Origin: Bacteroidales bacterium
GTDB lineage: Bacteria; Bacteroidota; Bacteroidia; Bacteroidales; GCA-2748055
Length of the DNA stretch: 40,485 nt
Assembly (NCBI GenBank): GCA_029938715.1
Contig: JAOZUK010000025.1
Span: forward strand, 1-40,485
Reading direction: 5' to 3'
This document shows, piece after piece, positions 1-40,485 of this stretch; the first letter of the stretch is position 1; each line of letters starts with the position of its first letter. The translations under genes were made by a program, and so were the position numbers. The notes under the pieces are model-generated. The model was not told the origin of the DNA and ran no database searches. It saw only the letters and a list, made by a program, of their open reading frames with translations.

Positions 1-20
1 TTTGACATTATCCGCAGAAA

Positions 21-1214
21 ATGAGAAAAATAGATCGACGAATTGTTGTAGTAATCAGCGTCATATTTATACTGGGACTGGCATGGGGTTTAATGAAGTT
101 TTTAGTCGCCCAGAAAGAACCGCCTCCTGTACGCAGAACCATTGAAGCCAGAAGGTTTGTGAAAGCCGAACCAGTCAAATATACCAACATTGCTGCCGAG
201 GTATCCGGGCCGGGCCGGCTGGCGTCCATTGCCGAGATTGACATTGTCTCCGAAGCTTCAGGTAAGATTGAAGCCGGTAATGTATCCCTTAAAAAGGGAG
301 CCAGCTTTTCAAAAGGAGATGTTCTTTTTGTGGTATACCCCGATGAAGCCATTCTCTCATTAAAAGCCAGAAAAAGCCAATATCAGAACACCTTGGCCAG
401 CATACTGCCCGATCTTTCCATAGATTATCCCCAATACGAGGATGGTTTCTATAGTTTCTTCAACTCCATCTCTGTGGACAAACCTCTTCCACCACTTCCG
501 GAAATTGAAGATGATCAGTTAAAAATTTTCCTGGCCAGTAGAAATGTGATCAGTGAATACTACAACATTCAAAGCGACCAGTTGCAGTTAAGTCGTAGAA
601 CCGTGAGGGCGCCTTTCAATGGAACCTTTAAGGAAGTATACATGGAGTTGGGCGCTTTCACCAATACTGGAGGAAAGGTTGCCCGGGCCATTCGCACCGA
701 CGAAATGGAGCTGGTGGTTCCTCTTAAACGGGCCGATGCAGCCTGGATCCGGCCTGGTGATCTGGTAAGCGTTCAATCTGAAAATATGAACATTACATGG
801 AATGGAAAAGTGATCCGAAAAAGCCAGTATGTGGATGAAAATACACAATCACAGGAGATCTTTGTAAACCTTCCATATGACAAAAAACAACCTTTGCTGG
901 CCGGTGAATACCTGATGGCTTACTTTCCAGTGAGACCCATTCTGGATGTGATGGAAATTCCCAGGAACTCAGTATTCAACTCCAATGAGGTTTTTATAGT
1001 CAGGGAGGGACGCCTATCCAAACGAACCATCCATGTGATCAAAACAAATGACCGAACCCTCATCTTTAATGGGCTGCCTGAAGGCGACTCTATCGTGTTA
1101 CAACAGCTCATTAACGTCTCGGAAGGCACCCTGGTCCAGACCGCTAAGGATGCTCCGGGCAGACCTGGAAAGGGTTCGGGAGCAGCAGCAGAAGGAAAAA
1201 AGGCCAATCGCTAA
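21..1214 (+). CDS. RND efflux membrane fusion protein (HlyD/AcrA family)
   Basis: This is the periplasmic adaptor of a tripartite RND exporter, linking the inner-membrane pump to the outer-membrane channel. The 397-residue protein starts with a basic tip and one hydrophobic segment (about residues 9-28), so it is probably anchored in the inner membrane rather than lipidated. A lipoyl/barrel-sandwich region follows (about 60-120), then a short helical hairpin, then the second barrel half with the family-typical VRAPFNGT motif near residue 195, and a beta-barrel domain. The C-terminal 20 residues are rich in Gly, Ala and Lys and look disordered. The pump gene follows after 12 bp and the channel gene after that, which fixes the role. 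The substrate cannot be told. The upstream regulator, if any, lies outside the window. Confidence 0.93.
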   Translation: MRKIDRRIVVVISVIFILGLAWGLMKFLVAQKEPPPVRRTIEARRFVKAEPVKYTNIAAEVSGPGRLASIAEIDIVSEASGKIEAGNVSLKKGASFSKGDVLFVVYPDEAILSLKARKSQYQNTLASILPDLSIDYPQYEDGFYSFFNSISVDKPLPPLPEIEDDQLKIFLASRNVISEYYNIQSDQLQLSRRTVRAPFNGTFKEVYMELGAFTNTGGKVARAIRTDEMELVVPLKRADAAWIRPGDLVSVQSENMNITWNGKVIRKSQYVDENTQSQEIFVNLPYDKKQPLLAGEYLMAYFPVRPILDVMEIPRNSVFNSNEVFIVREGRLSKRTIHVIKTNDRTLIFNGLPEGDSIVLQQLINVSEGTLVQTAKDAPGRPGKGSGAAAEGKKANR

Positions 1215-1226
1215 CAAAGCCGGACC

Positions 1227-4200
1227 ATGAGGAAGATTATAGAAAAATTTGTCGAGTACCCGGTATACGCAAACATCATCATTGCCATAGCAGTGTTCGC
1301 GGGAGTCTATAGCATGACCAACATGAAGAAGGCTTTTTTCCCTGAAACAGAGAGCCGCTATCTTTCTGTGTCGGTATTTTATCCAGGAGCCTCTCCGGTG
1401 GAAATGGAGGAGGGTGTCACTTCCAGAATCGAAGAGGCGGTCAGGGGACTGATCGGTATCAAGGAGATTACTTCCACCTCAATGGAGAACATGGCATCGG
1501 TATCCATTGAAACCACCGGGGAATACTCCATCAACGAAGTGCTGCAGGAGGTGAAAAATGCAGTGGACGGAATCTCGTCTCTTCCCTCTGCAGCAGAACG
1601 GCCCATTGTTTCAAAACGACGCTCCAGGGCTGGAGCCATACGAATGGAAATGGTTCCGGTGGATGGGCACAACATGGACCTGATGACCCTGAAGGAGCAC
1701 GCCCAGCGAGTGGAAGAGGACTTTTTTAATTCGGGTGTTATGAGCCAGATTTCCATCTCAGGTTACCCCACTCCGGAAATCTCAGTAGAGATTAAAGAGG
1801 AGGAGCTTTTGCGTTACAACATCACCTTTACCGAAATTGTAAGGGCCATCCAGAATAACAACCGGGATATTTCGGGAGGTGAAATAAAATCTGAGGAGGA
1901 AGAATTTCTTATCCGCCTGCGTTCAAGGAGTGCCAAACCAGACAAGATCGGGAACATCATCCTCAGGGGACAGACCGATGGAGGTTACATCCGGATCCGG
2001 GATGTGGCTGAGGTGAAAATGAAGTTTTCCGATTCTCCCAATCGCCAATGGACCAATGGCAAACCCTCTGTTTCAATTAGTGTGGAGAAACTGCCCGAGG
2101 AGGACCTTGACGAAATCACCGATTATGCACAGAACTATATAAAAGAGTTTAACCAACGTAACCTGGGAGTAGAAATCATCGTCTCCCGAGCCTACCTGGA
2201 CATTCTCAAAAGCAGGTTGCATCTCCTGCAACGGAATGGCCTGATGGGTTTTGTACTGGTGATTATAGCCCTCTCTATGTTCCTCAGTTTTCGCCTCTCT
2301 ATCTGGGTATCCGTGGGCATTCCCATCTCTTTTCTGGGCATGTTTATTATTGCCAATTTTATCGGGATCACCATCAACCTTCAATCGCTCTTCGGGATGA
2401 TACTGGTCATCGGGATCCTGGTGGATGACGGAATCGTAATTGCTGAAAATATTTATCTCCATTTTGAAAAAGGCAAGGGACCCATGCACGCAGCAGTTGA
2501 CGGGACCATGGAGGTGATGCCGGCGGTACTCACCTCGGTGACTACCACCATTATTGCCTTTTCTCCCCTGCTCTTCCTGGCGGGAACCCGTATGGAGATG
2601 ATGTTGCATGTGGCCGTTGTGGTCATTGCTTCGTTGGTATTCTCCCTCTTCGAGGCCTTCCTGGTATTACCTGCCCACCTGGGCAGCGACTGGGTGCTGA
2701 ACCGGAAAAAACTTGAAGCGAAAAAACGGGGTTTGGGAAAGGTCTTTGACGACTTTATTAAATGGCTGCGCGACCGGGTATACCATCATTTCCTTAACTG
2801 GCTGGTTAAATGGAGATACATTGCCATCAGTTTTCCCATAGCTCTGGTGCTGATCACCATGGGGCTTTTTATGGGTGGGCATATCAGGAACACCTTCTTC
2901 CCTATGGTCGATTTTGACAGCTTTACCCTGAACGTGGCCTTTACCCCTGGTGATGGAGAAAAACAGACTCTGGATTTCCTGGAACAGTTTGAAAATGCCA
3001 TCTGGGAGGTAAGCGATGAGATAACGGAAGAGATGGGGCTGGATGAGCCCATTATTGAGCGCACCAGCAAAAGGCTGGGAAGTGCATTTGATGGCCAGGA
3101 GCGTGGAGCCCATGCGGGCAGCATCAACGTATATCCGATTGACCTGGAAGGCTACGACATATCGGGCCGGGAAATTTCCACCCGTGTGAGCCAAAAGATT
3201 GGAAAGGTTGCCGCAGCCAGCAAATTTACGGTGGGGGGCCGAAACCGTTGGGGTTCGCCGGTCTCCATCGGGCTGATGTCCAAGAATCTGGAGGAGCTGG
3301 AGGAGGCCAAGGAGTTTATGATTTCCCGCCTCAACGAGATGCCCCAACTAAAAGATGTCAACGAGAACATTGCTCTGGGCAAGCAGGAGATCAGGCTTGA
3401 CCTGAAACCCAGGGCCTATTTCCTGGGTCTGGATGAGGCTTCCATTGCCAGTCAGGTTCGCCAGGGCTTCTACGGTGCCCAGGCACAACGTCTGCAAGTG
3501 GGACGTGACGAACTAAGGGTCTGGGTGCGCTATCCAAAATCGGACCGCACCACCCTGGGGCAGATGGAGAATATGAAAATAAAAACCCCGTCCGGTGAGT
3601 ATCCCCTATCAGAACTGGCCGACTACCATATGGAGCGGGGACCTGTGGCCATTAACCGATTTAACGGATCACGCGAGATACGAGTGGAGGCTGAAACAGT
3701 CGATCCACTGGCATCTGTTCCTGATATCCTGGACCAAGTGGAACGCGAAATCATGCCCCAGTTAAACTCTCAATTTGCAGGCATTCGCTATGTCTACCAG
3801 GGACAACAAAAGTATAGCAAAGAGGCCATGGGACAAGCCGGACACTACTACCTGATAGCCTTCGCTCTTATATTTATGATCCTGGTGCTACACTTCCGCA
3901 GTGTACCCAAAGCATTTATCATCCTTCTTATGATTCCTGTATCCCTGTTGGGAGTGGCCTGGGGACACGGACTACACGGCCAGCCACTCTCCATAATGAG
4001 TCTCTGGGGGGCAGTGGCACTTACCGGTGTAATCATCAATGACGCCATTGTGTTTTATGCCAAATTCGACGGACTTTTGGTGGAGGGATGGAAAGTGAAA
4101 GAAGCTGTGAAAGAAGCCGGAAAGATCAGGCTAAGACCCATTATCCTCACCTCACTGACCACATCCATCGGCCTGTTTCCTATGTTGTTTGAAAAGAGTG

Positions 4201-4451
4201 TACAGGCACAGTTCCTGATTCCCATGGCCATCAGCCTGGCCTATGGGGTGTTCCTGGGAACCATCTTTATTCTCATATTCTTCCCGGTCCTGATTATGCT
4301 TCTGAACGATGCCCGTGTCTATACCCGGTATTTATGGACTGGCGTTAAACCCAGCAGAGAAGAGGTGGAGACAGCATGTATTCAGGAAAAACGAAAGCTA
4401 CGATTTGAAAAGAACCGGGGTAAGTATAAACCTACTCTTGAGAAAGAATAA
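1227..4451 (+). CDS. RND family efflux transporter permease (AcrB-like)
   Basis: This is the proton-driven inner-membrane pump of the tripartite exporter. At 1074 residues it has normal length for the family. It has the expected order: TM1 near residues 12-30, a large periplasmic loop, TM2-6 (about 335-480), a second periplasmic loop, and TM8-12 (about 875-1030). The TM4 proton-relay Asp pair is present as VDDG near residues 398-401. In TM10 the AcrB Lys940 position reads Asn followed by Asp (IINDAIV, about 935-941), a variation common outside the classic HAE-1 pumps. The gene sits 12 bp after the adaptor and 2 bp before the TolC-like gene, so the three form one operon. Drug, lipid or metal specificity cannot be decided from sequence alone. 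Confidence 0.95.
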   Translation: MRKIIEKFVEYPVYANIIIAIAVFAGVYSMTNMKKAFFPETESRYLSVSVFYPGASPVEMEEGVTSRIEEAVRGLIGIKEITSTSMENMASVSIETTGEYSINEVLQEVKNAVDGISSLPSAAERPIVSKRRSRAGAIRMEMVPVDGHNMDLMTLKEHAQRVEEDFFNSGVMSQISISGYPTPEISVEIKEEELLRYNITFTEIVRAIQNNNRDISGGEIKSEEEEFLIRLRSRSAKPDKIGNIILRGQTDGGYIRIRDVAEVKMKFSDSPNRQWTNGKPSVSISVEKLPEEDLDEITDYAQNYIKEFNQRNLGVEIIVSRAYLDILKSRLHLLQRNGLMGFVLVIIALSMFLSFRLSIWVSVGIPISFLGMFIIANFIGITINLQSLFGMILVIGILVDDGIVIAENIYLHFEKGKGPMHAAVDGTMEVMPAVLTSVTTTIIAFSPLLFLAGTRMEMMLHVAVVVIASLVFSLFEAFLVLPAHLGSDWVLNRKKLEAKKRGLGKVFDDFIKWLRDRVYHHFLNWLVKWRYIAISFPIALVLITMGLFMGGHIRNTFFPMVDFDSFTLNVAFTPGDGEKQTLDFLEQFENAIWEVSDEITEEMGLDEPIIERTSKRLGSAFDGQERGAHAGSINVYPIDLEGYDISGREISTRVSQKIGKVAAASKFTVGGRNRWGSPVSIGLMSKNLEELEEAKEFMISRLNEMPQLKDVNENIALGKQEIRLDLKPRAYFLGLDEASIASQVRQGFYGAQAQRLQVGRDELRVWVRYPKSDRTTLGQMENMKIKTPSGEYPLSELADYHMERGPVAINRFNGSREIRVEAETVDPLASVPDILDQVEREIMPQLNSQFAGIRYVYQGQQKYSKEAMGQAGHYYLIAFALIFMILVLHFRSVPKAFIILLMIPVSLLGVAWGHGLHGQPLSIMSLWGAVALTGVIINDAIVFYAKFDGLLVEGWKVKEAVKEAGKIRLRPIILTSLTTSIGLFPMLFEKSVQAQFLIPMAISLAYGVFLGTIFILIFFPVLIMLLNDARVYTRYLWTGVKPSREEVETACIQEKRKLRFEKNRGKYKPTLEKE

Positions 4452-4453
4452 TC

Positions 4454-5758
4454 ATGAATTTAAGAAACATATATACATATATCCTGGCAGCCCTTTTGCT
4501 GACTTTGCCTCTAAAGGGACAGGATCCATTGACCCTTACCGTTGCACTGGAACAGGCGCTGGAGAACAATTATGGATTAATTATCTCCAGGTCTGATGTG
4601 GAAGTGGCTCAGATCAACAACAACTGGGGTACTGCCGGCAGATATCCAACCATAGGTTTCGATGCCTCGGATCAAATCAATTACGAATTGAACAGCAGCA
4701 CCACCGCCAACCGTGTTTCGGCGGGTGTAGGACTGAACTGGTTGCTGTTCGATGGATTCAGTGTCAGTATTACCAAATCGAAACTTGAAAATCTGGAAGA
4801 TCTATCCTCCGGTTTGCTGGCAGTGCAGGTAGAATCTACCATTGAAGATATCGTGCTCGGGTACTACTATGTGTTGTTGCAGCAAGAGAGGCTTCAGGTG
4901 TTGGAAACCGTCAAGCAGCTCTCAGAGGACCGTTACGAATATGAATTAAAGAAGCAATCACTGGGAGGGTCGGTCACTTACAATGTGCTCCAGGCAAAGA
5001 ATGTATATCTAACCGATAAGGCCAACTACATGAACCAGGAGGTAGTGGTCCGGAACACCATTCGTAACCTCAATTTCTTTATGGGTCTCGAGCCAACACA
5101 AACATGGACCTTTAAGGAGATGTTTGAAGCCGATACATCAGACTATATTTTTGGAGATCTGCTAACCCGAATGAAATCCACCAACCAGATCCTGAAAAAT
5201 CAGTTTACAAATCTACTTCTAAAGGAGGATGAGACCTCCCTGAGACAGGCGGCCTACTACCCCACCATTTCCATGGGGACGGGCATTGATTACGGGCATA
5301 ATTGGGCCATGTCGGGTGGGACCGAGAATCTTAATCTGGGTACACTTACACCCTATGGGAATGTTCGGATATCTTATGATATTTACAGCGCAGGTGTTCG
5401 TAGAAGAGGTGTGGAAATTGCCCAGATCAATGAGGATGTGGCCAAAGTGGAAATCGATCAGATGGAACACGCACTCACCAACGAACTCTACAACCTCTCT
5501 GATTATCATGGGGTGCAACTGGAGCTGCTGACTGTAGCTGACGAGAACCTGGAGGCCGCGGAACTCAATATGAGCATTTCGGAGGAGAAATACAGATCGG
5601 GAGTGATCAATTCCTTTAATTACAGAGATATTCAACTGATCTACCTCTATGCAGCACTCAACCGGCTGCAGGCCGTCTATAACCTGATCAGCACCAATAC
5701 CCAGCTTACCCGCATCACTGGTGGCTACCTGGGATACGCATCAGACGAAACCCCCTAG
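4454..5758 (+). CDS. TolC family outer-membrane efflux channel
   Basis: This is the outer-membrane component of the same exporter. The 434-residue protein has a cleavable signal peptide (about residues 1-23, hydrophobic core then GQ) and two related halves of long amphipathic helices with short strands. The YPTIGFDAS and YYPTISMGTGI segments, near residues 60 and 265, mark the two beta-strand regions of the OEP repeat. It starts 2 bp after the pump gene and ends the operon. The following DNA is a decay zone with no fourth subunit. The assignment rests on the duplicated helical pattern and on context. Confidence 0.92.
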   Translation: MNLRNIYTYILAALLLTLPLKGQDPLTLTVALEQALENNYGLIISRSDVEVAQINNNWGTAGRYPTIGFDASDQINYELNSSTTANRVSAGVGLNWLLFDGFSVSITKSKLENLEDLSSGLLAVQVESTIEDIVLGYYYVLLQQERLQVLETVKQLSEDRYEYELKKQSLGGSVTYNVLQAKNVYLTDKANYMNQEVVVRNTIRNLNFFMGLEPTQTWTFKEMFEADTSDYIFGDLLTRMKSTNQILKNQFTNLLLKEDETSLRQAAYYPTISMGTGIDYGHNWAMSGGTENLNLGTLTPYGNVRISYDIYSAGVRRRGVEIAQINEDVAKVEIDQMEHALTNELYNLSDYHGVQLELLTVADENLEAAELNMSISEEKYRSGVINSFNYRDIQLIYLYAALNRLQAVYNLISTNTQLTRITGGYLGYASDETP

Positions 5759-5824
5759 AAATTGTACGTTATCGGACAACCATTATCCGTATTGGTGCCA
5801 TATTCACCATAACAATACTACTCC

Positions 5825-6055
5825 ATGCTCCGACATTTTCTCACCATTGCCGTCAGAAATATTCTGAAATATTTCAACTATTTTATCCTGATCTATGTGA
5901 CCGATGAACTTAAGTACGACCGGTTCCATGAGAACTACAGCCAGATCTACCGCATGAACCGTCTGTACGATTCCAACGACATTCATGAAGATGCCATATT
6001 TGATATCCTTTTATATGGAGGATTGCTTACTGCACCTTTCTGGGTCTGGAGTTAA
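5825..6055 (+). pseudogene. Remnant of an FtsX/MacB-type ABC transporter permease
   Basis: The 76-codon frame begins MLRHFLTIAVRNILKY and continues with LIYVTDELKYDRFHENY and QIYRMNRL, which is the N-terminal signature of the large FtsX/MacB permeases of Bacteroidota (normally about 800 residues). The stretch that should carry the end of TM1 (INxSGLAxG) is missing between NILKYF and the LIYV segment, and the reading runs off-family after about residue 50. More than 90% of the gene is gone. I see no continuation in the next kilobase, so this is a dead fragment and not a small gene. Confidence 0.75.
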
Positions 6056-6068
6056 ATCCTATATTTAT

Positions 6069-6712
6069 ATGCAAAAAAACTTACTGATGAAACATTTTCA
6101 AACCCTTACCTGCATAGCCGTCATACTGGGATTCCTTAGCTGCAAAACTGAATCAGTACAAACAGGTTTATTCCTTCCCATTTCTATGAGATGAGCGCTG
6201 CTGAGCTCGCTGACCTATGGATCGATGAGTTTCGCCATGGCATTGAGGGCAGTGGAGTGAAGCCAGGATTTGAGCAGATTGAAGTATTAAAAGCGCAAGG
6301 AATAGATCCCTCATCCTTCATCTGGGTTCACGCACAAGGGGGAAGCCTGGAGGGTAATATGAGGGCCGCAAAGGCTGGAGCCTGGATCTCTCTGGACAAT
6401 GTGAATGCTGGAACAAAACAAGGTTCAAACTATGATATCTCCTGGTATGCCCAACGGATCGGGGCTCTGAAAAATGCAGGATTGTTGCACAGGGTATTGA
6501 TTTCCCACGATGCTGGTTGGTACTCCCCGGGTGAAGAAAATGGAGGTGACTTCAGGGGATTTACAGCACTTTTCAGCCATTTGATCCCCATGTTAGAGGA
6601 GGCTGGGTTCAGCGATGGTGAAGTGAAGCAGCTCCTTGTGGAGAATCCCATGGCTGCTTATAGTTTAAGATTCCTTCAGGTAGACAGGGGTCCAGGTTGT
6701 GATACACAGTAG
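6069..6712 (+). pseudogene. Broken lipoprotein phosphotriesterase-family gene
   Basis: The 5' part (ATG at 6069, or 6087) encodes a lipoprotein signal peptide ending LGFLSC, with the acceptor Cys about residue 25. At about 6160 the sequence jumps into another frame that reads NRFIPSHFYEMSAAELADLW and continues to 6712 as the C-terminal half of a phosphotriesterase-like amidohydrolase. Recognisable parts are GVKPGFEQIEVL, the second-domain WVHAQGG, and ISHDAGWYSPG with the metal-ligand Asp. The HxH metal site and about 130 residues that should lie between these parts are absent, so this looks like an internal deletion that also shifted the frame. The frame finally runs into the 3' end of rex on the other strand, so the native stop may be lost too. 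An inactive remnant is the best call. Confidence 0.8.
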
Positions 6713-7335
6713 ATTACGCTCTCTATTTCATCACTCAGGTTCACATTGTTGATAATAATGTGACTGGGTACTTTCAATATGACCGGGGCAAAATTGATAA
6801 TGCCTTCTACTCCTAATTCTACCAGTTGTTTGCATACTTCCTGGGCGGCAATGTCAGGAACAGCAATAATTGCGGTCTTCACCTCAAATCTCTTAACCAC
6901 CTCACCAAGTCTATCCAATGTATAGACCGGGATCTCCGATCTGAGCCGTTGTTTTGAAGGATCAATATCAAATGAGGCCACAATGTTAATCTTCCGCTGA
7001 ATGAAATTGCTGTAGTTAGCCAGGGAGGATCCTATATTGCCTCTGCCCATAATGATAATATTCTGAGAGCCATTGTGGTAGAATATAGATTCCAAATCCG
7101 CGATGAGCTTATCCACATGGTATCCTCCTCTCTGGTTCCCTTTAATCCGGTAAACAGAAAAATCCTTCCGTACCTGTTCGGCCGACACTCCGGTCTCCTT
7201 ACCCAGTGTGTAGGAATAAACCCGTTTTACGCCCAGGGTCTGCAATCGAAGCAGACTCCCTCTGTATAAAAGAATTCTTCTCAGGCTTTTTCTTAAGGGG
7301 CATATTGTGTTTTTTTTCACATTATAATTTTTCAT
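6676..7335 (-). CDS. rex: Redox-sensing transcriptional repressor Rex
   Basis: Rex is a dimeric repressor that leaves DNA when NADH rises. The 219-residue protein has an N-terminal winged-helix domain (about 1-90, with RLQTLGVKRVYSYTLG and VSAEQVRKDFS, the conserved recognition region) and a Rossmann domain with the NAD(H) loop GRGNIGSS near residue 98. The C-terminal helix swap region follows VEGIINFAPV. Its length matches the family. It is divergent from the hydrogenase operon across 174 bp, and candidate Rex sites lie just inside its own 5' end and just before the first hydrogenase gene. Both self-control and control of the operon are therefore likely. Its last codons overlap the decayed phosphotriesterase frame. 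Confidence 0.95.
   Translation of the reverse strand: MKNYNVKKNTICPLRKSLRRILLYRGSLLRLQTLGVKRVYSYTLGKETGVSAEQVRKDFSVYRIKGNQRGGYHVDKLIADLESIFYHNGSQNIIIMGRGNIGSSLANYSNFIQRKINIVASFDIDPSKQRLRSEIPVYTLDRLGEVVKRFEVKTAIIAVPDIAAQEVCKQLVELGVEGIINFAPVILKVPSHIIINNVNLSDEIESVIYCVSQPGPLST
7305..7322. promoter_or_regulatory. Candidate Rex operator inside the rex 5' end
   Basis: The 18-bp sequence reads TTGTG-N8-CACAT with a T-rich centre. It matches the general Rex consensus TTGTGAAnnnnTTCACAA at 11 of 14 fixed positions, with both outer half-site cores intact. It sits within about codons 5-10 of rex, so Rex bound here could block its own transcription. The match was made by eye. The poly-T centre is not the preferred core, so binding is unproven. 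Confidence 0.45.
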
Positions 7336-7457
7336 AGCATTTCTAACTAATAAAGATCAATAATATATTTTAATTATCAAATTCTATTAACTGCTTAATA
7401 TTCAACCTTTTGAAATTATTATTATTTCTTCCAAGACATATTTCATCTACAGATGAC

Positions 7458-7486
7458 TTGACTGATATTGAAGCTGGCTATATTTT
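7458..7486 (+). promoter_or_regulatory. Candidate promoter of the hydrogenase operon
   Basis: TTG at 7458-7460 and TATATTTT at 7479-7486 are 18 bp apart and resemble the Bacteroidota -33/-7 pair (TTTG and TAnnTTTG, with the last base off). A start a few bases downstream would leave a leader of roughly 15 bases and put the candidate Rex site at 7489-7506 over the start site. The region is AT-rich, so chance matches are possible. Confidence 0.35.
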
Positions 7487-7488
7487 TA

Positions 7489-7506
7489 TAGTTATATTTT
7501 TCACAT
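7489..7506. promoter_or_regulatory. Candidate Rex operator before the hydrogenase operon
   Basis: The 18-bp sequence TAGTTATATTTTTCACAT agrees with the Rex consensus at 10 of 14 fixed positions. The right half (TTCACA) is perfect and the left half is weak. It ends 3 bp before the first start codon of the operon and just downstream of the candidate -7 element, a typical place for a repressor. Support comes mainly from position and from the adjacent rex gene. Confidence 0.4.
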
Positions 7507-7509
7507 ATA

Positions 7510-8505
7510 ATGAACAGAGTCGCCATTCCCAAACGCGAATGGGATGAAAGATTGATTCACCTTCTTTCATCTTTCGATGTGTTTGCACCGGTGGAGAATG
7601 AATTCAGTTCCGACTATCTGAAACTGGATGAGGAAGCCATTAGCCACATCGTTTACAATAAACCCAAACCCGTTACCCCACTAAAAAATTTCTTTCTCCC
7701 GGTGAAAGAGAATGTCACCATCGAAGGGATCCCCACAAAACCTGTTGCAATCATAGGTACGCCCAACTGCGATGTGATGGCCCTGCTATTCCTTGACCAG
7801 ATCTACCTGGATAATGAGTATCCAGATCCGGCATATGGCAAAAGAAGAGAGAACTCAACCCTCCTGTCAACAGACTGTTTAAGCATACAGGAGCATTGCC
7901 ATTGCACCAGTTATGGCATAGAACCCAAGGGAAATGAAAGTTCTGACATTTCCCTTGCACTGATTGAAGACCAGGTAATCCTGTCCGTTTTTAGTAAGAA
8001 GGGTGAAAAGTTCATAGAGGCCATGGGAATCTACGTTACCCTCACACCTGAAAAATCTCTATTGGACAGGCTCCATGAGCTGCAGGAAAACGTCAAGGAG
8101 CAGCTTCTGGAAAGAAACAAAGGTCTGCCGGACTATAAGCAGACCGGCAAACTGGTGTCAACTGCAGCTGATCCGATCTGGGAAAAATATGCTTCCGATT
8201 GCGTTTCCTGTGGAGCCTGCAGTGCCATCTGTCCCACCTGCTCCTGCTTCCTGCTGATTGATAAACCCGGTTTCGAAAAAATCAGGCAGCTGGATACATG
8301 TCAGTACCCTGGTTTTGAAAGGGTAGCAGGAGGGGAGGATGCACTCCATGCGCTTTCAGAAAGGTTCAGAAACCGCTACATGTGCAAATATGTTTGGAAG
8401 CCACAAAAATATGAGCAAAAAGCGTGTACCGGTTGCGGACGGTGCATTGAAACCTGTATTGGTCAAATCAATAAGAACGAACTGTTCATAGAGCTGTCAA
8501 ATTAG
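7510..8505 (+). CDS. Sulfhydrogenase beta-like 4Fe-4S subunit (HydB/AsrA type)
   Basis: This protein carries electrons between a flavin subunit and a hydrogenase. The 331-residue protein belongs to the family of the beta subunit of Pyrococcus sulfhydrogenase and of anaerobic sulfite reductase subunit A. An N-terminal domain of about 220 residues, with its own CHC pair near 127-129, is followed by two ferredoxin-like clusters: CVSCGACSAICPTCSC near residue 230 and CTGCGRCIETC near 306. In known enzymes it pairs with the gamma subunit, which is indeed the next gene, 6 bp on. What is unusual is that the soluble alpha and delta hydrogenase subunits are absent and a membrane hydrogenase follows instead. 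It is the first gene of the operon, divergent from rex. Confidence 0.85.
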   Translation: MNRVAIPKREWDERLIHLLSSFDVFAPVENEFSSDYLKLDEEAISHIVYNKPKPVTPLKNFFLPVKENVTIEGIPTKPVAIIGTPNCDVMALLFLDQIYLDNEYPDPAYGKRRENSTLLSTDCLSIQEHCHCTSYGIEPKGNESSDISLALIEDQVILSVFSKKGEKFIEAMGIYVTLTPEKSLLDRLHELQENVKEQLLERNKGLPDYKQTGKLVSTAADPIWEKYASDCVSCGACSAICPTCSCFLLIDKPGFEKIRQLDTCQYPGFERVAGGEDALHALSERFRNRYMCKYVWKPQKYEQKACTGCGRCIETCIGQINKNELFIELSN

Positions 8506-8511
8506 TCTGTT

Positions 8512-9336
8512 ATGAAAACGAATGGAAATCTGTATAAACCACTGAAATCCGAACTGATCAAAGTGATTGATGAATCCCCATTGATTAAAACCTTTGTGCT
8601 GGTTCCCGAACAGGATTTTTCATTTGCCACAGGACAGTTCATAGAGGTAACCATCGATGGCATGGGAGAAGCGCCTTTCACCCCTTCCTCTTCCCCTCTG
8701 AAATCGGATCAACTTGAGGTCACTGTCATGAAGACCGGTTATGTCACCGATCACATGCATACCATGAAACCAGGAGATAAAATGGGAATACGCGGGCCTT
8801 TTGGCCGGGGCTATCCGTTGGAGAATTTCCACGATAAAGAGGTCTTGATCCTTGGAGGTGGCTGTGGATTTGCGCCCATCCGGTCGCTGCTATATAACCT
8901 GATAGCTATTGCAGATAAGTTGCGGAAGGTAACCCTCTGTTATGGTTCCAAAACTCCTGAAGACTGCGTGTACAAGCCTTACATTCAGGAACTAAGAGAC
9001 ACTCCAAAGTTTGAAGTGCTACGCAGTGTAGACCAGCCCGATGAGAACTGGACTGAAAGGGTCGGAGTGGTTACGGTCCTTCTTGATGAGGTGACTATGG
9101 ATATATCCAACTCGATTGCTGTGGTCTGTGGCCCCCCGGTGATGATGAAGTTCGGCACTCTAAGATTGCTGGAAATGGGTTATCCCGAAAATGACATCTA
9201 TCTCTCTATGGAAAAAAACATGTCGTGCGGACTGGGAAAATGCGGCCATTGCATGATGGGAAAATACCTGGTTTGCAAAGACGGGCCTGTATTCACCTAC
9301 GACGAAGTGAAAGATCAACCCCATATTTGGAATTAA
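8512..9336 (+). CDS. Sulfhydrogenase gamma-like FAD/NAD(P)H oxidoreductase (HydG/AsrB type)
   Basis: This is the diaphorase subunit and would exchange electrons with NAD(H) or NADP(H). The 274-residue protein has an FNR-type flavin domain (about 1-105), a nucleotide-binding domain opening with LGGGCGFAPIRS near residue 113 and containing VVCGPPVMM near 205, and a C-terminal 2Fe-2S site with Cys 239, 244, 247 and 255. This is the dihydroorotate dehydrogenase electron-transfer/AsrB pattern. The flavin motif appears as APFTPSSSP in place of the usual RxYS, seen often in HydG proteins. Placed between the beta subunit and the Fe-S gene, it is the likely pyridine nucleotide entry or exit of the complex. 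NADH versus NADPH preference cannot be read with confidence. Confidence 0.87.
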   Translation: MKTNGNLYKPLKSELIKVIDESPLIKTFVLVPEQDFSFATGQFIEVTIDGMGEAPFTPSSSPLKSDQLEVTVMKTGYVTDHMHTMKPGDKMGIRGPFGRGYPLENFHDKEVLILGGGCGFAPIRSLLYNLIAIADKLRKVTLCYGSKTPEDCVYKPYIQELRDTPKFEVLRSVDQPDENWTERVGVVTVLLDEVTMDISNSIAVVCGPPVMMKFGTLRLLEMGYPENDIYLSMEKNMSCGLGKCGHCMMGKYLVCKDGPVFTYDEVKDQPHIWN

Positions 9337-9338
9337 GC

Positions 9339-9845
9339 ATGACAAAGAAGATACTTATAGATCTTGAAAAATTCAGGTCCATCCCGGGGAAAAGAGGTGA
9401 TGAGTCACCCCCGGAAGGTCTTTACAAGCCTTCGGTGAAACAAAATGGTTTGAAAAGTATCAGGGAGTTGGCCGTATTTAATATGACGTGCAGAAACTGT
9501 GTAGATGCACCCTGTGTGGCTGTTTGTCCGGCTGATGCGCTGGAGAAGGATCCCCAGGGCGTTATCTCGCGCTCAACCAACCTGTGTGTTTCATGCAAGT
9601 CATGTGTAGTGATCTGTCCTTTTGGGACAATGATGTCAGATTTTTTTGAGTACCACAGAGATAAAGATAATTACTATGATGTGCTGAATGAGCATGAACT
9701 AGAGCTGTTTATAAAGAGATCTCCCAAAGGTGCTGTAGAGGTTGTGGAGTTGGAGGAGGATCCGGAAAATGAGATCTACAGCCTGAACAAACACATCCTG
9801 GTCAGGGAACATAAGTGGAAAACTGAAAATTTGAAAAGCAACTGA
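9339..9845 (+). CDS. 4Fe-4S dicluster electron carrier (HycB/CooF-like)
   Basis: This 168-residue ferredoxin-like protein has Cys 51, 54, 59 and 63 (CxxCxxxxCxxxCP) and Cys 83, 86, 89 and 93 (CxxCxxCxxxCP), enough for two 4Fe-4S clusters. The ATG at 9339 is chosen because it follows the gamma-subunit stop by 2 bp. A longer frame from 9225 would lie inside that gene. The spacing of the first motif is that of HycB/HydN/CooF-type carriers, which pass electrons to membrane hydrogenases. It has no twin-arginine signal, so it is cytoplasmic. It probably bridges the HydB/HydG module to the hydrogenase core, or could accept electrons from ferredoxin. Confidence 0.85.
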   Translation: MTKKILIDLEKFRSIPGKRGDESPPEGLYKPSVKQNGLKSIRELAVFNMTCRNCVDAPCVAVCPADALEKDPQGVISRSTNLCVSCKSCVVICPFGTMMSDFFEYHRDKDNYYDVLNEHELELFIKRSPKGAVEVVELEEDPENEIYSLNKHILVREHKWKTENLKSN

Positions 9846-9846
9846 T

Positions 9847-10779
9847 ATGGGAAGCTATCTCTTTTATTTCCTTATTTACCCGGGATTTCTTTTTGCAGCT
9901 GTTATCGGAGCTTTTCTTTCGTGGTTTGACCGTAAGATCACTGCCCGGGTGCAGTTCCGTAAAGGTCCTCCAGTACTACAGCCATTTTATGATTTTTTTA
10001 AGCTGCTCCTGGTCAAAGAGACCATCCTGCCTGCCCGCGGAGCAAAAGGACTTTTTCTGGCAGCCCCGGTATTTGCAGTATTCGGAGCCACCATGGCAGG
10101 GGTTTTCATCCTGCTTCCTTTAATAAACATCACCACAGGATTTAAAGGGGACCTGATTGTCATATTCTACCTGCTAACCATTCCATCCCTGTGCTATGTG
10201 ATCGGAGCTCTTGCCTCTGGCAATCCCCTGGCCGCAGTGGGCGCCTCCAGGGAAATGAAACTGATTATGAGTTATGAGCTCACATTTCTGCTTGTGTTGG
10301 CGGGAATCATCATCAAAGCCGGTCAGAGTATTGACCTGTACCAGATCATCCAGATGCAACAGGAGGGAACACCATTTATTGGCAGCATCTCAGGGATATT
10401 ACTTTTTATAGTGGCCATTTTTTGCCTCCAGGCCAAATTGGCAATGGTACCTTTTGATATGCCTGAGGCAGAAACCGAAATCTGTGGTGGGATTTTCATT
10501 GAGTATTCGGGAACTCCATATGCCATGGTCAAGCTTTCAAAATACATGCTTCTCTTTATACTTCCGGCTCTTGTGATTGCCATTCTAATGAATGGGATCA
10601 GACTGGAAGGACTGGGTATCCTCTGGGCGGTGCTTAAGCTGGTAGCGGTGGTCCTGCTGCTTACTCTCATTCGCAACACCAATCCCCGGGTGAAAATCAA
10701 GCAGGCCATCCGCTTCTTTTTTGTCTGGATGAATCTATTGGCAATCATTGCTATTGTACTTGCAATCTTTGGCTTATAA
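9847..10779 (+). CDS. Group 4 hydrogenase membrane subunit, NuoH/MbhM/EchB-like
   Basis: This is the membrane anchor that couples the hydrogenase arm to the ion-translocating arm. The 310-residue protein has about eight hydrophobic segments. Family marks are DRKITARVQFRKGPP near residue 28 and MPEAETEICGGIFIEYSG near 208, which carries the charged residues lining the proton/quinone channel in complex I. The length fits EchB/MbhM better than NuoH, which is longer. It starts 1 bp after the Fe-S gene and precedes the small hydrogenase subunit by 11 bp. Confidence 0.92.
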   Translation: MGSYLFYFLIYPGFLFAAVIGAFLSWFDRKITARVQFRKGPPVLQPFYDFFKLLLVKETILPARGAKGLFLAAPVFAVFGATMAGVFILLPLINITTGFKGDLIVIFYLLTIPSLCYVIGALASGNPLAAVGASREMKLIMSYELTFLLVLAGIIIKAGQSIDLYQIIQMQQEGTPFIGSISGILLFIVAIFCLQAKLAMVPFDMPEAETEICGGIFIEYSGTPYAMVKLSKYMLLFILPALVIAILMNGIRLEGLGILWAVLKLVAVVLLLTLIRNTNPRVKIKQAIRFFFVWMNLLAIIAIVLAIFGL

Positions 10780-10790
10780 AATATAAAAAC

Positions 10791-11204
10791 GTGAGCTTCA
10801 AAAGTTACTGTTTTAAAAAATCACTCTGGCTCTTCCACTTTGGAGGGGCATCCTGTAACAACTGTGATATTGAAATACTAGACTGCCTTACACCCAGGTA
10901 TGATGTGGAAAGGTTTGGAATGATACTGGTGGGAAGTATCAGACATGCCGATGTACTCCTGGTCAACGGCTCCATCAATAAAAAGGATAAACCACGCCTG
11001 CTTGAAATATATGAACAGGCACCCAAGCCTGTTCTGGTTGTGGCCATCGGAGCCTGTGGGTGCACGGGGGGAATCTTTGCAGAAGGCAATACATTTGCCG
11101 GACCGGTGGATAAGATCATACCTGTGGATGCCTACATTCCGGGATGCCCTCCGAAGCCAGAGGCAATACTGGCGGGGGTTGTCAAACTAATGGGTAAAAA
11201 CTAA
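10791..11204 (+). CDS. Group 4 NiFe hydrogenase small subunit (NuoB/MbhJ/EchC-like)
   Basis: This subunit holds the single 4Fe-4S cluster next to the NiFe site. The 137-residue protein has Cys 22 and 25 (CNNC), Cys 89 or 91 (GACGC) and Cys 119 (PGCPPKP), the four-ligand proximal-cluster pattern of complex I-related hydrogenases. It lacks the extra C-terminal clusters of uptake hydrogenases and has no export signal, so it faces the cytoplasm. It uses a GTG start at 10791, which fits the family N-terminus and the spacing after the NuoH-like gene. Confidence 0.92.
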   Translation: MSFKSYCFKKSLWLFHFGGASCNNCDIEILDCLTPRYDVERFGMILVGSIRHADVLLVNGSINKKDKPRLLEIYEQAPKPVLVVAIGACGCTGGIFAEGNTFAGPVDKIIPVDAYIPGCPPKPEAILAGVVKLMGKN

Positions 11205-11210
11205 GTTGCG

Positions 11211-11657
11211 ATGCTTGTTGATGAACTGAAAAATAAATTCTCCAAAGAGATCCTGGAAACCAGATCCAGAAATGATCGTCGAGTTAGCCTGCATATATAT
11301 CCGGCTTCACTCATACGTATTTCTGAGTACCTTTTTAAAAATCTTGGATTAAGATTTATCATTGCTTCTGCTTTACATACAAAGAAGGGTTTCGAGATCT
11401 ATTACCATTTCAGCCTCGACAGCACAGGCCTTATCCTGAACCTTCATGTTTTACTGGATCCCGAAAAACCTGAAGTGGAATCACTTACCGGCATGTTTGA
11501 AGCCACCAACTGGATCGAACGGGAAATGCACGAGCTTTTTGGTATTAATTTCCTCAACCATCCCAACCTGGACCAACTCTTATCGGAAGGGAACTGGGCA
11601 AAAGGAGTATATCCCTACAGAAAAACTTTTAAATCAAATGGGGAGGTACAATCATGA
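11211..11657 (+). CDS. NuoC/MbhK/EchD-like hydrogenase subunit (30-kDa family)
   Basis: This is a structural subunit next to the large subunit. The 148-residue protein carries the signature EREMHELFGINFLNHPNL near residues 103-120, which defines the complex I 30-kDa family. In group 4 hydrogenases it is a separate short protein, as here. Its stop overlaps the start of the large-subunit gene by 4 bp (ATGA), so translation is probably coupled. Confidence 0.9.
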   Translation: MLVDELKNKFSKEILETRSRNDRRVSLHIYPASLIRISEYLFKNLGLRFIIASALHTKKGFEIYYHFSLDSTGLILNLHVLLDPEKPEVESLTGMFEATNWIEREMHELFGINFLNHPNLDQLLSEGNWAKGVYPYRKTFKSNGEVQS

Positions 11658-12859
11658 GCAAACAAACACTGATTCCGGTCGGGCCCTACCATCCCTTACA
11701 GGAAGAGCCTGAATTATTCAAGCTATACTGTGAAGGAGAAATCGTAAAGGATGTTAAGTGGGAAACAGGATACAACCATAGAGGCATTGAGAAGTTGGCC
11801 GAACAGAAAAGCTATGACGAGGTGTTTTTCCTGGTGGAAAGAATCTGTGGGATCTGCTCCACTTCTCATCCATTTGCTTTTGCCAATGCCGTGGAGGAGA
11901 TCGCAGAAGTGGAAGTCACTAACAGGGCCAAATACATCCGGTCGATCATTGGCGAACTTGAAAGAATTCACAGTCACCTTCTCTGGGTAGGTCTTGCGGG
12001 GCACTTCCTGGGATATAACACGCTATTTATGTGGGCCTGGAAATACAGGGAGCCTGTACTGGACCTCTTCGAAATGATCACAGGAAACAGGAACTCTTAC
12101 GCCATGTTCAAGGTGGGTGGGGTTAGAAGGGATATTGAAAATACTAAAATCACAACCATTGCAAAGGTACTCGCACTGGTAAAGAAAAAAACAGACTTGC
12201 TGGTTGGAGCAGTCATGGACGATCCGGTGATTCATGCGCGCACCAAAGGGGTAGGCATACTTACAAAAGAAGATATCCTCAATTTTGCTGCTGTGGGCCC
12301 AACAGCCAGAGCATCGGGAGTTGATATAGATATACGGCGGGATGATCCCTATGCGGCCTATCCGCTGGTTAATTGGAAAGTGATTACTGCCCAAGCAGGG
12401 GATGTCTTTGCCAAAGCAGAGGTAAGGTTGCTGGAAATGTATGAGTCCATCTCCATTATTGAACAATGCCTTGAAGGGCTTAAAAAAGAAAAAGAAGGAG
12501 ACATTGATGTGAAAATCAAGCACATCCCTGAAGGATATGGTACAGGTCGTGCCGAAGCACCAAGAGGCGAAGTGTTTCACTTTGTGATTTCAGACGGATC
12601 CAATTCACCGGCTCGTCATAAGATTCGCGCCCCCAGTTATACCAATATAGCCACTTTTAAAAAATCCTGTGTGGGCCAGAGCATCTCCGATGCAACCATC
12701 TCCCTGGCTGCAGTTGATCCCTGTTATTGTTGTACTGAAAGACTAGCAGTTGCCCTGGACAGGAACAGTGGAAAACGAATTATGAATGCCAAAGAGATCA
12801 TTGCTCACTCTACATTAATAACCCAGAACTTGCTTCAACTGCATAATCTTTCAAAATGA
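11654..12859 (+). CDS. Group 4 NiFe hydrogenase large subunit (NuoD/MbhL/EchE-like)
   Basis: This is the catalytic subunit that makes or splits H2. The 401-residue protein keeps both NiFe-binding motifs: RICGICSTSH with Cys 65 and 68 near the N-terminus, and DPCYCCTER with Cys 357 and 360 near the C-terminus. Complex I NuoD and the sulfane reductase MbsL lack one or more of these Cys, so this is a real hydrogenase and not a complex I or Mbs relative. The tail of about 40 residues after the second motif may or may not be processed. A maturation protease is encoded later in the operon. The N-terminus (VGPYHPLQEEPELFKL) matches the Mbh/Ech side of the family. Confidence 0.95.
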   Translation: MSKQTLIPVGPYHPLQEEPELFKLYCEGEIVKDVKWETGYNHRGIEKLAEQKSYDEVFFLVERICGICSTSHPFAFANAVEEIAEVEVTNRAKYIRSIIGELERIHSHLLWVGLAGHFLGYNTLFMWAWKYREPVLDLFEMITGNRNSYAMFKVGGVRRDIENTKITTIAKVLALVKKKTDLLVGAVMDDPVIHARTKGVGILTKEDILNFAAVGPTARASGVDIDIRRDDPYAAYPLVNWKVITAQAGDVFAKAEVRLLEMYESISIIEQCLEGLKKEKEGDIDVKIKHIPEGYGTGRAEAPRGEVFHFVISDGSNSPARHKIRAPSYTNIATFKKSCVGQSISDATISLAAVDPCYCCTERLAVALDRNSGKRIMNAKEIIAHSTLITQNLLQLHNLSK

Positions 12860-14718
12860 CCCAGGCCATAAATATCATCGTTCTGCCCGTTCTGATCGGA
12901 TTGTTGCTTTTTCTGCTTCCATCCGCCTTAAGAGTGTTCAAAGGCCTCATAGCCATAGGAGTCACCCTCTATACTGCAATAGCATCAGTATCATTGTTTG
13001 GTACCCCCGATTTGATTTTCAACCTGGGAGAATGGCTGCTTACCAGGAGTATTGAAACCCCGGTGTCGGCTGCATTGGTACAGACCCTGGAAGCCGGATC
13101 GTTTTCAATGGATGGCCTGAGCAGATTGATCATACTTTTCATCAGCCTCCTGGCAGTTCTGATCGTGGTTTATTCAATAGTATATAAGAGTGCCGGATCC
13201 CTTAGAAATTATTATGCCTGGTTTCTGATTACCCTTGGATTCTCTTTTGGAGCGGTCCTTGCAAACAACTTGCTTCTCTTACTTATCTGCTGGGGAATCC
13301 TGGGACTCACCCTTTACCAGTTAATAGACAGAAAGGATGAAGCCAGTAGTAAAGCCGCTAAAAAAACCCTTATAATCATAGGTGCTTCAGACGGGATCAT
13401 GATCTTGGGCATTGCTTTGATCTGGAGGATTACGGGCACCCTTAATATGAATGAAATCACCCTTCCGACCAGTGATCTGGTCAGAACCGTTGCATTTCTG
13501 GCCCTGCTGGTGGGAAGTTTTACCAAGGCAGGTGCCTTCCCATTTCACACCTGGGTTCCCGACTACAGCGAAAAGGCACCTGCCACTTCCTCATCCTATC
13601 TTCCTGCCTCCCTGGACAAATTACTGGGCATCTATCTGCTGGCCAGGATCACCACAGAACTCTTTGTTTTGGGAGACTGGATTCGTTTTCTTCTGCTGTC
13701 CATTGGGGTGATCACCATTATTACTGCGGTAATGATGGCCCTTGTACAACATAACTATAAAAGATTGCTGGGGTTCCATGCGGTATCACAGGTGGGGTAT
13801 ATGATCCTGGGATTTGGTCTTGGATCTGCAATCGGAATTGCAGCCGGACTCTTTCATATGGTCAACAATGCCATCTATAAAGGAGGCCTCTTTCTGACCG
13901 CTGGAGCGGTGGAACAACAAACGGCTAAGGAGAACCTGGACGATCTTGGAGGTCTTTCCAAGGCCATGCCTTTCACTTTTTTTGCTGCATTGATTTTTGC
14001 CCTTTCAATTTCAGGGATCCCTCCCTTCAATGGTTTTGCTTCCAAATGGATGATCTACCAGGGGATAATCGATTTTGGTGCGGGCGTGGGGATTGCAAAT
14101 AAGCTCTGGGTGGTCTGGTTGGGGCTTGCTGTTCTGGGTTCGGCACTCACCCTGGCCAGCTTTGTGAAGTTCATTGGTGGTATTTTCCTGGGCCGGCGGC
14201 AAAAAGTATTCAATAACCTGGGTGAAGTATCCCCTCTTATGTGGGTTCCCATGGTCATCCTTTCCCTGGCATGTGTCGGATTGGGAGTCTTTGCCACTTC
14301 TTATATAGTACCCGAATTATTTATGCCGGTAGCAGGAGCTTTTGAATTCACGGGTACATGGTCCTCTGCTACTGTGAGTCTTCTGGTACTTGTATCCATC
14401 GTACTTGGCATTTTGATCTATTATCTGGGTAACACAAAGAATGTACGTACATCCGATAGTTTTGTGGGAGGGGAAAAATTACAGGAAGAATTCTCATTCA
14501 CTACTCCCGAATTCTATAAAAGTTTCCAGGAGTTCAAGTGGCTTTCCTACATGTACCGGAATGCCAGGGATAAATGGTTTGATCTCTATGATCTCATGGG
14601 CCGATTCTGTTCCTGGCTGGGATCACTCTTCAGCCGGGCTCATACCGGTATTTTACACGACTATACATTATGGGTATTTGCGGGTCTGGTCATCCTTTTG
14701 CTATTGCTTATCACCTAA
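12856..14718 (+). CDS. Antiporter-like membrane subunit, NuoL/HyfB-like, lacking the TM5 Glu
   Basis: This is a large ion-translocating subunit of the membrane arm. The 620-residue protein has about 14-16 hydrophobic segments and a C-terminal helix of NuoL style (GILHDYTLWVFAG). The conserved TM7 and TM8 lysines are present (TKAGAFPFHTWVPD near 220 and SLDKLLGIY near 255), as is the later Lys in FASKWM near 395. The usual TM5 motif W-E is W-G (CWGILG, residues 145-150), so the glutamate that pairs with the TM7 Lys is missing. Together with the next gene, which resembles the MrpA tail, it looks like a split MrpA. Its start overlaps the large-subunit stop by 4 bp. Confidence 0.9.
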   Translation: MTQAINIIVLPVLIGLLLFLLPSALRVFKGLIAIGVTLYTAIASVSLFGTPDLIFNLGEWLLTRSIETPVSAALVQTLEAGSFSMDGLSRLIILFISLLAVLIVVYSIVYKSAGSLRNYYAWFLITLGFSFGAVLANNLLLLLICWGILGLTLYQLIDRKDEASSKAAKKTLIIIGASDGIMILGIALIWRITGTLNMNEITLPTSDLVRTVAFLALLVGSFTKAGAFPFHTWVPDYSEKAPATSSSYLPASLDKLLGIYLLARITTELFVLGDWIRFLLLSIGVITIITAVMMALVQHNYKRLLGFHAVSQVGYMILGFGLGSAIGIAAGLFHMVNNAIYKGGLFLTAGAVEQQTAKENLDDLGGLSKAMPFTFFAALIFALSISGIPPFNGFASKWMIYQGIIDFGAGVGIANKLWVVWLGLAVLGSALTLASFVKFIGGIFLGRRQKVFNNLGEVSPLMWVPMVILSLACVGLGVFATSYIVPELFMPVAGAFEFTGTWSSATVSLLVLVSIVLGILIYYLGNTKNVRTSDSFVGGEKLQEEFSFTTPEFYKSFQEFKWLSYMYRNARDKWFDLYDLMGRFCSWLGSLFSRAHTGILHDYTLWVFAGLVILLLLLIT

Positions 14719-14729
14719 TCTGATCAAAT

Positions 14730-15257
14730 ATGGAATTGACAATTTCCATCATACTTGGATTTATGATTATCGGGGCCATCTATGCGCTCCATGCGAAAGA
14801 CTTATTATCAGCAGTGATCGCCATGGGAATTGTGGGATATGGCCTGGTCATCTGCTTCCTTCTGTTAAAGGCTCCAGATCTGGCCATCGTACAGATTGTG
14901 GTTGAAACCATCACACTGGTAATTATGGTGGCCGTGGTACTTGACAGCACCCGGAAAGAGGTGGAAATCAAACTTGACAGGCGCACCATCATAAACATCT
15001 TAACCGGCTTCGTGGTATTCGCTGGCTTGTTTTACTTCTTTATCCTTGCCATCCAGAATCTGGATCCTCTGGGGGCCCACTCCCTCAGAATGTCGGAAGC
15101 CTATGTAGAGGGAGCTGTTGAAAAAACCGGCAGTGTTAACCTGGTTACAGGTGTGCTATTTGATTTCAGGGCATACGATACCCTTGGTGAGGCTGTAATA
15201 CTCTATACAGCTGCCCTGGGGGTACTAACCCTGCTTAGAATAAAAGGAAAAAAATAG
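14730..15257 (+). CDS. MbhD-MbhE fusion (DUF4040 plus MrpA C-terminal-like)
   Basis: This 175-residue membrane protein joins two parts that are separate genes (mbhD, mbhE) in Pyrococcus and form the tail of MrpA in Mrp antiporters. Residues 1-85 have three hydrophobic segments and the DUF4040 motif APDLAIVQIVVETITLV, with a conserved Glu. Residues 90-175 have two more segments and the FDFRAYDTLGEA motif of the MbhE/MrpA end. It sits between the NuoL-like gene and mrpB, the expected place. It probably forms part of the sodium/proton path of the membrane arm. Confidence 0.87.
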   Translation: MELTISIILGFMIIGAIYALHAKDLLSAVIAMGIVGYGLVICFLLLKAPDLAIVQIVVETITLVIMVAVVLDSTRKEVEIKLDRRTIINILTGFVVFAGLFYFFILAIQNLDPLGAHSLRMSEAYVEGAVEKTGSVNLVTGVLFDFRAYDTLGEAVILYTAALGVLTLLRIKGKK

Positions 15258-15263
15258 TTGCAT

Positions 15264-15701
15264 ATGGAAGGAATGTCCATCATTGTTAAAAAGGTTAGCC
15301 AGCTCTTAGCTGGGCTTATATTTGTGTATGGTATATATATTATCCTTCATGGTCACCTTACTCCCGGTGGAGGTTTTGCAGGTGGGGCCATCATCGCAGG
15401 AGCCTTCATTCTGCTCATCCTGGCCAATGGCAGCAGTGCCCTGAATCTGAAAAAGGAGATTTCAGGATCCTCCAATACGGAAAGCCTGGCTATCCTGATG
15501 GTGGTTGTTCTTGCAATGATGTCCCTGGCTTTTGGAGTGAAAGTTTTCTTTTCCAATTTTTTACCTAAGGGAGAACCGGGAGAACTTTTAAGCGCCGGCG
15601 TGATTCCCCTGTACAATATTTTCATTGGTATCGAAGTGGCAGGAGCTATTCTAACCATCTTTCTTGCTCTGGTAATCTTTAAAGAGGAGAGTTCAAAATG
15701 A
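15264..15701 (+). CDS. mrpB: Mrp-type subunit B (MnhB/MbhF-like)
   Basis: This is a small membrane subunit of the sodium-translocating Mrp module. It has four hydrophobic segments and the family signature YIILHGHLTPGGGFAGG near residues 26-42. I use the ATG at 15264. A TTG two codons earlier (15258) directly follows the previous stop and would only add two residues. The stop overlaps mrpC by 4 bp. In Mbh this subunit lies at the heart of the proposed Na+ channel. Confidence 0.92.
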   Translation: MEGMSIIVKKVSQLLAGLIFVYGIYIILHGHLTPGGGFAGGAIIAGAFILLILANGSSALNLKKEISGSSNTESLAILMVVVLAMMSLAFGVKVFFSNFLPKGEPGELLSAGVIPLYNIFIGIEVAGAILTIFLALVIFKEESSK

Positions 15702-16036
15702 GTGTATATATATTAAGCTTCGTCCTTTTCCTTGTAGGATTATATGGGGTGATCACCCGGAGAAATCTCATTAAAATCGTTATTTCACTTTCAATCATGG
15801 AATTCAGCATTTTTATGATCCTGGTCCTGGTAGGTTATATAGACAATGGACTGGCGCCAATAGTGGATCCGGCCTCAGGTGGACAGATATATGTGGATCC
15901 CCTCCCCCAGGCCATGGTGCTGACAGCCATTGTGATCGGACTGGCTACAACGTCCATGCTTATGGCAATCGCCATCCGACTTTACAGGAAATACAAGACA
16001 TTTGACATTCGCGAACTTAAAAACCTGAGAGGATAG
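15698..16036 (+). CDS. mrpC: Mrp-type subunit C (NuoK/MnhC/MbhG-like)
   Basis: This 112-residue protein has three membrane helices, in the NuoK fold. The family motifs LYGVITRRNLIKIVISLSIM (about 17-36) and DPLPQAMVLTAIVIGLATTS (about 68-87) are both present. It starts in a 4-bp overlap with mrpB and is followed after 3 bp by mrpD, the standard Mrp order. The role is in ion translocation next to the antiporter-like subunit. Confidence 0.93.
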   Translation: MSVYILSFVLFLVGLYGVITRRNLIKIVISLSIMEFSIFMILVLVGYIDNGLAPIVDPASGGQIYVDPLPQAMVLTAIVIGLATTSMLMAIAIRLYRKYKTFDIRELKNLRG

Positions 16037-16039
16037 CTT

Positions 16040-17575
16040 ATGGAAGCAATGATCCCCCTTTTCGTAGCCATACCGCTGATTTCAGCCTTCCTGATTGTGC
16101 TTCTCAGCAAATTGATCAATGGATTCCATAAAATTTTTGCCCCATTTAGCCTGCTGGCTTTGCTCTTCATGGCTGTTTATATATTTACCAATCTGGACAA
16201 CACCTCCATGACTTATGCCATGGGAGGATGGGGTCTGCTTAATGATTTACCCATTGGGATTTTTCTGGTTCTGGATGGCTTTTCCATCCTTATGCTTGGC
16301 ATCATCAACATCATTGGATTTATTGCCCTTTTCTATTCCCTGTCCTATATCTCAAAGTATACCGCCGAAAGCAATTACTATGCCCTGTTTTGTCTGATCA
16401 TTGCAGGTATGAATGGAGTGGTGCTTAGTGGAGATTTATTCAATCTCTTTGTATTTCTGGAGGTATCTGTTATTTCTTCCTATGCACTGGTGGCATTCGG
16501 AGTGGGGAAAACCGAACTGGAAGCATCGTTTAAATACCAGGTGCTTGGTGGACTGGCCTCCATGCTTATATTACTGGCCATTGGGTTAATATACTGGAAA
16601 ACCAAGACTCTGAATATTGCCGATGTGCGAAATGTGATGAGTGGTGGTTTCAGCAGGCCTTATTACATTTTTGTTCAGGTATTGCTACTGACCGGATTTG
16701 GATTGAAGGCCGCCATTATCCCATTCCATGCGTGGCTTCCTGATGCGCATTCCTCAGCACCCTCTCCCATTTCAGCCATGTTATCAGGGGTACTTATAAA
16801 AGCTGTTGGAATTTACGTTCTGATCCGCCTCTTCTTCAATATGTTTGAATTCACACATGAAATTGCTGTTGTGTTCACAGTCCTGGGCACCATTTCCATG
16901 GTGATCGGATCCCTGGTGGCGCTTGTTCAATGGGATGTAAAACGCCTGCTTGCCTATTCCAGCATCAGTCAGATGGGTTACATCGTCATGGCCTTTGGAA
17001 TGGGTATGATTCTGCTTATTAAGGGTGACAATGAGCCTGCGGCTATTCTGGCAATCGGCGGGGGTATCTACCATATGATTAATCATTCTGTATTCAAGGG
17101 GCTTTTGTTCCTGAATGCAGGGGCGCTGGAATACAGGCTCGATACGAGAGATCTGAAGCAAATGGGGGGCCTTTCTAAAGCCATGCCTGTCACCTCATCC
17201 ACTTCGCTAATGGCCTCCATGTCCATCTCAGGACTTCCTCCCTTCAACGGTTTTTTCAGCAAACTGATTATTATCATCGCTGCTGTTAACGGGAAATTTT
17301 ATATTCTGGCAGTTCTGGCCATTGTAATCAGCATCATTACCCTGGCCTATTTTTTAAAGTTTCAGCATTATGCCTTCTATAACAGGACTCCTCTTAAGTC
17401 CCTGGATAAGATAAGGGAAGTGCCTTTCCCGATGACTTCCAGCATGATCCTTCTGGCCATCTTATGTCTTGCTTTAAGCCTGCTGGCGTTACCTTCTGTA
17501 AACGAAGCAGTATTGCATCCCGCCATACAGGTACTGATGCAATCCGATCTCTATTCCATAACCCTCATACCTTAA
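16040..17575 (+). CDS. mrpD: Mrp-type subunit D, antiporter-like (NuoN/MnhD/MbhH-like)
   Basis: This is the second and canonical antiporter-like subunit. The 511-residue protein has about 14 helices. The TM5 glutamate is present (FVFLEVSVISSY, about 138-149), as are the TM7 Lys (GLKAAIIPFHAWLPDAHSSAP, about 228), the TM8 Lys (LIKAVGIY), the WDVKRLLAYSS motif and the TM12 Lys in FFSKLI. This contrasts with the NuoL-like gene upstream, whose TM5 Glu is lost. It likely drives proton or sodium transfer coupled to H2 chemistry. Confidence 0.93.
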   Translation: MEAMIPLFVAIPLISAFLIVLLSKLINGFHKIFAPFSLLALLFMAVYIFTNLDNTSMTYAMGGWGLLNDLPIGIFLVLDGFSILMLGIINIIGFIALFYSLSYISKYTAESNYYALFCLIIAGMNGVVLSGDLFNLFVFLEVSVISSYALVAFGVGKTELEASFKYQVLGGLASMLILLAIGLIYWKTKTLNIADVRNVMSGGFSRPYYIFVQVLLLTGFGLKAAIIPFHAWLPDAHSSAPSPISAMLSGVLIKAVGIYVLIRLFFNMFEFTHEIAVVFTVLGTISMVIGSLVALVQWDVKRLLAYSSISQMGYIVMAFGMGMILLIKGDNEPAAILAIGGGIYHMINHSVFKGLLFLNAGALEYRLDTRDLKQMGGLSKAMPVTSSTSLMASMSISGLPPFNGFFSKLIIIIAAVNGKFYILAVLAIVISIITLAYFLKFQHYAFYNRTPLKSLDKIREVPFPMTSSMILLAILCLALSLLALPSVNEAVLHPAIQVLMQSDLYSITLIP

Positions 17576-17579
17576 TCCC

Positions 17580-18065
17580 ATGAGATACCTGGCTCTGTTT
17601 ATATTAACGTTCCTGTTCTGGTTGCTACTGACATTAGATGTGTCGCTTGTAAATCTGGTTGTAGGAGCAGTTGTGGCATTGATCACATCATTGCTATTTT
17701 CAAAATACTTTTTTGATAAGGGATACAAATTCCTTCAACTTCATCGCTATTTCTGGCTCCTGGTTTACATTGTGATCTTAATTTGGGAATGCATCAAGGC
17801 AAACTTCGATGTTGCATACAGGGTTCTTCATCCTGCCATGCCCATTAAACCAGGAATTGTAAAGGTAAAGCTGAATCTGCAATCGGATTTTGCCAGGGCC
17901 ATGCTGGCCAATTCCATCACCATGACACCCGGTACCATTGCGGTGGATATCGTGGGTGACGACCTCTATATCCACTGGATCTATGTGAGTTCAGAAGATC
18001 CAGAGGAATACAGTCAGAAAATTGCCGGACGGTTTGAAAAATACATTAAAAAGACCTTTGACTAA
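17580..18065 (+). CDS. mrpE: Mrp-type subunit E (MnhE/MbhA-like)
   Basis: This 161-residue protein has two N-terminal membrane helices (about 3-25 and 55-75), then a cytoplasmic domain with the family motifs ARAMLANSITMTPGTIAVDI (about 103-122) and DDLYIHWIYV. It follows mrpD by 4 bp and overlaps mrpF by 1 bp. In Mrp complexes it is a peripheral structural subunit. In Pyrococcus Mbh the E-F-G genes come first, while here they follow subunit D as in Mrp operons. Confidence 0.92.
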   Translation: MRYLALFILTFLFWLLLTLDVSLVNLVVGAVVALITSLLFSKYFFDKGYKFLQLHRYFWLLVYIVILIWECIKANFDVAYRVLHPAMPIKPGIVKVKLNLQSDFARAMLANSITMTPGTIAVDIVGDDLYIHWIYVSSEDPEEYSQKIAGRFEKYIKKTFD

Positions 18066-18328
18066 TGGATCTACTTGAGATACTTCTGTATATTCAGATT
18101 GCATTAAGTGCTTCCTGCCTTTTCAGGATTATTCGCGGACCCTCCATTGCCGACCGGATGGTAGCCATAGATATTTTTGGTGTTCTTGTGGTTGGAATCT
18201 GTGCCATACTCTCCATTATAAGTGAAAGAGGTTTTATCCTAGATATCGGGATTGCATGGGTCATGCTCAGTTTCATCGGGACACTTACACTTGCTAAATA
18301 TTTAAGTGGGAAAAAACTAAACGAATAA
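18065..18328 (+). CDS. mrpF: Mrp-type subunit F (MnhF/MbhB-like)
   Basis: This 87-residue protein has three helices. The family motif RIIRGPSIADRMVAIDIFGV (about 22-41) is intact, including the conserved Asp/Arg pairs. It overlaps mrpE by one base and lies 1 bp before mrpG. It is part of the sodium-path end of the Mrp module. Confidence 0.92.
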   Translation: MDLLEILLYIQIALSASCLFRIIRGPSIADRMVAIDIFGVLVVGICAILSIISERGFILDIGIAWVMLSFIGTLTLAKYLSGKKLNE

Positions 18329-18329
18329 A

Positions 18330-18647
18330 ATGGTAAGCACTATACTTATAGCCATTGGAGTACTCTTCAACCTGTTTGGCTGCATCGGATTGATCCGGCT
18401 TCCGGATGTTTATAACAGACTTCAGTCTGCAACCAAATGTGGAACGCTGGGCACATGCAGCATCCTGGCCGGGGCACTGATTCATTTTGGCTTCATGGAT
18501 GCCGGAATCAAAGCCCTCATCGCAATACCTTTGCTCTTCTTTGGAGCAACAGCGGCTGCCCATGCCCTCGTAAGGGGCGCCTATCATTTTGGAGTCAAAC
18601 TAGGGGACAAAAGTGTAAAGGACGATTATAAAGATATTGCGAAATGA
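18330..18647 (+). CDS. mrpG: Mrp-type subunit G (MnhG/MbhC-like)
   Basis: This 105-residue protein has three helices. The family motif GCIGLIRLPDVYNRLQSATK (about 17-36), followed by TCSILAG, is diagnostic of MnhG. It ends in a 4-bp overlap with the next Fe-S gene. It completes the B-C-D-E-F-G set of the Mrp module. Confidence 0.92.
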   Translation: MVSTILIAIGVLFNLFGCIGLIRLPDVYNRLQSATKCGTLGTCSILAGALIHFGFMDAGIKALIAIPLLFFGATAAAHALVRGAYHFGVKLGDKSVKDDYKDIAK

Positions 18648-19252
18648 AGTATCCAAAAATCAGGGAACTAAAGGAAGCGGTGGTGTCTCTTTTATCACCC
18701 GCATACACCTCTTCCTTTCCAAAAAAAGCCCATACTCCCTTTGAAAATTTCAGAGGAAAACCGGAAGTCAATGATAAAGAATGCGTAGGATGTGAAACCT
18801 GTTCCCATGTTTGTCCATCCAAAGCCATTACCATTGTGGACAACCGGGAAACCGGGATCAGAGAGATCACAAGGGATTTCGGTAAATGTATTTTCTGTGG
18901 AATGTGTCAAGAGCACTGTATAACGGGAAAGGGAGTTATCCTATCTGATAAGATATTCGATCTGGCTGTTTTTGACAGGACTAAAATCGTAGAAAAACAG
19001 GAAAAAGATCTGGTGGTGTGTAAACACTGCAGCGCCATCATTACCACCGCAGACCACATTCAATACCTGCATAAAAAGCTTGGGCCAAAAGCATATGCCT
19101 CCATCCTTAATCTGAATCTCCTTCATGAAAAGCTCGAACTGGCTCCCCGGGAAGAGACCGATGTGGAGATCAAAGACGGATTGAAACGCAAAGATATGTT
19201 CAACATCATCTGTCCCAACTGCATGCGATCCGTTCTAATTGAATATATTTAA
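18644..19252 (+). CDS. NuoI/MbhN/EchF-like 4Fe-4S subunit with C-terminal CxxC pairs
   Basis: This subunit links the electron donor to the hydrogenase core. The 202-residue protein has two 4Fe-4S motifs: Cys 47, 50, 53 and 57, and Cys 82, 85, 88 and 92. A C-terminal extension of about 100 residues holds two further pairs, CKHC (126, 129) and CPNC (190, 193), which could form one zinc or rubredoxin-like site. The extension is longer than EchF or MbhN normally has. The gene is separated from the other hydrogenase core genes by the Mrp module, yet overlaps mrpG by 4 bp, so it belongs to the operon. Confidence 0.87.
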   Translation: MKYPKIRELKEAVVSLLSPAYTSSFPKKAHTPFENFRGKPEVNDKECVGCETCSHVCPSKAITIVDNRETGIREITRDFGKCIFCGMCQEHCITGKGVILSDKIFDLAVFDRTKIVEKQEKDLVVCKHCSAIITTADHIQYLHKKLGPKAYASILNLNLLHEKLELAPREETDVEIKDGLKRKDMFNIICPNCMRSVLIEYI

Positions 19253-19258
19253 TCCCCG

Positions 19259-19708
19259 ATGCCTGAACTGTCAGAATTACTTGATAATGCACACATGCTG
19301 TTGTTTATTGGGGTGGGCAATGTGTTGAAGTGCGATGATGGCGTTGGAGTTGTCATCAGCAGACAGATCAGGGAGAGGCCTGATATCCTTTCGCTTACAG
19401 TTGAAGTCAGCATAGAAAACTATATAGGAAAAATCAATTCCATGAAGCCCGGTGCCATTGTGATTCTCGATTGTATGGAGCTTGGATCCGATCCTGGTAC
19501 CTACCGGATCATCTCTCTCGACCATGTGGAAGATATGACCTTCAATACCCACAACATCTCCCTTAGCAGGGTAGGTGACTTTTTTCGATTTCCCTCTTAT
19601 GTGCTTGGGGTTCAGCCTTTATGTATTAATTTTGGGGATGAACTATCCCCTCCGGTTCAACATACAGCCCACCGCATCATCAGCCAGATTAACCAACAAA
19701 AAAACTAG
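19259..19708 (+). CDS. Hydrogenase maturation protease (HycI/HyaD family, M52)
   Basis: This nickel-dependent endopeptidase trims the C-terminus of NiFe hydrogenase large subunits after nickel insertion. The 149-residue protein has the N-terminal signature GVGNVLKCDDGVG (about 18-30), with Asp 26/27 at the first nickel-ligand place, Asp 71 in VILDCMELG, and His 98 in the THNISL motif. All three metal ligands are accounted for, with Asp in place of the more common Glu at the first. It lies 6 bp after the Fe-S subunit. No hypABCDEF genes are in the window, so other maturation factors must be elsewhere. Confidence 0.88.
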   Translation: MPELSELLDNAHMLLFIGVGNVLKCDDGVGVVISRQIRERPDILSLTVEVSIENYIGKINSMKPGAIVILDCMELGSDPGTYRIISLDHVEDMTFNTHNISLSRVGDFFRFPSYVLGVQPLCINFGDELSPPVQHTAHRIISQINQQKN

Positions 19709-19710
19709 CT

Positions 19711-20121
19711 ATGGCTAATAACTATTATTGTCCCATTTGCAGAAGCAACATAAACATTGGCAACTCCCTTGTCTTTTCTGCCAAATCGCCAGAAAACAAA
19801 AAAGGGCTCGTTTTCCTTGACACTGAACTAGGAAATTACACCAAAAGCACCCATCCCGATTTTGAACTCCAGGAGGGTGTGGAGTACAAATTCTATTGCC
19901 CGGTATGTCGTGCCAAACTTAATAAGGAAGAGAATCCAAACCTTGTGAAAGTGCATATGACCGATCGGGAAGGAGATGAATTTGAAATTAACATCTCCAA
20001 TATTATTGGCGAGCATTGTACGTATAAGATCGAGGAGAAGAGGGTTCAGGCATTTGGACCGGATGCAGATCGCTACAAGAAATACCTGGATCTACCTCTT
20101 GAGTATCACAAGTACCTGTAA
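19711..20121 (+). CDS. CPxC metal-binding protein at the end of the hydrogenase operon
   Basis: I do not recognise a named family. The 136-residue soluble protein has two matching knuckles, YYCPICR (Cys 7, 10) and FYCPVCR (Cys 63, 66), typical of one zinc-ribbon or rubredoxin-like site built from two halves 53 residues apart. Only one other Cys is present, near residue 110. The gene starts 2 bp after the protease stop, so it is co-transcribed and is a candidate accessory factor for the hydrogenase (assembly, metal delivery or electron transfer). It does not have the spacing of HypA. Function is open. Confidence 0.7.
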   Translation: MANNYYCPICRSNINIGNSLVFSAKSPENKKGLVFLDTELGNYTKSTHPDFELQEGVEYKFYCPVCRAKLNKEENPNLVKVHMTDREGDEFEINISNIIGEHCTYKIEEKRVQAFGPDADRYKKYLDLPLEYHKYL

Positions 20122-20163
20122 ATGTTAATGAGCTATTAGGTCTTACTCCCTGCATAATGTAGA

Positions 20164-20196
20164 TTTGTGGAGTGATTATGCTATTTTTTAACTTTA
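20164..20196 (+). promoter_or_regulatory. Possible promoter of the coiled-coil membrane protein gene
   Basis: TTTG at 20164-20167 and TAACTTTA at 20189-20196 (one mismatch to TAnnTTTG) are separated by 21 bp, close to the Bacteroidota -33/-7 spacing. It would give a leader of roughly 65 bases before 20270. The region between 20122 and 20269 holds no other visible feature and no clear terminator for the hydrogenase operon. Confidence 0.3.
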
Positions 20197-20269
20197 CAGG
20201 AATCATTTTTTATCATATATAATTAGTAATTTCGTTACTGCAAATAAGCATACTAACGAGATACTACAA

Positions 20270-20884
20270 ATGATGAGGAAGAATTTACGTAAATATGGTT
20301 CAATACTAATAATGATCTGCATAACCATTCCTGGTTTTGTAAAGTTAAACGCTCAAACGTTATCAGCCGTACTTGATTCGGCCACCATCGAATCACAGTT
20401 GAATAGCATTCATCAAAGAACCAGGGTTTACGATAATTTCAGGGCCATTCGCGATGACATTTTCGTTAAAATGAAAGGGAATGTGCTGGATTCCCTGGAG
20501 GGAGCAAAACTTGAAATTGCCCTCTTGAACAGCAATATGATAGAGCGGAATTTCCAGATTGAAACTTTGAATTCGGACCTGTCCCGCACAAAAAATGAAA
20601 GGGATGAGGCCATCAGGAACAAGGACGGCATGTCATTTATTGGAATACAATTGAACAAAGGAGTTTACAACTCCATCATGTGGTTTGTGGTGTTGGGACT
20701 AATTGTGGTTTCGGTTGCGCTTTTTCTCCTTTTCAAACGTGCTCACATAGTCACTACCCAGGTGAAGAATGAGCTGGCAACTATGAAAACCGAATTTGAA
20801 GAACATAAGAACAATTCCAGGGAAAAATATGAGAAGCTGGTGGTGTCCCACCACAATGAGATCATGAAAATGAAACGCAGCTGA
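20270..20884 (+). CDS. Secreted or membrane coiled-coil protein, function unknown
   Basis: The 204-residue protein has a signal peptide (about 1-29, ending LNAQ), a periplasmic segment of about 100 residues with heptad-like helix (about 70-118), one membrane helix (about 133-155, VVLGLIVVSVALFLLF), and a charged C-terminal coiled coil facing the cytoplasm. Proteins of this build are frequent in Bacteroidota and have no assigned function known to me. It stands alone between the hydrogenase operon and the next unknown gene. Confidence 0.75.
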   Translation: MMRKNLRKYGSILIMICITIPGFVKLNAQTLSAVLDSATIESQLNSIHQRTRVYDNFRAIRDDIFVKMKGNVLDSLEGAKLEIALLNSNMIERNFQIETLNSDLSRTKNERDEAIRNKDGMSFIGIQLNKGVYNSIMWFVVLGLIVVSVALFLLFKRAHIVTTQVKNELATMKTEFEEHKNNSREKYEKLVVSHHNEIMKMKRS

Positions 20885-21123
20885 ACCTCAAAAGCGTAAT
20901 CAACCCCAATCCCCTGGGGACTTAATACCATACCACAAAAAACTGACCGGAGTTGGAACTCAGGTGAATAAAAAGAATTTATTTGTCAGGATACCTGAAC
21001 TTATTCGACAGTCTATAAGACTCATGAGCTTCAAGTCCTCATGGATGATTAATTCTTTAGACATACCAGAACGGGATCAGCTTTCCATTGATCAGTTCAA
21101 ATTTTACAAAAAACATAGCTATT

Positions 21124-21990
21124 ATGAAACCTAATATCAAGCCCTGGCAACTGTTGTCTATCTCCTATAACGATAAGCTGCAAGATACCCTCCTCCAACA
21201 ATATCATGCGGCCCAGTTTTTAGCCATAGCCGGGCGCTATCTAATTCCTCAGCAAGCCGATGATAGCAACACCAGCCTGGTCTTCTTGCCAGAAAAACAA
21301 GAGCTGGCAAGTCAGGAACTTCAAACTGATAACCGCCTGGTTCTGAATTTATCTGATTTTTCTCTTGGATTCCTCAAAAAGGATACCCTGGTACCCCATG
21401 AGATTTCATTACAGGGTAAATCAAAAAGTGAGGTCTATGATATATTGGTACAGATTCTTAATAAAGAGGGAATTAACACGGGTAATTTGAAGAATAAGTT
21501 GCATTATGACCTCCTCGATCATGAACTATTGCACGGAGCTGCTTTTAAGAAAAATGATACCCAATTTATCCAGGAGCATATTGGATATCGGCACAATGCA
21601 CAACTAATTCTTGAACAAATCGCAGGGGAATATCCAAAAGCTGAAAGAGTCAGAGTCTGGCCACACCATTTTGATACCGGAAGCATTATACCTGTCCGCT
21701 TTGATGATCAGGGAGAAATTACGCAATCTATGGGTATAGGTTGGGCAATTCCTGACAGCATGATCAATGAGCCTTACTTTTACCTGAGCTTCTGGGCTGC
21801 AAAACCCAGCATACTTCCAGAGAATATGCCCGCACTTACATCAGGTAAGTGGATGATCCCTGAATGGAACGGTGGCGTCCTCAGGCTTTCTGAAATTCTG
21901 CGCCAATCCTCTCCGGAAGGACAATATGCCAGCGTCAGGTCATTTTTTACATCGGGATTGCTGATCCTTGAACAACATCTCAATCCATAG
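21124..21990 (+). CDS. Uncharacterised soluble protein with a WPHHFD motif
   Basis: The 288-residue protein has no signal peptide or membrane segment. The ATG at 21124 gives MKPNIKPWQLL. A TTG at 21088 would add 12 residues that look non-native, so the ATG is preferred. The motif RVWPHHFDTGSIIPV lies about two thirds in, followed by YFYLSFWAAKPS. A similar WPHHFD pattern occurs in uncharacterised DUF5996-like proteins, but I am not sure of the link. It may be a metal-binding or hydrolase fold (two adjacent His and an Asp). The gene stands alone, with 239 bp upstream and 125 bp downstream free of other features. Confidence 0.7.
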   Translation: MKPNIKPWQLLSISYNDKLQDTLLQQYHAAQFLAIAGRYLIPQQADDSNTSLVFLPEKQELASQELQTDNRLVLNLSDFSLGFLKKDTLVPHEISLQGKSKSEVYDILVQILNKEGINTGNLKNKLHYDLLDHELLHGAAFKKNDTQFIQEHIGYRHNAQLILEQIAGEYPKAERVRVWPHHFDTGSIIPVRFDDQGEITQSMGIGWAIPDSMINEPYFYLSFWAAKPSILPENMPALTSGKWMIPEWNGGVLRLSEILRQSSPEGQYASVRSFFTSGLLILEQHLNP

Positions 21991-22115
21991 AATCATGCAA
22001 TGGTATATTCCAAGGTTGCCATTATCTATTGAAATTATGAGTAATCCGCCGATGTTCTGCTTATTTAGTTGGCATAGATTTTTTGGATCCATATCTTTAG
22101 GGAAAACCAACTGAA

Positions 22116-23018
22116 ATGAATAACATACCCGTGCTTTGCGTAACCGGAGAATCCCTGGCTGAAACTTATGAAGCCGCCCTGGTGAAACTTTACAATGAAG
22201 GAACCCGCTTTAAAACCCAGTATGACAAGCCGGGAGATCCGTTAAGCCTCGACTGTACTCTAAATGCGACTGTCCTGAATCCTGAAAAAGATCCCATGAT
22301 ACACCAGGCATTTCCCGGTGGTATTGAGGACCTTAAGGAGTATGTTATGGAGTTAAAAGGTTTCAAAGACCACTGGGTGAAAAATATGAACGACCCCAAA
22401 GATACCCGCTGGGAGTATACCTATCATGGCAGGCTTCAGCACTATGGATCGTGGAAAGAGATCGTGGAAGAAAATGGCAATCCAGTAAGAAAAGATGTGG
22501 GATTCAAGGTGGATCAGGTCGAACATGTGATTCAAAAACTGGTGGACCAACCCTACACCCGACAGGCCCAGATGATCACCTGGATGCCCAACCATGATCT
22601 CCAGGTTTACGACCCGCCCTGCCTTCAGTCGCTCTGGTACAGAATCCTGGAGGATGAGGATGGGACACAATGGCTCAATTGCAACATCCGTTTTCGCAGC
22701 AACGATGCCTGGGGTGCCAGCTTTATGAATATGTTTGGTTTTATTCAATTTAATAAAGAGGTAATTGCAGCAGAAGTGGCAAAGCGGAGTGGCAAAGCGG
22801 TCCACCTGGGGAGAATGAATTGGCAGGCCGATTCATACCACATTTATGGCAGGGACATTGAGCAGGCCAAAGCCATGCTTTTTGATCGACTGGACTCCAT
22901 GACACTTGAAGAGCGGACCTTCAATTTTGGAGATGATTTTATCCGTGAAATGTATGATCAGGCTGAACATTCAGCCCTAATGAAAATTAAGAAGTACGAC
23001 CAGGAGCATGCTCTGTAA
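22116..23018 (+). CDS. Divergent thymidylate synthase family protein
   Basis: The 300-residue protein has the active-site order of the thymidylate synthase fold. Arg 149 (YTRQAQMITW) matches the phosphate-binding Arg pair, Cys 169 in DPPCLQ the nucleophile, Arg 194-Asp 197 (RSND) the phosphate/pyrimidine loop, Asn 205 the base-recognition Asn, and His 242 with Tyr 244 (HIY) the deoxyribose contacts. It is not ThyA-like in length or at its ends, having about 90 extra N-terminal residues and a charged C-terminus. Retention of Asn 205 suggests a uracil nucleotide substrate rather than dCMP. It may make dTMP or another 5-substituted dUMP. Its 3' end overlaps by 32 bp the convergent DNPH1-like gene. 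Confidence 0.8.
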   Translation: MNNIPVLCVTGESLAETYEAALVKLYNEGTRFKTQYDKPGDPLSLDCTLNATVLNPEKDPMIHQAFPGGIEDLKEYVMELKGFKDHWVKNMNDPKDTRWEYTYHGRLQHYGSWKEIVEENGNPVRKDVGFKVDQVEHVIQKLVDQPYTRQAQMITWMPNHDLQVYDPPCLQSLWYRILEDEDGTQWLNCNIRFRSNDAWGASFMNMFGFIQFNKEVIAAEVAKRSGKAVHLGRMNWQADSYHIYGRDIEQAKAMLFDRLDSMTLEERTFNFGDDFIREMYDQAEHSALMKIKKYDQEHAL

Positions 23019-23421
23019 AAAACTGATCCAGGACAACTCCTAACTCTTCCAAATTTTCATATGTATGGTTTACCACCTCTTCACTACCGGCAATCATGGC
23101 CGATAGGGTATAATCTGAAGAGGAATTGAACAGACATAACAGCGGTTTTCCCATTTCTATGGCCCTCCCAATTTCATAACCAACCCCCAGGCTGGGAACC
23201 GTTACATCAGCCACTACCACATCCGATTCGCGAACCCATTGCATATCCCGGTCATGTATCTCCTTATCTGTAAGAATCCGGTCCTTGTTCTCGATGATCT
23301 CATCACTTCCCAGATGCTCAGTCAGCACATTTCCATACCCGCTTAACATAACTATTAACTTCTCATAGGTACTGGCCAGCTGTCGGCCTCCCCGTATTGA
23401 ACCACAGAAATATATTTTCAT
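22987..23421 (-). CDS. 2'-deoxynucleoside 5'-phosphate N-hydrolase (DNPH1/Rcl-like)
   Basis: The 144-residue protein is a close match to the DNPH1 pattern: YFCGSIRGGRQ at the N-terminus (substrate loop), LTEHLGSDE, HDRDMQWVRESDVVVADVT with the catalytic Asp, and PSLGVGYEIGRA with the catalytic Glu, then LSAMI. DNPH1 cleaves the glycosidic bond of 5'-deoxynucleotides. The human enzyme acts on 5-hydroxymethyl-dUMP, which keeps that base out of DNA. The bacterial homologue may instead take purine deoxynucleotides. It converges on the thymidylate-synthase-like gene, so the two are neighbours in nucleotide chemistry but not one transcript. Confidence 0.85.
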   Translation of the reverse strand: MKIYFCGSIRGGRQLASTYEKLIVMLSGYGNVLTEHLGSDEIIENKDRILTDKEIHDRDMQWVRESDVVVADVTVPSLGVGYEIGRAIEMGKPLLCLFNSSSDYTLSAMIAGSEEVVNHTYENLEELGVVLDQFFTEHAPGRTS

Positions 23422-23514
23422 GCAACCCGTTGATTTAGTGTTTTATTTATCAGAATATTGCCTAAAAATAGATAAATTAGTCTACACTCAATAATTAACT
23501 AAAAGAATTATCTC

Positions 23515-23697
23515 ATGAGTAAAGACGTTCAAAAAACTGCCCCTGCTGGTGCAGTATATGGATTCGGTTTTATTGGAGCTGCGATTTTCTACATCTCCAC
23601 CGCCACTGGTTTCTGGATGGGTGTTGTAGGTTTTCTAAAGGCAATTGTCTGGCCCGCTTTCCTGGTTTTCGAGGCCTTTAAAAACATGGCCGGATAG
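23515..23697 (+). CDS. Small hydrophobic membrane protein, 60 residues
   Basis: The frame begins MSKDVQKTAPAGAVYGFGFIGA and has two hydrophobic stretches (about 15-32 and 33-50) with several aromatic residues, ending EAFKNMAG. The amino-acid content, the ATG and the isolated position after a 93-bp upstream gap with AT-rich promoter-like DNA suggest a true gene and not a chance frame. Similar short proteins with a Trp-rich membrane core are common in Bacteroidota. No function is known to me. Confidence 0.6.
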   Translation: MSKDVQKTAPAGAVYGFGFIGAAIFYISTATGFWMGVVGFLKAIVWPAFLVFEAFKNMAG

Positions 23698-23710
23698 ACT
23701 CAACTCTTAT

Positions 23711-24133
23711 CTAAAGTTCCATATCACTGATATGAAGATCCAGGGCCTTCACAGAGATCTGTATTTCACGCACCGAAATTGCCAGTGAGACAATAAGCAT
23801 CACCAGGGCAATTCCGAAAATGATTTCAGCCGAAAGCTGTAATTCAATGTAGACGAGGAACATACAAAGCACACAGAGCAGAAGACTCCCGATCCCCAGT
23901 AATTGCATGGTACGAGTCAGCACCAGTCGTTTTCGCAGGTTCTGGATCTGGCCCACTATAAGCGTATCGGGAATGGCTTCGCCTAGCTCCGCTTTGCTTC
24001 GGTTCTCTTTGTACCTGGCATGGAGACCTCTGACTACACTTGCATAGGCCAAAAACCGATTGGTATAAGCAAGTAATAAAAGAGAAATTGCCGAAAATAA
24101 CAGGGCCGGTGTTGTGAGTGTCAGCTGATTCAT
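23711..24133 (-). CDS. DUF2721 family membrane protein
   Basis: The 140-residue protein has an N-terminal membrane helix (about 8-28), a basic amphipathic stretch (about 35-70, with VVRGLHARYKE and IQNLRKRLVLTR), two further helices (about 72-95 and 100-122) and a charged end (REIQISVKALDLHI). This layout and the REIxxSxxAL ending are those of DUF2721. It faces the small membrane protein gene tail to tail with 13 bp between. Function is unknown. Confidence 0.8.
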   Translation of the reverse strand: MNQLTLTTPALLFSAISLLLLAYTNRFLAYASVVRGLHARYKENRSKAELGEAIPDTLIVGQIQNLRKRLVLTRTMQLLGIGSLLLCVLCMFLVYIELQLSAEIIFGIALVMLIVSLAISVREIQISVKALDLHISDMEL

Positions 24134-24239
24134 ATACTTCTTTTTTACGAATTTAAAACTAATTCTTGAAGGAAGCTGTGTTGATGATCACCTCCACATT
24201 AATCCTTACCTTGCAACCATACAATAAACCCTTCATTCC

Positions 24240-25088
24240 ATGATCGAACAGGGAAGATTTCACAAGTTATCAATTGTCAAGCGTTCAACTTTTGGGCTTT
24301 TTCTTGGAGACGAAACCGGCGAAGAGGTTCTGCTTCCCAATAAATACTGCACAGATTCCATGAAACCTGGAATGGAGGCTGAGGTATTTATTTACCGTGA
24401 TTCTGAAGAGAGAAAGGTGGCCACCACTTTAACACCCAAGATCCTGTTCCATGAATTTGCCCTTTTGAAAGTGGCGGCTGTTACCAAAGTGGGAGCCTTT
24501 ATGGATTGGGGGCTGGAAAAGGACCTGATGGTTCCTTTCAGAGAGCAACCTCAGAATATGGAAGAGGGCCGCTGGTACATTGTTTTCCTGACCCTGGATG
24601 AAAAAACAGACAGGCTTTTTGCCAGCAATAGACTGGAACGATACTTGCAGAATGAAAAGCTATCGGTGACTGAAGGTGAGGAGGTGGCACTGATTGTATG
24701 GCAAAAGACTGATCTTGGCTATACAGTAATCATTAATCATGCACACAAGGGCCTCATCTTTAATAACGAAATTTTTCAGGATCTCAATGTGGGCGAGAAG
24801 CTTAAAGGATTTGTGAAGAAGATCAGGGAGGATAATAAAATCGATATATCACTTCAACCCATCGGGTACATGAAATTCAATGATGCCAACAGTGAATTAA
24901 TTTTCAGGGCCCTTGTGGAAAACCAGGGATTCATGCCGTTTACAGATAAAAGTACCCCGGAGGTGATCTATTCTCAATTTGGCATCAGTAAAAAGGCTTT
25001 CAAGAAATCCATTGGAGCGCTCTACAAACAGAAGAAGATCCTCATTGAGACCTCTGGCATCAGATTGCTGGAGGAGAAGTCTCCCTAA
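24240..25088 (+). CDS. cvfB: CvfB/YitL-type S1-domain RNA-binding protein
   Basis: The 282-residue cytoplasmic protein is built of S1-like repeats followed by a winged helix. The second S1 unit (AAVTKVGAFMDWGLEKDLMVPF, about 80-100) and third unit (VNVGEKLKGFVKKI and DNKIDISLQP, about 185-205) are clear. The C-terminal winged helix shows VIYSQFGISKKAFKKSIGALYKQKKI (given here in parts; about 243-268). CvfB affects virulence-factor expression in Staphylococcus and binds RNA in vitro. In Bacteroidota its role is not established. It is a single gene with no obvious partners. Confidence 0.88.
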   Translation: MIEQGRFHKLSIVKRSTFGLFLGDETGEEVLLPNKYCTDSMKPGMEAEVFIYRDSEERKVATTLTPKILFHEFALLKVAAVTKVGAFMDWGLEKDLMVPFREQPQNMEEGRWYIVFLTLDEKTDRLFASNRLERYLQNEKLSVTEGEEVALIVWQKTDLGYTVIINHAHKGLIFNNEIFQDLNVGEKLKGFVKKIREDNKIDISLQPIGYMKFNDANSELIFRALVENQGFMPFTDKSTPEVIYSQFGISKKAFKKSIGALYKQKKILIETSGIRLLEEKSP

Positions 25089-25156
25089 CAGCTGATTTCT
25101 ATGAATGCCAACAGAACATCAATACCCATAAGGTGCTTTTTGGATAATCAAAGTCG

Positions 25157-25882
25157 TTGAAAAACCACTCCATATACCTCTCCTGCCTGGTGGCCTTCCT
25201 GTTCAATGCAATGAATGCACAAGTGGACACTCGGTCTGAAAAGGAGTTCCTTGAAGCAAAAAGTCATTTCAACCGATCCTATGGGACTGATTATAACCTG
25301 CTAAACGGACGGCAATATTATCTGCTCTATTCAAGTATTTCACATCCCTTTTTATACTCGGATCAGTACCGGTCAGAAAAACTGTGGCTCAAAGGAGTAA
25401 GTTATGAAGGGATACCCATCAACTATGATATCTATAAGCAAAAGCTAATTCTTCAGTATATGAGCTATTCAGGAGAGGCCAAGCAACTAATTCTGAACGA
25501 AGAATTGATAGATAGATTCATCCTGAACGGAAAGGAGTTCCGAAGACTCTCGTTCCCTGAATCGGGATCCGGTTTCTTTCAGGTGGTTAGTTCAGGCGAT
25601 CTCTCCTTTTACTTTTCATGGGAAAAAACCATGTTTTACTCCCCTACCTCCAACAGCACACCATACAACTATACGCAACCTTCCAGAAAGGCATATCTTA
25701 ATAAATCGGGGCAATTGCATACCATCAGATCCAGATCCTCATTTACAAATGCATTTGACAAGAAGTACCGAAAAAATATAAATCATTTCATTCGCAAGGA
25801 ACAGATCAATTTCAGGAGCTCCACTGATGAAAGCATAAGCCGGCTTATGGAATATTGTAAAGAACTAACAGCAACCCAATAG
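25157..25882 (+). CDS. Secreted protein of a two-gene surface cassette, function unknown
   Basis: The 241-residue protein starts at a TTG (25157) because this gives a good signal peptide: KNH, a hydrophobic core, then NAQ near residue 22. The mature part is rich in Tyr, Ser and Leu, with many predicted beta strands and no membrane helix. I do not recognise a catalytic motif. Its stop overlaps by one base the start of the following MG-domain gene, so the two are translated together and probably act together at the cell surface. Confidence 0.75.
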   Translation: MKNHSIYLSCLVAFLFNAMNAQVDTRSEKEFLEAKSHFNRSYGTDYNLLNGRQYYLLYSSISHPFLYSDQYRSEKLWLKGVSYEGIPINYDIYKQKLILQYMSYSGEAKQLILNEELIDRFILNGKEFRRLSFPESGSGFFQVVSSGDLSFYFSWEKTMFYSPTSNSTPYNYTQPSRKAYLNKSGQLHTIRSRSSFTNAFDKKYRKNINHFIRKEQINFRSSTDESISRLMEYCKELTATQ

Positions 25883-27606
25883 TGAAAAGAGTTGCTACAT
25901 ATACCTTCCTTCTGACTCTTATCTTTCAGTTACAGATCGAAAAGGCGGAAGCTCAACCTGTAAGTGATTCCCTTTTGCTCAATTCGCCCATCTATCGGGA
26001 AAAACTGCATCTGTTTACAGACCGTAGCCTATATGCATCAGGTGAGATCATACATTTCAGACTTCATAACAAAAGCCATGATCTTCTCAAAGAGAATAGT
26101 TGGAGTACTGTCCTGTACCTGGAGCTGATCGGTAACCATAATATCCCGGTGGCACAGGGAAAGTACCAGTTAGATCCGAAAGGAGCCACAGGACAATTGC
26201 TTATTCCCGATACAGTCAGCACTGGTGCTTACCATCTCAGGGCCTATACCAAGTGGATGCGTAATTTTGATGCTTCAGATTACTTTCACCTTCCTCTTAC
26301 AGTGGTAAATCCCCAAAAGATAAACAGGTCGGAGATGCCAAAGTTTGATTCAACACAAGCAGCAATTACAAATCCCTTAACTTCTCATGAAGTGGTAAGT
26401 TGCTCACTGGAAAGGGTCAGCTATGGAAACAGGGAAAAGGTGACCCTGCAAATAAACCTGGAGGATACTGCCTCCCTGAAGAAAGGCTATTGCGTCTCAG
26501 TAATAAAAAAAGGGTATCTGGATTTAGACTTTAGTTACACTCCCCATGGAGACATAGAGGATCAGATTAAAACTGGAGAGGTATTGTTCTATCCAGAAAC
26601 CAGGGGAATATCCCTTTCGGGAAGGGCGATAAGGGATAGTGACAGTACTCCCATGGCTTATACTCCGGTTCACATCACCCTGCTTGGACCCGAATCCGAT
26701 TATTTTGGAACTGTTACTGACAAATTTGGTCGGATACAGTTTTCCATCCCTTCCGTGACAAGCCCAACTGAGTTACTTATCACCTCCAGCTCGAAGAGCG
26801 GAGAGGTCATTGATCTCATTCTGCAGGATGAATTTTCCCAGGATTTTACAATGCCTTCTTTTACGCCCAGTAACGTTTTGAACATAAGGCAAAGTCTGGT
26901 CAATGAGATGGGGACCTACAGTCAGGTAGCAAAGCCCTTTATTACATCGGGTGCAGATGTCACATCCACGGAGGAAAAAGAATCTGAATATTCATTCTAT
27001 GGCACTCCGGAATTCAGGTATAAAACAGCCGATTACATTGAAATTCCAAATCTTGAGGAGTTTATTTTCGAACTGGTGCCCAAGGTGCAGATGGAAAAAC
27101 AGAACCGTCAAAAATATTTTTCCGTTATAGATGATGCCGGCCCCATCTCGGAATTTGCACCTTTGATCCTGCTGGATTTTGTTCCCATACCCTATGTTGA
27201 GGCCATCCTCTCTCTGGCTCCTGAACAAATTGAATACATAGATATTATCAATACCATTTACATCAGGGGAAGTACTAATTACGGGGGAATTATCAGCATT
27301 GTCTCAAAAAAAGGTGATCTGGCAGGAATAAAGCTTCCGGAGGGTTCGTCAATTTTAACATTCAATCCGTTAAATAAAATGGAAGAGATGAAATTCATCG
27401 ATTACGACCATCAAAAATTTAGTAAAAGGATACCGGACCTCCGGACTACCCTTCATTGGAGTGCTCAAAACAAATTTTTGTCTGGCCGGCAAAACACCAT
27501 AGAATTTTTTACTTCCGATGTCTCCGGTGAATTTATTGCAGTGATTCGTGGTATGACCAAAAAGGGAACAATCGTTCAGGGTACCTGTGAATTCACAGTA
27601 AAATAA
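25882..27606 (+). CDS. Secreted MG-domain/carboxypeptidase-regulatory-like protein
   Basis: The 574-residue protein uses a GTG start and has a signal peptide (about 1-24). The segment REKLHLFTDRSLYASGEIIHF (in parts, about 38-57) and the later TGAYHLRAYTKWM (about 115-127) are the macroglobulin-like MG2 marks common in Bacteroidota surface proteins. A carboxypeptidase-regulatory-like repeat follows (ISLSGRAIRDSDS, about 240, then TDKFGRIQFSIP). A TonB-plug-like segment (APEQIEYIDIINT with GGIISIVSKKG, about 450-480) closes the recognisable part. This family often pairs with outer-membrane export or adhesion systems. There is no beta-barrel, so it is not a receptor by itself. Confidence 0.8.
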   Translation: MKRVATYTFLLTLIFQLQIEKAEAQPVSDSLLLNSPIYREKLHLFTDRSLYASGEIIHFRLHNKSHDLLKENSWSTVLYLELIGNHNIPVAQGKYQLDPKGATGQLLIPDTVSTGAYHLRAYTKWMRNFDASDYFHLPLTVVNPQKINRSEMPKFDSTQAAITNPLTSHEVVSCSLERVSYGNREKVTLQINLEDTASLKKGYCVSVIKKGYLDLDFSYTPHGDIEDQIKTGEVLFYPETRGISLSGRAIRDSDSTPMAYTPVHITLLGPESDYFGTVTDKFGRIQFSIPSVTSPTELLITSSSKSGEVIDLILQDEFSQDFTMPSFTPSNVLNIRQSLVNEMGTYSQVAKPFITSGADVTSTEEKESEYSFYGTPEFRYKTADYIEIPNLEEFIFELVPKVQMEKQNRQKYFSVIDDAGPISEFAPLILLDFVPIPYVEAILSLAPEQIEYIDIINTIYIRGSTNYGGIISIVSKKGDLAGIKLPEGSSILTFNPLNKMEEMKFIDYDHQKFSKRIPDLRTTLHWSAQNKFLSGRQNTIEFFTSDVSGEFIAVIRGMTKKGTIVQGTCEFTVK

Positions 27607-27736
27607 GCAGAAAGATGGTGAACCATCCACCACAAAAACCCATGATGCTAAAATCACAGGTCTTTTTTAAATATGCTTGGAATTATCATTCGGTTGTGCC
27701 AAATTTACATCCCTACAATGAATAATTGATCCGCTG

Positions 27737-29425
27737 GTGAAGAGAATTCTTCCATTTGTCATTTTCTGGTTTATACTAAATCTGATACAGTCATTTTTTA
27801 CTGAGATCATTGATGATGAAGCCTACTACTGGGTCTATTCGCAGTTCCTGGACTGGGGCTACTTTGATCATCCTCCCATGATTGCATGGCTCATCAGGAT
27901 CGGGTCTACCCTGGTGCCCGGAGAACTGGGCGTAAGGTTAATGAATTCCTTATTGGGCGCCGGAACTATCCTCCTGACTTTTCTGATGCTCAAGGATCAG
28001 ATCCGTAATTACAGGTTGCTGATGATTGTAGTTTTTTCCATCCCGCTATTTCACGCCAATGTAGCTGGATTCATTGCCACCCCCGATCTGCCTCTGGTTT
28101 TTTTCGCAACCCTTTTCTTTTTTCTCTATAAAAGATATCTGGAAAACGAGACTCCGGGAATCGTTCTGTTACTGGGCCTCTCCGTTGCCCTGATGCTTTA
28201 TAGTAAATACCATGCTTTTCTGATCATTGGCTTTACTTTGCTCTCTAATCCAAAAATCCTGTTAAAGCGTTCTTTCTGGCTGATGGTTGTGTTTGCCTCC
28301 CTGCTATACCTTCCACACATCATATGGCAATTCAAACACCACTTTGTCTCCTTCGGGTACCATCTTGTTGATAGGAACAGACCCTTTGAAGTAAAGTTTC
28401 TATTAGAATATTTTGCAAACCAGCTGATTATGATCGGGCCACTGAGTGGAATCATTCTGCTCTATCTGGGAATAACTCATAAAACCGTTGATAGGTTTGA
28501 AGCGGCCCTGAAGTTTAATCTCATTGGGTTCTTTCTCTTTTTTCTAGTTTCAAGCATGAGGGGGCACGTGGAACCACACTGGACTGCAGCTGCCTTTGTT
28601 CCACTTATACTGTTATCTTTCCCGGATATAGAGAAGAAAATCGCTCTTCACAAGTGGATCACCATATCAGGCATCATAACCATCGCATTAATCCTGTTTT
28701 TGAGATTGGTCCTTATTGTTGATATGGGCCTGTTGCCTGATAAACTGAGCCATCGTTTCCTCCATAAAAAGGAGTCTTTCCAGCAAATTCAAAAAGAAGC
28801 TAATGGTCGTTTCGTTGTGTTTACCAACTCATATCAGAAAGCTTCGCTCTATTGGTTTTTCAACCAGGAACCGGCCTTTTCTCTGAATGACATCTATTAT
28901 CGGAAAAATCAATATGACCTGATGGATCAGGAAGCCGCACTGCAGGGGAAAGAGGTTCTCTATTTCCCCGCTATTGAATTCCCCGGTTGTGATACCTTGA
29001 AAACTGCAATGGAGGATTTTCTAATGAGTGATACTGATTATTTCTGCCACTTCAACCGGGTTGAAATCAAGCTTCCCCAAATGAATTGGGAATTCGAGAC
29101 TGGAGAAAGAATTGATATCCATATAGAACTGAGTAATCCTACCGCAAGTACCATACGCTTTTGTGATTCATGCACCCATAAACCCAGATTGGTTTATTCC
29201 TATTTCTCCCCAAAAGGATATGACTTGGCTTATTATGTAAATTCCAGCAACCCCATTCCTGACCTGGAACCGGGTGAATGCATTGTTTTACCTGTAGAAA
29301 TGAAAATACCACACTTCACCGGACAGTATCAGTTAATGTTTTCATTGGGATCGGAGAATCTGAGGGCAGGACTAAATGGAAAACCCGTTACGGTCTCCGT
29401 ACTCGCCAGGTCCAGAAAGAATTGA
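27737..29425 (+). CDS. GT39-type membrane glycosyltransferase (ArnT/PMT-like)
   Basis: The 562-residue protein begins with a membrane helix after a GTG start and carries DDEAYYWVYS near residue 28, with the acidic pair used by GT-C transferases, then GYFDHPPMIAWL (about 45-56). About ten more helices follow up to residue 335, and the C-terminal third is soluble and extracytoplasmic. Such enzymes move a sugar from a polyprenyl-phosphate donor to lipid A, protein or glycan. The neighbouring GtrA gene, which converges on it with a 38-bp 3' overlap, fits such a role as a polyprenyl-sugar flippase candidate. The acceptor is unknown. Confidence 0.88.
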   Translation: MKRILPFVIFWFILNLIQSFFTEIIDDEAYYWVYSQFLDWGYFDHPPMIAWLIRIGSTLVPGELGVRLMNSLLGAGTILLTFLMLKDQIRNYRLLMIVVFSIPLFHANVAGFIATPDLPLVFFATLFFFLYKRYLENETPGIVLLLGLSVALMLYSKYHAFLIIGFTLLSNPKILLKRSFWLMVVFASLLYLPHIIWQFKHHFVSFGYHLVDRNRPFEVKFLLEYFANQLIMIGPLSGIILLYLGITHKTVDRFEAALKFNLIGFFLFFLVSSMRGHVEPHWTAAAFVPLILLSFPDIEKKIALHKWITISGIITIALILFLRLVLIVDMGLLPDKLSHRFLHKKESFQQIQKEANGRFVVFTNSYQKASLYWFFNQEPAFSLNDIYYRKNQYDLMDQEAALQGKEVLYFPAIEFPGCDTLKTAMEDFLMSDTDYFCHFNRVEIKLPQMNWEFETGERIDIHIELSNPTASTIRFCDSCTHKPRLVYSYFSPKGYDLAYYVNSSNPIPDLEPGECIVLPVEMKIPHFTGQYQLMFSLGSENLRAGLNGKPVTVSVLARSRKN

Positions 29426-29804
29426 GAGAATAATTGATCCCTGTACCAACAGCTATTCCAATCAGATTTGAAAGCAAATCATGCATCCCCAGAAGATTAA
29501 CCAGTAAAAGAAGTATCAGATAGTTTACAATTCCGGCCAACCCGCTCACCATGTGATACCTGAATAATCTTGCCCAGAAAGGGATATGGGTCTCTCTTTT
29601 TTTGAAGGTCCAGAGGTTATTCAGCAAAAAATTGGTCAGAATGGATATCCAGATAGCGATGGGAGAAGCTATTTCAAGACGTAAGGAAATAAAACGGGTA
29701 AGCACATAGAGTAATCCCATATTTACCAAAACACCAGAGCCTCCGACAATGCCGAACTTTATAAACTCTTCTAGTCTTTTAGCATCGATTCTAAACCGTT
29801 TCAA
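29388..29804 (-). CDS. GtrA family membrane protein
   Basis: The 138-residue protein has four membrane helices and the GtrA marks FIKFGIVGGSGVLVN (about 14-28), LLNNLWTFK (about 60-68) and the repeat-like NYSLNSFWTWR at the end. GtrA proteins are thought to carry polyprenyl-phosphate-linked sugars across the inner membrane. The start is a TTG at 29804, chosen because GAGG lies 5-8 bases upstream and an in-frame stop is only seven codons before it. Its 3' end overlaps the GT39 gene on the other strand. Confidence 0.88.
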   Translation of the reverse strand: MKRFRIDAKRLEEFIKFGIVGGSGVLVNMGLLYVLTRFISLRLEIASPIAIWISILTNFLLNNLWTFKKRETHIPFWARLFRYHMVSGLAGIVNYLILLLLVNLLGMHDLLSNLIGIAVGTGINYSLNSFWTWRVRRP

Positions 29805-29820
29805 AACCTCAATTAATTAT

Positions 29821-29894
29821 GGTGTTCTCTAGAATAGTTAAATATAGTATGCAATTGTTTCCCAGCAAAATAAAATAGGAAACCCAAGAACACC
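29821..29894. repeat. 74-bp element with nested inverted repeats
   Basis: The outer arms GGTGTTCT (29821-29828) and AGAACACC (29887-29894) are perfect 8-bp complements. Inside them GTTTCC (29857-29862) and GGAAAC (29878-29883) form a 6-bp stem with a 15-base A/T-rich loop. The element fills most of the gap between the patatin gene end and the GtrA gene start. It could be a structured leader for gtrA, a terminator for the operon coming from the right, or a very small mobile-type repeat. No target duplication is visible at its edges. Confidence 0.4.
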
Positions 29895-29908
29895 TGAAAA
29901 AAATCATT

Positions 29909-30745
29909 CTATCCCAGTAAACGCTTGATGTGAGGCAACTGCTCGAGGGTTGCCTCTTTTCCTTTTTCGATGATGTGAGGCATCTTATGAATATCAAACA
30001 TCGATATCATACTATCGAATTCGGGAATAATAGGGAAGATTTCAGAATGGTGAGCCAGGTTGTTAAAGGCATAAGAATTTTTAAATATATTATTCATGTA
30101 GATGCTGGTCATTTGCTCCTGAACAGCCGTTATGGACCTGAATTTGTTGCGGTAATCAAGGGTAAAACCCATTGCCAAGACTATATCAGCTCCATGTTGA
30201 ATGGCTACATCAATGGGTAAGGGATTAGATGCCGCTCCATCAATAAGCAATGTTCCATCAATTTCCCAGGGTGGAAATATCATAGGAATGGCCAAACTTG
30301 CACGCACCGAGTTAAAAATATCACCCTCCGACAATTCCACCGGCTCCCCATTCATCATATCGGTTGCCACTACAATCAGAGGTGTGCGAAGCTCGGAAAA
30401 CAATTTTTCTCCGGCTATGCTTTTGAGTTTTTCATTCAGGAACGAATCATCCACAAGACCGCTTCTTTCATTGAATTTAAGGGTTCCGTCTTTGGATGCC
30501 TTTAGATTTACCATATAGCCTTGCATCAAATCTTTGGTCCAGGTGGAATCGGACAACTCTTTAATTTCATGGGGATCCATTCCGGCGGCGATCCCAACCC
30601 CGTAAATTGCACCCCCGCTACAGCCAACTACAAGATCGATTTCAATATTTTCTTCTTTCAGTACCTGAAACATGCCAATAGATGCTGCACACTTAATTGC
30701 CCCTGAGCCTATTACCAAAGCAACTCGTTTTTTTAAGTTGGACAT
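29909..30745 (-). CDS. Patatin-like phospholipase
   Basis: The 278-residue protein is a bacterial patatin (RssA-like) with a Ser-Asp dyad: Ser 43 in GCSGGA and Asp 169 in DGAASNPLP. The oxyanion loop reads GSGAIKCAA (about 13-21), with Lys where Arg is normal. It has no signal peptide, so it should act in the cytoplasm or at the inner face of the membrane. It is the last gene of the operon after the STAS protein (32 bp gap), suggesting its activity or expression is tied to the signalling pair upstream. Expected activity is lipid acyl hydrolysis, with substrate unknown. Confidence 0.88.
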   Translation of the reverse strand: MSNLKKRVALVIGSGAIKCAASIGMFQVLKEENIEIDLVVGCSGGAIYGVGIAAGMDPHEIKELSDSTWTKDLMQGYMVNLKASKDGTLKFNERSGLVDDSFLNEKLKSIAGEKLFSELRTPLIVVATDMMNGEPVELSEGDIFNSVRASLAIPMIFPPWEIDGTLLIDGAASNPLPIDVAIQHGADIVLAMGFTLDYRNKFRSITAVQEQMTSIYMNNIFKNSYAFNNLAHHSEIFPIIPEFDSMISMFDIHKMPHIIEKGKEATLEQLPHIKRLLG

Positions 30746-30777
30746 AGCTAGTTACTTAATTAATAATTTAACAATGA

Positions 30778-31116
30778 TTATGAGCTGAAGCTGTGTATGG
30801 CTTCATCTACCGTTGGGAAGATTTTAACGATTCTGTCGAATTTGCTCAGCTTAAATATCTTATCCACCTGGGGTTGCACTGCTGCAATGCGCAGATCGCC
30901 GCCATTGCGTCTTGAATCCCTTGCCATCCCCAGAAATATCCTTATGCCGGCACTGCTCGAATAGGCCAATGACTGAAGGTCTGCCACAAAATTCTGTGTG
31001 CTCTCTGCAACTTGCTTATCAAAGAATTGGGTAAGTTCAGGTGAGGACTGAGCGTCAAGTTCTCCGCCAATGCTAATGACACCAATCCCCTCAACATAGT
31101 TAATTTTAATATCCAT
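30778..31116 (-). CDS. STAS-domain anti-sigma factor antagonist
   Basis: The 112-residue protein is a single STAS domain. The phospho-acceptor segment is DLQSLAYSSSAGIRIF, with a Ser cluster at 53-55 corresponding to SpoIIAA Ser 58. It would be dephosphorylated by the PP2C domain and phosphorylated by the HATPase domain of the sensor encoded just upstream (21-bp gap). In Bacteroidota such modules often do not lead to a sigma factor, so the final target is open. Confidence 0.88.
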   Translation of the reverse strand: MDIKINYVEGIGVISIGGELDAQSSPELTQFFDKQVAESTQNFVADLQSLAYSSSAGIRIFLGMARDSRRNGGDLRIAAVQPQVDKIFKLSKFDRIVKIFPTVDEAIHSFSS

Positions 31117-31137
31117 AAAATTTCTCTTAAGTTATTT

Positions 31138-34100
31138 TCATGTTTGTATATATCTCATTTTCAGCGATAAACAGTTTGTCCCATTAATGCTTTCATAGGA
31201 AAAATCATCCACCATCTCCTTTACAATGTAGACTCCGAGTCCACCAATTTTTCTTTCATTAATATCATCACTCAAAACTGGCTCCTTATTGAAAGAAGGA
31301 TCGAAGGGGTGTCCCTTATCCTCCACCGTAATCAACATCTCATTTTTCAGATCCATTACAGATACGCGAATGTCTCCTGCCTCCATCCCTTTATAACCAT
31401 GCAGTATAAGATTGGAGCATACTTCATCTATGGCCAGTTTGAATGATTCTGTGATGTTATCATCCACCTTCAGAAGCTGGCACACCTCAACTACGAAATT
31501 CCGGAACAAGGGGAGGTTTGGCATTTCGGCTTTTCTGGTGAAACGATGACTAACGACTTCGCTTTCCATGCCCCTGCGTAATGCCACCAGGGTAAGATCA
31601 TCTAATTGCACCTGACCACCCATGTGTGAGAAAACATCAACTTCAAAGTGCTTTACCACACTGTAAGCAGATGGCCACACCTGTCCTGCCTCTAGTAAAA
31701 ATCTTTCTTCTGTATAAAAATCTCCAGCCATATCTCTTGCTTCTGTAAATCCATCTGTATAAGAGAGCAATAAATCTCCTGGCATAAAATCAATTACTCC
31801 GAATTCATAGGGTAGCTCTGTTGAGAAACCAAAAGCGGGCCCGGTGGGATTGAGCAAATCTTTTACCTGGCCGGTTGCATCAACCAAAACAGGCGAATCA
31901 TGTCCCCCGTTGACATAGTATAACTTGCCTGATTCTGGATCCAGAATGGAAAGAACCAGGGTGGCAAACATATTAGACTGCCCATGGTTGTTTACAATGT
32001 AATTGTTTAGGCTCACTGCCATATTCTCCAGCATTTCTTCCACAAGAACCTCTTTCTGATATTGCTCGCTGTAGAAACGAATTAAAGAGCGAAGCAGAAC
32101 CATAAAGAGGGCCGCTCCCACCCCTTTGTCGCAAACGTCGGCCACCACAATGCCAAAATATTTTGTTTTTCCAATGGGGAACACATCATAAAAATCTCCT
32201 GACACCTGCCTTGCAGCTTTAAAATAGGTGGATATTTCCCAACCGGGAATGGATGGCATAAACTGTGGGAAAAAACCCCGTTGAATTTCACTGCCAATTT
32301 CCAGATCGCGCTCAGCCACATCAAGAGCCCTTTCCGTCTGAGCATGCAATTGAGCATTATCCAGGGCAGTGGCAATCTGACTGGCCACGGTTTCCGCCAG
32401 TTCCATGCTGTTCTCAGTGATTTCATATTCCGAATCCTTATTGGTCATTCCAATTAATCCGATGGTCTTACCACGGGTGACCAGGGGCACAATCATAAAA
32501 GATCCGGTACCCGATTTCCCGATTAGCTCCCGTATGGGCCCTATTACCGGATCGCTCTGCGCATCCCGGGAAACAATTGTTTTTTTTGCCTTAATCAGGT
32601 GTTGTAGATCCAAATTTCCATCCATGTCAAGTATTTTACCCACTTGACTTTCCGGGTCGGGTACTATGGAGTGGAATGCAAGAACCTCAAGTCGGCTCTG
32701 CTTTTCACTGATCAGAGCAATTCCAGCCATGCGAATTGAAAATATTTTTGTCAACTCCTGGCAGGCCGTATTTAATATATCCTGAAGATCCAATGAATAA
32801 CTGACTTTTTCTGCCACCCGATTAATGGATGCTAATTCACTGGCACGCAATTCAGCCGCCTCTTTTGCGATTTTAAGAATCTCTTCGGCCTTTACTCTGA
32901 TGGAAATGTCTCGAATAATTCCTCTGGTCCCCACCGTTCTCCCATTTTCAAGGATTGGGGATGCAACAATCTCGCTGGAAAACTCATGGCCATCCTTTGT
33001 TAGATAGATTAAATCGAATGACTTAATGGGTCTGTTTGAAGCATACAATTTTTTGAATTCTGTGAAGAATTTTATCCTGGAGTTCCGTGCTACCAAATGC
33101 CTGAAATGCTTCCCGACTAATTCGTTTCTATGATTATATTTCGTGGCTTCTATAAAAGGTTGATTCACATAAGTGAGATATCCGGCCGAATCGGCTTCAA
33201 AATATGAATCCTGAAGTGTTTCTAGAACAGCCTTATGTGCCGTTGCGGTAGTTTCCAATTTTGCTTCTGCCTTTAGCCTTTCCGATATATCAATGTAGAA
33301 AACCAGGTGCCCATAATTGATACTTCCCACAAAAAATGGCTGGGCTACCACTTCCACATCTGTCATTGTCCCATCCTTCCTTTTGCGCTTTCCTGATATA
33401 TACAGACGCTGTCCCAGAAGATTTTTGGAATATTCACTCATCTCTTCAAAGGCATCGGGTGATGCCAATAGATGATCCAGATTTTTTCCGATGGACTCTT
33501 CATCAGAATAGCCGAACAATTCCTGAAATGCAGGATTCACAAAGGAAATTTTATTGTCTTTTCCAACATTTACCACAGCAACTGGCGTCTGCTCCAACAG
33601 GGCATCAAGAAAATCCTTTTGAATAGCCAGCTCTTTTTCTACTTCAAATCTCTGAGTAACATTTCGAATGGTACCCTTTATCACATCTACCTCCCCTTCC
33701 TTAATAACAGGAGTAAAGGTTGCTTCACCCACAAAAGTTTGTCCATCCTTTCCAACATATCTGGTTTTAAAATGGTCCTGAGGCTCTTTAGTTTCGTAAA
33801 TAGTTTTGAACTTACTGGATACGCCTGAGGCGAACTCCTTCTGTGTAAAGTCCCAATAGCGTTTGCCGATTAGCTCTTCCCTCTGATCAAAACCCAATTC
33901 TCTGATGAATGGGAGGTTCGCATAGGTAATTATACCGTTTTTATCGGTTTCCACATAGCCGTCCCTTAAATAATCCAGAACTTCCTTATACTCTTTACGG
34001 GTCTTTTGTAATGCGGACTCAGCTTTAAGACGCCTGGAAATATCATTGTAAAAAACAAGGTATCCTAACTGCTTACCTCCCATTATATTAGGCTCTGTGA

Positions 34101-34599
34101 ATATTTCAACCTCCACAAGGCTTCCATCTTTTCGTTTGCGTTTACTCATTGAGTAACCAATTTGATGTTCTTCCTGTGAATCCTCTCCTTCTCTGGGATG
34201 TTGCATACCCTCAGGGGAAATGAACCCAAGGGTACGGTTATAGATTTCGTCTTTAGAATACCCAAATAGGGACTCGAATACTTTATTAACTATGGTAATC
34301 CTTCCCTTGTTATCAGTAATTACTAATGCAAAGGGGGTATTGTGCAGAATCCCCTCCATAAAATGGTTTTTGTCAGCCTCATGCTTCAACCTCTGACGGT
34401 TCTTTTCATAACTCCTTATACTAAAGAGAAGAACAATAATAACCACGGTGAAAACCATATATACCCAGCTGGATTGATACCAGGGTTGTACGTGATTAGA
34501 GACCACAAGTGTTCCCTTTGCCAACAAGGTAACAGGGGATACTATTTGGATTATAGCAATGACTATTAATACCCTATCAGGGACTTTGATCCTTTTCAC
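31138..34599 (-). CDS. PAS-GAF sensor with fused PP2C phosphatase and HATPase kinase (RsbU-RsbW-like)
   Basis: This is a membrane sensor for partner switching. I choose a GTG start at 34599, since it yields KRIKVPDRV then a signal-like hydrophobic stretch. A TTG at 34650 would add 17 residues of no clear use. After a second membrane helix (about 45-65) come four PAS domains (about 80-200, 205-320, 330-455 and 460-585), a GAF domain (about 615-765), a SpoIIE-type PP2C domain (GDFYDVFPIG and VVADVCDKGVGAALFM, about 825-860) and a C-terminal HATPase with the N-box AIDEVCSNLILHGY. Having both phosphatase and kinase on one chain lets one protein set the phosphorylation of the neighbouring STAS protein. 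Confidence 0.9.
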   Translation of the reverse strand: MKRIKVPDRVLIVIAIIQIVSPVTLLAKGTLVVSNHVQPWYQSSWVYMVFTVVIIVLLFSIRSYEKNRQRLKHEADKNHFMEGILHNTPFALVITDNKGRITIVNKVFESLFGYSKDEIYNRTLGFISPEGMQHPREGEDSQEEHQIGYSMSKRKRKDGSLVEVEIFTEPNIMGGKQLGYLVFYNDISRRLKAESALQKTRKEYKEVLDYLRDGYVETDKNGIITYANLPFIRELGFDQREELIGKRYWDFTQKEFASGVSSKFKTIYETKEPQDHFKTRYVGKDGQTFVGEATFTPVIKEGEVDVIKGTIRNVTQRFEVEKELAIQKDFLDALLEQTPVAVVNVGKDNKISFVNPAFQELFGYSDEESIGKNLDHLLASPDAFEEMSEYSKNLLGQRLYISGKRKRKDGTMTDVEVVAQPFFVGSINYGHLVFYIDISERLKAEAKLETTATAHKAVLETLQDSYFEADSAGYLTYVNQPFIEATKYNHRNELVGKHFRHLVARNSRIKFFTEFKKLYASNRPIKSFDLIYLTKDGHEFSSEIVASPILENGRTVGTRGIIRDISIRVKAEEILKIAKEAAELRASELASINRVAEKVSYSLDLQDILNTACQELTKIFSIRMAGIALISEKQSRLEVLAFHSIVPDPESQVGKILDMDGNLDLQHLIKAKKTIVSRDAQSDPVIGPIRELIGKSGTGSFMIVPLVTRGKTIGLIGMTNKDSEYEITENSMELAETVASQIATALDNAQLHAQTERALDVAERDLEIGSEIQRGFFPQFMPSIPGWEISTYFKAARQVSGDFYDVFPIGKTKYFGIVVADVCDKGVGAALFMVLLRSLIRFYSEQYQKEVLVEEMLENMAVSLNNYIVNNHGQSNMFATLVLSILDPESGKLYYVNGGHDSPVLVDATGQVKDLLNPTGPAFGFSTELPYEFGVIDFMPGDLLLSYTDGFTEARDMAGDFYTEERFLLEAGQVWPSAYSVVKHFEVDVFSHMGGQVQLDDLTLVALRRGMESEVVSHRFTRKAEMPNLPLFRNFVVEVCQLLKVDDNITESFKLAIDEVCSNLILHGYKGMEAGDIRVSVMDLKNEMLITVEDKGHPFDPSFNKEPVLSDDINERKIGGLGVYIVKEMVDDFSYESINGTNCLSLKMRYIQT

Positions 34600-34684
34600 G
34601 TCTGGCTTGGTTAAACTGTAGTGTGCAATGAAAACAAACTTGACTGACAATTGTTTGAGGTTGCCAATTTGAAAGGCACGCTAA

Positions 34685-34729
34685 GCCCGGAGGGCAGTTA
34701 GCCCTAAAAAAGAATGAGGCTAACTTTTT
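34685..34729 (+). promoter_or_regulatory. Overlapping hairpins ending in a T-run (attenuator-like)
   Basis: GTTAGCC (34697-34703) and GGCTAAC (34718-34724) form a 7-bp stem with a 14-base loop, directly followed by TTTTT, which has the look of an intrinsic terminator on the + strand. AGGGC/GCCCT (34691-34695 with 34701-34705) and GCCC/GGGC (34685-34688 with 34692-34695) are alternative stems that share bases with it. The only gene downstream is the ATP-grasp gene at 34833, so it could be leader control. No known riboswitch class is recognised. Confidence 0.35.
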
Positions 34730-34832
34730 AAGGAGGTCTTGATAATTCCAAATTTCTTTAACAATATTTTATTTATATTGAGCCACATAGTTCAATATTG
34801 CTGTATGGATCTCAATTAAAAACGATGATATT

Positions 34833-35657
34833 TTGGGTGCTAAAAAGGGGTATTTAAAAATTCGTGACAATCTGTTTTATCAGTATTTAAAATATCAGAA
34901 GCCCCTGTTCAAACCTATCTCTCCAAAAAAAATTCTGTTTTCAAATCAAAAACCAGATTGGGAAGAAGAGATCAATAAAGGATTTAAAAACTCAAAACAT
35001 GAGGTTTATTTCGATGAAATAACTTCAGATAATTTAATGAAGTATGATTTGGCTGTGCCTTTGACCATTGATGAATTGAAAAGCAAAGAGATTCGAGAAC
35101 TATTGATTAAAAATCCAATTCCCATTCCAAGTTTAGAATCGATTCTTCTGTGTGATGATAAGTATCAGTTTAATAAAACACTCATCGCAAAAGGCTTTGG
35201 AGCGTTCATACCTAAAATGGAAGACCCTCACACCTATCCTTACATATTTAAAAAGAAAATTGATCAATACGGAGCGAATACGCATATAATTTATGGGAAT
35301 GAGGAGGAAGAAAAACTCTTTGAAATACTAAGCTCTCCTGAATATTTTTCTCAAGAAATTATTACCGGTAAAAATGAATATGCTACCCACATCCTATTTG
35401 AGAATAAAAAAATCGTTCGATCATTGAATATCAAATACATTTTCAAAACGGATATAGGTGTTAAAGGAAAAGATAAAAGTCACCAAACCATTTGTCGTTG
35501 CCCTTATCTGGATATTTTCACTTCAATTTTGGAATCGATTGGCTTCGAAGGCCTCTGCTGTTTTAATTATAAAGTTCGAAACAACATACCCTATATCATA
35601 GAGATTAATCCAAGATTCGGTGGTAGTCTCACTCCGTACTTTTCTCTATTTATATAG
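34833..35657 (+). CDS. ATP-grasp family protein
   Basis: The 274-residue frame has the ATP-grasp order: a Rossmann-like N-terminal part (KKILFSNQKPDWEEEI, about 28-43), CDDKYQFNKTLIAKGFGAFIP (in parts, about 107-127, the entry to the ATP domain), YIFKKKIDQYGAN with the ATP-lysine, QEIITGKNEYATHIL, and FNYKVRNNIPYIIEINPRFGGS with the metal-binding Glu/Asn. It resembles carbamoyl-phosphate-synthase-like ATP-grasp proteins found in surface-polysaccharide loci. There is no ATG. TTG at 34833 is the best start, and the frame opens only at 34791. The gene ends early after the INPRFGGS motif, so it may be slightly shortened. It is clearly more AT-rich than the genes on either side, suggesting recent transfer. 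Confidence 0.75.
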   Translation: MGAKKGYLKIRDNLFYQYLKYQKPLFKPISPKKILFSNQKPDWEEEINKGFKNSKHEVYFDEITSDNLMKYDLAVPLTIDELKSKEIRELLIKNPIPIPSLESILLCDDKYQFNKTLIAKGFGAFIPKMEDPHTYPYIFKKKIDQYGANTHIIYGNEEEEKLFEILSSPEYFSQEIITGKNEYATHILFENKKIVRSLNIKYIFKTDIGVKGKDKSHQTICRCPYLDIFTSILESIGFEGLCCFNYKVRNNIPYIIEINPRFGGSLTPYFSLFI

Positions 35658-35688
35658 AACATCTAAAATGAGATCCACAGTAATCGCT

Positions 35689-38235
35689 TTATTCATTATT
35701 CTTGTTAATCAAATAAGTAGTCGTTTTGCCAGCCTCAAGGGTGATCCCTCCAGGAATGGGAAGTTCACCTAAATTTTCAATCACTATGTTTGAAAGTTCA
35801 AGATTCCCATTCAGCACATCCAATTTGATCTGCTTTCCTTTTTCAAAATCTGCCAGTTGTACCGTTCCATAAGCATACCCGTTTGACCAGAAATAGGTGC
35901 CATTGATATTATCAAATGTTATCTGCTTTTGAATACCCGAATAATGAAATCCGGTAAGCGCCAGTACTGCTGACCAGCTAGCCATAGCGCGGCCATAATG
36001 GTGACCGCATTCGGCTTCGTTGAACGGACTTCGTTTTCTTCCATCATAGCGATCCCTTATGTTCTTAATGCATTTTAGTCCGTCTTCGATCTGACCCTCA
36101 TAGAGCATTCCAACAGCTGCAGCATATTCAAAACCCGTCATGACTTCTGTGAAATATGGAAATGGATTATTGGGTCGTGTTTCGGGATATGCCGCCATCA
36201 ATAGCGCAGCTTCATCGCCAAGTGCATAAGAACGGAAACAATTAAAATGATTTGACAAATTGTCTCTGTAATTGTATTTCATTATACTCTGGTGAGCAAT
36301 TCCCACTTTCTCTCTATCCAGCAAATAACCCAGATCGCATATATGTGCTACATACTGGCCCACTAATTGATCCACTAAACAGCCCTCTCCAAGCTGATAA
36401 TCCGGACTTCCATAATTTTCTGCACCCATACCGATCAGATGTTCTTTGGGGATTGTCTTTTTATCGGGTACTATAATCTGGTGATAATAGTATTCCCCAT
36501 TGAACAAATTTTCATCCACCCAACTGCTTCCGTTCATATATAGTTTGTTACACTTGGCAGCCATCTCGCTATCACTCATATGATGAGCCATCTCCTCCAT
36601 TGCCCTCAATGCTCCCAGATACCAAATATTCATTTGTGGATTGGGACCATAATATTCTACATCCATTGTATTATGCTGAACACCTTCCATAACGCCGTCC
36701 TGATCCCCATCCCAACCACCTTCTATCCAGGCATAGGAGAGGGCCTTCTTCACACTTGGGTAGAGTGGTTTAAAAAAATCATCATTCCCAGATAACTGCC
36801 AGTCTCTATAAAACTTCATGATTGTTCCCATCTGCCCGTCAGCTGCAGCTTTGGAAAATTCCGGGATCCTGTTTATGGGTAAGTTTACCCGAAAACTCAT
36901 TAATCCATCATCACGCGTGGCGAATCCAAATTCTATTTTACGTCTTGTTTTTGCCAGGTCTCCGAAAAGAAATCCTGTTGCAGATTCGTAATTCCAGACA
37001 TGTGTGCACGAACCATAACAACATCCACTGTTATCATTACACCCCTCCCAGGCATATAGGGCACCATCTGTAAGGCGGAAACATGTTTGGGTTCTGAGTG
37101 TGCTGATATTAAACAGAGCTGCTTCTTTCACTACTTCCGGGAGGTCGCTGTTACAGAAGGCTTCCACAAACTCAACAGTTTTATTTTCCAGCTGAAGTAG
37201 ACTGGGCACTGCTTTTGATGCCACATCCCAGGCTCCATCATATTTTGTGCAGTAAAAATTCTCCAGGACCTCTGAGGACCATGCTCTCCTATTGGGGAAG
37301 TACCAGGTGATCAAAAAACGGATTTTCTTAGTACCATTTCCAGGAATAGTGTCTTTTACTGCCAGAGATGCCATGGGTTTCCGTGCAGCTTCATCCAGCC
37401 GGTTTTCCAATTCTCCATCATTTGATAGATCGTCCCAAAAATCCAATATGGACGATCCCCAATGTTCCGGTTTCCAATCCGTTCTATAGGTAATACCCCC
37501 GACGGCTGTGGTTACCATGGCCATTTCTCCCCACTGCTCAGAGCTTTCTTCCAGGCTATCTGAACTAAAGAAAATTCCACTGAATCCCTCACCGTCACCA
37601 TAGGTATTCTTATTGTCAATGGCCCTTCCGGCAGCTCCATCTTCTCCTATAAAATTTTGCAAAGAACCACAAATACTGAAAATCACCTCCTGATCCGAAG
37701 TGTTGGTGATTTCAAAGTCCAGCACAGCCATGGGAATGCTACTGTTATCGACATCACCAGGTATCAATGGATTAAATGCTTTCATTGTTACTTCCAATGG
37801 GTTCTGTGACGTACTTAAGTTTACCTGACCAAAAGGGTAAGCAGCATCAAAGGATACGTTTTCAAATCTGGGAAGTCCATGATTGGTTGCAACTGCACCG
37901 CTGCTTCCTTCATACAGATAAAAGGGAACCGGACCCTCTAGCAAGCGTAGATCCTTTTTCCCGTCTATTTCCGAATAAAGAGTGAAAAAAGGAGAATTTT
38001 GCCGTCCCGATCCCGGGTTGTACCCTTTAGCAGGGCGGTTCATGATCTCCCAATCCCGAAGGTTGCCCCTGCCTCCAAGGGAAATCGTTCCCGTGCCGAT
38101 ACCCCCTATGGGCAGCGCAATCTTATAGGTATGTTCCTGATCATAGTGCTTCAGAATAGGCCATTCCTGGGAGTAACCTTCTGAAAGACAAATGATTAGA
38201 ATAGAGACTGTTAAAAAAATGACGTTCTTCTGCAT
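35689..38235 (-). CDS. Secreted GH116 glycoside hydrolase (beta-glucosidase/glucosylceramidase-like)
   Basis: The 848-residue protein has a signal peptide (about 1-22, ending GYSQ) and then the GH116 N-terminal domain (IALPIGGIGTGTISLGGRG, about 40-58, with NLRDWEI following). The catalytic (alpha/alpha)6 domain shows both active-site motifs: THVWNYE near residue 415 with the nucleophile Glu, and QHNTMDVEYYGPN near 524 with the acid/base Asp. GH116 covers bile acid beta-glucosidase GBA2 relatives, beta-glucosidases and beta-xylosidases. The substrate cannot be decided here. There is no SusC/SusD pair nearby, so this is not a classic polysaccharide utilisation locus. The next gene is on the opposite strand and unrelated. 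Confidence 0.93.
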   Translation of the reverse strand: MQKNVIFLTVSILIICLSEGYSQEWPILKHYDQEHTYKIALPIGGIGTGTISLGGRGNLRDWEIMNRPAKGYNPGSGRQNSPFFTLYSEIDGKKDLRLLEGPVPFYLYEGSSGAVATNHGLPRFENVSFDAAYPFGQVNLSTSQNPLEVTMKAFNPLIPGDVDNSSIPMAVLDFEITNTSDQEVIFSICGSLQNFIGEDGAAGRAIDNKNTYGDGEGFSGIFFSSDSLEESSEQWGEMAMVTTAVGGITYRTDWKPEHWGSSILDFWDDLSNDGELENRLDEAARKPMASLAVKDTIPGNGTKKIRFLITWYFPNRRAWSSEVLENFYCTKYDGAWDVASKAVPSLLQLENKTVEFVEAFCNSDLPEVVKEAALFNISTLRTQTCFRLTDGALYAWEGCNDNSGCCYGSCTHVWNYESATGFLFGDLAKTRRKIEFGFATRDDGLMSFRVNLPINRIPEFSKAAADGQMGTIMKFYRDWQLSGNDDFFKPLYPSVKKALSYAWIEGGWDGDQDGVMEGVQHNTMDVEYYGPNPQMNIWYLGALRAMEEMAHHMSDSEMAAKCNKLYMNGSSWVDENLFNGEYYYHQIIVPDKKTIPKEHLIGMGAENYGSPDYQLGEGCLVDQLVGQYVAHICDLGYLLDREKVGIAHQSIMKYNYRDNLSNHFNCFRSYALGDEAALLMAAYPETRPNNPFPYFTEVMTGFEYAAAVGMLYEGQIEDGLKCIKNIRDRYDGRKRSPFNEAECGHHYGRAMASWSAVLALTGFHYSGIQKQITFDNINGTYFWSNGYAYGTVQLADFEKGKQIKLDVLNGNLELSNIVIENLGELPIPGGITLEAGKTTTYLINKNNE

Positions 38236-38381
38236 GGTAGGTGCTTTTATTACAGTAAGATAATCCGGAATATGGGGATATCCAAATTCTCCGAAGGGGA
38301 CGAACTGGTTAGTGAATCGGCGAAATGCAGAGTGAAGGCGGACCTGTTGCTATCTGCTAAAGGGCTGCCCCGCTCGGGATC

Positions 38382-38407
38382 CAAAGAAAAAGTAGTACTT
38401 TTCTTTG
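38382..38407. promoter_or_regulatory. 9-bp inverted repeat at the -33 side of the cupin promoter
   Basis: CAAAGAAAA (38382-38390) and TTTTCTTTG (38399-38407) are perfect complements 8 bp apart. The right arm ends in the TTTG that serves as the candidate -33 element of the cupin promoter. It could be a second regulator site, distinct in sequence from the GTTAGT dyad, or a weak hairpin. The spacer itself (AGTAGTAC) is nearly self-complementary. Confidence 0.4.
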
Positions 38408-38434
38408 ATTGTTAGTTTGTGTTCACTAACTTTG
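38404..38434 (+). promoter_or_regulatory. Cupin-operon promoter with GTTAGT-N8-ACTAAC operator
   Basis: The -33 element TTTG (38404-38407) and the -7 element TAACTTTG (38427-38434) are 19 bp apart and match the Bacteroidota consensus fully. The palindrome GTTAGT-N8-ACTAAC (38411-38430) fills the spacer and overlaps the -7. The same arrangement occurs at 40181-40212 before the last gene. A start near 38441 would give a leader of about 45 bases to the ATG at 38485. Confidence 0.65.
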
Positions 38435-38484
38435 CTGTGAATATTATACAACCAAGTAGATCCCTATCTACAAATAAATTGAAC

Positions 38485-38826
38485 ATGATAGTAGCAAAAG
38501 TAAATGAAACACAAGTATTAGACACTCCACATAAATTAGATGTGAGAAAACTCTATGATAAAGATACAGCTCAGGCAGTTCATATTAAATTGAAGGCGGG
38601 TGAAAGTTTAATCCCTCATATTACCCCGGTAGATGTGTTTTTCTATGTTTTGGAAGGGACTGCGGAGGTTCTGGTGGGTGATGAAAAACAAACCGTTGAG
38701 GCTGATTGTCTTGTGGAAAGCCCAAAGGATATTCCTCATTGTATCTCAAATAATTCTAATAAAGTTGTCAGAATTCTTGTGGTAAAAGCACCAAAACCCA
38801 CAACAAAAACAACCTTAATTCGATAG
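38485..38826 (+). CDS. Small cupin-domain protein
   Basis: The 113-residue protein is a single cupin barrel: VHIKLKAGESLIPHITPVDVFFYVLEGTAEVLVG (given here in one family pattern of about 34 residues, residues 34-67, with only key parts being GESLIPH and VLEGTAEVL) and later ESPKDIPHCISNNS with a second His. The usual metal-binding HxH is not complete, so metal binding is uncertain. I start at the ATG 38485. A frame from 38419 would begin inside the operator. It lies 7 bp before the DUF438-hemerythrin gene and shares its promoter, so it probably senses or handles a related small molecule. Confidence 0.82.
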   Translation: MIVAKVNETQVLDTPHKLDVRKLYDKDTAQAVHIKLKAGESLIPHITPVDVFFYVLEGTAEVLVGDEKQTVEADCLVESPKDIPHCISNNSNKVVRILVVKAPKPTTKTTLIR

Positions 38827-38833
38827 GAAAAAT

Positions 38834-40063
38834 ATGTCAGAATTACTTAATAACAGTGAAAAACGACTAGAAGATTTACTTGCATTCTCTCTTGGAATGA
38901 TGAGTGGGGAAAATGGAAGAATGCTTCTTGAAAAATACAAAGAAGCAATAGAACATGTTACACCTCATGACATGTTAAAGCTCGAAGACAAACAGATGCA
39001 AATGGGCATAACACCCCAAGCAATTAAAAAAGATGTTGAAAAGGTGATCAATATCTTCTTTAATAAACTCAAGGAGTATAGTTGGGAAAAACCTGAAGAG
39101 GGCACTTTTCTCTACTACTTAGTGCTGGAAAACAGTGCTTACGAGTTTAAATTGAACAATGTAAAGAAGATAATAAAGAGCTATAAGGGTCGGGAAGTAT
39201 CGGATTTCAGCCAGTTAAAAAATGATTTGCTTCCTCATTTTGAAGAGTTTTCGAAATTTGAATCTCACTATGTAAAAAAAGAGAATATTCTATTTCCTTT
39301 CCTTGAAAAAAAATGGGATAGTTATCGACCTCTGACTGTTATGTGGTCTTTGCATGATGATATTCGTAAAAAGTTAAAAGAAATAATTCAGATTCTTAAA
39401 TCCGATACTTCATCCTGGATGAACCTTAATAAGCTAATTGGAAAGTACTATTTCCTGGTATTTGGAATGATGCAAAAAGAGAATTTAATCATATATCCCG
39501 TTGCTTCTGAAACAGTCTCAGATGATGAATGGGAAGAGATGCATCATCAAAGCTTCGAATATCCTTTCCCTTTTATTGAAACACCTGTTAAACCTAAAAG
39601 CACAACAGAACCTGTTTTAGAAAAACACGGAGAAATTTCACAGAATGACGGGAGCTTGTTTTTTAAATCAGAAACAGGAGAACTCAATCTTGAACAAATC
39701 CTGCTCTTATTAAATAATTTACCTGTGGATATTACTTTTGTTGACGAGAATGACAAAGTAAGATTCTTTTCAAGACCAAAAGAGCGTTTCTTTCCACGAT
39801 CACCTGCAATAGTCGGACGGGCTGTTCAAAATTGTCACCCACCTGAAAGTGTACATATTGTTGAGAGAATTGTTACTGCTTTCAAAAATGGAGAAAAGGA
39901 CAATGCAGAATTCTGGTTAGAACTAAAAGGTAAGTTTATTCTCATCCAGTACTTCGCTCTTAGAAATGACAAGAATGAATATAAAGGTGTTATCGAGGTA
40001 AGTCAGGATGTTACAGGTATCAGAGCACTTAAAGGTGAACAAAGATTATTGGATTGGGCTTAG
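38834..40063 (+). CDS. DUF438-hemerythrin-PAS protein
   Basis: The 409-residue soluble protein has three parts. An N-terminal DUF438 domain covers about 10-75 (LAFSLGMMSGENGRMLLEK, VTPHDMLKLED). A hemerythrin-like four-helix domain covers about 80-235, with metal-ligand candidates in LLPHFEEFSKFESHYVKKE and MWSLHDDIRK. A C-terminal PAS domain covers about 285-400, opening ITFVDENDKVRFFSRPKERFFPR and containing NCHPPESVHIVE. This layout is known in anaerobes and is linked by annotation to oxygen or nitric oxide responses, although direct evidence is thin. It has no output domain of its own, so it may be a sensor or scavenger. It is in one operon with the cupin gene. Confidence 0.85.
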   Translation: MSELLNNSEKRLEDLLAFSLGMMSGENGRMLLEKYKEAIEHVTPHDMLKLEDKQMQMGITPQAIKKDVEKVINIFFNKLKEYSWEKPEEGTFLYYLVLENSAYEFKLNNVKKIIKSYKGREVSDFSQLKNDLLPHFEEFSKFESHYVKKENILFPFLEKKWDSYRPLTVMWSLHDDIRKKLKEIIQILKSDTSSWMNLNKLIGKYYFLVFGMMQKENLIIYPVASETVSDDEWEEMHHQSFEYPFPFIETPVKPKSTTEPVLEKHGEISQNDGSLFFKSETGELNLEQILLLLNNLPVDITFVDENDKVRFFSRPKERFFPRSPAIVGRAVQNCHPPESVHIVERIVTAFKNGEKDNAEFWLELKGKFILIQYFALRNDKNEYKGVIEVSQDVTGIRALKGEQRLLDWA

Positions 40064-40083
40064 AAGCTTAATAGGTATAAAAA

Positions 40084-40169
40084 ATTACCTTTTGAAAATT
40101 GTCCACCACATTCAGGCCCGTTACAATTAGCAAACACTTTAGAGAAAAATACATTACCTTTTTAAAATT
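40084..40169. repeat. Pair of 17-bp imperfect direct repeats in an intergenic region
   Basis: ATTACCTTTTGAAAATT at 40084-40100 recurs as ATTACCTTTTTAAAATT at 40153-40169 with one mismatch. The copies are 69 bp apart start to start and enclose about 52 bp of less AT-rich DNA. They lie between the DUF438 gene and the next promoter. They may be repeated regulator sites, a short duplication, or the edges of a small excised element. Confidence 0.4.
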
Positions 40170-40180
40170 AAGTACTATTA

Positions 40181-40212
40181 TTTGATAAGTTAGTTTATAT
40201 TAACTAACTTTG
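40181..40212 (+). promoter_or_regulatory. Promoter of the last gene with the same GTTAGT-N8-ACTAAC operator
   Basis: TTTG (40181-40184) and TAACTTTG (40205-40212) are 20 bp apart. The palindrome GTTAGTT-N6-AACTAAC (40189-40208) lies between them, with its right arm forming part of the -7 element, exactly as in the cupin promoter. A start near 40219 gives a leader of about 17 bases to the ATG at 40236. The double occurrence makes a shared regulator likely. Confidence 0.65.
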
Positions 40213-40235
40213 TGACAAATTAATGCTTGAGCAAA

Positions 40236-40485
40236 ATGCAAACAGTAAACTCAGTTGAGGAGTTATTTAATATTGAAATATCCAAAAGTGAACGTTTGCG
40301 AGCGCTTATTCTGATTGGACTTCTTGGGCTAGAGGCTATTTCACTTTTAATCATTTACTTCTTTTATAGCGCAGAGTATCTTCAGGTTTTTAATACTCGA
40401 ATTTCAATCTATTCTATCCTAATATTTACCGCGATCATGATCGTGTATGAATCTGTGGTTCATTATTTATTGGGAAGAAGAAGCA
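40236..40485 (+). CDS. Membrane protein, N-terminal part only (runs off the window)
   Basis: The open frame starts MQTVNSVEELFNIEISKSER and has two hydrophobic helices (about 22-44 and 56-75), then a basic stretch VHYLLGRRRS before the window ends. This is a membrane anchor that could precede a signalling output domain such as a cyclase or kinase, but none is visible. I choose this ATG because an ATG at 40223 runs into a stop after 11 codons. Control by the shared operator places it in the same response as the cupin/DUF438 operon. Confidence 0.65.
   Translation, partial: MQTVNSVEELFNIEISKSERLRALILIGLLGLEAISLLIIYFFYSAEYLQVFNTRISIYSILIFTAIMIVYESVVHYLLGRRS

Follow-up and report, generated by a model that had tools for sequence, protein, structure and literature searches.

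A putative NAD(P)H-linked, Mrp-bearing group 4 [NiFe] hydrogenase operon of Bacteroidales in its Rex and Hyp context

What would a membrane-bound [NiFe] hydrogenase be doing when its operon opens with genes for an NAD(P)H-type flavin module and also encodes an Mrp-type arm? This question is raised by a window, the whole stretch of 40,485 nucleotides analysed here, from a Bacteroidales bacterium (contig JAOZUK010000025.1). Positions 7510-20121 hold 18 open reading frames, all on the + strand and in frame, with intergenic gaps of -4 to +11 bp. The first-pass annotation had read them as a single uninterrupted operon, and the common strand and widest gap of 11 bp bear this out; promoter and terminator scans gave signals no better than those of shuffles. 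Gene identities were assigned with Pfam/NCBIfam profiles. A species-level genome collection held at least 420 related stretches, and since the loci counted below are the best 80 of these, close relatives are over-represented. These best 80 are Bacteroidota, mostly titled Bacteroidales, and many of their record names refer to sediment, fen or digester. Scans of a viral contig collection found no relative, and the three annotated regions examined in a plasmid collection (L135, L136 and L137) held no HydBG-hydrogenase operon, that collection yielding hydrogenases that served as references and HydB homologues in different gene contexts.

The operon contains the complete NuoH/B/C/D/I-like core of a group 4 [NiFe] hydrogenase: a NuoH/MbhM-like membrane anchor (9847..10779, PF00146), a NuoB/MbhJ-like small subunit with conserved cysteines (10791..11204, PF01058), a NuoC/MbhK-like protein (11211..11657, PF00329), the large subunit (11654..12859) and, further downstream, a HycF/NuoI-like subunit with two [4Fe-4S] clusters and extra CxxC pairs (18644..19252). 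The last-named protein has 12 invariant cysteines (n = 56) and matched NF009053, the formate hydrogenlyase iron-sulfur subunit, with 103.7 bits, below the cut-off of 204. In the large subunit, the L1 (RICGIC) and L2 (DPCYCC) motifs are intact, as first annotated, and the four Ni-Fe cysteines (C65, C68, C357 and C360) are invariant in 80 of 80 sequences, namely the window and 79 loci from the best 80 of at least 420 relatives, one short fragment having been dropped; for cysteine counts, reading frames outside 75-135% of the length of the window's protein were discarded. A C-terminal tail of the kind that HycI removes follows L2, and its removal is predicted here. The best PDB matches were Mbh (6cfw_L) and FHL (7z0s_E). 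A position among non-hydrogenases, which the first-pass annotation had named as the refuting case, is opposed by the intact ligands and by 24 Nuo-like homologues, each read through to its stop codon except one truncated where its contig ends, from which CxxC is wholly absent, although the tree has a weak backbone. With E. coli HycE/HyfG, P. furiosus MbhL, Azospirillum, Butyrivibrio Ech and Nuo-like sequences as references, the large subunits formed their own clade (100/99), while the backbone to the references (69/17, long branches) did not resolve the sister group 4 branch. The enzyme is of the same poorly known Mrp-linked kind as group 4g, a class listed by HydDB as loosely clustered and without a determined role (PMC5037454) and described elsewhere as polyphyletic (PMC11291895); membership of 4g itself is not claimed. 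The same genome also carries an Ehr/Mbx-type cluster (L042) whose Ni-Fe cysteines are missing.

Upstream of this core, the operon begins with a HydB/AsrA-like multi-[4Fe-4S] subunit (beta, 7510..8505), with 16 invariant cysteines (n = 64), followed by a HydG/AsrB-like FAD/NAD(P)H and [2Fe-2S] subunit (gamma, 8512..9336), in which C239, C244, C247 and C255 are invariant (n = 68). A CooF-like ferredoxin subunit with two [4Fe-4S] clusters (9339..9845, its start being the ATG at 9339, not 9336) comes next, with eight invariant cysteines (n = 70). The NCBIfam sulfhydrogenase models gave 133.6 bits for beta (cut-off 690) and 161.9 bits for gamma (cut-off 650), and the profiles ranked the HydG-like protein as PRK08345 (hydrogenase gamma subfamily, 212.8 bits), AsrB (207.2), ShyC (177.0) and HydG (161.9), all below cut-off. 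Lying far under the sulfhydrogenase and Asr equivalog cut-offs, both proteins are family-level relatives, not equivalogs. That the module stands here without its alpha hydrogenase partner, as first annotated, agrees with the draft genome (97% complete), where the operon's large subunit is the sole PF00374 match. HydB is single-copy and no AsrC (TIGR02912) exceeds the cut-off, the best match reaching 33 of 324 bits; the genome thus holds no other HydBG partner of those tested for.

The remaining genes encode the membrane arm and accessory proteins. An MrpA-N/NuoL-like first antiporter-like subunit of 620 aa (12856..14718) has MrpA 7qru_A as best PDB match (169.2 bits), then MbhH 6cfw_H (165.1). 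It is followed by an MbhD/MbhE-like protein corresponding to the C-terminal part of MrpA (14730..15257, PF13244 and PF20501), MrpB (15258..15701, PF04039), MrpC/NuoK-like (15698..16036, PF00420), a second antiporter-like subunit, MrpD/MbhH (16040..17575, PF00361; best PDB match MbhH 6cfw_H, 258.9 bits), MrpE (17580..18065, PF01899), MrpF (18065..18328, PF04066) and MrpG (18330..18647, PF03334). With both MrpA-like parts (the genes at 12856 and 14730) and B to G present, the Mrp module is complete, as had been claimed. A HycI-type maturation protease (19259..19708; TIGR00072, 78.9 bits, cut-off 47.45) precedes the 18th gene (19711..20121), for which the profiles gave no informative family match. 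It encodes a conserved Zn-ribbon-like protein (CxxC ... CxxC), found in 43 of 54 testable loci among the best 80 of at least 420; its structural model is moderate (pLDDT 79.1) and matched no PDB fold at E<=0.001.

Gene order, which the first-pass annotation had proposed to search for, is strongly kept. Among the best 80 of at least 420, the order of 17 genes is intact in 47 of the 49 Bacteroidales loci long enough to judge, and HydB to large subunit are in order in 63 of 64, the sole exception having a scaffold gap there. Two distant Bacteroidota genomes (G294 and G677) show the same order at 57% large-subunit identity, which together with the 47 of 49 loci indicates that HydBG travels with the hydrogenase. 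In one locus (L115) the search missed HydBG and the majority of the Mrp genes, with N runs at both breaks; another (L118) gave no HycI match, and no N run accounts for it. Distances correlated with those of the large subunit over 39 loci of the best 80 (HydB 0.88, HydG 0.82, Rex 0.76), which, since Rex correlates too, shows that the island descended as a unit and not that the proteins touch.

The best clue to physiology is the Rex and Hyp context. The first-pass annotation described the modules correctly, but mentioned neither this context, nor the Rex gene and its operator-like site, nor the second antiporter-like subunit. Divergent to HydB lies a gene (6676..7335, - strand) for Rex, the redox-sensing (NADH/NAD+) repressor, with 208.5 bits to the NF003996 equivalog (cut-off 138). 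A Rex operator-like site, TTGTG-N8-CACAT (7305..7322, 9 of 10 core bases), is located 188 bp before HydB and overlaps the opening codons of the Rex reading frame as called. Taken alone this site lacks significance, since 9/10 is reached at two further places in the 40 kb. Among the best 80 of at least 420, a site of at least 9/10 was found in 51 of 55 Rex-HydB regions when the first 30 bp of the Rex gene were included, and in 46 of 55 without them, against a background of 0.6% of 2083 random windows and 1.7% of shuffles. Of the 59 loci of the same set that could be tested, 51 have Rex in divergent orientation to HydB; in the other eight, one of which has a scaffold gap at this place, no Rex stands next to the operon, and the loci of G294 and G677 gave no Rex match. 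As regards maturation, 45 of 53 loci of the best 80 carry hyp genes on the upstream side of HydB, and in 41 of these Rex lies between. In the genome studied here, hypBAF and hypCDE are located away from the operon (hypB, F, D and E called by NCBIfam, hypA and hypC by eye only), and this hyp cluster has no site of 9/10 or better. A maturation system for a [NiFe] hydrogenase is present, with HycI in the operon and hyp genes in the genome; HypD occurs in 7 of 8 genomes with the large subunit versus 2 of 20 without it.

From a mechanistic point of view, we consider it fairly probable that the operon encodes one NAD(P)H-linked, ion-coupled, Rex-controlled membrane hydrogenase, whose most likely role would be the disposal of NADH as H2. 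NAD(H) or NADP(H) would exchange electrons with HydG (FAD, [2Fe-2S]), and from there the path would run through the [4Fe-4S] chain of HydB, the two ferredoxin-type subunits (CooF-like and HycF-like) and the NuoB-like small subunit to the Ni-Fe site and protons/H2. Movement of Na+ or H+ would be coupled to this transfer through NuoH and the Mrp arm with its two antiporter-like subunits. Rex would leave the DNA at high NADH and so control the operon in most relatives, and during fermentation surplus NADH electrons may leave as H2. NADH being a weak donor, the reaction could be driven at raised H2 by the ion gradient or be helped by ferredoxin; the complex should be reversible. A Rex gene next to an operon with an NAD(P)H module and hyp maturation genes points to NADH balance, although NADH sensing by Rex does not tell which nucleotide the operon's own enzyme uses. 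Against the NADH reading, HydDB lists group 3b enzymes with a HydBG-type module as NADP-coupled, and those group 4 relatives whose chemistry has been described work with ferredoxin, formate or CO (PMC5037454). An [FeFe] hydrogenase that fits the model of the NADH-dependent group A6 is also encoded in the genome, so H2 might be made from NADH even without the operon's complex. More tentatively, the Rex-controlled complex might act without ferredoxin, inward Na+/H+ flow through the two antiporter-like subunits driving NADH electrons onto protons to form H2. It is likewise possible, if doubtful, that such a machine amounts to a complex I-like enzyme run toward protons, one complex replacing reverse Rnf plus Ech.

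Other explanations overlap with this NADH-disposing hydrogenase, the complex being probably reversible, and their likelihoods are not mutually exclusive. The first, which we regard as rather unlikely, is a ferredoxin-driven Mbh in which reduced ferredoxin and NADH are confurcated to H2, or in which most electrons come from ferredoxin and HydBG merely branches off towards NAD(P)+. The CooF-like and HycF-like subunits would offer two extra docking sites, POR-type genes occur in the genome, and the core's nearest PDB match is Mbh, of a class listed as ferredoxin-coupled (HydDB, PMC5037454). Against this, the only flavin subunit that the profiles recognised in the operon is the HydG-like protein. 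We know of no bifurcating flavin in a HydBG-type module, and P. furiosus Mbh works without HydBG, so the conservation of HydBG in the operon needs a reason. Unlikely too, and a little more so, is an H2-uptake machine, where H2 oxidation would reduce NAD(P)+ for biosynthesis or respiration with ion movement as balance. In line with it, HydDB describes group 3b enzymes, which have a HydBG-type module, as reversible under physiological conditions (PMC5037454), and with the A6-type enzyme the genome has another candidate that could release H2 from NADH; but Rex derepression would then induce an enzyme that makes NADH at a time when its level is high anyway. It is very improbable that HydBG is a separate soluble reductase (for sulfur or sulfite, or an NAD(P)H diaphorase) whose genes just happen to lie in the same operon: HydB/HydG-like pairs do serve Asr, as NCBIfam names indicate, and an Hdr-linked cluster in Ilyobacter, but here the module stands at the head of the operon in 63 of 64 loci of the best 80 and in both distant genomes, and the genome has neither AsrC over cut-off nor another [NiFe] large subunit. 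An Ehr/Mbx-type hydrogenase-like complex devoid of H2 activity can be practically set aside, for although such complexes bear Mrp-like subunits (PMC6349859) and one cluster of this type, L042, lies in this very genome, the operon has the four Ni-Fe cysteines, HycI, the C-terminal tail and the Hyp linkage.

In three genome papers on uncultured lineages, ferredoxin is assigned by inference as the donor of 4g hydrogenases. The operon has an NAD(P)H-type module of its own, and in most relatives it is accompanied by maturation genes and by a repressor that senses NADH, which makes the donor question testable. NADH-dependent H2 release would matter for syntrophy in sediment, fen or digester settings. 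Two of the best 80 loci (of at least 420) are not labelled MAG, those of Labilibacter sediminis CG51 and Marinilabiliaceae bacterium JC017 (L106 and L121), and offer a possible route to experiment, though both lack Rex beside the operon.

Compared with known systems, the closest solved large subunit is that of P. furiosus Mbh (PDB 6cfw, 38% identity), and both complexes have an Mrp-type arm. Mbh has one antiporter-like subunit versus two in the operon, both of which matched only chain H of 6cfw; to our knowledge it has no HydB/HydG-like flavin module, and in this Mbh (HydDB group 4d) is unlike the operon with its HydG-like subunit. P. furiosus sulfhydrogenase I (PDB 9nez, group 3b) has HydB/HydG homologues whose cluster cysteines align by eye, but it is soluble, with a different large subunit and no membrane arm. 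The closest large subunit in the plasmid collection, from Azospirillum (L135, 45.7% identity), has an aldehyde:ferredoxin oxidoreductase-family gene alongside and no HydBG annotated. An Asgard group 4 hydrogenase shares two antiporter subunits and a [NiFe] core, but is archaeal and proposed to oxidise ferredoxin (PMC11291895). Two Firmicutes operons combine, like this one, a group 4-type enzyme with predicted Rex control: CODH/ECH, with the same palindrome as here (PMC13077300), and ech-hyp, in which ech stands together with hyp, with a related TTGTTA-type motif (PMC5886521); the consulted text of these papers describes no HydBG module for either. The module mix itself is not unprecedented: in the part of the literature that we searched, so that further reports are possible, it appeared in one paper, where Saganbacteria RX5A has asrA, asrB, cooF, group 4 [NiFe] hydrogenase subunits and Mrp-like subunits in one region, an arrangement called enigmatic (PMC6349859). 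The first-pass annotation was thus right about the NAD(P)H-type module, the single [NiFe] locus and the Mrp arm, but too strong in calling these modules usually seen apart. Compared by description, the RX5A region includes a molybdopterin oxidoreductase, absent from the Bacteroidales operon, and the consulted part of that paper mentions no Rex or Hyp link; what is new here is that Rex and Hyp are joined to the mix, with no molybdopterin oxidoreductase in the operon.

Positions 7510-20121 of the window hold eighteen consecutive + strand genes spaced -4 to +11 bp apart, and 148 bp separate the last of them from the next listed ORF, in agreement with the uninterrupted 18-gene operon proposed in the first-pass annotation. 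Domain searches gave the order HydB/AsrA-like, HydG/AsrB-like, CooF-like, NuoH, NuoB, NuoC and group 4 [NiFe] hydrogenase large subunit (genes 1-7), MrpA-N/MbhH-like antiporter subunit, MbhD/E-like, MrpB, C, D, E, F and G (8-15), then HycF/NuoI-like ferredoxin, HycI and a Zn-ribbon-like protein without family (16-18). This last protein (19711-20121, 136 aa, with CxxC...CxxC pairs) was found in 43 of the 54 loci where it could be looked for and had no match in a fold search; it is possibly, at a guess, a hydrogenase assembly factor. Of the 52 relative loci with downstream sequence, 14 have a transketolase-like gene, named by eye, after the operon. On the other side, an amidohydrolase/phosphotriesterase-like ORF, also named by eye (6191-6712, 173 aa), may be truncated, since the ORFs extracted from three relatives span 209-229 aa. 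The 17 listed genomes of the same genus measure 2.1-4.8 Mb, all of them smaller than this draft genome (6.2 Mb, 97.4% complete, 4.3% contamination), and because of its excess size and the contamination, statements on gene copy number in it carry a caveat.

The large subunit is, by sequence, a hydrogenase. It carries the L1 motif RICGIC and the L2 motif DPCYCC, with a C-terminal tail beyond L2 as in HycE, and the four Ni-Fe cysteines were invariant in 80 sequences (the window and 79 loci), so that the group 4 core with intact cysteines described earlier was upheld. Among solved structures it matched Mbh best (6cfw_L, 280.8 bits), then formate hydrogenlyase (7z0s_E, 264.4 bits), against 200.8 bits for the best complex I chain. 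In the large-subunit tree, the Bacteroidales sequences and that of G294, a distant Bacteroidota genome, formed one clade (100/99), the backbone linking it to the rest of group 4 being weak (69/17). No CxxC was found in the NuoD-like paralogue of the same genome, nor in 23 other Nuo-like Bacteroidota homologues. This paralogue lies in a second Mrp-linked cluster (L042, contig 744) that has no Ni-Fe cysteines and includes two MrpD-like genes along with MrpB, C, E, F and G-like ones, an Ehr/Mbx-like complex. Elsewhere, on an Azospirillum thermophilum plasmid (L135), a group 4 hydrogenase whose large subunit is 45.7% identical to the window's adjoins an aldehyde ferredoxin oxidoreductase-family gene, with hypA nearby.

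The association of HydB and HydG with this hydrogenase was conserved. A scan of species genomes for the large subunit returned at least 420 relatives, of which the best 80 were fetched; the nearest of these that carry a name are MAGs of Bacteroidales, Bacteroidota or Bacteroidetes (90-92% large-subunit identity), and judged by them the window comes from a Bacteroidales bacterium. Of 64 loci reaching far enough upstream to judge, 63 keep the order from HydB to the large subunit, and of 49 reaching far enough in both directions, 47 have all 17 genes through HycI in order. In the exception to the HydB-large subunit order (L115), both breaks coincide with runs of N, whereas another departing locus (L118) has no HycI match, an absence that no N run accounts for. 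The same gene order recurs in G294 and in a further genome outside the window's class, G677, both at 57% large-subunit identity. Among 391 genomes of G294's class just three have such a large subunit, the third of them at the very start of a contig, and, in a phylum sample of 395 genomes, it occurred only in the window's genome and G294, the remaining 16 matches at E <= 1e-60 being Nuo-like. HydB is single-copy in the window's genome, AsrC gave no match over cut-off there, and the operon large subunit is the sole PF00374 match; no sulfhydrogenase large subunit was thus found by that search for HydB to serve, in agreement with the missing alpha hydrogenase partner first noted. Over 39 loci, HydB and HydG distances correlated with large-subunit distances (0.88 and 0.82), which shows shared descent more than contact, as Rex also reached 0.76. 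On an Ilyobacter polytropus plasmid (L137), HydB-like and FAD/NAD(P)-binding genes adjoin Hdr-like subunits, another use of a HydBG-type module.

Invariant cysteines numbered 16 in HydB (64 sequences), four in HydG, at the [2Fe-2S] site (68 sequences), eight in the CooF-like protein (70 sequences) and twelve in the HycF-like protein (56 sequences). HydB and HydG align to subunits of P. furiosus sulfhydrogenase I (PDB 9nez), their cysteines matching by eye, and such conservation would permit an electron route HydG - HydB - CooF/HycF - NuoB - Ni-Fe. The ion arm comprises MbhD/E, B, C, E, F, G and two antiporter-like subunits, of 620 aa (nearest MrpA 7qru_A) and 511 aa (nearest MbhH 6cfw_H), and the Mrp-type module is indeed complete.

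Neither Rex nor hyp genes figured in the first-pass annotation. A Rex gene (6676-7335, over the NCBIfam cut-off) is divergent to the operon, an arrangement seen in 51 of the 59 loci that reach far enough upstream; the Rex-less loci include both from records not labelled MAG, and Rex had no match at the G294 and G677 loci. At least 9 of the 10 core bases of TTGTG-N8-CACAA, the consensus given in PMC13077300, were found in 51 of 55 Rex-HydB regions (the window and 54 loci), against 0.6% of 2083 random 260-bp windows drawn from these loci, 1.3% of 228 AT-rich random windows and 1.7% of region shuffles at the same score. In 37 of the 55 regions the best match falls 184-194 bp ahead of HydB, and the window's putative site (7305-7322) shares bases with the opening codons of the Rex ORF as called; the motif is not merely conserved coding sequence, since in 8 other regions it sits within 10 bp of HydB. 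Of 53 loci that extend 4 kb or more upstream of HydB, 45 have hyp maturation genes in that stretch, mostly hypF, C, D and E, some with A and B; 41 of these 45 also have Rex, and in 40 hyp follows Rex on its strand. In the window's genome, hyp genes (hypB, F, D and E confirmed by NCBIfam) lie away from the operon, with no Rex-like site of at least 9/10 at them. Within the family, HypD was found in 7 of the 8 genomes that have this large subunit and in 2 of the 20 that lack it (Fisher p 0.0002, uncorrected for relatedness and completeness).

Rex is bound to DNA at low NADH/NAD+ and released upon NADH binding, according to the same source (PMC13077300). High NADH would thus take Rex off the DNA and allow production of a hydrogenase carrying an NAD(P)H-type module; in line with both, the enzyme most plausibly disposes of NADH as H2, a reading in which we infer direction, nucleotide and ion. 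NADH at a midpoint of -320 mV supports H2 only to about 70 Pa, as stated in PMC5626996; ion-gradient coupling would raise this ceiling, and part of the electron load could fall to ferredoxin. Ferredoxin is probably available in the host, as the genome encodes POR-type genes and, on contig 710 (L152, 3346-6940), NuoE-like, NuoF-like and [FeFe] hydrogenase genes, the last over the cut-off of the NCBIfam NADH-dependent group A6 model. Further [FeFe] hydrogenase-domain genes lie on contig 64 (L153), with a 33% Rex-like match nearby.

Compared with known systems, P. furiosus Mbh has one antiporter-like subunit, whereas the Bacteroidales operon has two. A group 4 hydrogenase with two antiporters was described from Asgard archaea, as a feature absent from other structurally characterised ones (PMC11291895). 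The module mix is already known in outline, since two papers report Mrp-linked group 4g enzymes from Cloacimonadota and Omnitrophota (PMC8542988) and, in Saganbacteria RX5A, a group 4 [NiFe] hydrogenase with Mrp-like subunits, cooF, asrA, asrB and a molybdopterin oxidoreductase, its nearest hydrogenases in Zixibacteria and Omnitrophica, which the authors called enigmatic and likened to Mbh (PMC6349859). In a partial literature search, no earlier report was found of the Bacteroidales operon without molybdopterin enzyme, nor of its link to Rex and a conserved operator-like site or to Hyp genes. As far as the RX5A description goes, the molybdopterin oxidoreductase of that cluster distinguishes it from the Bacteroidales operon, which is devoid of any molybdopterin enzyme.
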